A stretch of DNA of 64,000 nt, from positions 1 to 64,000 of the forward strand of contig JAQMWT010000420.1 of NCBI GenBank assembly GCA_029834535.1, in the 5' to 3' direction. Under the pieces are notes generated by a model. The model did no database searches, was not told the DNA's origin, and saw only the letters and a list, made by a program, of their open reading frames with translations. The translations under genes were made by a program, and so were the position numbers. How positions within the stretch are numbered: position 1 is the stretch's first letter; each line of letters begins with the position of its first letter. Shown here piece after piece: positions 1 through 64,000 of this stretch. The DNA is from Chrysophaeum taylorii. Lineage: Eukaryota > Sar > Pelagophyceae > Pelagomonadales > Pelagomonadaceae.

Positions 1-200
1 TGTTGATAGGTTCCCGACCTACCTCTGTGGCGACTACCAATCTAGAGAAAAGATGGATATGCATCGCACGCAGATATTCTACTGGACCAATTAAACTATC
101 ATCGTGGCCCATCCTCCATCCACGCCCCTTCCTAAAGATCGTGGATGATCTACAAGCTATTCCCAAGCGCCTTTGGCTACCTAACCACGTATCCAAAGAC
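1..200 (+). pseudogene. Copia A methyltransferase C-terminal remnant
   Basis: The first ~160 bases encode a stretch that matches the Copia D methyltransferase end (DRLPTCLCGDYQFRERW there, DRFPTYLCGDYQSRE here). This is motif VIII of C5-cytosine methyltransferases (Q-x-R-x-R type), followed in Copia D by ICIARR. The window edge cuts off motifs I-VI. It shows that Copia A also carried a DNMT-like domain between protease and integrase. Confidence 0.6.
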
Positions 201-1473
201 TGGATCCGGGTGTTCCCCGATCCTCCATATATCCCCGTTCCTAAAACGTTTGCACCTTACTCTCGCACAGGTTCTGCTCAGCTTACTATGGCTGACCTTG
301 AATCCCTCAATATGTTACTGCTTCGCCTTCACTCACAACAGGCTCACGAGCAACGTACTCACTCTGTTCAATCCGAGTGTACTTACCATCAGTTGTGCTT
401 TAAACGCTCCTCTATGGAGCCATTCCATTACCCAATGCAACCATCCTATACACGTCAAGGTTTTTACAATCCTCTATAACTTGTTTGCCAGCTTACACAC
501 TAACTCACCCACTCCTGTGTCCTATTACATAACCGTTTTCGAAACTAACCAACCGTCACACAGGTTATTACTTACAACCTCATCAACATCACACAACTCC
601 TACTTCTTAACTGGTGGCCACCATTCCGACGGCAACCTCACCATAGAGAACGCCACCACCAAATATCAAACTTCCATCAACGCCTTTGGAAGCACGTATA
701 CGTTCACTGCTTCCGACATCCCCCGCGACCGGGACAGGTCCATATATTTGGAGCCGTTTATGGGTTACTTGTGGATAGTCCAAGCCCTTCCCCAAGTTGG
801 CTCCGCTGCCACCTATGGCACCGCCATACAAAAACTCTTGTCCAGATGCTCTCTTGTGATGCCTGGCTGCCTTACCTACAAGGCCACCGACAACTCTTTC
901 GATTACAAGGATTCTCATTTTGCTCTGGAAGATCACCACTTATCTCATAGTCGCTATATAGGGTACCTTCGTGGAAGTGACCGCAAACTCGGCTCTAAAA
1001 TCCACTCCATGCTTGCTCCATTGCCAACCGTCCGAGGGTATGCCAATATTATTTTACTCGACCCTCGCAACGGGAAATTACGCTACCCCACTCGACCGGA
1101 GTTGATTCGTGCTAACAACCACACCAAACAACAGGAATCCTCCCTCTTGTCTCTACGCCATGACCTTTGCTGTGACATGCTCAGCAATGCTCTGCCTGCC
1201 GGTACGTACAGCACTCTGTACAAGCACCTTTCGCTCCTCGTCGCCGATATTAAATCCCTTATGTTGGACCCTACCTTCCAACATACTGCTGCCGTGACGA
1301 AGAAATCCTATGTATCCAATTTCATGACCGTCGTCCAAGCTTCCAGCACGTGCAGCACAGATACCTTGTCTTTGCCACAAGCTTTTATGATGTCTATTTC
1401 CAGCAACTGCTTGACCGAAATGTCGTTAAACTATATCTTCGTCCTACGAAGAAGATACTCTCGCTACTCGTGA
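145..1473 (+). pseudogene. Copia A post-DNMT region, unassigned
   Basis: A long region between the methyltransferase end and the integrase. I do not recognise a known domain. One stretch (NIILLDPRNGKLRYP, near 1,045-1,100) weakly resembles the segment of Copia C that also sits between DNMT and integrase (SRGRITLDDPKGL), so it may be a domain belonging to the DNMT, such as a target-recognition part. The region ends with the peptide TEMSLNY (about 1,413-1,434), one of several copies of a motif found at domain boundaries in this element group. Confidence 0.4.
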
Positions 1474-1479
1474 TGATGA

Positions 1480-3150
1480 GGATGCACCTCCAAGTGACCC
1501 TGCTGCGCACCAGGATGACGACGCACCGCCTTCCCCTGCCTTAGACACCGAACTCAAGTTCGATGTTCGGCGCAAACGGCACATTCCCGCTCATCCCATC
1601 CCTCGTAGTCCCTCGCACACGGATCCACCGAATATCTCAATGCCAAAGAACGTGCCAATCGCTTTCACCGGGTGCATCACTGCCCCGACAACGTCGCTGC
1701 CAAGGCCCCAACGTACTTGCTCGCCCTGGATTCTCTGCTTCTGACATACCATATCGCGACTTATGCACCGACTGCATCGCACACAACAAGCGCCACCCGC
1801 ACAAGCATTTCAATGCGACCAAGCCTTCTTTTGAGCAAACTCACAAAGCCGGCGAAGTCTGGGCGTGCGACGGCGGCTATGTGACCATCCCATCCGAATG
1901 GGGAGGCTTCACACATATCATCGTCTTCAAAGGAACTCATTTCGAAATTTCTCTTGGTGTACTTTACACGCACCACCACGCCACGGAGTTCACTCAAGCT
2001 CTGTATTTTGTGTAGGACTTCTGTCGTACACAACTCAACGTGCACATGCGCACCCTCTACTCNGATGCNTTCAAGCCTACTTTAGCCAGAACATACCTCC
2101 CCGTACCGCGTCGATAAGGGCATTCAACTCATCGCCTTCCCGCCGTACATGCACCACTTTAACTTTGAAGTTGAGTCTGCCATCGGTTTCATCGCCTCCG
2201 CCTCCTCAACTCGCCTTCGTTCTCTCCTTAATGCTCACTATCGTGGCGCCAAGATCGTGGAACCAGCTATCATGTTCCCATGGGCGGTGATACACACCGT
2301 TCAAAGCTACAACCTTCTCCCGAACGCCACGCTCGAGCGCATTCATCATGCTATCCTGAGTCCGCAACAGCTACTCTACGACCAACTCAACACTCCCCAG
2401 CATGATATGCTCAAGATTTTTGGCGCTGAATGTTACCTCCTATTGGAGCCCCATGAAAACTACAAGTGGGAACCGTGCCGCCGCAAATATCTATATCTCT
2501 GTTGCGCCAACGCGCAAAACCCGCTCGTCTCCCCACGCGTCGACCATCTCGCTGACGTCGTCCTCAACCCTGAAAACGGACAATTTCGTGTTTCGTCCAA
2601 GCTGCAATTCCTCTACATGCTGCAGCATCCTACTCCTGATCCTGAACTTGCTTCTCCGCCTCACGCTCCTCCCGCGCCTTTCTCGCCTACACCCCACACC
2701 ACTATACAAAACCATGTCATTCAGAGGGGGACAAGGACTCCTCAACCTCAGAGGGGGCACTCCCCACCTCCTTTAGCTCCTCCTTCTTCGTCCCCTGCTC
2801 CAGCTTCTTCTCCATCTTCTGACACTCTCGCCGACGATTCTGGCTCTATGTCACCGCCGCCCTTGCTTCCTTCTTACAAAGACCTTTTTGCACAAGATGA
2901 CCTCATTCTTGTCCCAGGTTCCAAACAGCCCAACAGCCGCAAGGCCACTTCTATGAAAACTATCCAAGCCCGGCTGCAAGCGTCTACTATTGGTGCTTAC
3001 AAAGCCGCTGGTGGCAAACTCGCCGATTTCCGCTGGGATCTTCGCCACCACTTTCTTACGTTCAAGTCTCCCGCCCTCTCCGCCCTTCATCTCCGTGGTG
3101 GTATCCTCTGGTCTGCTATCTGCTCAGAGGGGAGCATGCGTTGTTAGCTC
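1480..3150 (+). pseudogene. Copia A integrase and C-terminal linker
   Basis: Integrase region of the polyprotein. Visible parts are a zinc-binding CTDCIAHNKRHPHKH segment near 1,760-1,810, then VWACDGGYVTI carrying the first catalytic aspartate of the DDE core near 1,860-1,890, then an integrase C-terminal region (SYNLLPNATLERIHHAIL, near 2,310) and a Pro/Ser-rich linker (about 2,640-2,860). The linker leads to a conserved segment beginning SYKDLFAQDD that is shared with Copia B. In life the domain joins cDNA into the host genome. The copy is broken. Confidence 0.75.
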
Positions 3151-3180
3151 GTCTTCTTCTCCCGTTGCGCACTGACTTAC

Positions 3181-3690
3181 TTGCCCGCTACCCGCACGTC
3201 GATGGTTACTTCGCCCACGCCAAGTGCGCATCCAGCATCCCAGCTGCAACTTTTTACTGCTGATGGTTCACCTGCGTGCCCCTATCCTCAGCCCCTTTTA
3301 TCTGCGTTCACTGAACACGCTGCTGCCTTTGGCACTTCTTCCTTACAATATGCGCTTACGTACCTGGCGCCGACCAGCTTTATTGATCACAACTCCTCCG
3401 AGTTTGGCGCTACTTTTGCATCTCTGGCTGACTTGGAGGAATACCTTCTGGTCTCTACAGAGTATATCACGCAGGTCTTGCATGCCGACCCTACTATCCA
3501 TATTCAACTGGAATCTGCTTCCTCTACCCCTCCTACTGACGCTATTTCCGCTTATCCCGAAGTCGCGCACACTGCCTCGACCGCAACGTCGCTAAACTAT
3601 AATTCACCAGCCACTGTTGGTCCTGACGAATATAAGGTCAAAGAAGCGGACGTTCCATCGACGAATATAAACTTAAGTGCCTCCACGGTT
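3181..3690 (+). pseudogene. Copia A integrase-RT connector with SLNY motif
   Basis: A connector between integrase and reverse transcriptase, closely similar to 39,352-39,850 (minus) in Copia B: FGTSSLQYALTYLAPTSFID here, FGVSPLQYAYCYLAPTSLID there. No catalytic motif is seen. Near its end is STATSLNYNSPATVGPDEYK (3,573-3,632), matching STETSLNYGSPATLGPDEYK in Copia B. The peptide is proposed in the findings as a protease processing site. Confidence 0.6.
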
Positions 3691-5830
3691 TGTCGCCTGA
3701 AAACAGGCACGCCTACCTCAAGGCCATCGCCAAGGAACTCCACGACATTATCCGCTTTGGCTGCTTCAAACTTTCCTTACCCGACGGTGTCTCTCGTCCT
3801 ATTGACAGCAAGATGGTGCTGAAGATTAAAACAGACTCTGCAGGCAAATACGTTAAGCACAAGGCTCGCCTCGTACTACGTGGCTTCCTAGCATCTCTTG
3901 GCGCCGATTTCTTTGGCACCTTCAGCCCCATGGCCACCATGACCGCAATCCGGGTACTACTAGCTATTGCAGCATACAAGCAGTTGCCTGTCTACCATGC
4001 AGACGTCCCGAACGCCTTCGTTCAGTCTGACATTGATGCCAATGTCTATGTTCAGTTACCAGACGGCATCAAGCTTATCGACCCCGATGACGCTAAGTAC
4101 AAGGGCCGACGTCTACCGAAACTGCTGAAGTCACTTTATGGACTTCGGCAATCACCATCTCTTTGGAACAAAGAGATAGACGGCTTCTTCCGTTGCCTTG
4201 GCTACAAACGCCTGCATTCGGACTCTTGCCTATATGCTCGAGTATCCGCACATGCTAAGTTCCTCGTATGCAGTCTGTCTGTAGACGACATTGTTATTGT
4301 GTCCAATGACGACCCTCTTCGTACTGATTACAGGATGCCCTCCACAAACGGTATGCTGTAGAGCAGTTTGAACCTGTCCATACCCTCCTAGGCATGCGTG
4401 TGTGTCGCACATCTGACGGTTCCATTTCTCTGGATGTGCAAGCCAAGCTGGATGAACTCTTCGCTGATCACCCAGTCTTGCAGCAACTGACCCCGTTTAA
4501 ATATCCTATGTCATCGTCCTTCGAGTATAAAGATGGCACTCCCAGCTCTGAAACAGAGTTGTACATCAATTCGCACTTTGCCACCCTCCTTGGCAAGCTG
4601 GTGTTCATGCAAGTTGCCTGCAGACCTGACTTCTCGCAAGCCTTGGGCAGATGTTCGCGTGGTATGCATGTACCCACACCCTGATCGCCGACCGCGTGGT
4701 TGCGATGGAGGACGGTGCCTCATGAATCCTGAGCCTTGCGAGGGCATCCGCCCTCCCGGCGTAGGTTGGCACCTATTCGTCTCCCGGGCGGGCCGGTTGG
4801 CAGCCGGAACGTTCGCAGTGGGACGGGGTATGGCCCGGGGGCGCAGACGGAAGGTTATCGACGAGTTGGTTGTCAGTCACATCGCGGTCTCCTCGTCGCA
4901 TGGCGACAAGCTTGATGATCACTCTCCGCCGACCCACCTTTCGGCGCCCATCGTCTACAGGCCCGTGATTCCGGACTGGCTCCTGTCGGTCCGGCCTGGC
5001 TCCCATGCTCGGGAGAGGTCTAAAGTTAGTTAGTTAGTTAGCATGCACCCACGTATGTTCACGTCCAAATGCTAGAGCATTTGCTTCGCTACCTCAAGAA
5101 GCCGGAAAACCGCTCACTTCGCCTCTGGTTCCATCCTAAAGGTAATGCCATTGAAGCTCACCTTCGCACTGTCTCCGCTAATCGAATTGATCTATCCACT
5201 GTGGTCGACTACCAACCGCAGGATGTATCTACTGGACAGTTTGACCCCTTAGTTGCCATGGTTGACGCTGACAACGCCCCTTCCTTAGCACAGGAAGATA
5301 GGAAATCTACCACCGGGTTTGTCTTCTATCTTTTCAGCTGCCTTATTGGTTGGAAAAGCAAACTTCAACCGATTGTCTCCTGCTCAACTCACGAAGCCGA
5401 GTTGATTGCCCTCAGTATTTGTGCTGATGAAGCTGTTTGGCTACGCAAGCTGCTGTTGGAACTCTCCTTCGTCGTCAACCCCACCTTCTACGTCAACAAT
5501 GCTAATGGTGAGAACACCGCTGACCCTGTCGACTTCGATGACAATGACAACCCAATTGCTGAAGACATGCGCTTCATCAGAAGCCAACCTCTCTTGTCTG
5601 ACAATGCTGCCGCTGTTCACACCTCTAATAACCCAGATGGGTCCTCTCGATCCAAGGCACTGTCGACCAGATGGTTTAAAATCCGTGAGTACATCTCGCT
5701 ACAGAAAATATGAGTCCATCATGTTCCCGGCAAGCTAAACGTGGCGGATGGTTTTACAAAGCCACTTGCTGCTGAGTTCTCCACTTCTCGTTCTCTACTC
5801 GGTATGCATCATGCCTCTGACGACAAGCCT
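3690..5830 (+). pseudogene. Copia A reverse transcriptase-RNase H
   Basis: Copia-type RT (about 3,690-4,670) followed by RNase H (about 5,060-5,830), with a SINE inserted between (4,678-5,040). RT landmarks are the fingers KIKTDSAGKYVKHKARLV, the palm YHADVPNAFVQSD (first catalytic Asp), LKSLYGLRQSPSLWN and the catalytic SVDDIVIVSN. RNase H landmarks are AMVDADNAPS, EDRKSTTGFVF and THEAELIALS, the usual Copia catalytic set. It is about 70-80 percent similar by eye to Copia B (37,640-39,300, minus). The copy is broken. Confidence 0.9.
4678..5040 (+). mobile_element. SINE copy 1 (363 bp, with target duplication)
   Basis: A non-coding insert in the Copia A RNase H region, flanked by the near-perfect direct repeat GCATGTACCCAC (4,666-4,677) and GCATGCACCCAC (5,041-5,052). 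It ends in GAGAGGTCTAAAG followed by (TTAG)n. The last ~60 bp, CCGGCCTGGCTCCCATGCTC onward, match the 3' end of the LINE at 7,428-9,315 read in the same sense, as expected for a SINE mobilised by that LINE. It is the least 5'-truncated copy of the first subfamily. No convincing tRNA A/B boxes are seen in the head. Confidence 0.85.
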
Positions 5831-7427
5831 TTACAGGATTGAAGATGCCTAACTCTAGTGACCGCAACGTCGTTAAACTAGCCCTGGCCTTACCTTCTTT
5901 TGCCACAAATTTTGGTACGCGTGCGAGTGTTGCTCATGTCTTTTATTGACACTCCCGTGGCCGCGGCATCTCCCTAGTCGGTTGAATGACAGTCCTTTCT
6001 CGCTCTCCACGGCCGAACCTTCCCCCAGGTTGTCGCAAACGCAACGAACCATGACCACTACTACTGCTACCACACTGGCTGCTGCGTTTGCACCAACACT
6101 AGCCGTGCATATCTCACCTCAGTCGCTGACGACGTTCCAGGACGGCCTCAGTATTGACTATGCTGCTTACGAGCGAGGGATCTCTCTCCTTGAGAACTTC
6201 CGTGTCCCTGTCACCCCATTTCTCTCTTCTTTTATGCGAGTGGAACTCACACCGACCTATGAGTCTACTGACTTTTCATTGTTTGTAGACCTGACCACAT
6301 TCATATCCATGCGCGCTTACCCATTACCATACTTTGGGAAGATGCTCCTGCTATTGCGTCTATTGGCTGCTACAGATGCCCCAAACGCGAACGTCTCATT
6401 TTGTCGCTTTCCTTTTTTTACGCAGTGCCTCAATGATCGTGGACAACCGACTTTCCTAGTCTCGACCACGTACAGTTCCAAGGCACAAACACCTCGTGAA
6501 CTCCCCACTGAAGTGCTGAGTCACCTCAACATGGACGACCATAAGAAGAATGGTCACATCCCCATTATCACAACACCGATCAGTTACTTGTGACTCGTGT
6601 TCGAACACAGAGTCGCACAGCTCAGGCTATACAAGCCATCCATTCAGCATTTGATTACTGCTGTTGCTCGATCGCGTGTACAACATCTTGACGACTACGC
6701 ATCATCCTCTGATGATACAGAACCGCTATCACTCCGGGATGTAATGTTCGGCCACACTTATGCTCAGGCAGATCATTAAGGCTTCCTGCACCCCCCTTTT
6801 TAACGTTGACCGAAACGTCGTTAAACTACTCACACTCCACGCTAGACGCTACTCTGGAAATATCTTCGCCATCGTTACCTACGCCTTCTGCTTCGCTTGC
6901 TGATTTCGACGTCTTGTGCCAACAAGTCGACCAACTCCAGGAAACTCTTCGAATCTATATTACCGAGGCTGCCATTGCTTCAATCACCTCCCTGGAGAAC
7001 CGGCTCTTCCCTCCTACAGCCAACACCCACGTGTTACTTATACATTGGACAAGATCACAGAGCTGTTGTCTCGCTTAACACTCACCGCTCATGACCAACA
7101 TGCTACCAACCACTCCTCCCCGGACGATCACCTCCTTCATATACGTGACAAGTTGCTCTCATGCTTCAGAGCATTCCGTCCGCTCTCATGTGAATCTGAA
7201 GACTCTTCTATCTTCGTTCGCCAAGTCCAACCTTTTTTGGAAAACCAACTGGACACCTGTCAACTAGATTCTCTGTCGCCATCCATACTGAATGCTCTAC
7301 TTGCACTCACCCTTCTCTTGACACCACATCATTCAGCTATTGGTGTTCACCACCTTACAGCAGAAGCTGACAATCCTAAAACACTGTCTGTTGTATCTGT
7401 GCTTCTTAATGTTCTGTTCAAAAAAAC

Positions 7428-9315
7428 TAACTAACTTCGGACCTCTCCCGGGCATGGGAGCCAGGCTGGGCCGGCAGTAGCCGGTCCAGGATCACAGAGC
7501 AAAAATCACACAGTTGGGGTAGAGGCGAGGGATGAAAGTGCGTGGATGGCGGACCGCCACTGCGCGCGGTCTTGTGCGAGGTCTTGCCACGAGTTGAAGG
7601 GGATGTCGCGTTTCCGGAGTGCCTTGGCGAGCGACCTCCCGTACGTCATCTGCGGAGCCCCCGGTGGGCGCTTGGAGCGGACCCAATACGAGAGCATCTT
7701 GCGAGGGAGTCGGGAGAAGGGCATGCGGGCGACGTGACCGGCCCAGCGGAGCTGGCGGCGCGTGACGTAGACGTCGATGGACTCGAGGCCGAGGCGCCGC
7801 AGCAGGATCTCCGTCGAGATTTGGTGGAACCAGGTGTGTTTCCGGGTCACACGACACATGACGCGGGCGCACTGCGCGTGGAAACACCGCAGCCGGCGGA
7901 ACAGGACCTCGGTGAGGCACCACGATTCCGCACCGTGAAGGAGGATGGCCAGGACGAGCGAGACATAGACGAGGCGCTTGGCGCGAGCAGAGACGGACTT
8001 TGAGGCGAATATGCAGTCCCGCAAGGCACCGAAGGCCTGAGACGCCCTCTTGATCCGCGCGTCGACGTCTGAGTCGTCGCGGCAGTCGCGCGAGAGGACC
8101 GAGCCGAGGTACTTAAACTGGTCGACGACCGGTATGAAGCGGCCGCGCCCGAGCTCGATGTCCGAGAGGTTCGTGTCGTCGAACGACTTTTGGTCGCCGT
8201 ACAGGTGTGCCGGGCGAGCGACGAACAGCATCTCCGTTTTGGACGCCGCTTTCGTGTGTCGGTTGCCGCAATGCACCTCCATGCCCCAGGCGTCGCAGTG
8301 TTCGATGAGGCGCGGTGTCTCGCTGGCGGCGATGTGGCGGTCCCAGAAGATAAAGGCAACGTCGTCGGCGTACGCCGATTCATCGAAGGGAGACTCGTCG
8401 CCGTGAGTGGACCAACCCCGGTTCGTCATTTGAAAGTCTTTCCGCGTACGGTAGACACACGGGGCGCGGCCATGGCGTCGTCGAAACGACGTCGTCAGTG
8501 CCGCCATGAACAGCACGAACAGGACGGGGCCCAGGACGTCGCCCTGCTTGACGCCGATGATCGAGTCAACCGAGGCGACGACACCGCTGACCGAGAAGTG
8601 GACCTGGATTCGGTGGAGGCCCTTTATGACTTCGACGAGCTTCGGCGGGACGCCGAACTTCAGGAGCACCTCCCAGAGAAGCTCTCGCGGGACGCGGTCG
8701 AACGCCTTAACGAAATCGATGAACAGTACCCACGAGTCCTGACCGTGCTCACGCCGCTTCTTCAGCGCTAGCTTGAGCGAGAAGGTGGCGTCGGACGTAC
8801 CGCGCTCGGGTCGGAAGCCACATTAGGACTCGTGATCGAGGGCCTCGCAGATGACGTTGAGTCGCGCACGGACGATGTTCGAAACGATCTTCTGCTCGAC
8901 CTCGAGCATCATGATCCCGCGGTAGTTGCCCGGCAGGGAGAGGTCCCCCTTCTTGGGGAGAATCCCGAGGAGGCCTACGTCCCACTCGGCCGGCTGGACT
9001 TCGGACTCCCAGAACTCGAGGACTACACGCTCCAACAGCGGGAGCGTGCGAGCGTAGGTGGCGAGCGCCTTCAAGACCTCCGCGCGCAGGCCCGATTCGC
9101 CGGGCGCGGTGCAGTTCACCTGACCAACGGCCCGTTTTATCTCCTCCTGCATCGGCGGTTCCCCGAGTTCCGGACGGATCGGCAACTGGTCAACGTCGTT
9201 GATCACGGTGGGGTCGTAGCGAGCTTGTCGACTGTAGAGCTGCTTGAAGTGCGCCTTGAACACGTCGGCGTTCTCATGTGGCGACGAGCACCTGCAACCG
9301 TCGGGCTTCGTCGTT
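7428..9315 (-). mobile_element. LINE, 5'-truncated, RTE/CR1-like non-LTR retrotransposon
   Basis: Minus-strand non-LTR element inserted in the Copia A third ORF. It is flanked by AAAAAAC on both sides (about 7,421-7,427 and 9,316-9,322), a probable 7-bp target duplication. The 3' end is a short (TTAG)-type tandem, GTTAGTTAG, not poly-A. That and the C-terminal LRWAGHVARMP segment point to the RTE/CR1 side of LINEs; I cannot place the clade exactly. The endonuclease and the N-terminal part are missing, so this is a 5'-truncated copy. Its 3' tail is shared with the four SINE copies in the window. Confidence 0.85.
7506..9263 (-). pseudogene. LINE reverse transcriptase, one premature stop
   Basis: About 585 codons on the minus strand. 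The N-terminal part (9,263-8,823) contains GLRAEVLKALATYA and LPKKGDLSLPGNYRGI (RT motifs 0-2). The rest (8,820-7,506) contains FIDFVKAFDRVPRELL (catalytic Asp), GVKQGDVLGPVLF, the catalytic AYADDVAFIF, KYLGSVLSRD and the LRWAGHVARM C-terminal segment. The frame is continuous except for one TAA at about 8,824-8,826, where related RTs have QCGFR after ES; a single C-to-T change of CAA would give it. All RT catalytic residues are present. There is no endonuclease domain because the element is truncated at 9,315. Confidence 0.88.
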
Positions 9316-9419
9316 AAAAAACAAAAAAAAAAAAAAAAGGGCCAAATCGACTCTCAGCTCCACCAAGTCCAAGTCCAAGTCCTAAGACCCTTCTATACTC
9401 TTGATGCTTCGTATGTGAC

Positions 9420-9838
9420 CTCTGTGACCATCAAGACTGTATTCCCTCCTTTTTCTTCATCATCACCTTTCTCAAGAGATGCTCTACAATCGCACCTTGC
9501 GCTTAAGACATCTCGAGGGGGTGCAGAGAAATCTGCTGCCTCTTACCCTTATCCGTCCGTCGAGAGCGTGATCTCTTCCTTACCCTTCTTCTTCCTTTCT
9601 ACACAATCAAATAGTCCTCTGATTTGTACTTACGCTCATCATCATGGTCTAGCGCGTCCCGAGGTATGTAGCACTATACACTTTACATTTCTCGTGTAGT
9701 TCTAGATGCCGCCTGTCGTGTTCTGAGAATATAGGGAACATGCCTTTTCATTCCCCGAATTAAATACTTCCAGACGTTCATGATGTGACGGGATGGTTTC
9801 CCAGGTGACTTACCACTGCTTGCTAATGCTCTGCAGCT
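9420..9838 (+). other. Copia A 3' untranslated/terminal region (LTR-like)
   Basis: Non-coding sequence after the third ORF. It aligns with 35,762-36,250 (minus) at the end of Copia B: shared CATCTCGAGGGGGTGCAGA, CAAATAGTCCTCTGAT and CATCATGGTCTAGCGCG, and finally GACGGGATGGT near the edge. Because both copies stop at the same place, this is probably the 3' LTR. The partner 5' LTR is outside the window, so exact ends are not set. Confidence 0.55.
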
Positions 9839-10500
9839 GCATCGTACATTGCGAGTATGTACGTGTACAGGTCAGCGCCTCGCAGAGGTCCAATCAAATC
9901 CATACCTAGGACATAGCAGTCTCCGACGCGATTCGGTTGACAGAGCAAGCCATGGCGCCTAGGCATGGTGGATCGAATCTTCTGGCAAATAATGCAGGCA
10001 TTGACGAACTCGTTAACGGATGATGGGACGTTAGGCCACCAATGCCGCTCTAAGATTTGATTCGCAGTGGAGTCTCGTCCTACATGGCCTCCGAACAAGC
10101 CTCGGTGTTGCATGGCGATCACACGCTTTCGCATAGACCGAGGGACCACAATAAGACGTTGAGAATCTGAATCATCGACCTTATACAACACGTTGTCATC
10201 AACCTCATATGGCACGGATGACTGCTCGTCTTGATCTTTCTGTTCAGAGTCGAGCTTTCGTCTGATGCGCTTGCATGTTTCATCCTCAGCTTGTTCTTTT
10301 GCTATCTCATAGAAAGCAATCTCATCCTCCGCTTGATCCGCAAAAGGGAGACGTTCGACGGAGCCAACTGGCTCAGACTCGTACGAGAATTGAGGCGGCT
10401 GTACGTTCTGTCGCGTACTAACTGCTACCATAGCTGCGGTGGGTCCGCTGTCCGTCAGCATAGGCATCGTCACCGAAGAGAAGGTAAAACAAGCTGTGCC
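9823..10500 (-). pseudogene. Gypsy 1 integrase N-terminal part
   Basis: Contains the H2C2 zinc domain (MQHRGLFGGHVGRDST, then CIICQKIRS) and the first catalytic aspartate context GMDLIGPLRGADLYTYI. It is nearly the same as the Gypsy 2 integrase at 26,600-26,990. The element ends within the domain, so most of the catalytic core is missing. Confidence 0.85.
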
Positions 10501-10518
10501 AGGTACATCGGTGGGGAT

Positions 10519-11409
10519 TTATTGGAAAATCAAAAAAGCTTCATTGATCGGTTCCCCGTCTTCGTCTTTCTCGATCAATTTGTCGATAGGGTTGCGCGAC
10601 AGACAACCCGGAATACGCATGCCAGGGGAGCTTCCAGGCTTGTATCCGACCTCTCGGTCGAACGCAGCAAGCCGCATAGCCCATCGTGCTAACTGTCCAG
10701 ACGTATGATTCGAATCCCGAAGAAACGTTAAATTACGATGATCCGCCTCTAACTTCGTCTGATGACCTTCGATATAAAATCGGAAATTTTCGAGAGCAGA
10801 GAGTACTGCGAGGAGTTCCAAGCGCCGAGGATCATACTTCCCCATCGACTTAGGCACGGTTCGGCTCCAGTACTCGATAACTCTCTCTTCGATTCTTTCT
10901 CTTCCATCGTCGTCAACGACTGGTACCTTTTGAAATAGGTAAGCACCCAACCCATGCGCGGAAGCATCAGTTCGAATGTAAAAAGGCAACGAATAATCAG
11001 GATGGTAGGCGCCCTTCGAAGTGACAATAGCCTTGATGATGGCATCCCAATCTTCCTGACACTCTTTCGTCCACTTGAATTTCACGTCCGACAACGTCAG
11101 TTGTCTTAATGGCTCTGCAACTTTCGCAAAATTCCTTACATAACGCCGGCAAAAGCTCCCCATTCCAAGGAAAGATCGCACTTGCTTCGTAGGGTCAGCA
11201 TCCGACAAAGTGCCAGGAATTGGCATGTGTCTGATAGCTTCTAAAGATCTTGGTGATGGAAGAATTCCGTTCGGGGTAGATAAATGACCCAAAAACTCAA
11301 TGACTTCTTGCATAAAATGAATCTTCTTGATCTTGGCGCTGTACCCCTTCAAGGCGAGATGGGGAATAACTTGCACAAGGCACTGCAAGTGATTCTTTGC
11401 ACAAGGCAC
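10519..11409 (-). CDS. Gypsy 1 RT C-terminus and RNase H
   Basis: A 296-codon open frame. The first half is the RT thumb/connection (VIEFLGHLSTPNGILPSP, RSFLGMGSFCRRYVRNFAKVAEPL), and the second is Gypsy RNase H (FYIRTDASAHGLGAYLFQK with catalytic Asp, ALENFRFYIEGHQTKLEADH, GMRIPGCLSRNPID). It is more than 90 percent similar by eye to Gypsy 2 at 27,220-28,095. The frame itself looks whole although the element is not. Confidence 0.85.
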   Translation of the reverse strand: MPCAKNHLQCLVQVIPHLALKGYSAKIKKIHFMQEVIEFLGHLSTPNGILPSPRSLEAIRHMPIPGTLSDADPTKQVRSFLGMGSFCRRYVRNFAKVAEPLRQLTLSDVKFKWTKECQEDWDAIIKAIVTSKGAYHPDYSLPFYIRTDASAHGLGAYLFQKVPVVDDDGRERIEERVIEYWSRTVPKSMGKYDPRRLELLAVLSALENFRFYIEGHQTKLEADHRNLTFLRDSNHTSGQLARWAMRLAAFDREVGYKPGSSPGMRIPGCLSRNPIDKLIEKDEDGEPINEAFLIFQ

Positions 11410-11411
11410 TG

Positions 11412-11620
11412 CTAGTGATTCTTTGTATCTGCGTGACCGGCGAGAATATCGTCGATATATGCCACGAGATCACGATATAGCCATTTCGACAAGTCAGTGT
11501 TCAACTGCTTGCAGAACAAACTTCCGGCTGGTTTGACTCCCAAAGGTCGACGCATGTAGCTGTACGCTCCCAGAGGACTAGTGAAGGTGACCACATCTTG
11601 TGCATCTAGCGACAATCGTC
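11412..11620 (-). pseudogene. Gypsy 1 reverse transcriptase piece
   Basis: A short piece of the RT palm: DVVTFTSPLGAYSYMRRPLG, KPAGSLFCKQLNTDL and YIDDILAGH, which carries the catalytic YIDD. It is adjacent on its upstream side to gag, showing that the central part of the element is absent in this copy. Confidence 0.8.
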
Positions 11621-13131
11621 TTCGATGTTGGCAGTAGGGTTGGCTTCCAGCATCTTGGAAATCTGGATGGTCAATTGAATGACATCGTTGAGGGTGAGAG
11701 TAGATGCTTTCATATGCGATGAGGCCTGAGCAAGTTCGACGCTCGTCCGCAAGCGCTCAGAATTGAGCCCAGCAATGAAGTGCGAACGGAACGCAGCAGG
11801 ATCAGTATCGCGACCTGACATTGCTCGCCACTGGCCGAATTTCTGCACCCATCGCGCAATATACTTATTCAATGACAAATTCCCTTGCCGTAAATTGAAC
11901 CATTCACGTTCAAGCTCCTCAACCGTAGCCCGAGGTGGACAAGGAAGCTTCGTCGCCTCTTGCATAGCATCCAGACAGTCCTCATCATGCTGGCGCAACT
12001 CTTTCAATGTGATGGCCCCGTCCTTATATTGTTTCCACATCTGCGGCCGTTGAGCTTCCCATTTGCGATAAGCTTCCATAGGGGCGAGTTGATGCTCGCC
12101 TCCAATCACGTTCATCGCTATTGAGGGTTTGTCAATCCTGCCTTCCATCATACGCCGCAATTGCATCCACCACGCGTCCACCTCATCACGGTCCTTAGTA
12201 ATTTGCCCATTGAGAGGCGAAAATGTGATCCGAGTCATACCAGCAGCTCCTTTCTTGATATACAGTATCTCTTCTTCATTACGAGGACGTGCTGAACCGG
12301 GGTCCGTATCATGCTGCGGGGTAGGCTCCGGTCGACTTCGCAGTGGCTGATCGTCGGTCAAAGCCGATACAGCGTCATCTTCTTCGGGCGAAACACGAGT
12401 AGCATCCGGAGAGGTTGGCCGTGCCTCTCGAGCATACGTCCGCGTGGATTCCTCCACCATTCGTCGAAGTCGATCGTTGTCGATCCGCTGCCGCTCCACT
12501 TCTGAGCGTTGTTGTTGCGCGTCGCGGTGGGTGCTCTCAAGTTCACGTATGACTTACTCGATCTGCGACTGGTACATCTCGAATCGTTCGTTGGTGATTT
12601 GCAGAACCTCGGGGTCGGTACCCACGCGAAAATCTGTCGCTCTCGTATTCGCGGATGGTGGCCTAGGAGGTGCACTCTCCTCTGGTCCACGCATCGCCGT
12701 AAACGGTCCGGGTTCCGCTCGAGATGACTCCGTAGTATTCATCGCACGTTCGTAGGGTCGTGCGTACGGGACCGTCGCTCACCCGGTCTTGAAATTGGTC
12801 TGGCGCAACCGTAGCACCCCCTTCGCCGGCGCGTGGATCCGGAAGGATGACCACGCTTGGGGGGCTGTCGAGGCTATCAGATGATCTTGCCTCTCTTCCG
12901 ATGCCGCTTTCCTCGGCTTCCGGCCGTTGAAAGGGCGTGCTGAATGGTGTTCTTCCAATAGGCGCAAATGGAGTCCCTGCACTGAATCGTTGCAGACGCT
13001 CCTGTGCTTCCCGAAACCACTGCGGTCGTTCTGTCATTGGCCTCTCTGCCATGACCGCGCTTTGCCCGGATAATAGGCTGAATCCGGACGCTAACAACTC
13101 GTTTGTTGCACTCTTTTTCGTCAGACGACAA
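11606..13131 (-). pseudogene. Gypsy 1 gag
   Basis: Gag region homologous to 32,360-33,927 in Gypsy 2. The capsid part contains NGQITKDRDEVDAWWMQLRRMM, EAYRKWEAQRPQMWKQYK, WFNLRQGNLSLNKYIARWVQKFGQWRAM and FRSHFIAGLNSERLRTSVELA, the usual retrotransposon-gag layout. The N-terminal part is Pro/Glu/Arg-rich and begins near WFREAQERLQRF, like Gypsy 2 (WFRDAQARLRRV). Gag packages element RNA in virus-like particles. Confidence 0.75.
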
Positions 13132-13520
13132 TTGCCGGCAGCCGTCTGACTGCGGGCTGTACCGGTGCGCTGGACTTACGGAAGTATTTGCCTTGCGCGT
13201 GAAGACTATGGACGGCCTTCCCGGTGCTGTCGCTCGCCGTCAGGGAGGTGGTCTGCCTCGCGCGAGCTTGGTTAGGGCTTACTCTGTCTTTGCCTCGTAG
13301 GTCTTACGATGTTTGCCTAAATGAGTCGTAGTGACTCCGCTCCCCGTTCGATCCGAATCACGTAAGATGAACCCCGCGGCGGTACCCGTGATCCTCTGGA
13401 TCTTCATCCACAAATGCGTCGGCTTCGCACTCACTCGACCGTTACGAACCGACTCGCCGCCGAAAAACAGGAGATCGATAGTCCGGGAGTTGGACTATCG
13501 ATTCCCGTTTCTGAGACCAC
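13132..13520 (-). other. Gypsy 1 leader with candidate primer binding site
   Basis: Non-coding stretch between gag and the 5' LTR. Immediately inside the LTR the minus strand reads GTGGTCTCAGAAACGGGAA. Gypsy 2 has the same sequence in the same place (GGTGGTCTCAGAAACGGGAA), so TGGTCTCAGAAACGGG is the candidate primer binding site, complementary to the 3' end of an unidentified tRNA. Confidence 0.5.
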
Positions 13521-14906
13521 TGTAGTGGTTTTCTCAGAAACCCGCCCCTCCTGGCCGGACCAGGGGCCTCCACATCCCTTTCTCCCAACCCGAACCGCGG
13601 GTGAAACCACCACACGCCCGATCTCAGCGTAATACCTCACGCCATCACGAAATCGGACAATCAAAATGAGGGTAATACAAGTGCAGGCCAGTAAGTTCAC
13701 CTAGTCCCAACCTCTAACCCCAGCAAGTTCACCTGGTCCCAGTAAGTTTCTTGAAAATTTTTTGAATAAGCTCACCTGGTCAGTAAGTTCACCTAGTCCA
13801 AATCTCTAACCCCAGTAAGTTCGGCGCAAACCCACTCGTGCTCACTCCCACTCCTTCGAGCTCGTCGCGCTCGCCTCCGCCAATCTAAGCTGCCTTGATC
13901 CGCACACGCCGCTAACCTTCGAGTTTACTCTAAAACCCCCAGTAAGTTCATCTGGTCCCAGTAAGTTCACCTGGTCACTTTATTCACCTAATCCCAATCT
14001 CTAACCCCAGTAAATTCACCTGGTCCCAGTAAGTTCACCTATAGTGCGCGTGTAGAAGCCGGGAGGGGGCTTATCGGTATTGCGCAGCACGTGTGGGGTA
14101 GGGTGGAGTCGTCGACCCAGATGATTATATCCTCGGGGTTGCCGATCGACAGGGAGCCACGTAGAGCTGGACGTGGCAGAAGACGGGTTTGGGCAAGAGG
14201 ACGCCGACCTCGCGGGGCGTCTGGCCCTGGCTCTTGTTGCCCTGGCTATTGTTGATCGTTTGGCGTCGGCGGGCCTTACGGGATACAGGTTGGAGGAGCC
14301 TCTGTGACACGACACGATCGATCATGTATCTGGTACCGTTGCAGTGGCCGTGCGACGGGTCGAGGTTGCGAAGACCTTAAGCTCGCGCTCAAAGTCAGCA
14401 TGCCGTTGGTTGTCAGGGAGTCGAAAACTCGACTGTAAAGAGCGAGGCGCCGTCTTCCGACCCAACCTAGTCTGCCGAAAAGAACTCCGACGCATCGTCT
14501 CCGGGAAAAAAGGCCGCGGTCATGCGCGCGTTGTCAGCATCGACAACATATTTTCGACGGGGCGTGAGAATGGCGCGCTGAAAGAGCCGCCGCGGGTCGT
14601 GGAAATAGTCTGCGAGGTCGCCGTAGACGGCTTGGAGGATCAATGCCTGGCTCGCGGGCCTACCTGATCCTCACCCTAAATCGGGGGGCAAACAGACAAA
14701 CAGACAGACAGACAAACATCTGTCGATTAGTAGTAAGGATCAAGAAGACAGCAAGAAAGCAATACAAATGTCCGGTACATTGGGTTCAGTGGAAGCGCAG
14801 GTGAGGGTGTCAAGATGACACCCCCCCATAAGTGCAAGGTCAATACCAGAGCAACAATCAGGGTAAGTCAGGCAGGCAAGTGGGGGGAATGGGCGTTACT
14901 GCCACA
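13521..14906 (-). repeat. Gypsy 1 5' LTR, split by a repeat unit
   Basis: The LTR is in two parts, about 13,521-13,677 and 14,741-14,906, which together match the ~333-bp LTR of Gypsy 2 in order (TGTRGTGG at one end, TTACTGCCACA at the other; shared AGAAAGCAATACAAATG and CCAGTGGAAGCGCAGGTGA). The 1,063-bp segment between them is a copy of the dispersed CAAGTGCAGG unit, which therefore inserted after the Gypsy element did. No target duplication is visible at the insertion point. Confidence 0.75.
13678..14740 (+). repeat. CAAGTGCAGG repeat unit, copy 1
   Basis: A ~1 kb unit that begins CAAGTGCAGGCCAGTAAG and ends (CAGA)n-ACATCTGTCGATTAGTAGTAAGGAT. Its first ~400 bp consist of many iterations of a 19-20 bp motif, approximately CAGTAAGTTCACCTGGTCC, in one orientation. 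The rest is moderately GC-rich and open on both strands (a 99-codon frame at 14,315-14,016 minus and a 107-codon frame at 14,344-14,667 plus). Copies 2a, 2b and 3 in this window share the layout. No terminal inverted repeat or target duplication is seen. Confidence 0.75.
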
Positions 14907-16155
14907 GCACCCGTAGGATCGCGAAGGTCGACGAGGTGTGGGAGGGCCTGGGCCGCCGTGCCATCAAAGGCGGCGGGGCTGAGGTCGGCGCAGGAGCGAA
15001 TGCCGCCACCCCCACTTCGAGCAGGAAGGCGGAGGCGTTGGAGGACGATGCCGGTGGAGTCAAAAACCTGTCGCGGCTCTGCGCAAAGTGCTGTGGCGAC
15101 GAAGCTGAGGACGGCAACGTCGAAGCGGCGGAGCGCGCTCAAGACATTGGCGGGGTAGCAGTGTTGCGCGAGGTAGTCCATGCGCGGGCCGATGCAGTAG
15201 CGGCCCAACGAGTACATTCAGTGGAGGGAGACGTTCTGGAGCTTGGTGCGAATACGGCTCACGTAGCTCACCGGAGCGTCAACCTCGCGTTGCAAGGTAG
15301 CTTCGAGATAGGCATCTCCGGCGTGTCCAGGGGAGCCGATGGGCACACCGTAGATTACGAGGCCGTCGGCGACAACGGGGATACCAGCAAGAGTGCGCGT
15401 GCCGTCCGGCGCAACTTGGACGTGGTCGTGAACATCGGGGTGATCGAGAAGACCCATGCCAAGTGCCGGACAGAACGCCACGCACTTGTCGAGGCGGAGC
15501 TCCTCGCCGCTAGCTTGGATGTCGCGGGCGTACTGCAGGAGGGCGTCGACAACCTCACGAGGGGAACCAGAGATGACGCCGTCGTCCACATGCCAAATCG
15601 TGCGTAGCCAGCACATGAACGTAAGCGGGTGTCAAGGGCCTGTGCGGCGTCATGCGTTGCCAGACAGTACGCCGGTGGATAGGTGGGGTCGCCTTGCTGG
15701 CCGCCTTCTTGAGAATCGAAGGGGGCGCGATCGAGGCCGGTGGGGCCATGGAGGGCCACCCAGGATGCCGGCCGTAATTGCTTTAACATAAAGTGGCCAA
15801 AGGCACGCAGCTTAGCGTTGGCGTGGTTGGCGAGTTTGTCCACGACGGTCCGGCGCTTGAGCTCGTTGAAGGCGTTGCGTTTGTCCAGCTTGATGATGAC
15901 CTGGTCGGGGTGCTGCTCCGCGTGGGTGCGGACGCCAAAGACGAGGCGCGAGGGGCCGCCCTTGACCCCGACGGCAACGTTGATCGGGTACAGTGCCTCG
16001 AAGATCTCGGAGTGGAGGCTTCGCACAAGGCACCGTCCAGTGGCACGGCGGCGGACGGTGCCAATGCCGATAGGTCGAACGTCAGGTGCTTGGGTAGCGT
16101 CAGCGGCGCGTCCTCGATTCAGGGTAAGGATCAGGTAGGCACGCGAACCAGCCAT
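14858..16155 (-). pseudogene. Reverse transcriptase gene of the repeat-unit family, truncated
   Basis: Minus-strand RT reading 16,155 to about 14,907. It starts MAGSRAYLILTLNRGR, in sequence shared with the 3' part of the repeat units, so the RT and the units belong to one family. Motifs in order: DVRPIGIGTVRRRATGRCLV, VIIKLDKRNAFNELKRRTVV (first catalytic Asp), EGGQQGDPTYPP, then WHVDDGVISGSPREVV with the catalytic DD, and GEELRLDKCVAFCP. The QQGDP and xDDG signatures differ from the LINE at 7,428-9,315 and from the LTR elements. There is one frame change near 15,560-15,610 between the QQGDP and VDDG parts. The 3' end is cut where the Gypsy 1 LTR begins (14,906). Class uncertain (non-LTR or DIRS-like). 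Confidence 0.7.
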
Positions 16156-16923
16156 TGATCCTCCAAGCCGTATACGGCGACCTCGCAGCCTATTTCCACG
16201 ACCCGCGGCGGCTCTTTCAGCGCGCCATTCTCACGCCCCGTCGAAACGATGTTGTCGATGCTGACAACGCGCGCATGACCGCGGCCTTTCCCGGAGACGA
16301 GGCGTCGGAGTTCTTTTCGGCCGACTAGGTTGGGTCGGAAGACGACGCCTCGCTCTTTACAGTCGAGTTTTCGACTCCCTGACAACCAACGGCATGCTGA
16401 CTTTGATCGCGAGCTTAAAGTCTTCGCAACCTCGGCCCGTCGCACGGCCACTGCAACGGTACCAGATACATGATTGATCGTGTCGTTGTCACCGAGGCTC
16501 CTCCAACCTGTATCCCTTAAGGCCCGCTTACGCCAAACGACCAACAAGAGCCAGGGCCAGACGCCCCGCGAGGTCCGCGTCCTCTTGCCCACAAGCCCGT
16601 CTTCTGTCACGTCCAGCTCTACGTGGGTCTCTGTCGATCGGCGACCCCGAGAATATGCTCTTCCGAGTCGACGACTCCACCCTACCCCACACGTGCTCCG
16701 CAATACCGATAAGCCCCCTCCCGGCGTCTACACGCGCACTGTAGGTGAACTTACTGGGACCAGGTGAACTTACTGGGGTTTGAGATTGAATTACTGGACC
16801 AGGTGAACTTACTGGGGGTTTCAGAGTAAACTCAAAGATTAGCGGCGTGTGCGGATCAAAGCAGCTTAGATTGGCGGAGGCGAGAGCGACGAGCTCGGAG
16901 CAGTGGTGTGAGCACGAGTGGTA
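16121..16923 (-). repeat. CAAGTGCAGG repeat unit, copy 2b, joined to the RT
   Basis: Unit copy in minus orientation, upstream of the RT gene. It contains the GTAAGTTCACCTGGTCC iterations (16,740-16,830) and the conserved GC-rich part. A 190-codon frame (16,703-16,131 minus) and a 97-codon frame on the other strand (16,474-16,767) are open. Because the RT frame begins at the inner end of this unit, the unit looks like the 5' part of an RT element and the other copies look like internally deleted derivatives. Confidence 0.6.
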
Positions 16924-17015
16924 TAGCGGTATAAAAGTGTGTATGGGCGGCTTCTCCGGATTAGCCTGTTTGGACCATACACTTCTCGGTACATAAAGCT
17001 GTAGTAACCGCCACA
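16924..17015. repeat. 92-bp dispersed repeat, copy 1 of 2
   Basis: Begins TAGCGGTATAAAAGTGTG and ends GTAACCGCCACA. It is nearly identical to 18,347-18,438 (a few mismatches). In reverse it starts TGTGGCGG, like the start of the Gypsy 3 LTR (48,767, minus), so it may be a small LTR-derived piece; it also has a TATAAAA string. Each copy directly follows a repeat unit. Confidence 0.6.
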
Positions 17016-17266
17016 GGCGCCCCCTTTTTAAGAAAGGACGCAAACCCCGGCGGCATTCTCAGATTCGATCGCTCACCACAGGTGCTACCATGACGCCGCC
17101 TCGGCGTAAATTTGGAGGCTATTTCGTCCCGGCCAGAAACGTATTCCTGCGGACGTGTTCGCCAACGCTTGACGGTCTGGACACGGGGGAAGAGTAAGAA
17201 GACATATAAGTCAGGGGTAGATTTGAACCAGGGACCATGAGTTCGGTCGCGAATCCCCCGCCATCT
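17016..17266. other. Intergenic stretch, no gene seen
   Basis: No open frame of note. On the minus strand, GGTTCAAATCTACCCC (about 17,213-17,228) looks like a tRNA T-arm and acceptor end, but no matching 5' half or anticodon arm is present at tRNA spacing. Confidence 0.5.
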
Positions 17267-17288
17267 ATCCTTACTATTAATCGACAGA

Positions 17289-17322
<34 letters not shown>

Positions 17323-18346
17323 CCTGTCTGTCTGTCTGTCCCTCGATTTAGGGTAAGGATCAGGCAGGCCCTCGAGCCAGGCAGGCATTGATCTTCCAAG
17401 CCGTCTACGGCGATCTCGCAGACTGTTTCCACGACCCGCGGCGGCTCTTCCAGCGCGCAATTCTCACGCCCCGTCGAAACGATGTTGTCGATGCCGACAA
17501 CGCGCGCATGACCGCGGCCTTTTTTTCCCGGAGACGAGGCGTCGGAGTTCTTTTCGGCCGACTAGGTTGGGTCGGAAGACGACGCCTCGCTCTCAAGAGT
17601 CGAGTTTTCAACTCCCTGACAACCAACGGCATGCTGACTTTGATCGCGAGCTTAAAGTCTTCGCAACCTCGACCCGTCGCACGGCCACTGCAACGGTACC
17701 AGATACATGATCGATCGTGTCGTTGTCACCGAGGCTCCTCCAACCTGTATCGCTTAAGGCCCGCCGACGCCAAACGATCACCAAGAGCCAGGCCCAGACG
17801 CCCCGCGAGGTCGGCGTCCTCTTGGCGAAGCCCGTCTTCTGCCACGTCCAGCTCTACGTGGCTTTCTGTCGATCGGCAACCCTGAGGATATCCTCTTCTG
17901 GGTCGACGACTCCACCCTACCCCACACGTGCTCTGCAATACCGATAAGCCCCCTCCCGGCGTCTACACGCGCACTATAGGTTAACTTACTGGGACCAGGT
18001 GAAACTTACTGGAACCAGGTGAACTTACTGGGGTTAGAGATTGGGACTAGGTGAACTTAGTGACCAGGTGAACTTACTGAGACCAAGTGTGAACTTACTG
18101 GGGCTTTTAGAGTAAACTCAAAGCTTAGCGGCGTGTGCGGATCAAAGCAGCTTAGATTGGCGGGGGTGAGAGCGACGAGCTCAAAGGAGAGTGGGTGTGG
18201 GTTTACGCCGAACTTACTGGGGTTAGAGATTGGGTTTACGCCGAATTTGCTGGGGTTAGAGATTGGGACTAGGTGAACTTAACAGAAACAGGTGAACTTG
18301 CTGGGGTTAGAGATTGGGACTAGGTGAACTTACTGGCCTGCACTTG
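17267..18346 (-). repeat. CAAGTGCAGG repeat unit, copy 2a
   Basis: A full-length copy in minus orientation: the outer end is CTGCACTTG at 18,338-18,346 and the inner end ATCCTTACTATTAATCGACAG at 17,267. It carries a (CTGT)n microsatellite at about 17,288-17,341 (minus sense CAGA). The iterated CAGTAAGTTCACCTGG motif fills 17,980-18,340. Length 1,080 bp. Confidence 0.75.
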
Positions 18347-18560
18347 TAGCGGTATAAAAGTGTGTATGGGCGGCTTCTCCGGATTAGCCTATTTGGACCA
18401 TACACTTCTCGCTACATAAAGCTGTAGTAACCGCCACAAGTGGGTTTACGCCGAACTTACTGGGGTTAGAGATTTGGACTAGGTGAACTTACTGACCAGG
18501 TGAACTTACTGGGGTTAGAGATTGGGACTAGACGAACTTACTGCCATGCACTTGTAATAG
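18347..18560 (-). repeat. 92-bp repeat copy 2 and a truncated unit end
   Basis: 18,347-18,438 is the second copy of the TAGCGGTATAAAAG...CCGCCACA repeat. 18,439-18,557 is a further run of the iterated motif, ending CTGCCATGCACTTGTA. This is a diverged copy of the unit terminus, so it is a truncated fifth unit. Confidence 0.6.
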
Positions 18561-18709
18561 TTTATATGACACATATAGCCATCGTGCCAATTTTTAAACC
18601 CGGTTCCTGCTATGCGACATATCACGCGTAAAGTCCTGGACGCGACTAACCAATCGCTGTTGAACGTTAGGCCTGCTGTGCTTCTTTCGCGCAGTATGGG
18701 AGCCTTGCG

Positions 18710-20185
18710 ATGAAGACCTCTCAACTGACAAGTGCCTTCATAATGATGGTAGCCGTAGCTCTGATCTTGCCAACTATAGTCAAAGGATTAAGCAATGCAG
18801 AGGACGAGCTAGCGCGGCGTGTGCCTGCACTCGTAAATGATTACTTGTATTCGAAGTATGGTTGGAAAGTTTTCTCAAATTTAACCAGTGTAAATGCTTC
18901 GCTTTTTCGTGGTGCGGAGCTTTTCTTGCCACCACCAGTAGCACAACATCGGTTGCAGCTCCTTAAGCGCCGTCGGCTGGACGACTTATTGGCGTCTGAG
19001 CGCGGAGTATCACCGCTCTTCATGGGTATAGGAACACATTACGCGCATGTTTATGTCGGTGACCCACCACAGCGTGTAAGCGTAATCGTGGACACGGGAT
19101 CACACCACACGGCCTTTCCTTGCTCTGGTTGCAAGAGCTGTGGCCACCACACAGATCCCTATTTTGACCCTTCGAAATCCAAAAGCCTGAAGTGGCTGGA
19201 ATGCCATGAGTGTGTGGCATCAGCCCGGTGTGTCCAACACAAATGCCAAGTTTCTCAAAGTTACACGGAGGGAAGTTCATGGAAGGCCTATCAAATGCGT
19301 GATGCCTATTTTGTAGGAGGTGAAACGATCGCGTCGACACCAAGAAGTGCCATTACAGTGGATGAAGTAAACGAAGACGACTGGCTGACAACTATGTTTG
19401 TTTTTGGTTGCCAAACATACGAGACGGGCTTGTTTCGTACTCAGAAGGCAGACGGCATCATGGGTATGAGCATGCATTCGCAGACTTTAGTGCCCACGAT
19501 GCGGGCTGCTGGGAAAATTGATCATAGTGCTTTTGCCCTGTGCTTTATGTATGGCGGCGGCACAATGTCGCTTGGTGGCGTTGACCGCCGATTGCACACG
19601 GACACTATGAGGTTTACACCACTTGCAAAGACCTCAGGCTGGTTTACGGTTCGACTGATTGATGTTCAGCTGAATGGACGCACGATTGATGTACCGGCGA
19701 GTGTGTTTTCCTCGGGAAAGGGGACAATTGTTGACTCTGGGACAACTGACACCTACTTGCCGCGCCGTGCTGCAGACAAATTCAAAAGCGTGTGGAGTGA
19801 CCTGATGGGGCCCGCACCGAAATATGCAAATACGAAACTTAGTTATTCTCCAGAAGCGGTTGCCAAATTTCCAGTTCTTACCTTCGTTTTCGATAATAAT
19901 GTTAAGGTTCATGTGAAACCTTCAGCCTACATCGAACAAGCCGGAGGGAAATATATTCCACGTGTGTATCTCTCCGAGGCCTCAGGAACTGTTCTAGGAG
20001 CTAATTTCATGCAGGATCATGACATTCTTTTTGATGCCGAGAACCGTCGCATTGGGTTTGCGGAGGCCAACTGCGCGTACACGCACCGTACGAACACAAA
20101 GCCACCTACACTTTCTCGAGGATCAAAGCATGGTCGTGCTGCTGAAACCCATGGCATTAATGTACCAAATTTTTCTGTCATGTAG
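18710..20185 (+). CDS. A1-family aspartic protease, secreted or membrane-associated
   Basis: A 491-codon intronless frame, the best host gene in the window. Residues 1-26 form a signal peptide (MKTSQLTSAFIMMVAVALIL). A pepsin-like fold follows: Tyr-x-Gly-Asp-Pro-Pro-Gln (YVGDPPQRV), first catalytic motif VDTGSHHTAFPCSGC near residues 128-142, a Cys-rich segment (CKSCGHH, CHECVASARCVQHKC), flap region YTEGSSWKAY, and second catalytic motif GTIVDSGTTDTYLP near residue 340. Both DTGS and DSGT are intact. The HHTAFPC form and Cys pattern are typical of oomycete A1 proteases, which supports the host guess. After EANCAY the tail (about 35 residues) is basic and has no membrane segment, whereas relatives often end in one; see the ORF at 20,283. 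The upstream 150 bp are unique sequence after the repeat block. Confidence 0.88.
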   Translation: MKTSQLTSAFIMMVAVALILPTIVKGLSNAEDELARRVPALVNDYLYSKYGWKVFSNLTSVNASLFRGAELFLPPPVAQHRLQLLKRRRLDDLLASERGVSPLFMGIGTHYAHVYVGDPPQRVSVIVDTGSHHTAFPCSGCKSCGHHTDPYFDPSKSKSLKWLECHECVASARCVQHKCQVSQSYTEGSSWKAYQMRDAYFVGGETIASTPRSAITVDEVNEDDWLTTMFVFGCQTYETGLFRTQKADGIMGMSMHSQTLVPTMRAAGKIDHSAFALCFMYGGGTMSLGGVDRRLHTDTMRFTPLAKTSGWFTVRLIDVQLNGRTIDVPASVFSSGKGTIVDSGTTDTYLPRRAADKFKSVWSDLMGPAPKYANTKLSYSPEAVAKFPVLTFVFDNNVKVHVKPSAYIEQAGGKYIPRVYLSEASGTVLGANFMQDHDILFDAENRRIGFAEANCAYTHRTNTKPPTLSRGSKHGRAAETHGINVPNFSVM

Positions 20186-20652
20186 GATTTTTTTTTCCTT
20201 CATGTAGAAGCGTTGGCTGACACATGAGGTCAAGCTAGCTAGCTAGCTACGTTTAAGGAATTGCCTGAAGCTGCTTCGTTGTATGATGCGTGATCTTCCC
20301 CTAACGCCACCTGAGCTGGTCCGTAGTAGATCTAGACTCATTTTGTTAGTTGAGCACCCTGAAATATTCTGCCTTAAGCACCAGCGACAACACCTCTGCA
20401 GTGACTTGCAAATGACTCAAGTGGAGCCTATGTCCGGCATTTCAAGTATAAAAGCACAACTTGCGCGAAGTTGGGTCACTTGGGCGCTAATGCCTCGTTA
20501 TCTCCTTGTCACTCTCATCATAGCTGTCTTGAGTGTGTCGTTCTCCTAACCGTCGACAAATCTTAGTTATTTTCAATACTAGCACCAAGGCGCAGGAGGG
20601 TCTGTCTTGCCTATGTACATAGTGTCAGGCGCTGATTTCGTGCCGCGGTCTC
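20186..20652 (+). other. Downstream region with a possible membrane-anchor exon (20,283-20,549)
   Basis: An 88-codon frame (20,283-20,549) ends in ARSWVTWALMPRYLLVTLII followed by AVLSVSFS, a single hydrophobic segment typical of a C-terminal membrane anchor. It is in a different frame from the protease, and the protease stop at 20,183-20,185 intervenes. An AG acceptor-like site (CACCTCTGCAG, ending 20,401) precedes the hydrophobic part. It could be an alternative 3' exon of the protease, or the eroded original end. The donor would have to lie before the stop; GTACAC at 20,077 has the right phase but is not a strong site. Confidence 0.35.
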
Positions 20653-20749
20653 TATAGTCAGCTAACTCGCGTTCTCAGCCACACGTTAGCTGACTATACG
20701 TGGCGCTTCAATTAAACGAGTGGCTGAGAGTGCGAGTTAGCTGACTATA
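20653..20749. mobile_element. MITE-like 97-bp inverted repeat
   Basis: Arms of 30 bp at 20,653-20,682 (TATAGTCAGCTAACTCGCGT...) and 20,720-20,749 (reverse complement with two mismatches) enclose a short centre. The centre itself contains another GTTAGCTGACTATACG. Further partial copies of AGTTAGCTGACT lie at 20,847-20,860 and of GTTGGCTGACT near 20,892. The terminus TATAGTCAGC is palindromic with its partner; no clear target duplication beyond TA. Confidence 0.55.
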
Positions 20750-20899
20750 CGTCAGCAGCCATGCCTCTCTCCACTGTATTGACGGCAGTATGTCCCAGTT
20801 GTCGCGCATAGATGTATCTCCGTACAGCAACGTGTGCCTGAGAGCACGAGTTAGCTGACTGCCACTTGGCGCACCGCCAATGAGCGGTCGAGTTGGCTG

Positions 20900-21107
20900 A
20901 CTGTCTGTCAGCCAAGTACATTCTTATGTGTACATCTTTGTGTAATGGATTGTATTGATTGTGTGTTGGTCTGTGTGCGGCAGCCGTCGTGGGAGGAGGA
21001 CCACAGGAGCCGCGCACCGCCGAGACACGTGCGACCGCTCGTGCCGTGCGGGACCCGTTCGATCGATTTGAGTCGGGGGGGGGGGCGGCGGAATCGGCGA
21101 CGACGCT
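20900..21107. other. Spacer with G-rich run
   Basis: No gene recognised. It includes a run of about 12 G near 21,074-21,086. Open frames on both strands here are low-complexity Arg/Gly shadows. Confidence 0.4.
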
Positions 21108-22167
21108 ATGGGAAAGGCAAAGGCTAAGAACCCACGAACGCGACGGACGAAGCAGCAAATGGAGGCTGATAGGTGGAGGGCGGCTGCGGATAATGAGCGA
21201 CAGCGGAGGGCCCTTATCAGGATGACGCAAAAGGGGAGGGGGGGGATCCTCTGGGGAAGACGACGGGGGTGATGGCGCAGACCGCCAAGACGAGGATAAA
21301 GACGACGACGAGATGGATGTAGTCGACGACCGCGCCGACGCCGCAGACGCCGCCGCCGCCGCCGCCGTCGACGCTGTTGGAATCGTGGACCGCGGCGCGA
21401 TGAGCACGCGTTTATTGCCTGCGTTTGATGCGATCGAGCCTCAGGACCGGCAGCACTCTATCGATTTATGTGATGAGGATGGGCTCACCTCGGCGTGCGG
21501 CTTGCACAACCTTGGTGAACTTGGCGTGTTCGCGCTAGTAGAGGGGTACCAGCCGATTCCGTCGTCAGCTCACCCCGGCGAGCAGTGTCGCGACTGGAGC
21601 ATCATGTATCGTGACATCACCAACGGCACGTATCGTTGGCGTCTGGGAGTGGTCGTCGGCGCGCACCTGGATGATCAATGTCGCTGCGCTGTGGATTTCA
21701 ACGGCAGTCGAGAGCACGTGGAACTAAAGTTCGAGCATTACTGTGATGGTGGGAACGTGCTTGCGATCGATGCGCACCCGTGGGTTCGCGTCGCGTCGAG
21801 CGACGAGGTTGCGCAGCCCAAGGCCGAATACTTCGCTGGCAAGGTTGGAGCCTTCATGGTGCGGTGCGATCGATCGTTCAATGACGAAGTTGGTGACGGA
21901 CATTGTGGTTTCCGCGGGGTTGCAAGACAGTCGTTGCTGAATCGTGGCATTGTCGTGGACAGCGTCAGTGCAACGCAAATTCAACATGCACGGGACATCG
22001 TCGGGCAGGGATTAGAGGCGCATGTTGATTCTTTGGTTTGCAGCTGTGGGCCGAATCCCGCGTCGAATGCCGCAGCGCGCGTTACGTCCGGCGCACTCGC
22101 GGCGAGCGAATTTCGCGCCAAGATCTTGGTAAAGAAGCTCACGGATGCGGATCGTGTCCGCATCTGA
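21108..22167 (+). CDS. OTU-like cysteine protease family protein, hypothetical
   Basis: The main frame is 21,226-22,167 (first ATG 21,313, 284 codons). It begins with an acidic Asp/Glu-rich stretch and an Ala-rich stretch, then a globular part. Near residue 195 is DEVGDGHCGFRGVARQSL, which matches the OTU catalytic-cysteine motif D-G-x-C-x-[FY]-R. The catalytic His expected near the C-terminus is not obvious. Immediately upstream, MGKAKAKNPRTRRTKQQMEA (from 21,108) reads in another frame into a G-run at about 21,233-21,243 next to the acidic part; a run-length change there would separate a basic N-terminus from the rest, so the true start may be 21,108. OTU domains occur in host deubiquitinases and in transposon-captured genes; the repeat-rich setting leaves both open. 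Confidence 0.5.
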
Positions 22168-22339
22168 CCCGCGGATTTGGACCGTGACCGCAAGTGTCCG
22201 CGACCGCAATTAAGTTGGAAAACGCCTAGAGACTAAACCCGCCGTCCGATGTTAATAACGTCTGGGCTTCTGGCGCCTCGCGGCGGCTTGCTGGGCGTCG
22301 GACGGTCACCAAATTCCGCGGATATCCATCGAAAGCTGT
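22168..22339. other. Spacer, no gene seen
   Basis: Unique-looking sequence between the OTU-like gene and the transposase fragment. The CCGCAAGTGTCCGCGACCGC region (22,188-22,207) has direct CCGCGACCG-type repeats only. Confidence 0.4.
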
Positions 22340-22890
22340 TTGGCTCGCGTACGAGGTTTGTTCGACGGGTCCTGGCGAGGTTTGTTCGACTCTGCCTGGC
22401 GGTCAGGACGAGGACGAGGCTGCTTGTCGCGTAGTCGCAGCCTTCGTGATGTTCATCTTTGGCAATCCCGACCGTTTAGGTTATCGGACCTCCGGCCATT
22501 GGATCAGTTTGCGGCCACGCTCGACGATCGTGAGTTCGGGCGGCGGTTCCGCTTGAATAGGCAGTTGAGGACGAGGCCGCAGCCTTCTCGATGTTCATCT
22601 TTGGCAATCCCGAACGGCAAAGTAGCCGGTGCGCCGGCCATTCGATCAGTTCCCGGCCATTCGATCAGTTCGTGGCCATGCTCGACGATCGTGAGATCAG
22701 GCGGCGGTTCCGCTTGAATAGGCAGTTGTTCGACCATGTTCTCTTTCGCGTGAAAAGCGAACTCCGCAAGAACGAGAGTGCTGCCATTCGATCCAGTGGC
22801 ATTCCGCAGATTCCACATACAAACGAAGACCTGATGCCCCCCCTCGCTCAATACCGTGACAAATGTCGACAGTTCGAAACAGACCATTGA
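22340..22890 (+). pseudogene. PIF/Harbinger-like transposase N-terminal fragment with internal duplication
   Basis: The best part is 22,591-22,890 (99 codons): FDQFVAMLDDREIRRRFRLN, then RQLFDHVLFRVKSELRK, which fits the N-terminal helical part of PIF/Harbinger transposases (x-F-x-x-x-[FY]-R-[ML]-x-x-x-x-F). The same segment occurs once more just upstream (22,447-22,565: LDQFAATLDDREFGRRFRLN), giving a ~142-bp tandem duplication that starts GATGTTCATCTTTGGCAATC in both copies. No DDE catalytic core follows, so it is a dead fragment. Confidence 0.55.
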
Positions 22891-22910
22891 CTCGCCCTCA
22901 ATTTCCCTTT

Positions 22911-23565
22911 TTACACCCCACGTCTGAATGCCCTGCGCTGCTGATCCCGCGCGCCACGGCGCTGGGACAAGCCTACGCCCCATGAATTGGGCTGGCCTCT
23001 GGTTAAGTAGTTAGTAAGTTCGTTTGTTCGTTTTCTCCTTCTCTCGTTCGTTCTCTCCCGCGTAAGCGAACTCCGCACGATAGAGAGTGCATCCATTTGA
23101 TCCAGTGGATCAACCATTTCCCCGGAGCAGCACTCTTCGGTTGCTCGATGGTGGCGATCCATCCGGCGTCGTGGTCTTCCAACAGATTCTCCATCTCTTG
23201 CACATTATACTCGCCCGACTTCCCACTGTCATTCAATCCTTTCGCCGGCGCACCGCCTCTGCCTTGAACCACGCACTCGCATTCTTCCGCTCTTTCACCT
23301 CAGACTTGGGCTTCTTGGGCTGGGCGAGGGCATGGCTTGCGTAGCGACTGGGACCGACAGTCGCCTGCGAAATCGCAATGAGCGGTGGACGACCTGGGGA
23401 TGAGCGCGAACAAATGCTGTAAAAATGCCGTTCGGTTGTTCGTTGGGCCACAAATTTGCCGTGGTGGTATATTTTGTCACCCTACCGTTGAGGTTTTGAG
23501 GCCTCAAAACTCGAACCGCAAGCCAAAATTTCGTGGTGAATTTAGGGCCTTGCAAGTAAACTAGA
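22911..23565 (-). pseudogene. Unrecognised minus-strand coding fragment
   Basis: The clearest piece is 23,272-23,003 (89 codons) with GEYNVQEMENLLEDHDAGW, which loosely recalls the Myb/trihelix-like start of some transposon-linked regulators. Upstream on the same strand (about 23,390-23,273) are basic Ser/Arg-rich codons, out of frame. Also present is a TTCGTTTGTTCGTTTTCTCC pyrimidine-rich tract (23,020-23,060). Function not assignable. Confidence 0.25.
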
Positions 23566-24563
23566 CAAGTGCAGGCCAGTAAGTTCACCTAGTCCCAATC
23601 TCTAACCCCAGCATTTTCACCCCGTTAAGTTCACCTAGTCCCAATCTCTAACCCCAGTAAGTTCGGCGTAAACCCACTCGTGCTCACACCACTCCTTCGA
23701 GCTCGTCGCTCTCGCCTCCGCCAATCTAGGCTGCTTTGATCCGCACACGCCGCTAACCTTTGAGTTTACTCTAAACCCCCCAGTAAGTTCACCTGGTCCC
23801 AGTAAGTTCACCTGGTCACTATATTCACCTAGTCCCAATCTCAAACCCCAGTAAGTTCACCTGGTCCCAGTAAGTTCACCTACAGTGCGCGTGTAGACGC
23901 CGGGAGGGGGCTTATCGGTATTGCGGAGCACGTGTGGGGTAGGGTGGAGTCGTCGACTCAGAAGAGCATATTCTCGGGGTTGCCGATCGACAGAGAGCCA
24001 CGTAGAGCTGGACGTGACAGAAGACGGGCTTGTGGGCAAGAGGACGCGGACCTCGTGGGGCGTCTGGCCCTGGCTCTTGTTGATCGTTTGGCGTAGGCGG
24101 GCCTTAAGGGATACAGGTTGGAGGAGCCTCGGTGACAACGACACGATCAATCATGTATCTGGTACCGTTGCAGTGGCCGTGACGGGTCGAGGTTGCGAAG
24201 ACTTTAAGCTCGCGATCAAAGTCAGCATGCCGTTGGCTGTCAGGGAGTTGAAAACTCGACTGTAAAGAGCGAGGCGTCGTCTTCCGACCCAACCTAGTCG
24301 GCCGAAAAGACTCCGACGCCTCGTCTCCGGGAAAAAAAGGCCGCGGTCACGCGCGCGTTGTCAGCATCGACAACATCGTTTCGACGGGGCGTGAGAATGG
24401 CGCGCCGAAAGAGCCGCCGCGGGTCGTGGAAATAGTCTGCGAGGTCGCCGTAGACGGCTTGGAGGATCAATGCCTGGCTCGCAGGCCTACCTGATCCTTA
24501 CCCTAAATCGAGGGACAGACAAACAGACAGACAGACAAACATCTGTCGATTAGTAGTTAGGAT
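23566..24563 (+). repeat. CAAGTGCAGG repeat unit, copy 3
   Basis: Complete copy from CAAGTGCAGGCCAGTAAG to CAGACAAACATCTGTCGATTAGTAGTTAGGAT, 998 bp. The iterated motif spans about 23,577-23,885. The conserved frames are open here too: 97 codons minus (24,150-23,857) ending GELTGTR and 114 codons plus (23,921-24,265). It is about 90 percent similar to copies 1 and 2b by eye. No target duplication at the flanks (AACTAGA left, ATGAGAAC right). Confidence 0.75.
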
Positions 24564-25059
24564 ATGAGAACTCATCTAGTGTTTTCTTCCTGACATGGGA
24601 AATCCACCCTTTGCGTGCCGTAGGGTCAAGAGTCTGTTGCTTAATTAGCAGTGGCTCTGTGCCTCGTTGTCAGTGTGAAAGCTTCTCCGGGACTTAATGT
24701 CCCTGGGGAAGTGAGGAGCTAATTCCTGCCTTGTGTAGTAACACGTGACATGCGGAATGGTCTAGTCGCACCTAGGACCGCACGCGGTCTCTACCGTACA
24801 CCCGGAGAGGGTCAAATCTCTCCAGGTTATATGCCCAGACGCGTAGGTGTGTTAGTCCAGTTGTATTGTGCGTTTAACGATGTGGTCAGTTCACGCCTGA
24901 TTGCGAGTATGAGACGAAAATGTGTTTGGCGTTGGTCTACTGTCCATGTTTTTCTTGTGACGGTACGTGCCCAACCAGTTATATGGTTCGTGACCGAGTT
25001 GGGTCGGCCACTGGACACGTGCACTTGCTTGATTCAATAAAACTAAAATTTTCCGACGC
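24564..25059. other. Spacer of unknown origin
   Basis: About 500 bp with no recognised protein. It has repeat-like features (CTTCTCCGGGACTTAATGTC near 24,681, an AATAAAACT signal at about 25,036), so it may be part of an unrecognised LTR or a 3' UTR. The Gypsy 2 target duplication ATGC follows. Confidence 0.3.
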
Positions 25060-25063
25060 ATGC

Positions 25064-25396
25064 TGTGGTGGAAACTCAGCTCACCCGCCCCTCTTCGCCT
25101 AACCGTCGGTCACAACGTGACCGCTCAACTGTCCTGAACCACGGGTGGTTCCACCACACGTCCAACCAAGCGCTCACACTCCGCTCACGCCATGCTGTCG
25201 AACATTTAATTGAGGGTAATTTCAAGGAAACAACAAGAAAGCAATACAAATGCCCGGTACATTGGGTCCAGTGGAAGCGCAGGTGAAGGTGTCACGATGA
25301 CACCCCCCCATAAATGCAAGGTCAATACCAGGGCAACAATCAGGGTAAGTCAGGTGGCAGGCAGGCAAGTGGGGGAAAATGGGCATCACTGCCACA
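25064..25396 (-). repeat. Gypsy 2 3' LTR
   Basis: 333 bp. In element sense it begins TGTGGCAGTGATGCCC just after the purine-rich AGTAGGGGGCTTA (25,397-25,409), the polypurine tract, and ends CCACCACA. It is about 99.4 percent identical to the 5' LTR. Confidence 0.92.
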
Positions 25397-26992
25397 TAAG
25401 CCCCCTACTTGAGATGAAGTCGTCCTCGACTTCAAAGGGTGACGAAGGTCGCGCTCACGAATGAGACGATAAGCGCGTTCAGCGATGTCCGTAGGGACTT
25501 TGTTGCTGTGGAGGCTGAAGTTAGTGACAAGGGTATCGATCTCCTCAGGGCGGAAATCGTTGACACAAGACTCACAGCCATCCATGTTCGCTCGAAAACG
25601 AGTGAAACTGCATCCGCCACGATCTTTGTATTCTGGTCTGAGCTGTCGCTCAGTTAGAGGCTTAGTAGGGTCGAGAACACGGGGGTCATCGCGTGAACCT
25701 AGATCAGTATAATAGTGTAATGCCGCAGTATCATTGTCGTGATCATAGTCTTCATAGACCTCGGCAACATAGATACGTTTCTTCCACGCATTACCTCGTG
25801 CTTTGACCCGAAAAATGACAAATTTGCCGTGCTTAAAGCGGTCGCGGTCTGAAGGCGTGTGAAGGGGGGCCGAAGAGGTGTCGATTATCGGCACTTTCAA
25901 AGGCACAATCTGCTGCACGGATACCACAACGGGTTCGGCATTGTCGTCGTGCACGTCTTTAATTTCGTAAACGACTGGAGACTTCTTCTTGGTAACAATA
26001 TATGGGCCACGCCAAATAGGCCGCAACTTGTGACGCGTCTTAGGCACAAAACGCAAGACATAATCGCCAGGAGAGAACTGGATGTCGATCTGATGGGCGT
26101 CGTAGTTGATCTTCTGAGTCTCCTGGGCCTTTTGATGTGCCCGAGCGACGAGTTGACTGTAAAATTCAAACTTGTGCTTAAAATCCGTCAGGATCTGTTG
26201 ACGCGATTGAGGCAGACCACGCTGTTCGCCCAAGATGTTGTAATCAGGCGGTAACAGGGGTTGCTTGCCGGTACGCATCATAAACGGCGAGATCTTCGTT
26301 CCGGGGATATACATCCGGTTGTACATGAAAGCCACGTACTGGACAAAAATAGACCAGTCCGTTTGGCGCTGCTCATCCATCGCGGCCCGGAGGAAGGCCT
26401 TGATGAACCGATTGACTCGCTCAGTATGATTACTCTGTGGGTGATAAGGAATGGTCGTGCGGTATCGAACGTTGAATTGACGAACGAACGTCCGGAACAA
26501 CTTGTTCGCGAACTCACTACCATTATCCGTAACTATACACCGCGGGAGACATCCCTCGAGGACAATCTTGTCAACAAATGCATTCAAGATCGCGTAGTCA
26601 TGCTTGGTATTTATCAACGCCAGCTTGAGAAAATGCGACGCAGCATCGTACATCGCGAGGATATACGTGTGCAAGTCGGCTCCTCTCAGTGGTCCAAAGA
26701 GATCCATTCCTAGGACATAGCAATCACCAATGCGATTCGGTTGGCAAAGGAGGCCATAGCGCTTCGGCACAGTGGATCGAACTTTCTGACAGATGATGCA
26801 GGCCTTGATGAAGTCGGTGACCGACGATATGACGTTGGGCCACCAGTATCGCTCCAAAATCTGGCTCGCTGTCGAATCTCGTCCCACATGGCCTCCGAAC
26901 AGCCCTCGATGGTGCATGGTGATCACACGCTCCTGCATCGACTGTGGGACCACAATCAGACGTCGAGATTCTGACTCGTCAACCTTGTACAA
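25340..26992 (-). CDS. Gypsy 2 integrase, intact frame
   Basis: A 550-codon open frame. The zinc-binding part is HHRGLFGGHVGRDST with CIICQKVRS; the catalytic triad is D in GMDLFGPL, D in IVTDNGSEF and E in HTERVNRFIKAFL, with spacing normal for Gypsy integrases. The C-terminal part includes WRGPYIVTKKKSPVVYEI, a GPY/F module as in other Gypsy integrases. The C-terminal tail (DFRPEEIDTLVTNFSLHSNK) is shared with Gypsy 3. All key residues are present. Confidence 0.92.
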   Translation of the reverse strand: MYKVDESESRRLIVVPQSMQERVITMHHRGLFGGHVGRDSTASQILERYWWPNVISSVTDFIKACIICQKVRSTVPKRYGLLCQPNRIGDCYVLGMDLFGPLRGADLHTYILAMYDAASHFLKLALINTKHDYAILNAFVDKIVLEGCLPRCIVTDNGSEFANKLFRTFVRQFNVRYRTTIPYHPQSNHTERVNRFIKAFLRAAMDEQRQTDWSIFVQYVAFMYNRMYIPGTKISPFMMRTGKQPLLPPDYNILGEQRGLPQSRQQILTDFKHKFEFYSQLVARAHQKAQETQKINYDAHQIDIQFSPGDYVLRFVPKTRHKLRPIWRGPYIVTKKKSPVVYEIKDVHDDNAEPVVVSVQQIVPLKVPIIDTSSAPLHTPSDRDRFKHGKFVIFRVKARGNAWKKRIYVAEVYEDYDHDNDTAALHYYTDLGSRDDPRVLDPTKPLTERQLRPEYKDRGGCSFTRFRANMDGCESCVNDFRPEEIDTLVTNFSLHSNKVPTDIAERAYRLIRERDLRHPLKSRTTSSQVGGLCGSDAHFPPLACLPPDLP

Positions 26993-27219
26993 GACGTTGT
27001 CTTCGATCTCGTACGGCAGGGGTGGCTTATCGCGTGGATCCTTCTGCTCCGAATCGAGGCTCTGACGGATCTGCGTGCAAGTCTTGTCTTCAATCTGTTT
27101 TTAGCTATCTCCTCGAGAGTGATCTCATCCTCAGCTTGATCAGCAAAAGGAGCCGTTCAACGGAGTCTACCGGTTCGGCTTCGTACGCAAATTGAGGCGG
27201 CGGCGCGCTCCGACGCGTA

Positions 27220-28095
27220 CTAACTGCTGCTAGAGCTGCAGTATACTCCCTGTCTGCCAACAGAGACATCGTCACTGATGAGAAGGTGAAGCACGCTGTG
27301 CCGGAACATCGGTGGGATCTCCTGGAAGATCAGATACGCTTCATTGATCGGTTCTCCGTCTTCGTCCTGCTCGATTAACTTGTCGATTGGATTGCGCGAC
27401 AGGCAATCAGGGATGCGCATGCCCGGGGAGCTTCCAGGTTTGTATCCGAGCTCCCGGTCGAACGCAGCAAGCCGCATAGCCCATCGTGCTAACTGTCCAG
27501 ACGTATTCGAATCCCGCAGAAACGTTAAGTTACGATGATCCGTCTCTAACTTTGTCTGATGACCTTCGATATAAAATCGGAAATTTTCGAGAGCAGAGAG
27601 TACTGCGAGGAGTTCCAAGCGCCGAGGATCATATTTCCTCATCGATTTGGGCACAGTTCGACTCCAGTACTCAATAACTCTCTCCTCCACCCGTTCTTTT
27701 CCATCGTCACCAACGACTGGCACTTTCTGAAACAAGTAAGCGCCTAATCCATGCGCAGATGCATCTGTCCGAATGTAGAACGGCAATGAGTAATCCGGAT
27801 GGTAAATGCCCTTAGAAGTAACAATAGCTTCGATGATGGCATCCCAGGCCTCTTGACACTCTTTCGTCCACTCGAACTTAACATCTGGCAAAGTCAACTG
27901 TCTTAACGGCTCCGCGACTCGCGCGAAATTGCGCACATAACGACGACAAAAACTCCCCATCCCAAGGAAGGAGCGGACTTGCTTTTTGGGATCAGCATCT
28001 GACAAAGTACCAGGGATTGGCATATGCCGGATGGCCTCCGTCGATCTTGGTGACGGGAAGTCCATTCGGGGTAGACAAATGCCCCAAGAATTCAA
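27220..28095 (-). CDS. Gypsy 2 RT connection and RNase H
   Basis: A 291-codon frame containing RSFLGMGSFCRRYVRNFARV (RT thumb), FYIRTDASAHGLGAYLFQKV (RNase H catalytic Asp), RRLELLAVLSALENFRFYIE (catalytic Glu), LETDHRNLTFL and a terminal GMRIPDCLSRNPIDKLI. Homologous to 10,519-11,409 and 50,854-51,573. Confidence 0.9.
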   Translation of the reverse strand: MNSWGICLPRMDFPSPRSTEAIRHMPIPGTLSDADPKKQVRSFLGMGSFCRRYVRNFARVAEPLRQLTLPDVKFEWTKECQEAWDAIIEAIVTSKGIYHPDYSLPFYIRTDASAHGLGAYLFQKVPVVGDDGKERVEERVIEYWSRTVPKSMRKYDPRRLELLAVLSALENFRFYIEGHQTKLETDHRNLTFLRDSNTSGQLARWAMRLAAFDRELGYKPGSSPGMRIPDCLSRNPIDKLIEQDEDGEPINEAYLIFQEIPPMFRHSVLHLLISDDVSVGRQGVYCSSSSS

Positions 28096-28858
28096 TGACC
28101 TCCTTCATGAAGTGGATCTTCTTAACCTTGCCGCTATACCCTTTCGACGCCAAATGGGGAATGACTTGAACAAGGCATTGCAAATGACTCTTAGTGTCTG
28201 CATGCCCAACCAAAATGTCGTCGATATAAGCCACTAGGTCACGGTACAACCACTTCGACAGATCGGTGTTGAGTTGCTTGCAGAACAGGCTGCCAGCAGG
28301 CTTGACTCCCAAAGGTAAACGCATATAGCTGAATGCTCCCAAAGGACTAGTGAAGGTCACTACATCCTGCGCGTCCGCTGACAATCGCAAATTGTGGTAA
28401 CCCCATCGGATGTCCATGCTAGAACGACGAAACTTGTCGGTGAGAAACATCAACGCGTCGGTCATGCTCACGCTCGGCCAACTGTCATCCTTGAGCAATT
28501 TGTTGAGGCGCCGCAGGTCGACAGCTGCTCTGCGTTGGAAGTGCCTGGCTCAGCCCCTTTCTTAGGCAGCATCAGGATAGGAAAACCCAAGGAGAGTGCG
28601 CGGGACGGACAACCCGTCTCGACTCCATTCCTCGATTTGAAGTCTCAAGCACTCGATCTTCTCCTCTGACAACCGATACGGCGACAACTTAATCGGACTC
28701 GGATTGTCCTCTTTGAACCGGAGGGTGACCTCAGGCGAATCAACGGGTCTCATCACGTCATCAAAGAATGCCCAAGAGTAGGAAAGCAAATGTCGCATCA
28801 TCCGTTTTTCATCCTCATTTAAAGCGGGATGGTCTGTAATGCCCAGCGCAGCCATCAC
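27992..28858 (-). pseudogene. Gypsy 2 reverse transcriptase
   Basis: RT palm and fingers: LRFKEDNPSPIKLSPYRL and REQIEEW-type start (28,562-28,858), then MDIRWGYHNLRLSADAQDVV, FTSPLGAFSYMRLPLGVKPA and the catalytic LVAYIDDILVGHADT (28,200-28,240). The catalytic residues are present. Confidence 0.88.
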
Positions 28859-29600
28859 CTCTTCGACCTGCGCGACGGTCGGAGATGACTTATGCTCTCT
28901 TGATCAGCTAAATGAGGAGGCACCACTGGTACAGGATAACCATGTTCGTCGTTAGGCGCGTCCGCCCACGGAACTGCGTACGTCTTGAAATACGCTGGTC
29001 GCTCCTTCAATGTGCCGTCCTCTTCAGCGGTCGTAGAGACTTGGTTGCTCTGCATCACAGCAGTGGCGACGGTGCCCCCTGATAAAGATTGAGCCGCCCC
29101 AGGCGATACAACGAACGGTGGTGGTGGGGTGGCGGTGGGAACAGCGTGACTTGAAGTTTGGCTGGAGTAGAAGTTGTCTTGATGGATCCATGACACACAT
29201 CGGGTGTTAGGGTCGAGCGTGGGAATACGCGAGTCGATAGCAAAAGATGAAAACCGTAGAAGACGGTAATCGGGATTGGCCATCGTCGCGGTAGTGATAT
29301 TCCGTAGTTGACCCTGATTGCGAATCACGGATTGAATGAATGCACTGCGAGTGCGATGCGCATCATAGTCGCAGGAGGTACCATGCTCCCCAGCATCTTC
29401 ATAGCCGCTGATTGCGAAATGCTACCCCATTTCACGTCGGGGACGGTCATGATCTCCTGATGCATTTCCACGGACGTGGTCGCACATTGGAAAAGTGAGG
29501 GCCCATCTGCAACTTGTTGCGCGTCACCGTGAAAGTGGGGCCGATGGCTGGTCGCGTAGATGAAAACTGTTCACCACAATCAGAGGGTGACCATGGTAGA
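28855..29600 (-). pseudogene. Gypsy 2 DNMT-RT connector
   Basis: Region between the methyltransferase-like domain and RT. It includes DPNTRCVSWIHQDNF (about 29,200), matching LNTRTRVVKWVSKDDL of Gypsy 3, and VPWADAPNDEHGYPVP, matching VPWKDAPRDADGAPLP of Gypsy 3, so the connector is conserved in the family. It may contain the DNMT target-recognition part. No known catalytic motif. Confidence 0.6.
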
Positions 29601-29603
29601 TGG

Positions 29604-30212
29604 TCACCACTCGGGGTGCCTAACGCTGGCCCGAAACGGTCCTGCAAATTGGGTGGCACTCGCGTCAGTAGTGGCAATGACAAGCGCACATTGCTGCCTA
29701 GGCGCGTGCGCGAACACGCAATTCCGGGTGATACAAAAGTCAACCACACGCGGAATGTAGAACCTGTGATGGATAAAGGGAATCACGGATGGCTCCTGCT
29801 CCAACGTCCATCGTCCAATCACGTGAGGTGCATTGCGGAAATGACGCAGAACCACGAGGTGATGGCAGCACCTTGCGCGCGTCCCTGTAGTGCAGGTTCG
29901 CGGTGAGAATAAATACAAGGAGGACTGGCGTGGAAGTACGAATGTCTCCAATGATCCTTATAGGTATGACAAGACCCATCGTACGTACGACGATGAGATT
30001 TCCAAGGTCATGAAGCACGTACGGGATCTTAGGAAAGTTGAGCTGGAAAACAGCTCGCGCTTGTGGACGCGAGTCCAAAGCAACAATGCGAAAAAGGTTC
30101 CATAGATCTCATTGCATCGTTGGATCCCCAAACTCGATCCACCAGCGCCGGCGAAATAAACGACGACGCTGATATGTGATTGGAATCCAAACCAAAGAAG
30201 CATGCCTAGCAA
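29604..30212 (-). pseudogene. Gypsy 2 C5-methyltransferase-like domain
   Basis: Pieces in order: motif I VVVYFAGAGGSSLGIQ (about 30,117-30,164), the S-adenosylmethionine-binding FxGxGG; ARAVFQLNFPKIPYVLHDLG (about 30,000-30,055), the motif II-III stretch shared with Gypsy 3; SPRTC (about 29,900), in the place of the motif IV catalytic Cys; WTLEQEPSVIPFIHHRF (about 29,790), in the place of motif VI (ENV); and PRQQCALVIATT (about 29,690), in the place of motif VIII. The same motif order in Gypsy 3 supports the call. Present in a broken state. Confidence 0.7.
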
Positions 30213-30626
30213 TCAGCTCCTGAGTCGTGGCTTCTTCCTTCGACATTTTTTTTGTTCTTCTGGAGGAGGTTCAGGAGGGGGTCTCAGCAGACTCCTCCTC
30301 GACTTCCGTCTCATCTTCGTCAGCTGAAGCAGTCGCAAAACAGACTCTTGTATCCTCTTCAGCGGCTTCCAGCTGTACTTTGACGCAACCTTCGTGGCGA
30401 TCCTCCCTCGATCATGGGTACCTCAGGGTCGAGTCCTACGCGTCTGTGCCAACATGCTCCACAGCCACGTAAACTTCGTTCGGCTCGTGCCTGACGACAA
30501 AAGTTTGGTATCACACGCAAATCAGGGTAGAGCGAGCGATAAGGGCGGCGGCCTGACCTCTCATCAGTGGCGCGTCACAGCAAGCTCCAGCACATACGGA
30601 TGGCCGGGTGCGAGATGCGGTCTTAG

Positions 30627-31357
30627 TCACAAACGCGAAGTGAGGGACGACGGATCCTCACGGGAAACCTGATTTTGTCCGCCCGTACCCGCAGAAATCT
30701 CACAACCATGCGCGTCTAGCGGAGGATGCTCTGGGTCAGTGCAATGGTGCTCGGCTCTAGCCTGATGGACCGAAGCGCTATCGTACCGCCAAGGAGCAAA
30801 TGGCTGCCACTGCTGCTGGTTCCCGTCGCGTATGGCGAGCTTCGCCGTCGGGAACATAGGAACCACTGTTGGAGTCGCATCGAACGCTTCGTTGAAGAGG
30901 ACAACGCCCTGGTGGTCCTGAAGCGCATCGGGATCTCTACTTTTCAGAACTCCAATGGTAACTTCAGAGCGACGGAAAATGGCCAACTCGGAAGCGTAAC
31001 CATGATAGAACCCAGTCGTAATTCTCGCGCTCCTAGTAGTAGCTGCCCATTCGCCTGCCCCACGAAAACATCAGCAGAGTGGAAGTTCCAGGCGTCATAG
31101 AAACGCGCAAGATATCCATTCGCGAATAGCCGCTCCCGAACCACCTGATCCGCTAAGAGTGCGAGTAGAGGGCAGCGCCTGGCGATAAATGATCTTATTT
31201 TCACGTCTGAGCTTGTTGTAAAGCACGTGATCGATGTATGGCGAGTCAGCCATACCATCCAGCCCAGCTGCAAGGACCGAATAAGATGCACCATCCTGAG
31301 ACACAACGGCGACAGGGATATACGCAAACATGTCAACTTCGTCCCGTCGTATGTCAC
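30627..31357 (-). pseudogene. Gypsy 2 protease region
   Basis: Coding region between the zinc knuckle part and the DNMT-like domain. A short segment, YSVLAAGLDGMADSPYIDHV (about 31,240-31,290), sits where the aspartic protease flap and active site are expected, but the canonical D-[ST]-G triad is not clearly seen. Following residues (YNKLRRENKIIYRQALP) fit a retropepsin-like layout. Assignment rests mainly on position. Confidence 0.4.
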
Positions 31358-32463
31358 TGCTTTGTTCTCACGATGATCGGATGACTAGCTGTACTCATCG
31401 CTGTCTGCGGGCAGAACTCATCGAAATCAGAGCTAATGCTCGGGCATGCAGCGGAGCCAGTGGCAAGTTCCTCTGATGACGGCTCCACGATGGCCATCGA
31501 TTGGTCTCGACCAGTAAACCAGCTTGGGTCCTCGTCTTTCGACTCCCTTCCGTCCTGACTGGAGAGGATAGACGCGACTTTGCGCACCTCAGCACTCCGA
31601 CTCTCTTCTGCCGTCCATGCGTCCTCGGTGATCACCAAAAGGAGGGCGGTTCCATGGTTCATCACAAAGGAGTGCTCTTCTGGTGTTACATCACCACGGC
31701 TCTCATCCTCGTCGTCTCCGCTGATCACATTGCCGTCAATCAGTGCCACATTCTGCACCGTGCATCCATTGAATCGCCTAGGGCCGCCCTGATCTTCATC
31801 AAGCACATCGGCCACTGGGAGGCGGCGCCGGCACTGCACTGGCTGGGGTTGGCCTGCTGCTGTGTCGACTGGGTAGCTTGTCGTAGCAACAGGGTGTTTA
31901 GTGCCTGCGCAACGTCCTCCGATCTCAGCGTGCGCGATGCACTCTGCTGCTGCACCACTGGTTGCTGAACCATCTGCTGCGGCTGCGATTACCTGTTGGG
32001 GACCGGCACCTGTGCCCTGCGCAGCAGTGTAGACGACCTGTGGGGGTGGCGTAAATGGTGCTTGAACGCGCCGCGTCACGGCAGCTTGATTAGCCGTGAC
32101 CGTTTGTCGACATTGGGCCTGTCCTTCTGCCGTCGGTGGGAAGCTTGCAGCCTTCAACGTTCGGGCAGCGCGAGCTTTCCGATCAGAATTTCCAGACTTA
32201 GGACACACTCCACCATCGTGCCCGTAATAAATATGCTTCCCACATTTCAAGCACGTCATCAACGCATAGTGTAACTCAGAGTCGAGGTTCTCCGGCAGCC
32301 GACCTGACGCGTCAGAGCTGGTGACATAACCTGCTAGCTGCTGCTGCTGATACCATTCCTTATGCGCACGGTGGGGCTTGTCTTTTGGGACTTTGGTCTT
32401 TTGGATCTTCATGCTTGTCGCTGGACGTCCCCACCTCTGGCATCGCGTCCAATTGCAAGGCAA
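31354..32463 (-). CDS. Gypsy 2 gag C-terminus with zinc knuckle
   Basis: A 369-codon frame. Near its start CLKCGKHIYYGHDGGVC is a CCHC-like zinc knuckle, the nucleic-acid-binding part of gag. After it comes a Gln/Ala/Pro-rich stretch, then an acidic segment (about residues 225-360) with DDEDESRGDVTPEEH. The role is RNA binding in the particle for the first part; the acidic part is unassigned. Confidence 0.75.
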   Translation of the reverse strand: MPCNWTRCQRWGRPATSMKIQKTKVPKDKPHRAHKEWYQQQQLAGYVTSSDASGRLPENLDSELHYALMTCLKCGKHIYYGHDGGVCPKSGNSDRKARAARTLKAASFPPTAEGQAQCRQTVTANQAAVTRRVQAPFTPPPQVVYTAAQGTGAGPQQVIAAAADGSATSGAAAECIAHAEIGGRCAGTKHPVATTSYPVDTAAGQPQPVQCRRRLPVADVLDEDQGGPRRFNGCTVQNVALIDGNVISGDDEDESRGDVTPEEHSFVMNHGTALLLVITEDAWTAEESRSAEVRKVASILSSQDGRESKDEDPSWFTGRDQSMAIVEPSSEELATGSAACPSISSDFDEFCPQTAMSTASHPIIVRTKQ

Positions 32464-33927
32464 GTTGGAACGTCTGGTCTAGCGTTTGGTCCGGGGCCGA
32501 GATCCGCGCAAGGTGAATGTCGTGTCGGAGCTTTTCAGACGATAACCCTCGGAGAAAGTGCATCCGAAAAGCTTCGGGCTCCACCGGGTTCTTAGAAGCA
32601 GCTCGCCATAGTCCAAATTTTTGGACCCACTTGCTGACGTACTTGGAGAGCGGAAGGTTGCCTTGCGTCATCGTGTACCACTCGTACTCCAGTTGCTCTG
32701 TAGTATCTCGAGGAGGGCCGGGCAATAGGAGTGCTTCCTCGATTTTGGCCAAGTACTCCTCGTCGTGCTTGCGGATTTCCGCCTTCGAAACACGTCCGCG
32801 TAAATACCCTTTCCATAGTGGCTTGTGCTCGTCTTCCCACTTGTTATAAACAGTCATGGGAGCGAGTTGATATTCGCCACCGATCATGTTCATGGCGCAT
32901 GAAGGACGGTCGAGCCTTAGCTCGATGATCCGCATCAGTTGGTTCCACCACGTCCGTACTTCGTCACGCGTCTTGACAATAGGGCCCTGGAGTGTCGGGA
33001 AGTTCAACCTGTGCATCCCCGTCGGACCTCTATCGATACTGATGGTATCATCGAACTCATCATCGTCGCCAGAAGGATCGAAGTCAGGTGCAGAGGGCTC
33101 CGCCGTATTGGTTCGGGATGCTCGAGGCGGGGGTCGTCTGCACGAGTCGCCGCGGCGTCGTCCGCTAGTTCCGGTCTGGCGCGATCAACGTCAGGTGATG
33201 GTGGTCGCTTGTTTCGGACTCGTGTGGCCTCTTTAAGCTCACGCCGCAGCTTCTCGGCCTCGTGCCGCTGAAACTCGGCCTCTCGGCGATGTTGTTCGAC
33301 GAGGGTAGTATCGAGAGATGGTGGATATTCTTCTTCTCGTCTCGTGTCTTCGATCTCGTCGAAGCCGTTCATTCTCGGCTCGTTCATGCTGAACTGTCCG
33401 ACGCTGAAGCTCAGCGTCTCGGTATTGGCGTTGAGACTCTTCTCGCTCGTATTCCATCGTCCCTTCGAGATAGTGGATCTTAGAGCGATATTCTTCAACT
33501 TTTTCGAGGAGGGTGCGCATAAGCGCGGGATCCCCCTCTATCTTTTCTTCTCCAGCAATCGCAGAGTAAGGTGGGGCCGGCGGTGCTCGAGTCACCGGCT
33601 CCCGGATTGCAGCTGGAGTTCTTGGGTCGGACCGTGTCGTTCCGTACGGATCGTCTCGTCTTCCCGTACGTGCACGGGCATGGCGTTGGCTCGCCCCCGA
33701 CTACTGTTGCAGGAGGTTCTGGGGCTGTCATGGCCCCCACCTCTTCACTTTCTGGAGTGCGCACTTCTGGCCGGACAGCCGTATCCGCCGCACTCTCCAC
33801 TGGTATCTCCACTCGTTCGCCACCCGTCCCGACATCTAGCCGTCTTCGGAGGGATGACTCCATCACTGGGGTGATGACTCGCCGCAGGCGTGCCTGGGCG
33901 TCCCGAAACCACGGAGCCGTCATCTAA
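32360..33927 (-). pseudogene. Gypsy 2 gag capsid region
   Basis: The capsid part is a 218-codon frame (33,016-32,360): VKTRDEVRTWWNQLMRIIEL, WYTMTQGNLPLSKYVSKWVQ, FRMHFLRGLSSEKLRHDIHL. Upstream (33,927-33,004) is a charged coiled-coil-like region rich in Arg/Glu, beginning WFRDAQARLRRV. Homologous to the Gypsy 1 gag. Confidence 0.8.
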
Positions 33928-34392
33928 TTTTGTTTTTGTCGTCAAAGCAGCAATTTGCCAGCTACTGCTTGACTGCGCGCTTGAGCCGGTTGGCTAGAGG
34001 ATATGGTCGTCCTCCCCGGCCTACCTGTTCTGGGAGATGGCTGTCTCCCCAGGCGAACTCTTTTTTTTTTCTCGGTTGTCTTGAGGATATGGTTGTCCTC
34101 CCCGGTCTGCCGTTCTGGGAGCGATGGCTTACTCCCCGCTCCCCAGGCGATTGTTTTTTTTTTTTCGAGACTCACGACAACGTCCGCTCACGTTCGAACA
34201 CGCCGAACGCTTGTTCCACTTCGCGTATCGGAGTGACACCCTCGATTCGCCGGAACCGCACCCACAAACACGTCGGCTCTGCACTCGCTCAAAGCCTGAA
34301 CACCGATTCGCCGCCGGGCGCGGGAGACTGACAGTCCGGGATTCGCGTAACAACAACCCCGGAAACTATCAGTTCCCGTTTCTGAGACCACC
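33928..34392 (-). other. Gypsy 2 leader and primer binding site
   Basis: Untranslated leader between the 5' LTR and gag. It has two imperfect direct repeats (GATATGGTCGTCCTCCCCGG at 33,999 and GATATGGTTGTCCTCCCCGG at 34,086), each followed by a T-run. The candidate PBS TGGTCTCAGAAACGGG abuts the LTR at about 34,375-34,390, as in Gypsy 1. Confidence 0.6.
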
Positions 34393-34724
34393 TGTGGTGG
34401 AAACTCAGCTCACCCGCCCCTCTTCGCCTAACCGTCGGTCACAACGTGACCGCTCAACTGTCCTGAACCACGGGTGGTTCCACCACACGTCCAACCAAGC
34501 GCTCACACTCCGCTCACGCCATGCTGTCGAACATTTAATTGAGGGTAATTTCAAGGAAACAACAAGAAAGCAATACAAATGCCCGGTACATTGGGTCCAG
34601 TGGAAGCGCAGGTGAAGGTGTCACGATGACACCCCCCATAAATGCAAGGTCAATACCAGGGCAACAATCAGGGTAAGTCAGGTGGCAGGCAGGCAAGTGG
34701 GGGGAAATGGGCATTACTGCCACA
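34393..34724 (-). repeat. Gypsy 2 5' LTR
   Basis: 332 bp, same termini as the 3' LTR; two substitutions and one C-run length difference separate them. The ATGC target duplication follows at 34,725-34,728. Confidence 0.92.
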
Positions 34725-34757
34725 ATGCTGCGGAAACATGCACGGGTTTTCCCCTAC

Positions 34758-35045
34758 TAACTAACTAACTAACTAACTTAAGACCTCTCCCGAGCATGGG
34801 AGCCAGGCCGGACCGACAGGAGCAAGTCCGGAATCACGGGCCTGTAGACGAGGGGCGCCGAAAGGTGGGCCGGCGGAGAGTGATCATCAAGCTTGTCGCC
34901 ATGCGACGAGGAGACCGCGATGTGACTGACAACCAACTCGTCAATAACCTTCCGTCTGCGCCCCCCGGCCATTCCCCGTCCCACTGCGAACGTTCCGGCT
35001 GCCAACCGGCCCGCCAGGGAGGCAAATAGGTGCCAACCTACGCCG
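34758..35045 (-). mobile_element. SINE copy 2 (5'-truncated)
   Basis: 288 bp in minus orientation, flanked by TTTTCCCCTAC on both sides (34,747-34,757 and 35,046-35,056), a perfect 11-bp target duplication. The 3' tail (GGGAGAGGTC...TTAG repeats) lies on the left. Compared with copy 1 about 75 bp are missing from the head, as expected from incomplete target-primed reverse transcription. Confidence 0.88.
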
Positions 35046-35056
35046 TTTTCCCCTAC

Positions 35057-35760
35057 ATTCCCAACCAAGGACTATCTGACAAGGAATTAAGATATTTCTT
35101 ATCAGTCTCAGGTCAACATGTTTAACTGGCATGTTGAACTGTTTGGTCTTGTACATAAGCCCACGCTTTAACGATAGTGTACTGTACATACTACACGCGC
35201 ACATTAGAGCCCTTCTTTCATATGGTCGCATTTGTTTATCAATCCTCTAGCCTATCTCCACAGGTTACCCCTCGACACCTCTCAAACCAAGTCCATCACA
35301 AGCCTAAATTATGGCAAAGTCCAAGCCCGTCTCTACGACGGATATTTTCAAACTTGAACACCAATTAGTCGATAAAATGGCGGATGGTCTACGTTTTCAA
35401 GATAATTCTACTAAGGTGAGCCTACAACTGGAAATGCTCCGCAGGCACCTGACGTTTCCACACGCCGATGCTCTATTTGGTTTCGATAGTTAGGAGGCAT
35501 TCACGAGGAATGCCCCAGACTATAACACATTACTTGATGAAGCTGTCGATGAGATATTCAGTGAATGGTAGAGCTAACAAACACAGGTTCTTAACGTGCT
35601 TGGTGCATCCACTCATCCTAACCATCTCCAAACGTGGCACGTCAACAACTCAGTTATTCTTTCGCGACACTTATAACTTGATCCGATCGGAAATTGACGC
35701 TGAAGTCAAACGCGTCATTAATCAATTAAACACCCAGTTGACCAATCTCTAACCAACACA
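35057..35760 (+). pseudogene. Copia gag N-terminal fragment in plus orientation
   Basis: From ATG at 35,311 the reading resembles the Copia D gag start: KVSLQLEMLRRHLTFPHADA, LFGFDS here; KVSLQVRQIRQLLRFHHAGA, LFEFDS there. The leader (35,057-35,310) may include LTR sequence. It lies head-on against the 3' end of Copia B, so it belongs to a different, mostly lost element. Broken. Confidence 0.6.
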
Positions 35761-36225
35761 ACGTGCAGAGTATTCCGCTAGGCAGTGGTTAGATCACTGA
35801 GAGACCATCCCGTCTCACCGCTTGAGTCTGGCAAAAAGTAGGTTTAAGGGAACCCAGGCAGTGGTCCCCCTAGCCTCTTCACACGACAGACGATACATAG
35901 CAACACATCAGTGTAACATGCAATTACTACGTACCTGCGGGGCGCGCTAGACCATGATGTTGAGCGTGAGCACAGATCAGAGGACTATTTGACTGTATAG
36001 AAAGGAAGGGGTGGGGTAAGGAAGATATCGCGTTCTCAACGGACGGAATAAGGGTAGGAGTTAGCAGATTTTTCTGCACCCCCTCGAGATGTCTTGTGCT
36101 TGAGGAACATGACATCTCTAGAGGAATGTGATGGAGGACGAGATCAGGATAAACAAGAAGTGCACTTCAGAGGCCACATAAAGTGGCACAACAGCTTCAT
36201 CAGCAGACAGATGTTAGGGCTTGGA

Positions 36226-37552
36226 CTAGGTGATATCACTCTGAGTGCTTTTGGCAAGGGAAACCTTAAAAGAGGGAAGTGTACGTGATGAGGCAGATGT
36301 CAATGATAACGGTGAGGAGATTGCTTGGTCCTCTTGGACTTCACATATGGCGGGAACGTCATCATTTTCAGGTTCAGAAGGATGATTGATGCTCTTTGCA
36401 GAGCAATGTTGAGGTATGATCCTGTGGGTAAGAGCGAGCAGGTGATGCAAGATTTGAGGGATAAGGCTGCTCAATTGCAATTCATCGAGGTTATTCTTGA
36501 GGGACGGTGGGATGGTGAAAGGATCTTGGAGGGACTCAGTTTGTTGTATGGCAGGATGATGTGTCGTGCGGATTAACTCGTTTCGGAGTTGAAGGAGAGT
36601 ATCATCAGGCAAGCCAAACACTAAGTCGTGTTGGTCATTCAAAGCAAGAGTGAGTCTGTTGAGTAACTCACACACCTTGAATAGGGTTACCAGCAGAATA
36701 TTGGTATTGGTAGTGGCTGGGAATAGCCGATTTTCCATGTCACGGAGGTCTGTGACAGCAGTAGTTAAATCAGACCGCAAGGCAGCATTTTCAGTAGTTA
36801 AGGCGTGGAGACGTTGGTCCATTTGTCCATATGAAGTTTGGAGAATTGTAACCTGTTGGGTAAGTTGAGTCACCTGAGAGAGGATAATGCCGCAAGATCT
36901 GGAGAGGTAGTAGTAATAGGTTGTGTTGGTGCCGGGGCAGTAGGTGCCACTGGCGGGTAGTTCACTGACTTTTCGGTCGCAGCGGTAAGTTCGTTATAGG
37001 GATCGGGGTAACGTGATGATAAAAGCTTAGCAAAATCTTTGCGATCGGTGTCGCAAAATGTAGTTGGTGAAGATATTTCGTAAAAGATAGATGGTGGTCG
37101 TTCATCATCTGCCAGTGTGTTGTACTCAGTAATGTGATGTACGAGAGAGCGGCAGAGAGCTTGAACCAAAGGCGAGATGCGTAGATGGAATCAAGTGCCT
37201 TGAGTATGTCAGTATGTAGAAAGGACGATAAGAGACCGGTGAAAGGGGTTTTGAGTTTTTGGTCTGACGTGATAGATGATCCATGTTCCTGCTGAGAGAC
37301 ATTTAAAATGACAGCATCGGCAAATGTTGCTAGGGAGTTGGAGCCAGGCCGGATCGCAGCAGCAGAGGATGAGAGCAGACGAGTAATGTCGTCGCGATTC
37401 GGTTTCCTACGGTTCGGAGGAGTGTTGGTAGACGATTCAGCGGGCGTAAGTGTGCGAGGTAGCTCGCGTCGGGCGGGCGTGACTCCACGTGGGTGGTTGC
37501 TGCGCCAGTGATGCATTGGCGACGACGTACACAAAACAAAAAATAGTGGCAA
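36226..37552 (-). pseudogene. Copia B third ORF after pol
   Basis: Homologue of the Copia A third ORF. The N-terminal part is Pro/Arg-rich (RELPRTLTPAES), the middle includes DRKDFAKLLSSRYPDPYNEL, and the C-terminal part has a possible coiled coil (TQQVTILQTSYGQMDQRLHA) and ENRLFPATTNTNILLV. ATEKSVNYPPVAPT (about 36,950-36,990) occupies the same place as TETSLNY in Copia A. No membrane segment; function unknown. Confidence 0.5.
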
Positions 37553-37639
37553 AAGATGAGGGCTAGTTTAATGACATTGCGGTCAGGGCTAGAGATTAGG
37601 TATCTTCTTGGTCTGAGTCAGTAGCATGGTGCATACCTA

Positions 37640-39380
37640 GAAGAGAACGGAGCGTGGTAAAGTCGGCTGCAAGAGGCTTTGTGAAGCCATCAGCTACGTT
37701 TAACTTGCCAGGGACATGGTGACCACGAATTTTCTGTGGTGCGATATTCGCGAATTTTGAACCATCGAGTGGAAAGGGCTTTGCTACGAGAAGAACCGTC
37801 AGGATTGTAGGAAGTGTGCACAGCTGCAGCATCATCAGACAAAAGGGGTAGGCTTATGATGAAGCGCATATCCTCGGCAATAGGATTGTCATCAGCGTCA
37901 AAATCGGAAGGAGGGTCAGTTTGCGTATTCATATAGAATGTCGGGTTAACAACAAACGAGAGCTCAAGAAGTAAGTACGGAGCCAGACTGCTTCGTCAGC
38001 GCAGATGCTGAGAGCGATAAGCTCAGCTTCGTGGGTAGAACACGAAACTATGGGTTGTAGTTTGCTTTTCCAGGCGATGAGGCAGTTGAACAGGTAGAAA
38101 ACAAAGCCAGTAGTGGACTTTCTGTCTTCCTGTTCCAGTGAAGGAGCATTGTCGGCATCCACCATAGCAACTAGAGGGTCGAACTTGCCAGCAGCGATGT
38201 CTTTGTCCCGGTAGTCGATTATTGTTGACAGGTCAACTCTATTAGATGAAATAACGCGTAGATGATTTTCGATAGCATTCCCTTTGGGGTGAAACCAGAG
38301 ACGAAGAGCTCGATTGGCAGGTTTGCTGAGGTACCTTAGGAGGTGACAGAGCATTTGGACATGTACATAGGTGGGAGAGTGCATACCTCGGGAACAGCGC
38401 CCGAGAGCCTGGGGGAAATCGGGGCGACAAGCAACTTGCATGAAGACCAATTTGCCGAGTAGTGTAGCGAAGTGATCGTGGATGTAAATTTCCACGTCGG
38501 TAGAAGGGGAGCCTTCTTTATAAGTAAAAGTGGATGACATAGGATACCTTAGTGGAGTGAGTTTTTTTAGTATAGGGTGATCGTTAAATAATGCTTCTAG
38601 TTTGGCTTCGACATCTAACGATATGGATCCATCCGACGTTCGGCAGACACGCATTCCCAGAAGAGTATGGACTGGCTCGAATTGTTCCACAGAGAAGCGC
38701 TCATGTAACGCTTCTTGTAACTCTGTGCGGAGAGTGTCATCATTTGACACTATAACAATGTCGTCCACTGATAAACTGCAAATGACAAAGCGAGTGTGGG
38801 ATGTGCGAACATATAAGCAAGTATCCGCATGGAGTCGCTTGTATCCAAGACTCCGAAAGAAGCCGTCGATCTCTTTGTTCCAGAGAGAAGGAGATTTTCT
38901 GAGTCCATAGAGGGATTTTAGCAACTAGGGTAAGCGGCGGCCACGGTATTTATCGTCGTGAGGATCAAGTAGTTTGATGCCATCCGGGAGTTGGACGTAG
39001 ACGTGTGCGTCGATGTCGGACTGAACGAACGCGCTGGGCACGTCACTATGGTAGACCGCTAGTTTTTTTTTTTTGTACGCCGCAATTGCTAAGATGACAC
39101 GTATGGCGGTCATAGTTGCCATAGGGCTGAACGTCCCAAAGAAATCAGCGCCAAGTGAGGCTATAAATCCACGCAAGACTAATCTGGCCTTGTGCTTGAT
39201 GTAATCGCCAGACGCGTTCGTCTTGATCTTGAGGACGAGCCGGCTGTCAATTGGACGAGTATAGGCATCAGGTAGAGATAGCTTAAAGCAGCCGAAGCGC
39301 ACTATATCATGTAGTTCCTTTGCGATGGCCTTGACATAGGCTTGTCTGTCTTCAGGGGAAAGGCCTTGAAGACACTTGAG
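37640..39380 (-). pseudogene. Copia B reverse transcriptase-RNase H
   Basis: RT fingers and palm at 39,302-38,925 (KIKTNASGDYIKHKARLVLR, YHSDVPSAFVQSD); the rest is a 331-codon frame (38,924-37,929) with LLKSLYGLRKSPSLWNKEI-type sequence, catalytic SVDDIVIVSNDD, VDADNAPSLEQEDRKSTTGF and STHEAELIALSICADEAVW (RNase H). The far C-terminus with NVADGFTKPLA lies at about 37,690. Confidence 0.88.
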
Positions 39381-40242
39381 CTTGTACTCGTCGATACGTC
39401 GGCCTCTTGGACTTGTATTCGTCCGGACCTAAGGTGGCTGGAGAGCCATAGTTTAACGACGTTTCGGTCGACGCAGTGTAGTGGACTTCAGGATACGTGT
39501 GAGTGGCACAAGTGGAAGGGGCAGAGTGGCCAGGTTCCAAAGCAACAACCAGGGGTTCCTCATGGAGTACCTGGGTGATGTACTCGGTCGTGCATAGGCG
39601 GCATTCCTCCAGGTCAGACAGTTGGGCGGATGTAGCGCCAAGCTCAGATGGCGAGTGATCGATGAGACTGGTGGGTGCCAGGTAACAGTAAGCGTATTGC
39701 AATGGAGAGACACCAAACGCTGAAGCATGTTCCACGAACATAGCGACAAGTGAAGGCGGGAGGTGGTCACGAGGAGTGGCATCGGTGAGGAGGTGTGTAG
39801 CTACTGGGATGCAGGATGCGCATTTGGTTTGCGAGAAAGCACCATCGAGTAAGGGTGTAGCGAGATAGAAGATCGGTACGCAATGGAAGGAGGTGTTTGG
39901 CCAGCAGAGCCTGTTCCCCCTCTGGGCAGAGAGCGTCCAGTGGATGCCACCAGAGGTGTTTAGGGAGGAGAGGGTGGGTGAGTTAAAATCGAGATAGCGA
40001 TGTTGAAGGTCCCAGCGGAAATCAGCGAGTTTGCAGCCAGCGGCTTTATAAGCACCAACCGTAGAAGCTTGGAGCCGAGCATTGACATAAGTCATGAAGG
40101 AGGCTTTACGCTGGTTGGGGCGCTTAGCCCCCGGGACAAGTTGAAGGTGGTCTTGAGAGAACAAGTCCTTGTAAGAAGGGAGAATTGGCGGTGGCGAAAT
40201 GGTATTGTCGTCAGGAGAAGTAGTAGAGAACAGTAATTTCAA
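39352..40242 (-). CDS. Copia B integrase-RT connector
   Basis: A 296-codon frame with SYKDLFSQDHLQLVPGAKRP and APTSLIDHSPSELGATSAQL, matching 2,850-3,660 in Copia A. Near the end is STETSLNYGSPATLGPDEYK (about 39,400-39,460). The N-terminus is cut by the Copia C boundary at 40,244. Confidence 0.65.
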   Translation of the reverse strand: MKLLFSTTSPDDNTISPPPILPSYKDLFSQDHLQLVPGAKRPNQRKASFMTYVNARLQASTVGAYKAAGCKLADFRWDLQHRYLDFNSPTLSSLNTSGGIHWTLSAQRGNRLCWPNTSFHCVPIFYLATPLLDGAFSQTKCASCIPVATHLLTDATPRDHLPPSLVAMFVEHASAFGVSPLQYAYCYLAPTSLIDHSPSELGATSAQLSDLEECRLCTTEYITQVLHEEPLVVALEPGHSAPSTCATHTYPEVHYTASTETSLNYGSPATLGPDEYKSKRPTYRRVQAQVSSRPFP

Positions 40243-40243
40243 C

Positions 40244-40440
40244 TGTGTTACCCTTCAGCAGAGCGTGAGAACAGTGGTAGTCTGTCCTCGAATCTGTCTC
40301 CTAAAACGAGGACAGCCGGTGTGAATAACACAGCGTTTTCTTAAATCAAAAGGTGCTAAAGTTAAGGGAACTAACCCTAGAATAGGGGGTACTAACCCTA
40401 ATTCAGATTTTCTATCTCTACGCCCTCACAGATTGAACTC
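40244..40440 (-). repeat. Copia C 3' LTR-like region
   Basis: After the RNase H stop the minus strand reads TAGAGATAGAAAATCTGAAT and TTAGTACCCCCT, then AAACGCTGTGTTATTCACAC and ends GGGTAACACA at 40,244. The 5' side (about 48,290 downward) has the same order of landmarks (TAGAGTTAGTACCCCCC, AATCGCTGTGTCGAACAC). Confidence 0.55.
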
Positions 40441-40462
40441 GGTGAGCGAAATCTGGATCAAA

Positions 40463-42475
40463 CTAAGCAGGAAGCGTCTTACCATCGACAAGAACATAGA
40501 GAGTGTTCTGGACAGAGTCGTACGGTGGAAGAGTAGCAGAAAGAGTAACTTGATGAGATGGCGGTGAAGAAGAGGTTGAGTGAACACCGTAGGCGTTTTT
40601 GAACTTGTGGAATAAATTGCGTGGAAGGAGCTTCGAAAAATGATCAGCGACCTGGTAGTGAGTAGGACACCAGAGAGGACGAATGACCGAGTTGGCTTGG
40701 TAGTCACGAATGCGAAATTCTCGTAAATTGATATGACGAGAAGGAGCACTGACTTTAGGGTGATTAGCGACATGTAGTGCGCTAGCGTTATCAATAAGCA
40801 GGGGAATAGCGTGAGCTTGATCACACGAAAACAAATAAGGGTGGGAGGAGAATAGCTGGTGAAACCAGTGACATTCATCGGCGGCTGCGCTGGCGGCGAT
40901 GAGTTCAGCTTCCATGGTGCTTTTGGCAGTAAGAGTTTGGCGTTTGCTAGACCAGAATACGAGATTGCCAAAGACGAAGATACATGCACCAGAATTGGAT
41001 CGCAAGCGAGGGTCAGAACGGTCAGCGAAACTTGCATCCGTAAAACAAATAATGGGTGAACGAAGGTGATGCAGTTCAGAATAGCGGCTGATCAGATGCT
41101 GAATAGAGGGCGTAATAGGGGGGCTGTCGGATGAATGGTCAAGTGAATCATTCGGAGTGCCCTTTAAGTAGCGAAGTAAAACATATAAGTGCAGAAGGTG
41201 GGTCTGATCAAGGTTGTGCATACCCTTGCAGCATTTGTTGCGCAAAGTGGTGATATCAGGCCGACATGTGACAGACAAGTAAATGCGAGTGCCATAGTAG
41301 CGAGGAAAATTTTGGCGTAATACGTCTAAGATAGGAGCCAAGTCCGGGAGAAGCTTAGCAGGAGCTTTTTGAGTGAGGATGTCCGAATAGGGGACGTCCA
41401 TATTATGTAGGTTGAGCTTATGCTCGGCAAGCATCTTGGTGATCTTCGCTGCTACATTCATAGTGAGATGACCAGCGGAGACATTGTAGTGGACATCGAT
41501 ACCAAGGAAGGATCTGATGTTGTCATGCCACGTACCTTTGCCATATCCCTTCTCCAGAGCAGTGCGAAGAGATGTAATTTTGGCAGTGTTGGTACCAGTG
41601 ATCAATAGGTCATCGACTGAAACGGATAGTAGAACCCATTTGTTGATAGATCGATCCCAATTGATATAGAGGCAAGTGTCGACTTGTGAGCGTTCGAACT
41701 CATGTTGTCGAAGAAACGAGTCGAGCTTGATGTTCCACAACAAAGCTGACTGTTTGAGGCCATAGAGAGCCTTGACGAGTCGGAGAGCGAGCTTCGACTC
41801 TGGGTGGTTCTTCTGTATCTGCTGGATAAGATTTTGCGAGACACGTATTCCTCGAGGTAAGTCAATCCATACCGGGCGATCGAGTGCCGATTGGATGAAT
41901 GCCTGCGGAATGTCCGCGTGCGCGACCGGGAGTTTGTGCTTCGCGGCGATGGCGAGCAATAACCGGTTGGTGGCGAGCATTGCGGTTGGTGAGGATGTGG
42001 CATAAAAGTCAATGCCTACACGTGCCAAGAAACCTCGGGCAACTAGACGAGCTTTATAGCGGTCTGGGGTGCCATCAGCCAAATATTTGATCTTCAGCAC
42101 GAGTTTCGTCGAGATAGACGAACGGTCTGGCAGCAAAGGCTCAAGCTTAGAGACACCGTTGGAGCACAATCCTTCAATTTCTTTGCGAATCGAAGCGATA
42201 TGCTTTAACTTATCTTCTTCGTTGAGTCCTTTGAGTTCGACGATCTTCTCAGGCACATAGACAATATCTTCCGCAGTCACGAGTTGTAACACGACGTGGT
42301 CGATGTGCTGCAAGTCATAGCCCATGACTTTCTGGAGAAAATCTTGGTTTGGATCACTTTGACTTAGGAAGAGGTGTCCGAGTTCGCCAGAATCATGCGC
42401 GAAGGCATGCCGGTGACGAGAAGCTAAGTGGTAGTGCTGATGCGCTGAGATGTCCCACAAAAGGGAGGAGCTCAT
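40463..42475 (-). CDS. Copia C reverse transcriptase-RNase H, intact frame
   Basis: A 670-codon open frame. RT: KIKYLADGTPDRYKARLVAR, AHADIPQAFIQSALDRPVWI (catalytic Asp), LVKALYGLKQSALLWNIKLD and catalytic SVSVDDLLITGTN. RNase H: CFTDASFADRSDPRLRSNSG, ESTMEAELIAASAAADECHW-like segment (AKSTMEAELIAASAA), DNASALHVANHPKVS and HYQVADHFSKLLPRNLF. All catalytic residues are visible. It is clearly a different Copia lineage from Copia A/B. Confidence 0.93.
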   Translation of the reverse strand: MSSSLLWDISAHQHYHLASRHRHAFAHDSGELGHLFLSQSDPNQDFLQKVMGYDLQHIDHVVLQLVTAEDIVYVPEKIVELKGLNEEDKLKHIASIRKEIEGLCSNGVSKLEPLLPDRSSISTKLVLKIKYLADGTPDRYKARLVARGFLARVGIDFYATSSPTAMLATNRLLLAIAAKHKLPVAHADIPQAFIQSALDRPVWIDLPRGIRVSQNLIQQIQKNHPESKLALRLVKALYGLKQSALLWNIKLDSFLRQHEFERSQVDTCLYINWDRSINKWVLLSVSVDDLLITGTNTAKITSLRTALEKGYGKGTWHDNIRSFLGIDVHYNVSAGHLTMNVAAKITKMLAEHKLNLHNMDVPYSDILTQKAPAKLLPDLAPILDVLRQNFPRYYGTRIYLSVTCRPDITTLRNKCCKGMHNLDQTHLLHLYVLLRYLKGTPNDSLDHSSDSPPITPSIQHLISRYSELHHLRSPIICFTDASFADRSDPRLRSNSGACIFVFGNLVFWSSKRQTLTAKSTMEAELIAASAAADECHWFHQLFSSHPYLFSCDQAHAIPLLIDNASALHVANHPKVSAPSRHINLREFRIRDYQANSVIRPLWCPTHYQVADHFSKLLPRNLFHKFKNAYGVHSTSSSPPSHQVTLSATLPPYDSVQNTLYVLVDGKTLPA

Positions 42476-42484
42476 ACAACAGAG

Positions 42485-43400
42485 TTATTGGTTCCATTGA
42501 CGTGCATAGTACTCTGCCGGTGACTGTTCGTCATCGCACACATAGTTCTCGAGAACAGAATTGTCGTTGTCCAGGTGGTCGACCAATACAGATGAGTGGT
42601 GCGGCTTCCTTGGGAAGTCGACACACAAGAGTTCTGCGTCGGTTTCTCTCTGCAGTTCCAGTGCAGTGCCGCCCATGATACCATAGTCTTGTGTGGTATT
42701 TGCTAGGTGACATCCTTTCGGGACATCATTCGGCGGCTTACCATCCCTTCTAATGTTGAGATCAGATGCGATGCTGACAGCATGGCCCTGGTGCAGAGCG
42801 CTGACACGGACGAGGAACATCAATGTGCTGGACATGTTGGCTGTGGCGCGAGCCGTGGATTGCTCCTGCTGGTATTTCCAGTTGCGACCATACTCTGAAG
42901 CGATAATGCGTCTGGTGAAGAGTTTTCCATCGTCAACACGTTTCACGATATAGAGTTGATCCTTAGGGATGCTAAATCCACGTTCGTCCTTGAGATCTGC
43001 CGTGAGCTTATCGCACTGGTTGCGATGCACGAGAACAGGGGTAAAACCTGAATCGTCGAGAACAACCACTAGGCGATCCTTTCGTTTGGGCATCGGAATG
43101 CTACCATCCGGCGGAGATGGCCGGTTGAGGAACGAAAAATCCTGTTCAGGTGTCTTGTCGCTGACGGGACTTGGATCAGCAGCGGAGGTTGGATCCGGTT
43201 CTTCGTGCTCGTCGTCATCGTCGGGTTTGTCATTCTGGTCGTCATAATGAGTCTCGCCCTCATTTTGCGATTCCTGTCTAGCTTTCGGCGCTTGCTGTTC
43301 GCTTATAGCTGGGAGCGGGTCCTCTTGCCGTGCCTCTGTTGGGATCTGCGTGAGTGCGTTGATCTGTTCGATCTCCTTGTTGCGGTTGACTGGCATGTCT
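42485..43400 (-). CDS. Copia C integrase C-terminal connector
   Basis: A 303-codon frame, acidic in the first half (DDQNDKPDDDDEHEEPDPTS) and then PMPKRKDRLVVVLDDSGFTP. No catalytic motif. By position it links integrase to RT. A 3' part repeats RDGKPPNDVPKGCHLANTTQ. Unassigned. Confidence 0.55.
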
Positions 43401-44891
43401 GCATCAACGTGGAAGTCGTTCGAGGTGACGATTTTTCCATATCGCCCCTGATGTACAAGCAGGATAGAGTATGAACATCACGGATAAATCGGTCCGTGCC
43501 GGGGAGGTTTGGGACGTGATTGTTGGTGTTAAGATAGGAGGCGGAGACGCTGGAGGGTTCCTGCTTGTGACTTCGAGGATAGACAAAGGTGACAGGTTCG
43601 CCAAAGTGAAGGAGCTTCAAGAGCGGTGCCATAGGTGACATGATGCGCCGGGGGACGGTGCAGGACATGTTTGTGCGCGAGGGCAGTCCATGAGAGCGCT
43701 GATTGTCGGCTTGGATCTTATGCAGCCGAGCAAACGGGTGATAATACTCGGCGGCAATGGGCTTTCCTTCGATGCGGACACTGCGCAGGTAGAGGAGGCG
43801 AAGTACAGTGCCTTGGGTGTTATCCTTAATGATGTTTTCGGCGAAGTTCCGCTGGTGTAGGTGGCGACCAATGATTTGAATTGGATACCGACCTGCACCT
43901 TGAGCGGGTGGAATGCTTCGGAGCGGAACGTGGAAAACGCATCGGACGAGATGATTTTCACATTTACATCGAATTCGACCTTAATCACATTGGCCACGTA
44001 GAGGATGCCAGCCAGAACCTCCTACGCGTCTAGTTTCCTCACGAAGTATACCCATTTGCGTGCTGAGATAATACACATGAAATGCATGATGTAACGAAAG
44101 CCACCATAGCATTTGGTAATGCTCGGGTATGATACATCCATATGGAGATGTTGGCCAGGAGCATAGGCTAGTTCATCCTGTGACCATGAAGTGTTCTTGT
44201 GACTAAAGCTGAAATGCGATTGACAGCGCTTGCATTCGCTGCAGTCTTGCAGATACCGATCATCACGTGGGCGGAGATTCGTTACATTGGCGGCAATCGT
44301 GCGGCGAAGAACCTCTGGTTGCTGGTAATGTATGCGGTGCCAGCGAGTGACCAAAAGCACTCTTTTGGCGTGCTGAATGGTACCGGGCTTGTGCAAGGGG
44401 GGCAGAGCGGCAGTCGAAGCGCCGGGGGGACTGGGTCGCTTGTCAACTCGGACTTTAGCAACGGTTACCTCGGCAAGAAGCGTCTCGAGGTTTTTCGATT
44501 TGCTTGGTTTGCGGATCGCATCGTAGTGAGCATCTGCTACGGCATTGAAGAGGGAGGTGAGGTTGAGATCCTCCTCTGCTAAGAGACGGCTGGAGATTCT
44601 CAGGAAGAATTCAGCAACCTGGTTGATGTCTCCGGGGCTGGGGGTGCCATTGCGTATTGTTGCCCATTCGATGTGAAAGTTCACGTGGTGGTGCGATTCG
44701 TGGAGTGCGAGGACAGCGCTGTACTTTGCCTGCAGCATGTGGTGCGGGACGGCGCTGGCCAGTGCCTTAAACGCGAAGTACGGCGGGTGCTGTTGGAACA
44801 GACGGAGCAGTTCCGGGTCCGAGTGGTGTCCAAACTTTGCGATTTCGTTGAGGATCGCATAGCGGCTGTGGTCTGGAGAGATCAGCAGCAC
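43400..44891 (-). pseudogene. Copia C integrase
   Basis: The N-terminal zinc domain and core start lie in a 289-codon frame (44,891-44,022): CSECKRCQSHFSFSH, then HLHMDVSYPSITKCYGGFRY, with the first catalytic Asp in MDVSYP. Following frames (43,997-43,303) include VNVKIISSDAFSTFRSEAF, consistent with the second Asp region. Upstream residues in the same frame (PDHSRYAILNEIAKFGHHSD) look like the pre-integrase region. Confidence 0.75.
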
Positions 44892-45630
44892 GGCGTTGGA
44901 GTAGCTCGTGTTGGTTGGGTACGAGCCAGTGACCGAGTAGGACTTGGTGCTTTCTGAAGCGTGTCTCCGATGTGGCCGACATAGTCCGCGTAAGTGGGAC
45001 GTGCTTTGGACATTTTGAGTCCCTTGGGGTCATCGAGCGTAATTCGCCCTCGTGAGTCGATCGCGGCAAAGCCAGGATGCGAGCGATTCATGTAGTGGAC
45101 CCGAGTGGACGGGCGCGAGCAGCTGTGAGCGGCGGCCAAGGAGGTGGTGTAGGCGACGACCATAAAGGCGGTGCCCTTCGGAACATCCAGGGAAAAGGCG
45201 TGCGTTGGGGAGAAGACTGCGGGTTGGTGGGAACAGTCCAATATCTGAGGGGGGCTGGAGTGTAGGGTGAGGGAAGCGCGGGGGAAATAGCCACAGGCGA
45301 CGGCAGTAGCGACGGTGCCGGTGATGGCTCCATCCAAATGGTAAGCACATTGGGACTCCGAGGCATGAAAACAGCGGAGGGTGTTCCAAGCGGCGAGAGT
45401 TGGATGTTGCGACAAGTGATTGTGCAGCAATGTGAAAACCAGGAGATGGGAGATGTACGTCATGGTAGCGTAGGGGGTGCCGTCGGCATCTAGACCGAGA
45501 TCCGTGAAGGGCTTGGTGAAGCGTGCAAGCATTTGACAGATTCGGGCATTTTCGGGAATCGAGAGTTTCGAGGCGTTGGCGGGCGTGTAGGAAAAAGTGG
45601 CCTTGTGCTGGTAGTAGGTCAAGGTGGAGC
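44882..45630 (-). CDS. Copia C unassigned domain after the DNMT
   Basis: Within a 389-codon frame (46,051-44,882) whose last ~230 codons appear to be real coding: CQMLARFTKPFTDLGLDADG, DGAITGTVATAVACGYFPRA, SPTHAFSLDVPKGTAFMVVA and SRGRITLDDPKGL. The last piece recurs loosely in Copia E (RGRILIGDLTGL) and Copia A (LLDPRNGKLRYP). Because such a segment follows the DNMT in several elements, a DNMT accessory or target-recognition role is possible, but this is inference. Confidence 0.45.
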
Positions 45631-46551
45631 GGGGCACGGTGCCACGAAGGGTGGGTTGGCGATCCAGCGATCGTCGGGGATAGTGTTGCTGGGGTCCAGA
45701 AGTGGAACCATGCTCGGAGGAGATGTTAACCAAGGAGAAGCGTTTTTCTCGAGGTTGTACTCGGTGAGCGGGTGTCGGGCATAGACAGCGAGATATCGGG
45801 TCTTGCTGATGACGTCGCCAAAAGCGGAGGCGTTGTAGACACCGGAGTGTCGGAAGTAGCCTAAGCGCTGATAGCATTTGGCGAGTTGGGTGTACTCGTG
45901 ATGTGTTCGGGGCTTGGAAGGAACGTTCTCGACAATGGCGTAGGTCGGGAGCGTGCAGCGAACAAAGCGGATTTGTTCTGTGACGAAAAGGTCGGCGGTC
46001 ACCGGAGGGGCGTAGCCGTCGTATTCTTTCATTACACTCAAATGTTGACATGGCAGTGTGAAAACTGCTAGGTCGAAATGAGGTAGTCGACTTTTGCCGG
46101 TTTGCAGAGCGGCATTGAGCTTTCTTAGATCCGCATAATGCTGAGCGTGCGGGAAGCGTTGTTGCGCGCGTGCGCGCATAATAGGGTGAATTTCAAATGT
46201 GACCACGACAGTAATACGGTTGTCGAAGCGTTTGCGAAAAGAGGTAAGGCCTTCTTGGTGAAGTCCACCTGCAATAATAGCTGTTTTTAGCGGAGGGGGT
46301 TGTGCTTGCACAGTGAGGTCCGCTGAGCCAGTGAATGCATATTGGACGACAGTACGCGGAAGGCTAATGAGTTCCGATAGGAATATGGAATGATGCTGTA
46401 GCTTAGCAAAATCCAACATGTGGGATTGCGAGCGTGTCTTTGCGACATGCTGTGTGATGTGCGCAAGTTCATCCTTGAGTGACATTCGTGTTCCGGTGTG
46501 AAAGCTAAGCACAGCGCGGAATGTTTGCTTGGGATGGGATGGCAGGGACAA
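45619..46551 (-). CDS. Copia C C5-cytosine methyltransferase domain, open frame
   Basis: A 310-codon open frame. Motifs in order: KTAIIAGGLHQEGLTSF (residues 89-105, motif I, a divergent SAM-binding loop); VVVTFEIHPIMRARAQQRFP (115-134, motif II with the acidic residue that contacts SAM, followed by the A-x-x-x-x-F-P run); FDLAVFTLPCQHLS (159-172, motif IV with catalytic Cys168 in PCQ); TYAIVENVPSK (203-213, motif VI ENV with the catalytic Glu); GVYNASAFGDVISKTRYLAV (237-256, motif VIII). Motifs IX-X are not identified. It sits between protease (ends 46,559) and the unassigned domain. Established for the family: Cys of PCQ attacks C6 of cytosine and the ENV Glu protonates N3. Whether this copy is active is unknown. 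Confidence 0.8.
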   Translation of the reverse strand: MSLPSHPKQTFRAVLSFHTGTRMSLKDELAHITQHVAKTRSQSHMLDFAKLQHHSIFLSELISLPRTVVQYAFTGSADLTVQAQPPPLKTAIIAGGLHQEGLTSFRKRFDNRITVVVTFEIHPIMRARAQQRFPHAQHYADLRKLNAALQTGKSRLPHFDLAVFTLPCQHLSVMKEYDGYAPPVTADLFVTEQIRFVRCTLPTYAIVENVPSKPRTHHEYTQLAKCYQRLGYFRHSGVYNASAFGDVISKTRYLAVYARHPLTEYNLEKNASPWLTSPPSMVPLLDPSNTIPDDRWIANPPFVAPCPAPP

Positions 46552-46558
46552 CAGACCA

Positions 46559-47170
46559 TTAGTTTGGCGATTGGCGAGAACTACTGCGGTTTTTGCCTAG
46601 AAGCGTCTTATAATCGTGGGGATCTGCGGTTGACGTGTTCATAAGCTCGTATATGTATGGTTCGTGTGGCAGTGGCGGGTCGGTCGCTTGGACGTTCAGA
46701 GCTTTGAGCTGAGATGTCGCGATAACCTGTAGACCTTTACGGAATTGTGGGACGACCAGAAATACAATACATAGGGCGTAAACTGTGGATTCTTTTCTGT
46801 CCTTTGAGGAGAGACCTGCGGCCTGCAAGTACAACGGTTTGACACCGATGAAATGGCTGGTCAAGGTGCCTCGTCCCATACGTATGGTGTGTTCGGGAAT
46901 CCGGCGTGTGGACTCCGGAACAAAATGTTGAATTGTGCGAGTGAAGCAAAAGGATGCGCCACCGTCAATTAATGAAGTTTCAGTGCCGGGTCCGTTGCAT
47001 CCGTGCAGCGAGTTAGTATTCTTTGAGGTCTTTCCTGGAGTGTACGTGGCACAAAGAAAATCTGCGACTCTGGAAGATATTGTTGGTGAGGTCGGGAAAT
47101 TCGTCATTGTTAGGCTTGGTGCCTGATTGAGTAAGATGTGGTTGGCGGCACAGGCGTCGTCGGCAACCAT
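46559..47170 (-). CDS. Copia C protease
   Basis: A 203-codon frame with TETSLIDGGASFCFTRTIQ (residues 63-81); IDGGAS stands in for the usual hydrophobic-D-[ST]-G-A of retroviral-type aspartic proteases, with Gly in the Ser/Thr place. Downstream KPLYLQAAGLSSKDRKESTV may be the flap side. It would process the polyprotein. The unusual second residue is noted but not proof of inactivity. Confidence 0.65.
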   Translation of the reverse strand: MVADDACAANHILLNQAPSLTMTNFPTSPTISSRVADFLCATYTPGKTSKNTNSLHGCNGPGTETSLIDGGASFCFTRTIQHFVPESTRRIPEHTIRMGRGTLTSHFIGVKPLYLQAAGLSSKDRKESTVYALCIVFLVVPQFRKGLQVIATSQLKALNVQATDPPLPHEPYIYELMNTSTADPHDYKTLLGKNRSSSRQSPN

Positions 47171-47888
47171 CCGCGAAAAAGCAGACTCTGGTGGAGAGCA
47201 CGCATGTAGTCACTGTGACGTTGTGCGTAGTCTTCGGCGGAATCATCTTCATCGTTGATTTCGGGGATGGTGCCGTCGTAGAGGCCTAGATGTCCGTGAT
47301 CATCATAGAAACCGAGATGGCCTTGGTCATCTTTTTCGTCAGTTTCGCCCTCGTCAGGTGGATTCGAACAAGATGGAGTGTCCTCGTGAATGTGGGGTGT
47401 GCCAGGTTGTGGAGTAACCTTGGCTATGCCAGGGTCCGGAGGGAAGGCAGTGGGGGCCGAGACTTTGCCGTGGGGTGTTTGACATCCGGTGGGGTGGACG
47501 GCAGAAGGTGGGTGTTGTCCATGTTCGAGAACGTGTTGAACAGCTTGAGGGGGACCATCGAGATGATCGGGTCTTGGGTCGCAACTTCGTGAGAAGTTGG
47601 CTTGAGGGGGGTCTCCTCGTGAACGGCTGGTGGGGAAGCCTGTTCAAGTTGCTCGTCCTGGTCGAGTTGCTCGTCTTGATCGAGTTGCTCGTTCCGAGCT
47701 TCGATTCTTGCGGCCAAATAAGCATTTTCCGCAGCAAGTTTTGCGGCGAGCGCATCGTTTTTGGCACAGAACTCAGCTTTTTTATCTTTGATCTCTTGCA
47801 AGAGCCAGAGAGTCTGTTCTTGGGATGGGCTGAATTGCATCAAATAATCCAGACTCCGATTTGTGATGTTGGGGTCTTGAGTCGCCAT
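47171..47888 (-). CDS. Copia C gag N-terminal region
   Basis: A 154-codon frame starting MATQDPNITNRSLDYLMQFS (47,888). It contains an Ala/Leu/Glu coiled coil (EFCAKNDALAAKLAAENAYL) and a QLDQDE tandem (three units near residues 73-88). It is short for a gag, and the middle between 47,424 and 47,170 is in another frame. The leader (47,889-48,290) is shared with Copia E. Confidence 0.6.
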
Positions 47889-48257
47889 GTTGTTGGAGTC
47901 GCGTTTTGCGCGTTGTTGGTTGCTTTGCTTTCACACTTTTTCACACCTTTTCACCAGTAGCAAGCGATTAGACTTGACTACGGTCTTATAAACTTCAGGA
48001 ACTTAAGGAGATTGCTCTTGCCTGGAAATCCGGGTTCTTTGTCAGAGACGTCGATCGAGCTCGATGTCTTTCGGAGGGACCTTTCTCTACCAGTACCTGA
48101 CTGGGTCCAAACCTGTAGACACGTAAAAATCACTGTGCCCCTGGTAGAGAATGATGGCAGTGGTAGTGCTGCCCTGACGCCCTGTCCCTAACGACACAAA
48201 GAGCAGCACGGTGTTCGACACAGCGATTTTATTGGTGATTGGGTGTGAGAGTGATAG
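47889..48257 (-). other. Copia C 5' leader / LTR
   Basis: Non-coding. The minus strand matches 57,735-58,110 (plus) in Copia E at about 85-90 percent by eye (for example TTTGTGTCGTTAG, TTTGGACCCAGTC, AATCTCCTTAAGTTCCTGAA, CAACCAACAACGCGCA). It ends at the gag ATG, 47,888. Confidence 0.65.
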
Positions 48258-48440
48258 GGGGGGGGGGTACTAACTCTAAATCAAATATTGCATCTCTATA
48301 TCATTGGGTGAAAATGGCTGACTAGCATCTTTTGAGGGGGGGGGGGAGTACCAACTATAAATCAAATTTTGTATCTCTATATCATTGGGTGAAAATGGCG
48401 GACTAGCATCTTTTGAGTTACGGAAACGTCGTGCGTTACA
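48258..48440. repeat. 80-bp tandem duplication with a poly-G run and a Copia D-like gag scrap
   Basis: Two copies (48,258-48,336 and 48,337-48,418), each with a G-run, then a TACTAACTCTAAATC-like segment, ATCTCTATATCATTGGGTGA and TAGCATCTTTTGAG. The flank 48,410-48,440 (minus: TAACGCACGACG then ACTCAAAAGATGC) matches Copia D gag at 56,205-56,245, so a Copia D-type gag scrap lies beside the Copia C end. Confidence 0.5.
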
Positions 48441-48720
48441 GGCGGTGTGGCGTACGAAAAACGTTCCCGACCCGGGGTGACAAAGGGGGTGCTCACCGAC
48501 ACGCCGGAGACCTCACTGCTCGAGGTCAATACGGACTTTGGGTCGGCTACGCTCGCCACAACACTTGCTCACGCTCACCAAACCTCTCAACTTGAGGATG
48601 GAGAGTTGATTTATGATAGCAAGATACTCTCTTCTCGAGAGAACAATGTGACGTCACTAGGATGAAATCCCGTGACATCGTAAGGAAAGTAAGGAAAAGC
48701 GTCCGGTTGAACGGGTATAA

Positions 48721-50471
48721 TCATTGTGGAGCGGGGTAAGCCTCCGCGGTCGGGAGTTGCCGCCACAGGACTCCCCTAATGAAAATGCGAGCTGCCCTCA
48801 GCGAGTGGCCCGACGTGAACCACGAGCCTTGGCTGAGTGAGCATCTCGGGAACGGATTTTCTTGTAGACGCGCTCGATGACAGGTTCCCGAGACGCGTCC
48901 ACTACGCAAAGTAAACTTGGGGATCAACACATCGATCTCGTGCGGAGCGAAGTCGGTGACACAGGGGGCGGTACTGCTGGTGACCTTAGACTTGTCGATG
49001 AAACTGCGACCGTCCACGTCCTTGTACTCCGGCTTGAGCTTGCGAGTAGAGAGATGTGAGGTTGGCTTGTAGTAAAAGACCTTGTCGTGCGGACCGAGAT
49101 CAGAGTAGAAATGTAGGGCTACTCGATCTTTCGCGCAATCATATGGCTCATAAACTTCTGCAACGTAAATCTTCTTGCGTCAATCGGACCGTTTTCTTTC
49201 GCGTAATCATAAGGCTCATAAACTTCTGCCACGCAAATCTTCTTACGTCAATCGGACCGTTTGCGATCGGGGATCCGAAAGACAACGAATTTACCGTGCT
49301 TGAAATCGCCGCGGAAGGTTTCCTTTGGCTTGGGCACGGCTCGATCGACCACTGGAGAAACCACCACAGGGGTGATCTGACTAACATGAACACAACGGCG
49401 TTCCGGCGGAGAGTCGAGAGACTCAATCCTGTGAGTGACCGGAGACAGGCGTTCCACGATAATAAACGGGCCGCGCCATTCCGGTCGAAGCTTGTTCTGA
49501 AGAAAAGGGATGTAGAGCAAAACATGCGACCCTTCCTCGCACTCGACATCGACATGGTCCGCATTGTAAGCGAGCCTTTGTTTCCGAAGAGCTTTCTCGC
49601 GAGCTCCATTCACCGTGGCGGTGTGGAATTTTGACTTTCCGCGAGTCTCGGCCTCAACATCGGAATGAGTTTTCGGCAAACGTCGGACATCGAGATCCAT
49701 GATCGCACAATCCGTCGGCAACAGAGGCTGACCATTGAGACGGCGCATGAAAGGTGAGATCGGCGTCCCCGGAATGAACTTGCGATTGTAGCGAAACGCG
49801 ATGTACTCCTCGAAATCGGGCCAGTCCGTGATTTTGCGGTCCTGAAGACACGCACGGAGAAAAGCCTTGATAACACGGCTGGCCGGTTCAGCCGGATTGG
49901 CTTGAGCACGATACGGAATCGTAGTACTATACCGAAGATCGAAGAGGTGACAGAAACCCTCCATCAATTTGTTGACGAACTCCATACCGTTGTCGGTACG
50001 AATCATCTGAGGTAAATACCCCTTGAGTAATATATTCGCGACGAAAGACTAGAGGATCGCCTTAGCAGTCTTGTGGTGCAGTGCGTCGAGAATCAAGAAA
50101 TGAGAGAATGGATCAAAAAATACGACAAGATACGTCTCGGGACCAGCACTGGGCAAGGGTTCAAACAAGTCCATGCAAATAACAGCGCAATTGCCATCGT
50201 ACACAGGCTGTTGAAGGAGACACGCTCACTTGGGTTCGGGCGTGCGAGCTTTCTGACACACCAAACAACCAGCAATGTAGGCGCCCACTTCATTGTACAT
50301 GTGGGGCCACCAAAAACGTTCAAGTGTCGATGGCTCCGTACTGTGACGACCCATGTGACCACCATTGAGAGGGGTGTCGTGGTAAAGTCGGATGATGCGC
50401 GACCGTAAAGTCTGGGGGGCGAATATCATCGGGCGCAAGTCGGGGGCGGCACGGTATAGGACTCCCTTCAC
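48721..50471 (-). pseudogene. Gypsy 3 integrase
   Basis: Zinc domain at 50,471-50,226 (YHDTPLNGGHMGRHST, CLVCQKARTPEP), core from 50,006 (MIRTDNGMEFVNKLMEGF, second catalytic Asp; NPAEPASRVIKAFLRA, around the Glu), and C-terminal GPY/F-like WRGPFIIVERLSPVTHRIES, with VHVSQITPVVV. The tail FAPHEIDVLIPKFTLRSGRV (about 48,900) matches the tail of Gypsy 2. A ~64-bp tandem repeat lies at 49,130-49,260. Confidence 0.82.
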
Positions 50472-50853
50472 AACTTGATGCGAGTGTTAGCTCCGTACCG
50501 ACGAAGAGAATGGCCCTGAGCCATGCGATAACGAATGTCTTCGCAAGTAGCATCAGTGATCTGTTCTTTGGCTATCTCTTCTAAAGTCAAATTGTCCGGG
50601 ATCTTGTCGATGTACTCGTGGTAATCATCCGCATGTCGGAAAATACTAGGGCGAGTTCGCAGACGATTCTTCTGACGTTGTCTCGTAGCGTGAGACGTGG
50701 CCAATTGCATCGGATCGTCGCGACAATCTCTTCTTCTTCCTCCTCGTGCAGCTCAGTCGTGATAAACGATCAAATGACTTGACATCCAGCTAGTGGTGCT
50801 CCTTTGTCATCAACGGGCCGAAGAAGTTCTTGGCACACCAAATAGGCGTGATT

Positions 50854-51573
50854 CTAGGGTTCACCAAACTCATCCGCCTCGATGACGTGATCAATAGGAT
50901 TGCGAGAGAGGCAGTCAGGGATACTCATTCCCGGTGACTTCCCTGGTTTGTAGCCCAGTTCGGGATCAAACTTAGCAAGCCGCATCGCCCATCGAGCCAG
51001 TTGCCCAGCGGAATGCGTGGCCTTTCGCAGAAACGTCAAGTTGCGGTGATCCGTCTCGAGGATCGTCTTATGCCCTTCAATATAAGAGCGAAAATGTTCG
51101 AGAGAAAGAATAACTGCCAGTCGCTCTAGCCGGCGGGGTTCATAGTTCCGCATCTCCGTCGGCACAGCTCGGCTCCAATACTCGATCATTCGTTCCTCTC
51201 GTGTCACCTTGCCGGTGTCGTCTTTGACTTCCACGAGTTGGAAAGGATACGCGCCCAGGCCGCCCTTGGACGCTTCCGAGCGGATCTGAAAGGGAAGATC
51301 ATAGTCAGGGTGATATACTCCGCGAGAGTCCACCAATGCTTCGATGATCGTGTCCCACGCCTTTTGGCACTCGGGCGTCCACTTGAACGGAACGCCTTCA
51401 AGGCACAATCGCCTCGACGGCTTCACAATCTTCGAATAATTCTTCAAATATCGGCGGCAATAGTTGCTCATACCGATGAAGGATCGAATATGGGTCTTCG
51501 GTGACGTGTTCGGCAGCGTCCCGGGGATCGGCATCTGCTGCAACGCTTCTAACGTATTGGGATTCGGCTTCAA
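50854..51573 (-). CDS. Gypsy 3 RT connection and RNase H
   Basis: A 239-codon frame: HIRSFIGMSNYCRRYLKNYS, FQIRSEASKGGLGAYPFQLV (RNase H start), LETDHRNLTFLRKATHSAGQ and GMSIPDCLSRNPIDHVIEAD. Homologous to 27,220-28,095. Confidence 0.85.
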   Translation of the reverse strand: MKPNPNTLEALQQMPIPGTLPNTSPKTHIRSFIGMSNYCRRYLKNYSKIVKPSRRLCLEGVPFKWTPECQKAWDTIIEALVDSRGVYHPDYDLPFQIRSEASKGGLGAYPFQLVEVKDDTGKVTREERMIEYWSRAVPTEMRNYEPRRLERLAVILSLEHFRSYIEGHKTILETDHRNLTFLRKATHSAGQLARWAMRLAKFDPELGYKPGKSPGMSIPDCLSRNPIDHVIEADEFGEP

Positions 51574-51599
51574 GCCTTCCGGAGTCTAAATGTGTCCCA

Positions 51600-52260
51600 G
51601 AAACTCGACATCATCTTTGAGGAGGTGAAATTTGGCTGTTCGTCCACTATATCCTCATTGTGCTAGGTGGCACAATACTTCAATCAGACTTGTAAGTGAC
51701 GGTGGAGGTCGTCTGATCCCATCATAACATCGTCGACAAAGGCGACCAAGTCCTTGTACATCCATTCTGATAAATCGCTCGCCATCTGCTTGCAGAAGAG
51801 GGCTCCTGCTGTTTTCACTCCCAGTGGCAAGCGCAAGAAGCTGTGTGCTCCGAGTGGGCAAACCATCGTGACGGCGCCCTGAGCGGCGGCGTCCAAACGC
51901 AGGTTGTGGTGTCCCTGTCGAATATCAATGCACGTTCGTCAACGGCGCATGGCAAGAAAGGCCAACGCGTCATCTTGGCGAATATTCGGCCAGCTATCAT
52001 TGACCAGCTGATCTTTGAGCTGACGTAAGTCGACTGCAGCACGAAAAGCGTTCGACGCCCCGATCCCTGCTCCCTTCTTAGGCAGCATCAGCACAGAAAT
52101 CCCCACGGAGAGTTCGCCGGTCGGATGACTCCATCGCGGCACCACTCGGTGATCTGCTTTCTGAGACAATCGAGCTTCGCTGGCGTCAACCTGTAAGGCG
52201 TCATCTTGATCGGTCGTGGGTTTGCGTCCTTAAATCGTAGAGAACCCGGCGGCGAGTCCA
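51600..52260 (-). pseudogene. Gypsy 3 reverse transcriptase
   Basis: SVGISVLMLPKKGAGIGASN and FRAAVDLRQLKDQLVNDSWP (about 52,110-52,000), VCPLGAHSFLRLPLGVKTAG and catalytic LVAFVDDVMMGSDD (about 51,720-51,760). Homologous to the RT of Gypsy 2. Confidence 0.82.
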
Positions 52261-52261
52261 C

Positions 52262-53506
52262 AGGTCTCATGATCGGATCAAAAAAGGCCGACGCGTATTG
52301 CACGCAGCGGCTTAACATCATCTTCGCATCCTCATCCAGATGCGGATTGTCTGGAATTCCCAGTTCTCGAACAACCTTCTCGACGTCTGCTTTCGTCGGA
52401 GTTTCGACTTTCATCGCTTCGTTGCCCTTGACGTCTTCCGGGGTCTGCGGCAGCGGCGCACCATCTGCATCGCGCGGCGCATCCTTCCACGGCACATTGA
52501 ACTTTTCTTCGTATTTGAACCTCACTTCGGGATGGCTCTTGTTGATCTTTTCACCTTTGACGCGCACACTCGGTTCGCTCCTCACTTTCGGCTCCCGATC
52601 AGGTACAGGATCCGGCGGAACGTCCAATTTTTGTTGTCGGGGGGGGGCAGCAGAAGAAGCATGAGCCGTCCCCGGCGTATCTGTTTGAAGCGGAAGCAAA
52701 GGTACTTCTGGCGGTTTCCATTTGGTGCGATCCTGGAGATCGTCTTTTGACACCCACTTGACGACACGGGTACGCGTATTCAGCCGCGGAGCCTGTACGC
52801 GACGAAGGGTGGTGTCGATAATTCGTAGATAGTGCTCCGAGGGTCGATCTGTAGGGCTCAGCGCGGTCGGCAGGACTTCGCCACATTGGCGGAAACCTCG
52901 GGTCACGGAGTTATGCAGATCGAGGGCTAAAATTGGCATAGTGTCTGGGGGCACGACAGACGCCAAGTGTTTGAACAAACCTGTCTTAGACAGGCCAGCC
53001 CAATCATGGTCCAGCGGCATCGTGAGCAACTCTGCGGTCATCTTGAGAGTCAAAGGCTGAGTGTCCGAGCGGTGCGGTCCTAAGCGAAGAGGAACTCGCG
53101 TAACGGTGTAAGCCGTATCCGTCGCGTCTCGGGACGAGCCTAGATTGTTCAGCTGGAGCAGGTGACGTTCATCCGCGTAACCTAATGCTGCAGCGAATTC
53201 TTGTTGCATATTCGTACACGTTTTCGGGGCCACTTGCAGGTGCAGCGGGTGACTGGAGACCAACAACCGCACGCGACAGCTCATCAAATTGGGCGTAATG
53301 TCGTGAAAATTGACGACGTACACGTAGGGGTGTAAACGCGCAATATAAGAGATGATCGATGCTTCTTGTTCAATCAGCCACATCATGAAGCCCGCCATTT
53401 TGCACAGCTTCATCGTCCAATGAGTGGCCGTCACTCCCTTGCCGACATCTCTGGACGTCAAACTGCAGAGTGCGGAATGAACACAGGGCGGGGACGCGAT
53501 GCACAT
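52262..53506 (-). CDS. Gypsy 3 DNMT-like C-terminal part and connector
   Basis: The upstream part of a 472-codon frame. It starts MCIASPPCVHSALC (residues 1-14), a motif IV-like SPPC; WLIEQEASIISYIARLH (about residues 44-60) sits where ENV is expected; NLMSCRVRLLVSSHPLHL (about residues 75-92) fits motif VIII. Then a region with LNTRTRVVKWVSKDDL and NVPWKDAPRDADGAPLP, conserved in Gypsy 2, leads to the RT start (PIKMTPYRLTPAKLDCLRKQ). Together with 53,516-53,740 this makes the DNMT-like domain of Gypsy 3. Confidence 0.7.
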
Positions 53507-53515
53507 CGACGACGA

Positions 53516-53740
53516 TCATTCTACTTCAGGCAAATAGCATTTTATCAATCGGAGGGTCGTTTCATAGCGTCCGCAGAGCGCATGCTGAACCACATGCACC
53601 TTAGGAAAATTATTCTGATGAATCTTGTTGGCAGCTGCTGAAGAGTCAAGAGCAAGGATGAATCGAAACGACGTCCCGCACAACTCGCTCGCTCGTTGCA
53701 ACCCTAAAGTGCTGCCTCCGGCGCCGCTGAATAGCATCAC
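53516..53740 (-). CDS. Gypsy 3 DNMT-like domain, motif I part
   Basis: A 74-codon frame: MMLFSGAGGSTLGLQRASEL (motif I, FxGAGG) and RFILALDSSAAANKIHQNNF, then PKVHVVQHALCG, the motif II-III stretch. The Ala-Leu-Asp plus A-x-x-x-x-x-N-F-P layout is shared with Gypsy 2 (ALDSRPQARAVFQLNFP-like). This is the clearest SAM-binding motif in the window. Confidence 0.75.
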   Translation of the reverse strand: MMLFSGAGGSTLGLQRASELCGTSFRFILALDSSAAANKIHQNNFPKVHVVQHALCGRYETTLRLIKCYLPEVE

Positions 53741-53754
53741 TACTTTGCGATGCG

Positions 53755-53997
53755 GGTTGGCAGCCGGAACGTTCGCAGTGGGACGGGGTATGGCCGGGGG
53801 GCGAAGACGGAAGGTTATCGACGAGTTGGTTGCCAGTCACATCGCGGTCTCCTCGTCGCATGGCGACAAGCTTGATGGTCACTCTCCGCCGACCGACCTT
53901 TCGGCGCTCCTCGTCTACAGGCCCGTGATTCCGGACTGGCACCTGTCGGTCCGGCCTGGCTCCCATGCCCGGGAGAGGTCTGAAGTTAGTTAGTTAG
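53755..53997 (+). mobile_element. SINE copy 3 (5'-truncated)
   Basis: 243 bp, plus orientation, flanked by TTTGCGATGCG (53,744-53,754) and TTTGCGATACG (53,998-54,008), an 11-bp target duplication with one mismatch. It begins inside the family (GGTTGGCAGCCGGAACG) and ends (TTAG)n. It lies exactly at the join between Gypsy 3 and Copia D. Confidence 0.85.
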
Positions 53998-54660
53998 TTT
54001 GCGATACGTGATCGGCAGCCATTGGACCTTTTCAAATCTTTAGCCACAGAGTGGATGTCATCTGCTATGTCCAGGAAATGCTTAGGGTGTTGGTTAGGCC
54101 AAGAAAGCATATCAATGGGTCCAGTGTTGTACCTGCGGGCAATGCAGATCCAACGTTCCCGGAATTGATAATCGCCACAGAGGCAAGTAGGGAGGCGGTC
54201 GACCACATCAACGGTATACTCGAGTGTGGCGTGGATGAGATTAGCCATTGAGATTTGATCCCTGTGGACCTGCTTGTGCGGAGGCGTCATCTCCGCTAAC
54301 AGAACCAGAGGTTTCAGTAATTGATGACAGAGAGCAGACTGTCAAAGAGAGCGTCGTCGAGCAAACTGACCATGTCGATGTTTTGGTGCTCTTTCGGAGA
54401 TTCCGATTTGTGCACGGTGGGGTGGTTTCTATCACGCCACAATGGAAATCCTGCCTTTCTTCTTCCGATATGGCACGGAGATGGTTGAGGAACGAAGGAA
54501 GGGATTGGAAGGTGATAACGTTGGGGAATTGTTTGCGCAACATGCGCACAAGATTGTCATCGGACTCAACAACACTTTCGACATCGATGTTCAAGACCAA
54601 GTCATTGGTTGCTTGTGACAGAAACGCAGGTGTGGATAACCCAGAACATAATAGCATGAC
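53998..54660 (-). pseudogene. Copia D C5-methyltransferase-like domain
   Basis: Pieces: LLCSGLSTPAFLSQATNDLV (about 54,595-54,655, motif I position, degenerate), NIDVESVVESDDNLVRMLRK then QFPNVITFQSL (motifs II-III), GVIETTPPCTNR (about 54,403-54,438, motif IV with the TPPC form of the catalytic Cys), LVLLAEMTPP (about 54,285-54,315, in the place of motif VI), YTVDVVDRLPTCLCGDYQFR (about 54,150-54,210) and ERWICIARR (motif VIII). The motif order and spacing fit a DNMT. Confidence 0.68.
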
Positions 54661-55330
54661 CGTTGGTTTGCGAGAGTTGTTATGTGTGGTTGATAGGAAT
54701 GCTGGTCGAGTTCGCAGTCAGGCAAGAGGAGAGGTATTTTTCCTAACGTACTCGTTTTGTTACCGAAGATTGAGAAGGAGGGTACGGAGCCAAGGGCGTG
54801 CTGAGAGCTTCGTAACCAAATAAGTGCAATAGTGCAGTAAGTCACGATTTTCATTATACCTCTTCAGAGGGAATGCCAACGAGCGTAATTCAAGGTTCCT
54901 ATCACGCGCCAGGGCGTAAGGTAGACAGGGTAGTGCTGGTAGGTCGTGATCCACAAAGTGAATAGGCACATTCACGTCTTTGTCAATCAGACTAGTTAAG
55001 TGGGACATACCTGGTTTTTCACTGTCGTTAAGGGTGACGGTCAACTGAGCCTTGTTCCACTCAGGTGCACTAAGAATAAATAAGTGACGACCTTGCCCTG
55101 GCTTGAGAAACAAAGCACAATCCGATTTCACGTGGCCGATGCTAGGGTGATCAGGCAGTGGAGACTCAATGTTTTTCGTTAAAATAATGTGCGAGACTTG
55201 TTGTTGTCCTGTGGCAGTTTGAACAACAGGGGCACATTTTGGATCGATTGGCGCAATGTGATTAGGTAGAGCGAAATCAAATGTGGTAATCAGTGAGATG
55301 GAGGCACCGCTGTCCAGATATAGAAATTGG
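54660..55330 (-). pseudogene. Copia D protease
   Basis: Starts with YLDSGASISLI (about 55,286-55,318), the D-S-G-A active site of a retroviral-type aspartic protease. Downstream frames (55,131-54,760) carry FLKPGQGRHLFILSAPEWNK and SEKPGMSHLTSLIDKDVNVP. Protease is directly followed by the DNMT-like domain, as in Copia C. Confidence 0.75.
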
Positions 55331-57536
55331 AAATGAAGGGGGAGATTGTGATCTCTCCTATACTTGGTAAGGAACGCATTCTCGCGAGGGACACTGGTAG
55401 AGCTGGTAGAGGGAATGCCTGCAGCAAAAAATTAGGTTGGCCAAGAAGCTTGGAAGTGACGATCACTTGGGAGAATTTAATGGGGGCGACGGGTGCAGTT
55501 GGTTCACCGTTGTCAGCTCTTAAACAATTATTAATGTCGAATGGCGAGAGATTCTCTTGCGTGGTAGTCTGTGATGTGGCAGACTGAGATGTCGATTGAG
55601 CAGAACTCTTGAGACACATGGCTGCAGTAACATGAGAAGAGAGCTCATTCCGCCGCTCCGGTGATAATTGCGCAATAGCATCCGCGGTTAGATTGACAGA
55701 TTCAGTAGGAGGAATGGCGGGTGGATCACTATTGCCATTTGCGTTCGGTGGAGTTGTAGAGGAATTGGGTGCAGACACAGATGATTGGTCTGCCCCATAG
55801 TTTAACGACGTTGAGGTCGAAAGCATATGTATATCAACATCCCTTGCGATATCTTCGGCATAGGAAAGTTGATCATTAAGGCGGAGAATGTCGGAGATGT
55901 CATCTGAAGTTGTAGTAGCAATGATATCGGCCGATTGTAGTAAGCTCTCAAACAGCTTGTTGATATTTTCTTGCAATTGAGACGTAGTCGCACTTTGGGC
56001 AGTATGCTTAGATAGCTCGCGAAATTGATATTTAAGTGCGCGCATCGTGTGCTTTGTGCGATCCAAGAACTTCATGTCAGATCGAGCGGGTCGGTCAGAC
56101 GTGCGCGCATAAATAGGTCGGTCGTTAGATTGACCAGGACTGCGAGCTCTGGTGACATCGGAGTCTCGAGGGCCGTAGTATATCATTAGGTGAGAAAGGC
56201 TGACGAGCGTCTTTTGAGTTGCGGAGGCGTCGTGCGTTAAAAGCGGGTTTTGACTGTTGTCCCTGTGCTGGAGTGGTAAGCGATGCGAAAACATGCGCTG
56301 TGTGTTCCAGTTCAGAGTGCGTGTTGTCCAACAGCTGAGTCGAGAGTAATTTGGGTTTCTGGTGGGTGGATAACCCTTCAACATAAGGTATCCAGGAGAC
56401 TGGGGGTTCGAGACGCCTTCTCTCGCTTGCGTTGGAAACGGAATTATAGAGATCCAAAGCAAACTCAAGAATAGCTGCTGAATCAGACGGATGACATTGC
56501 CTGTCGGCTTCAGGACGTGCTCTGACAGAAGATCTTGTCTCATAAATAATGCACCAGTCAACCCAGCCTCTATCATAGCGGTTGTTGCTGGTATTATCAG
56601 AGAAATGCTTATATAGTTCTTCATATTTTTTGCGACTAAGTGTAGATTCGTCGAACTGTAGATTTGTCTCATCCTGGTTAAGCTGAAAAGAGAGATGTAT
56701 GAAGGACTGCACACATTCAACGAAGACATGTACATACCAGTTAGGATTGTACACAACAGCGTTAAATTGCTGTTTCTAATACGAAACATCGTTACTGGAA
56801 ACAGTTTCATAACAGTTAAAGGCAATGAGCATTTTGGCTCGGGTATTGTTAGGGTGGTAGTGCCGATTGTATACCTCCGTAATGGCTGGCGATGCCGCAA
56901 GAGCGGGTTTCCCCACACTTTCGTGGTTAAAGAAGGTATACGAAAAGGTGGCATATGTAAATTGGTAAGTTTGCCAATCGGCATGTGAAAAGGCAAAGGT
57001 GGACACTGGAGCGTTGAATCTCTCATCAAAGGCGAGCTCACGGGGGTAGTTACCGTTGAGCTCCCGTTCGGCGTCTTTAAGGGGTTATTTATTTCGGGGC
57101 GAAGAGCCCGGACCTCATTACCGTAGCAGACAGTGGCCAACTGTCCAACTTCGGGGTCTGGTAAGTTTGGGAGCGCCTCAGATGTGAAGTGCCAGCTCTG
57201 ATATTCAGGAAGCAAGTCTTCAGCATCTTGGAGGTTGAGTTCTAACATTATGGCACGTTGCCAGTCCAGGAAAACCTGGTCTAAGATCCCATTGCGCTTG
57301 ACTTCGTAGTCAGGGCAGGACCTCGTGTAAGCCTCATACGAATCGAATTCGAAGAGGGCTCCTGCGTGGTGGAAGCGCAGTAATTGCCTAATCTGTCTCA
57401 CTTGGAGCGAGACCTTCCGGCTTTGAAGCTGAAACCGATTTCCATCGTTGAGAAACTCAACAACAGGGCCCTCTAACTTGAGAGTATCCGCGCCAGTGAC
57501 TGCCTTGGGTGCGGCTCTTGCTGCTCGTTCCGCCAT
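55290..57536 (-). CDS. Copia D gag
   Basis: A 748-codon open frame starting MAERAARAAPKAVTGADTLK. The N-terminal part (residues 24-130) includes EFLNDGNRFQLQSRKVSLQV and FEFDSYEAYTRSCPDYEVKR, shared with the fragment at 35,311. The C-terminal part includes RTKHTMRALKYQFRELSKHT (possible coiled coil), then HMLSTSTSLNYGADQSSVSA (about 55,780-55,835), carrying the SLNY motif, and PERRNELSSHVTAAMCLKSS. The middle part (56,300-57,000) looks low in complexity of function and may not be read in this frame. Confidence 0.6.
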   Translation of the reverse strand: MAERAARAAPKAVTGADTLKLEGPVVEFLNDGNRFQLQSRKVSLQVRQIRQLLRFHHAGALFEFDSYEAYTRSCPDYEVKRNGILDQVFLDWQRAIMLELNLQDAEDLLPEYQSWHFTSEALPNLPDPEVGQLATVCYGNEVRALRPEINNPLKTPNGSSTVTTPVSSPLMRDSTLQCPPLPFHMPIGKLTNLHMPPFRIPSLTTKVWGNPLLRHRQPLRRYTIGTTTLTIPEPKCSLPLTVMKLFPVTMFRIRNSNLTLLCTILTGMYMSSLNVCSPSYISLFSLTRMRQIYSSTNLHLVAKNMKNYISISLIIPATTAMIEAGLTGALFMRQDLLSEHVLKPTGNVIRLIQQLFLSLLWISIIPFPTQAREGVSNPQSPGYLMLKGYPPTRNPNYSRLSCWTTRTLNWNTQRMFSHRLPLQHRDNSQNPLLTHDASATQKTLVSLSHLMIYYGPRDSDVTRARSPGQSNDRPIYARTSDRPARSDMKFLDRTKHTMRALKYQFRELSKHTAQSATTSQLQENINKLFESLLQSADIIATTTSDDISDILRLNDQLSYAEDIARDVDIHMLSTSTSLNYGADQSSVSAPNSSTTPPNANGNSDPPAIPPTESVNLTADAIAQLSPERRNELSSHVTAAMCLKSSAQSTSQSATSQTTTQENLSPFDINNCLRADNGEPTAPVAPIKFSQVIVTSKLLGQPNFLLQAFPLPALPVSLARMRSLPSIGEITISPFISNFYIWTAVPPSH

Positions 57537-57714
57537 GAGAACGGTGACGTGAACCTATGGTTCGGTCAGAGCAGTTGACAACAGTGAGACATTCTAAGGG
57601 GGTCTGTCTAGCGGCGTCCACGCACACTCATCAGGTAGACAATGGAAAGCGCTTATATGGCAACTGTACAAACGGTGCTTCCTGCCAGTGTGAAAGGGCA
57701 TGCACGGACAGGCA
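57537..57714. other. Short spacer between Copia D and Copia E
   Basis: Non-coding. Presumably the Copia D leader, but I see no LTR terminus or primer site. Confidence 0.35.
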
Positions 57715-60700
57715 GTTGTAGAGATAGAAAATTCCATTTAGAGTTAGGACCCCCCCCCCTTATCTCACACTCACACCTAAACACCAACAAATCGCTGTGT
57801 CGATTACCGTGCAGCTCTTTGTGTCGTTAGAGGACAGGACGAAAGGCAGCACTACCACTGCCACCATTCTGTACCAAGGGCACAGTGATTTTTAGTGTTC
57901 TCTAGGTTTGGACCCAGTCCGGTACTGGTAGAGAAACGTCATCCGAAAGACACCGATCTCGATCGACGTCTCGGACAAAGACCCAGGATTTCCAGGTAAG
58001 AGCAATCTCCTTAAGTTCCTGAAAGTTCTAAGACCGTAGTCAAGTCTCATCGCTTGCTACTGGTGAAAAGTGCGAAAAGTGTGAAAGGCAACCAACAACG
58101 CGCAGAACGGTCATCCGCAATGCCCCCGCTATGTCGCACCCACAGGGACAAGACACGCTGTCAACGGTCCCACGATCACCATACTCGCAGGAACTCACCG
58201 CAACTTTAGGTATCACTCAGATTCACCAGGTACTCCCGCCTTGTTCGATATCTCTCGATCAGTCGCTCCCGATCACTTCAAAGCTGGTTCCACCTCGCTG
58301 TCTTCTCTCTCCGAAGACAGGCACGCACTGCCGCTCACCGGCGCTCACTGCTGCACCCACCATCCACCTTCCCGGCCGGATGCACTGGATGACACTGCCC
58401 AGCAGGTTGCATGGACCCAATTGGGATCACCATGTTACGATTCGATGGATGTCACCGCACGTGCATCAGTCGCAGCACATGCTCATCGGCTCTTCAACTC
58501 TCAATCAGAGGACGCACTCCTTTCTACTGCCAACCCTTATGTCTCACCGCGACGAAGTTTTTGGCAAGCCTCCACCATGGCCGCAGTCACAGACTCAGAT
58601 TTCGAGAATTATGAACGCGCCGATCAGCCGCAAACTGTGCACGCTCATATTGCGACCACCCCGGTCCTTTATGTCCGCTTGCGTCGCTCTCTTCTGGACG
58701 CCACACGCCTACGCTGCCTCGTCGATGTTGCGCTCTCAGGAGACATTCTCCACGCGCACTGCACAGACACGCTCCATCTGAGCCGCTTCTGTCAGCATTT
58801 TCACATAATAGGAATGTACGACGAATGTCCCATGCCAGCTGCCGGCTCCACCGAAGACATGCACAATCGCCACACACGATGCCTCCCTCGACAGCGGTTT
58901 ATCGCTCGGCACGTCACTCCTCATTCGAGGACGCAAGTCATAAGCCCGCACCATCACATGCTATGCACGCCTATGGGCAACCCTGGTCACTATGGCACTC
59001 GCCGCTCTGGTCCCCGCACCTCCGTCATTGAGGATGCAACCAGCATGACTGACCCTTCCATCGCCCTTGGCTCTACTCCACTCACGCACTATGACCCCAG
59101 CGAACTCGCACTCTCCTTCGGCGATCCCCCTCTACGATTTCCCGCACTGGACCCCACGCATCCCAGGCCGGATATTCTACCCCACGGGATCTCAGCTCAC
59201 GCACCCATCTGCACTACCTTGCGGACAGGTCGGCGGCGGGCCACTTCTCTTTTGGCACCGATTTCGGACCACTCGCACTACCCGATCTTGCTCTTTGAGC
59301 ATGACCCGCTTCTCGATGCTCCCCGCGTCACCGCCTATGACACCAAGACACTTGCCTTTTCCACTGACGCTCCGCGCCGCCATATGTCTCACGACCTTCC
59401 GATCACCAACATAACTCGCCCGCGCCCACCTCTGGTCGCGCACGCCTTACGAGGGCGTATTTTAATTGGTGACCTCACAGGTCTTTCGACGCACTTCCCG
59501 ACATTCGACTTTGAACTTACGAGTCACTTTATGGAAATCCCCAAAGCAAAGACGTCTGACGCTACACAACCATGTCTCTGGAACTCCCCAGCCACAGAAA
59601 CTGCCAGCCAAACAAGCACTCAGCTCCCCACAGCTGCTAAACAGCTACCTCTCGTCTCGCACATAGCAACGACGACTGTCTCGCAGTCTCTCTTTGACGA
59701 AAAGACGAAAGATAAGACCTCAACTGCTAGGTACACCAGTCAGCCCGTCGATGAAGCAGACGAGACAATGCAAACCAGCTGCACAGCACGGTTCCGGACT
59801 AAGCCGACAATGCCCAGGTCCGACGTTCAAGCGCTCGACCAAGCACACGTTCAGTCACTCGACCCTGCCCTGCTACAGGCTCCTGTCTCACTCATAGCTG
59901 ATGCACCCCATCCGATTGATCAGTCCTTCAGACATGTCCCGCTCGCAGAAGCACAACTGCAGGAAGCACAGGCACATCACGAAGACACAGGTAAGCGCAC
60001 CGCGACTACGCGCACTAGCGTATTGCGCCTATCCGATCACGATGAACTGAAGCTACAGCAACGCTCGCTCCCTTCGCAACTGGAAGACAAAGGCCGCCTT
60101 CCAGCCACCCAGACACCTGACCCGCCCCTGCCGCTGCAACCCGCGACAGCATGGACGATCTCGCCCCCCTGCATGACTACAGATCAGGCACTAGCCAATG
60201 TCAGCACTCGCCAGAGTAATGCGCACCCGCTGGTATCTCATCAGCACGCCTACTTCAGCCAGGCAGGTCACTGCACCACCTCGGTCTCCTCTGATACCAG
60301 GTCGATGCATCGCTCCTTCGCAACCACTTCACGTCATCTATTGGACGACTATGATTTTGAGCACGAACTCATCGCACCGATTGAGTCATATCCAAGCAGG
60401 AACCCTATTTCGAATCCAACTCAATCTATCCCACATGAACCTTGGCCACCAGACGCTACCCATATGCTCATGGTTTCTCCATTGGTCTCCTCCATAGCTC
60501 TTGACTGCAGCAGAGACAAGATGCAACCATCCCATGCGACTATACTCGCATTCTCGTTTGGGACACATGCATTTCCTTCATGTCATATGTTTACGCTCAT
60601 GGTACCGCCATATACGGCAACAAAGATCGACGAGGACTGCATTCCACCCTCCTCTTCGAACGTTACCCACGACATGCTGCTCCCCGCATTGTTAGCCAGC

Positions 60701-60935
60701 TCTATCACGCCAGATTCAGCTCCCATCGCCTTGTATGACGTCATACGCCATATTCCGATTACAGCCCAGACACCGCACAGGCTCCTGCGCACTCGCGACG
60801 GCACGCTCGCCGTCCCTCTCGGTTATAGACTACCCACATAGCGCCATCGTCTTGGTACGCTCACGGTGAACTGAGATGCACGATCGCTTGTTGCATAGTA
60901 CGATACCCGAACATCCATTGTTTCAGGTTCAACAC
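57715..60935 (+). mobile_element. Copia E: pol-less element with a Copia C-like leader
   Basis: The left part (57,722-58,110) matches the Copia C leader in plus orientation, beginning TAGAGATAGAAAATTCC and a C-run, and continuing to CAACCAACAACGCGCA just before the first ATGs. It is followed by one long open frame and no recognisable integrase or RT. This fits a non-autonomous relative of Copia C, or a 5' part whose pol is lost. A SINE inserts at 60,936. Confidence 0.55.
58241..60841 (+). CDS. Copia E long open frame, 866 codons, function unknown
   Basis: The longest open frame in the window, Thr/Pro/His/Ser-rich. A segment TRLRCLVDVALSGDILHAHC (about 58,705-58,765) loosely recalls a retropepsin start but lacks the D-[ST]-G. 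PLVAHALRGRILIGDLTGL (about 59,430-59,485) resembles the post-DNMT domain of Copia C. The C-terminal ~130 residues (SHATILAFSFGTHAFPSCHM ... HRLLRTRDGTLAVPLGYRL) may be a second copy of that domain. A 216-codon frame (58,131-58,781), starting closer to the leader, overlaps it. Its being open for 2.6 kb suggests constraint or recent origin. Confidence 0.5.
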   Translation: MFDISRSVAPDHFKAGSTSLSSLSEDRHALPLTGAHCCTHHPPSRPDALDDTAQQVAWTQLGSPCYDSMDVTARASVAAHAHRLFNSQSEDALLSTANPYVSPRRSFWQASTMAAVTDSDFENYERADQPQTVHAHIATTPVLYVRLRRSLLDATRLRCLVDVALSGDILHAHCTDTLHLSRFCQHFHIIGMYDECPMPAAGSTEDMHNRHTRCLPRQRFIARHVTPHSRTQVISPHHHMLCTPMGNPGHYGTRRSGPRTSVIEDATSMTDPSIALGSTPLTHYDPSELALSFGDPPLRFPALDPTHPRPDILPHGISAHAPICTTLRTGRRRATSLLAPISDHSHYPILLFEHDPLLDAPRVTAYDTKTLAFSTDAPRRHMSHDLPITNITRPRPPLVAHALRGRILIGDLTGLSTHFPTFDFELTSHFMEIPKAKTSDATQPCLWNSPATETASQTSTQLPTAAKQLPLVSHIATTTVSQSLFDEKTKDKTSTARYTSQPVDEADETMQTSCTARFRTKPTMPRSDVQALDQAHVQSLDPALLQAPVSLIADAPHPIDQSFRHVPLAEAQLQEAQAHHEDTGKRTATTRTSVLRLSDHDELKLQQRSLPSQLEDKGRLPATQTPDPPLPLQPATAWTISPPCMTTDQALANVSTRQSNAHPLVSHQHAYFSQAGHCTTSVSSDTRSMHRSFATTSRHLLDDYDFEHELIAPIESYPSRNPISNPTQSIPHEPWPPDATHMLMVSPLVSSIALDCSRDKMQPSHATILAFSFGTHAFPSCHMFTLMVPPYTATKIDEDCIPPSSSNVTHDMLLPALLASSITPDSAPIALYDVIRHIPITAQTPHRLLRTRDGTLAVPLGYRLPT

Positions 60936-61329
60936 TAACTAACTAACTTCAGACCTCTCCCGAGCATGGGAGCCAGGCCGGACAGGCAGGAGCCGATCCG
61001 GAATCACAGAGGAAAATCACGCAGTTGGGGCTGAGGCGAGGGACGATGACTCGTTGATGACGGACCGCCGCTGCGCGCGGTCTTGTGCGAAGTCGTGCAA
61101 AAGCGTCGCAGGCCGAAAACGTGTTGGTCCACGAACAATCGACCTGTCCGTCGCGTTCTGCCCAACCGAGCGAACCCCATCCCAGCGCGGACTTTCCGGG
61201 TGCTAACCGGCCAGCCCGGGAGGCGAGCAGGCACCGTCTCACTCCGGGACGGCCGGGGCCGCCGCAGGGAGCAAGCATGTTAGGCGCCGTCCTCCATCGC
61301 AACCAACGGTTAGCGATCGCAGGGTTAGG
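60936..61329 (-). mobile_element. SINE copy 4, subfamily carrying a LINE 3' segment
   Basis: 394 bp, minus orientation, flanked by perfect GGTTCAACAC (60,926-60,935 and 61,330-61,339). The head (GGTTGCGATGGAGGACGGCG) is shared with copy 1. The 3' ~170 bp (60,951-61,115) match the LINE 3' end at 7,436-7,600, including the end of its coding region (GACCGCGCGCAGYGGCGGTC), then the common tail and TTAG repeats. So the family has a second form with a longer LINE-derived 3' part. Confidence 0.85.
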
Positions 61330-61339
61330 GGTTCAACAC

Positions 61340-62036
61340 AACTATACTTTTCCAGTCACCGCCTACGCTCCCCCTCCGACCGCCGCCCGGCTCTGCGCTC
61401 GTTCCGCAACCACGGTCTCTCCGCCTCACCGGCAATTCGGAGATTTTACCAAGTTCAAATTACGAGGGCGCATTCGTCTTCCACCGCGGACAAGACCTGT
61501 TACGACTCATATTAGTCACGCATCCTAGGACTACTCTGACTACATCGGAACCCACTTTAAGGCACATACTGAAGTCCCTCTCCCTAGGAATCTCCGTCAC
61601 ATGACAAGACCTGATGAGCTCTCGTCGTTACTCCCCGCCTCGACGCGACTCCCGACGATTCGCTTCCCGACGATTTGTGATGATACTAAGCTTCGTCATC
61701 AAAGCAATGCCGAGCCTCCCACGCTCACCTGTCAGCCTCTTACAGTTCACACCTCTCAAGTTTCAGCTCACCTGGTTCCACCCTGTGTGCTGCCATATGC
61801 AAATGAAGTTTTGTCGTGCCAACGCCACATGTCGCAGTTATCGCCAGTCTCGCGCAACAAATGCCCGCCACTGAATGATAGCCGCACGCAGAGTCCTTTG
61901 CTCACCTCATTTAACGTCCCTCCCAGCACTATGCTCGACGTTGAAGCTCTGCACCTTGATGATTCGGTTACAACACGACTGCACGCGACATTATCCTCGC
62001 CCAGTTTTGTTCACGTTTCGCATCAGTCAACATTAC
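61340..62036 (+). other. Region without a recognised gene
   Basis: A 177-codon frame (61,601-62,134) begins here, but it runs into the hAT terminus and its composition (Thr/Ser/Pro/Leu) is like the Copia E frame, so it could be more of that element. FTKFKLRGRIRLPPRTRPVT, near 61,446-61,505, is similar in style to RGRILIGDL of Copia E. No assignment. Confidence 0.3.
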
Positions 62037-62356
62037 CAGTGTTGGGAATTCACTGGGCTCACTTCACTAGGTTCACTGAATTTGGTTCACTTCACTTCAA
62101 TTCACTTCACTACACCGAAGTTTTTCGTCCGTAGTCCAATGTTCACTTCACGTTCATTCACTTCGGCTGACGGCCTGACCCTGACCCCGTCGGATGAGCG
62201 AAGTCGAGCCGCTACCTGGAGGTGGAAGATAATGTTGATGATGAGGAGGAATACGCGGAACATAAGGAGGAGCACAAGAACGAGCCGATTGCGACGTCGA
62301 TGCTGACGTGGAACACATCCGGCAAAAGTGGACGATCAACCAGGTCCAAGGTGTAG

Positions 62357-62575
62357 GACTGCGTGCGTCGACTGAAGGAAGATCATGCTGACCGCGTCAG
62401 TGGGAAGGCGACGCACGTGTATATCCGGTGCTGGGAGCGCCTGAAGGTGACGAGAGACTTCAAGAAAGGCACATGGCAGACGACCAATCCTCTTGCCCAC
62501 TTCAAGGCTACGCATCCGGAGGACGAGATGGGACGTCAACAGCTCACCAAGAAACAGAATACAGACAAAGAATAG
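62357..62575 (+). pseudogene. hAT BED-type zinc finger remnant
   Basis: Frame 62,363-62,575: YIRCWERLKVTRDFKKGTWQ then TTNPLAHFKATHPED. The spacing of one Cys and the H-x3-H pair with the W-x-x-x-N-x-L-x-x-H core fits a BED finger with the first Cys lost. A TAG at 62,573-62,575 separates it from the transposase body. Confidence 0.5.
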
Positions 62576-62680
62576 GAGGGCGTCATGACGGTCGTGGGCG
62601 TTGTTGCAGCCTCGAAGGGTAAATCGGATATTACGAGCTACTTCATGGCCATGCCCAGCTAGGCAAAGCACTCTCCCCTG

Positions 62681-63955
62681 ATGGCGTTCTCGGCTCGGCA
62701 CTACGTGGACACGTCGCAGCGGATCTCCAAGCGCACCTTTGACGACGAAGATCATCGCAACCTAATTGAGGCGTATTACCGCGGCGGTGGCGGGAAAGGC
62801 AAGTGCCCGTTCATGACTCGAAAGGCGCTGTTTGAATGGGTGGACGCTGAATATCGTTGCTTTGTTCGAATCTCGAAGCACGTCGTTACGGAGTGTTATG
62901 AAGCGGGTTTCGGCAATCCATTCGCCCAGGTGCTGCATGACGGCGGGACACTCAAGGATAAGTTCAAGCGACAGGCCATTGGCCTATCCTTCATCTGGCC
63001 CGATTGGAGTGGCGTTGAGACGGTGTGCGTGGGCCTCGTTCCAGCTGACGACGGAACCGATTCCGGCACGGCTTCTCTGCTCCGTTCTGTGGTCGCGGAG
63101 CGTGCGATAATCGATATCGATTTGGCGGCCGCAACCATTGTTCAAGACCGGGCTGCATTTGGCGTCGCCGAATAATTTTGTGTTGAGGTCGAAGCGTGTG
63201 ACGTGCATGATATCTCAAAAATCTCGGCAGCGGCATGTGGCGACTTGACACGACCCAGAGGCAAGCAGGTGATCAATCCATTCCCAGCTGGCCAGGAGCT
63301 GCCGAACAGTGCCCACGATGGAGCCAAGTTCTTTTCGTACGGCACACGTCGGAAGAATCTGCATGCGCTTTAGCCATTATAGCCGGGTAAATCGCCGAAG
63401 CTCAAGCTCAAGCTCGACCTCAATAAGACGAGGTTCCGGGCGCGATGCCAGCTTGTTCGTTCCTTGCTGCGTATGCACCACGTGCTCAAACTGTACGCGG
63501 CTACCAACACTGGACTCCCCTGGACAATCAGTGATGAGCAATGGGTGGCGTTGGCTGAATTCGAGGCGATTTTTGCTTTAACGGATGCGGCCGTTGTTTT
63601 CGTGCAATATGAACACTTACACCTGGGGGCGTGCGCCGCATTGATCAAGCGCAACATGATCGAGTCTCTGCGAGCTGGGACACTAGAAGTCTTTGATATC
63701 CTGAACATAACTGCGAAATCCATGCCACGTAAGACTGTCGATGTTGACGACCTCAGCGAGACCGGCAAAATCAGTCTTGAGCGGGCTATTCTCGAATGTG
63801 AGCGTCGGTTTTGCGGGAATAATGAAAACTACGTGCGTCACTTCGACTACGAATTCAACGATCGCGAGCTGATTGCATTCCTTCTTGACTTTCGGACTGT
63901 CAACTGCCGGCACCTCTCGTCCCCAATCACAGAGCTCGGGCCAGGAAGTTGCTAA
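62681..63955 (+). pseudogene. hAT transposase body, interrupted
   Basis: First frame 62,681-63,175 (164 codons; SARHYVDTSQRISKRTFDDE, HDGGTLKDKFKRQAIGLSFI), with a TAA at 63,173-63,175. In hAT transposases the H-D-x-x-[ST]-x segment holds the first acidic residue of the DDE core; HDGG here fits. Further pieces follow to 63,372, where a TAG ends that part. The next frame, 63,464-63,955 (LLRMHHVLKLYAATNTGLPW, DEQWVALAEFEAIFALTDAA), is the helical insertion region. The dimerisation (hATC) end is outside the window. I count at least three in-frame stops or frame changes. Confidence 0.6.
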
Positions 63956-64000
63956 AGGAAGAATATGTGATTTACGCACGGACTGCATTCCACCACGAAA

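Follow-up and report, generated by a model that had tools for sequence, protein, structure and literature searches.

Background

DNA methylation is usually a weapon of the host against transposons. Retrotransposons that encode DNA methyltransferases (DNMTs) of their own are known from Symbiodinium (LINE and DIRS elements) and Klebsormidium (Gypsy elements), and Symbiodinium Copia elements are described in the same work as lacking a DNMT (PMC5890265, in the portion available). The precedents in dinoflagellates and charophytes invoked by the initial annotation of the present locus are on record, but that portion of the paper describes them in LINE, DIRS and Gypsy elements and in no Copia. The accessible text of a further paper names DNMT3 in 'LTR Copia and DIRS families' of streptophytes and dinoflagellates (PMC12344493), citing PMC5890265, which itself says Gypsy. 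No comparable Copia-borne DNMT was found in print among open-licence PubMed Central papers.

As described in the available part of PMC5890265, KnitGypsy-Dnmt3 of Klebsormidium nitens resembles the element reported here in being an LTR element with a C5-DNMT in Pol, under purifying selection (Ka/Ks < 0.2 there) and with its key residues kept. It differs in being a Gypsy element with a DNMT3-class enzyme and a DIRS-like repeat arrangement, whereas the present element is a Copia with ordinary LTRs and a PCQ methyltransferase (MT) for which no close relative was found in the searches given below. SymbioDIRS-Dnmt3 (Symbiodinium) likewise carries its DNMT in Pol and forms cDNA before integration, and its enzyme methylated CG de novo in yeast; unlike the Copia element, it is a tyrosine-recombinase DIRS element with a DNMT3-class enzyme. 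SymbioLINE-Dnmt, also from Symbiodinium, shares an orphan DNMT class and many intronless copies, but is a LINE with the DNMT in ORF1 that gave no DNA methylation in yeast, and it has fewer CGs than other Symbiodinium retrotransposons, whereas CpG observed/expected is about 1 in the Copia element (Symbiodinium data from the same portion of PMC5890265).

The window copy and the full-length element

The window is the whole stretch of DNA analysed, 64,000 nucleotides from Chrysophaeum taylorii (assembly GCA_029834535.1, contig JAQMWT010000420.1, positions 1 to 64,000). Judged from its sequence, a Copia-superfamily LTR retrotransposon has decayed at this locus (Table 1). Its Pol frame (locus L009) shifts within residues 193-215, 505-513 and 740-756. 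The copy lacks the 5' LTR and the greater part of gag, its homology to the full element ends at 47363, and of the two LTRs only the 3' one is kept. The part at 46559..47170, which we take to be the protease from its position and an active-site-like motif, gave no Pfam match in a search of the window ORFs. A Pfam search likewise returned no match for the RNase H part, in either the window copy or a full-length copy (L029), and no recognisable domain in the recognition (TRD) stretch.

Table 1. Features of the element copy in the window
Feature	Position	Strand	Evidence
Stretch homologous to full-length element, 5' part absent	40222..47363	-	blastn with C96 copy (L029 2137-9286), 89.1%
Presumed protease part of Pol, start MVADDACAANH, active-site-like IDGGAS	46559..47170	-	translation; L029 order
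N-terminal half of predicted C5-methyltransferase (MT) domain, motifs I-VIII	45619..46551	-	PF00145 E 2.1e-9; family profile
Motif IV PCQ, predicted catalytic Cys168 of 310-codon frame	46045..46053	-	position in frame
Motif VI ENV	45922..45930	-	position in frame
Motif VIII region SKTRY	45793..45807	-	position in frame
Recognition (TRD) stretch between motifs VIII and IX, next frame	44954..45643	-	family dN/dS 0.20
Motifs IX (RYAILNEIAKF) and X (LASAVPHHM in window copy)	44736..44864	-	inside ORF 44022-44891; family profile on m5C MTases
ORF: MT domain end, integrase zinc-binding part, integrase core start (HMDVSYP)	44022..44891	-	translation; L029 order
Part of Pol that joins integrase core to reverse transcriptase	42485..43396	-	contiguous in L029 Pol frame
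Copia-type reverse transcriptase (RVT_2) and, by position, RNase H	40463..42475	-	PF07727 E 2.8e-39
3' LTR	40224..40420	-	alignment to 208/196-base LTRs of C96 copy

Full-element structure was resolved in the C96 copy (L029) only. This element is 9.6 kb long, its LTRs measure 208 and 196 bases, and its target duplication has 5 bases (CTCAC); the LTR pair differs by 11 mismatches in 196 aligned bases and a 12-base gap. In two fetched copies the protease, MT, integrase and reverse transcriptase (RT) lie in one open Pol frame; in L029 this frame has 1939 codons, in the order PR-MT-IN-RT. The L029 integrase core gave a weak match to PF00665 rve (E 0.006), while the RT of the window copy is of the RVT_2 type (E 2.8e-39), not the Gypsy type, and the RT groups with Copia RTs in the RT tree. 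The PR-IN-RT order, RVT_2 (PF07727), short LTRs and 5-base target duplication are those of Ty1/copia elements in general, from which this element differs in carrying an additional MT domain, some 540 residues long, between its protease and its integrase.

A search of the 70.8-Mb genome with the MT gave 132 match rows. When family RTs were defined as those at least 60% identical, 114 of the 119 RT rows used (out of 143) belonged to the family, and 76 of these 114 are preceded on their own strand by an MT row, at a median spacing of 3.59 kb. For the remaining 38 family RTs no MT was listed; among 12 of these loci that were fetched, MT core residues were present in 6, flanking parts only in 1, and none in 5. 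By comparison, 148 of 150 listed RVT_2 rows, mostly other Copia elements, had no listed MT row of either MT family (see below) within 9 kb upstream, and one of the two exceptions is itself a family RT. Since other Copia elements are abundant without a listed MT, retrotransposition in general can do without the domain. The possibility of an isolated host gene caught by an insertion was rejected on the 132 match rows and the conserved spacing to the RT.

Identity of the methyltransferase domain

The initial annotation read the 310-codon frame as an apparently catalytic C5-cytosine methyltransferase, and its identification as an MT was borne out by a profile search against PF00145 (E 2.1e-9; 37.7 bits, curated cut-off 22). 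TIGR00675 dcm gave E 3.1e-8 but 33.6 bits, below its cut-off of 100.65, and L029 matched the phrog_363 DNA methyltransferase (E 1e-8). The reported succession of PCQ, ENV and a motif VIII region also holds, with AGG (motif I) at residue 94, the PCQ Cys at 168, ENV starting at 208 and SKTRY at 249, as does the orientation, since protease-like and RT frames flank the MT frame on the same strand. The frame is not, however, the whole enzyme: it is only the N-terminal half and a piece of the Pol polyprotein. The MT domain does not end at 45619, but continues in shifted frames through a recognition stretch of about 300 residues into motifs IX-X, at about 44864-44736 in another frame.

Profile comparisons point the same way. 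An hhalign profile of family A, the family of the window element, was built from five copies with the window copy excluded, and its motifs I-VIII scored 53.6 against eight m5C methyltransferases, a score equalled by 0 of 200 column shuffles (maximum 22.0). Motifs II-VIII and IX-X were matched separately, each in the right place and order. For motifs IX-X on their m5C counterparts, 0 of 300 column shuffles matched the score but the hhalign probability was only 4%, so that support for this part is moderate. AlphaFold2 run on single sequences without an alignment gave pLDDT values of 32.7 and 35.2, which are uninformative on the fold. A chance motif match was rejected on the Pfam E-value of 2.1e-9 and the 0 of 200 shuffles reaching the profile score. 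A 2-oxoglutarate dioxygenase hidden in the TRD (HxD, Pol 611-613) was also considered and rejected, because only 26 of the 35 copies retain the His and there is no Pfam match. On primary structure, then, the region that separates protease from integrase in the Pol of this Copia reads as a C5-cytosine methyltransferase, complete and divergent, and we regard it as almost certain that this is a genuine MT domain in a Copia element.

Conservation and selection

Across 38 copies of family A, for which dN/dS and private and shared changes were counted from a nucleotide alignment, the residues expected in such an enzyme are strongly kept. The Gly-Gly of motif I is present in 38/38 copies, as are the Cys and Gln of motif IV, with its Pro in 37/38; in motif VI, Glu is found in 35/38 (Asp in the other 3) and Asn in 37/38; Arg458 of Pol, in motif VIII, is kept in 36/38; and motif IX retains Arg in 32/32 and Glu in 33/33. 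In motif X, where the window copy reads LASAVP, Asn stands at that place in 31 of 34 copies. Median dN/dS is 0.16 for motifs I-VIII and 0.20 for both the TRD and motifs IX-X, compared with 0.15 for the protease and 0.18 for the integrase zinc part, and for the MT as a whole it is 0.18 in frame, against 1.55 and 1.90 when the DNA is read in the other two frames. Changes common to at least two copies have an N/S of 0.42 and include 1 stop, and private changes have an N/S of 1.88 and include 17 stops; mostly silent shared changes alongside private ones that are not is the pattern expected if selection acts during replication and stops after insertion. The MT domain is thus a functioning component of the element that purifying selection maintains, and since this selection is about as strict as that on protease and integrase, the enzyme is of some use to the element. 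The description of a Copia element encoding an apparently catalytic MT therefore stands for the family, in which catalytic residues are kept under purifying selection, but not for the broken copy in the window.

Private changes in inserted copies bear little mark of CpG methylation. Private C>T changes per site are 0.0066 at CpG, 0.0058 at CpA, 0.0074 at CpC and 0.0067 at CpT, and private G>A changes are 0.0081 at CpG, 0.0066 at ApG, 0.0053 at TpG and 0.0055 at GpG. Together, there are 88 changes in 11935 at CpG versus 217 in 34264 elsewhere (1.16-fold), with no marked CpG excess; as the excess is at most this slight, a lasting CpG mark is neither established nor strictly refuted. CpG observed/expected has a median of 1.04 in the copies and is 1.04 in the whole window, compared with 1.26 and 1.46 in two host-gene loci. 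Lower CpG is thus a feature of transposon-rich DNA relative to those two genes, and not of the MT-bearing element in particular.

A second family and the origin of the domain

A second, distant Copia family (B), with an RT 43% identical to that of family A, carries a homologous MT (blastp A versus B, E 1e-13). In its well-preserved copies PCQ is replaced by ECT and ENV by EEM, and neither PCQ nor ENV occurs in any family B copy read. The family B MT had no Pfam match to PF00145 of its own, and adding family B raised the profile score against m5C methyltransferases to 65.6, compared with the 53.6 reached by the A motifs I-VIII on their own. With dN/dS of 0.10-0.30 in 34 of 41 pairs with dS above 0.35, the family B MT is mostly under purifying selection. 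The motif IV Cys and the motif VI Glu are the residues with direct chemical roles, and family B keeps the aligned Cys in 8 of the 10 places that could be read and the motif VI Glu in 5 of 5 (a duplicate locus counted once).

In an MT tree of 14 rows, one of them from family B, the A+B clade has support of 100/99 and the element MT lies apart from DNMT2-like and DNMT5-like genes, on long branches and with weak placement. Most simply, the MT would have been acquired once, before the two Copia families split, as the MT tree supports short of proof. In the RT tree, A and B are not nearest neighbours and B joins a metagenome sequence (P0006), so that a single capture needs relatives that also carried or lost the MT, or transfer of the MT between elements. 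Among 5.8 billion proteins (including MMETSP, EukProt and nr), no MT relative reached E <= 0.1 in the best 7995 candidates by shared words, and a single-sequence MT search gave none at 0.01 among 816 candidates. No MT or RT relatives were found in IMG/VR with a few peptide patterns, and one RT relative matched nothing in prokaryote genomes; RT relatives at 39-47% identity occur in metagenomes and MMETSP. The MT has seemingly been held by a Copia lineage since before RT families now 43% identical split, which suggests that the capture of such enzymes by retrotransposons is recurrent and can last.

Possible roles of the enzyme

The overall explanation that we prefer, at slightly better than even confidence, is of a Copia Pol with an MT held by selection, which most likely would put 5-methylcytosine on the element's own cDNA before integration. 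The initial annotation's suggestion that the element could methylate its own cDNA, or mark it to avoid or mimic host silencing, is plausible in this light. The MT would be translated within Pol, released by the element protease and packaged with reverse transcriptase and integrase; it would then methylate the new cDNA before integration, and the mark might make the cDNA look like the host's own DNA or determine which chromatin state the inserted copy adopts. The DIRS-borne DNMT3s that methylate CG de novo in yeast offer a precedent (PMC5890265, in the part available). Taken separately, activity on nucleic acid is probable, DNA is a somewhat better candidate than RNA as the predicted substrate, and action on the element's own cDNA is put tentatively, at a little below even. 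Against this explanation stand the lack of a marked CpG excess among private changes, the Asp replacing the ENV Glu in 3/38 family A copies, and the replacement of PCQ and ENV in family B. The same shortage of a DNA footprint would suit an enzyme that methylates RNA, such as the element's genomic RNA or the tRNA primer. The PCQ/ENV set of family A also occurs in the host DNMT2-like L001, a member of an RNA enzyme class, and the accessible text of PMC5890265 puts forward RNA methylation as one possible explanation for the lack of DNA methylation by SymbioLINE-Dnmt in yeast; however, the MT clade lies apart from host DNMT2 in the weakly placed 14-row tree, and we consider RNA methylation unlikely, though not strongly so. 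Somewhat less probable still is a catalytically dead, nucleic-acid-binding or structural Pol module of which only the fold is kept. The selected ECT/EEM form of family B could be read in this way, but the catalytic Cys and Gln are invariant in family A (38/38), and family B itself largely retains the aligned Cys and the motif VI Glu.

It is also conceivable, but quite improbable, that the MT limits the element itself or serves the host, marking new insertions for silencing or feeding de novo methylation to the host DNMT5. DNMT5 in Cryptococcus is a maintenance-only enzyme. Of the 57 PF00145 rows listed genome-wide, 54 overlap MT rows of the elements and another is found 4.1 kb away from a family RT; the remaining two are other genes, one DNMT2-like (C634) and one DNMT5-like (C621), with no DNMT1- or DNMT3-like row among the matches listed. 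This census favours a host role, but the search ran exon by exon with 123 of 474 candidates scored and may miss a host enzyme, and private changes show no marked CpG excess. A broader scheme, which we likewise hold to be improbable, is that the MT was captured once by an old Copia lineage and is now a constitutive Pol enzyme, with a PCQ/ENV form and a maintained ECT/EEM form that may methylate differently or only bind, and that retrotransposons are this genome's source of de novo 5-methylcytosine beside the DNMT5-like host enzyme, which is the one further DNA methyltransferase detected. There is next to no chance of a spurious match, contamination or an isolated host-gene insertion, which the Pfam match, the number of match rows, the conserved RT spacing and purifying selection together refute. 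With two other host MT genes found, more than 100 match rows, and a canonical and a rewritten active site, the genome offers a system for asking what retrotransposon DNMTs do.

The host DNMT5-like L002 and DNMT2-like L001 are PF00145 members, as is the element MT, but the latter groups apart from them, and motif IV of L002 reads SCVD versus PCQ in the element. DNMT3 enzymes have PCN at motif IV; the element has PCQ. An antenna-like gene (chlorophyll a/c-type) adjoins the DNMT2-like gene.

Methyltransferase frame of the window copy and the intact element

The 310-codon frame of the window matches PF00145 in a Pfam search (E 2.1e-9, residues 113-267), as the initial annotation had anticipated in reading it as a C5-cytosine methyltransferase (MT), and the motif positions named there are correct. 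The PCQ Cys is at residue 168, ENV starts at 208 and motif VIII (SKTRY) at 249; AGG of motif I lies at residue 94. The layout it described is likewise found on the minus strand in one orientation, where a protease-like frame (an IDGGAS stretch, with no Pfam match) is followed by the MT frame and a Copia-type reverse transcriptase (RT; PF07727, E 2.8e-39). However, the frame covers only motifs I-VIII and is not the whole domain, the remainder of which lies in other frames (Table). Frame changes in the window copy (L009), relative to the open Pol of the full-length copy on contig C96 (L029, L032, L033), fall within residues 193-215, 505-513 and 740-756, and the 310 codons therefore contain motifs I-VIII only. 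Homology to the C96 copy is confined to window positions 47363-40222, and the window copy has neither a 5' LTR nor most of gag.

The C96 copy, our reference for this family (family A), has a Pol frame of 1939 codons that comprises protease, MT (about 291-830), zinc-binding and core integrase, and RVT_2, with RNase H (named by position) in a separate frame after Pol. Of two other copies fetched, L031 carries a single frame of 1855 codons and L030 is interrupted by a stop within the MT. The C96 copy, the sole one resolved end to end, provided the LTR data (208 and 196 bases; 11 mismatches over 196 aligned bases plus a 12-base gap), the ends (TAGAGA...TCTCTA) and the target duplication (CTCAC).

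Table. Features of the window
Feature	Position	Strand	Remarks
310-codon open frame	45619-46551	-	MT motifs I-VIII
MT recognition stretch, window copy	44954-45643		
Putative MT motifs IX and X, window copy	start of ORF 44022-44891		
3' LTR, window copy	about 40420-40224		
Two tandem 81-base repeats	48252-48413		long G runs; 90% identical; upstream of truncated element
Second Copia RT fragment	37929-38924	-	PF07727, E 1.1e-16; adjoins MT-bearing copy
Eukaryotic aspartyl protease open frame	18710-20185	+	PF00026, E 3e-31
Integrase with H2C2 zinc finger, another retroelement	25340-26992	-	PF17921, PF00665
Long open frame, 748 codons	55290-57536	-	
Long open frame, 866 codons	58241-60841	+	

Completeness of the domain and selection

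A profile of five MT copies, aligned with eight m5C methyltransferases (seven from phages and one DNMT2-like enzyme of the same genome), matched them across motifs II-VIII, and motifs I-VIII alone scored 53.6, a value reached by none of 200 column shuffles. The MT tail alone falls on reference motifs IX-X, with RYATLNEIAKF on R-LTP-EC-RL and FKALANAVPHHM on YKQ-GNSV. Its score of 22.4 was reached in 0 of 300 shuffles (maximum 21.6), and the Arg, Glu and Asn of these motifs are conserved in 32/32, 33/33 and 31/34 copies, respectively. Register and conservation support the presence of motifs IX-X, which we grade as supported rather than proven because the hhalign probability is low (4%). The approximately 300-residue stretch between motifs VIII and IX has no Pfam match. 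As read from the sequence, the MT domain of the element appears to be whole.

Thirty-eight copies were aligned to C96 as DNA, 26 of them from L003-L031 (three place-repeating loci dropped) and 12 from L035-L046, mostly picked for divergence. Median pairwise dN/dS was 0.16 for motifs I-VIII, 0.20 for the recognition stretch and 0.20 for motifs IX-X, and in the rest of Pol it was 0.15 for the protease, 0.20 for the linker, 0.32 for the spacer after IX-X and 0.18 for the zinc part of the integrase. For the whole MT, the ratio was 0.18 in frame compared to 1.55 and 1.90 when shifted by one or two bases. Within the MT, codon changes common to at least two copies had an N/S of 0.42 with 1 stop, while private changes had an N/S of 1.88 with 17 stops, which is what selection during replication and neutrality once inserted should show. 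The catalytic Cys and Gln are each present in 38/38 copies, and the Glu in 35/38 (three Asp).

Copies in the genome and host methyltransferases

Compared against its own genome (70.8 Mb, 697 contigs), the window frame gave at least 132 match rows (128 of 507 candidates scored), a few of which are split pieces or allelic contigs. Two contig pairs, C25/C521 and C10/C297, have matches at almost equal coordinates and probably represent duplicated contigs or two haplotypes, which slightly inflates the copy counts. PF00145 gave at least 57 rows (123 of 474 candidates scored), 54 of which coincide with element MT rows. Outside the listed element rows are a DNMT2-like gene on C634 (PDB 1g55, E 3.9e-39), a row on C621 that matches PDB 7r76 (E 2.6e-143; entry molecule 'DNA repair protein Rad8', the Dnmt5 of Cryptococcus) and has a weak RING match (E 0.23), and a row on C216 that lies 4.1 kb from a family A RT and is therefore another element copy. 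The non-element PF00145 matches listed are a DNMT5-like and a DNMT2-like gene and no others; read exon by exon, the matches listed for this genome include no DNMT1- or DNMT3-like row.

The RT set comprised 119 of 143 rows, after exclusion of 24 partial-length ones. Among its 114 RTs of at least 60% identity, 76 are preceded, on the same strand, by an MT row, at a median distance of 3.59 kb. Inspection of the expected place in 12 family RTs with no listed MT row revealed MT core residues in six, protease and recognition pieces only in one, and nothing in five. In contrast, a listed MT row lies in the 9 kb upstream of two of the 150 listed RVT_2 rows (mostly other Copia), and a family RT accounts for one of these two; among the rows listed, this is a contrast, not proof of absence.

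A second Copia family and the origin of the domain

The best-scoring non-family RT among the matches listed, L059 on contig C560 (G000:C560:48000-55800), has an RT domain 43% identical, and an MT-homologous stretch lies between protease and integrase on C560 (tblastn 23% identity, E 2.7e-21); aligned to the MT, it reads ECT at the PCQ position and EEM at that of ENV. This second family (family B) was sampled as sixteen locus rows (L059 and the L060-L076 range), two of which are one place and were counted once. The nucleotide alignment gave the Glu preceding the Cys in 10/10 readings, the Cys in 8/10 and EEM in 5/5; divergent or decayed copies differ (for example, EEA in L070, EEP in L071 and KEF in L073), and neither PCQ nor ENV was read in any family B copy examined. 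With the duplicate left out, dS exceeded 0.35 in 41 of 47 pairs, 34 of which had a dN/dS of 0.10-0.30 and seven of 0.32-0.64, five of these involving the decayed L074; the six closer pairs gave 0.40-0.74. The family B MT domain is mostly under purifying selection. It has no PF00145 match of its own, yet the score of the family A profile against m5C methyltransferases rose to 65.6 when one B sequence was included.

The MTs of both families formed one clade (support 100/99), separate from DNMT2-like, DNMT5-like and phage enzymes, in a 14-row tree with long branches (four A, one B). The RT tree also placed A and B in one group (84/91), together with metagenome and MMETSP sequences and with five other Copia RTs of the genome outside; the sole resolved grouping inside it joins B and P0006, a metagenome sequence (100/99). 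The simplest reading is that the MT was captured once, before the A/B split, in which case the metagenome and MMETSP RT relatives would also carry, or have lost, the domain. Another Copia RT, P0011, is filed in a Bacteroidota metagenome-assembled genome, where its presence most likely reflects contamination of the bin by eukaryotic sequence; no relative was found in the prokaryote genomes scanned.

Possible function and precedent

From the placement of the MT inside Pol, the enzyme would be expected to accompany RT and integrase. A 2018 paper on retrotransposon DNMTs reports CG methylation in yeast by DIRS-borne DNMT3s and none seen for LINE and Gypsy DNMTs, a result its authors judged inconclusive (PMC5890265). 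Given the position inside Pol and the DIRS DNMT3 activity in yeast, the leading hypothesis is that the MT would methylate cDNA prior to integration. Private C>T and G>A changes occur at 88/11935 CpG sites versus 217/34264 other sites (1.16-fold), and the rate of private C>T alone at CpG (0.0066) does not exceed that at CpC (0.0074), which counts, weakly, against a lasting methylation mark; this footprint would be compatible with a mark that is transient, with efficient repair or with an RNA substrate. CpG observed/expected is 1.04 in both the median copy and the window, lower than in two host-gene loci, L001 and L002 (1.26 and 1.46), and TpG and CpA are more frequent in the transposon-rich window than in these loci; the lower CpG ratio is no particular property of the MT-bearing element.

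The 2018 paper reports DNMTs in LINE, DIRS and Gypsy elements and describes Symbiodinium Copia elements as lacking a DNMT domain (PMC5890265), and a 2025 paper mentions 'LTR Copia and DIRS' DNMT3s with the 2018 paper as source (PMC12344493). No Copia DNMT like the present one was found in the open-licence PubMed Central literature.

Surroundings

The aspartyl protease frame of the window is perhaps a host gene amid transposons, and the retroelement with the H2C2 integrase is probably Gypsy-type. The 748- and 866-codon frames had no Pfam match at E 0.01. At L001, a gene of the chlorophyll a/b-binding superfamily (PF00504; ORF 688-2256, minus strand) adjoins the DNMT2-like frame (1498-2580, plus strand), and chlorophyll a/c antennae are among its best PDB matches.
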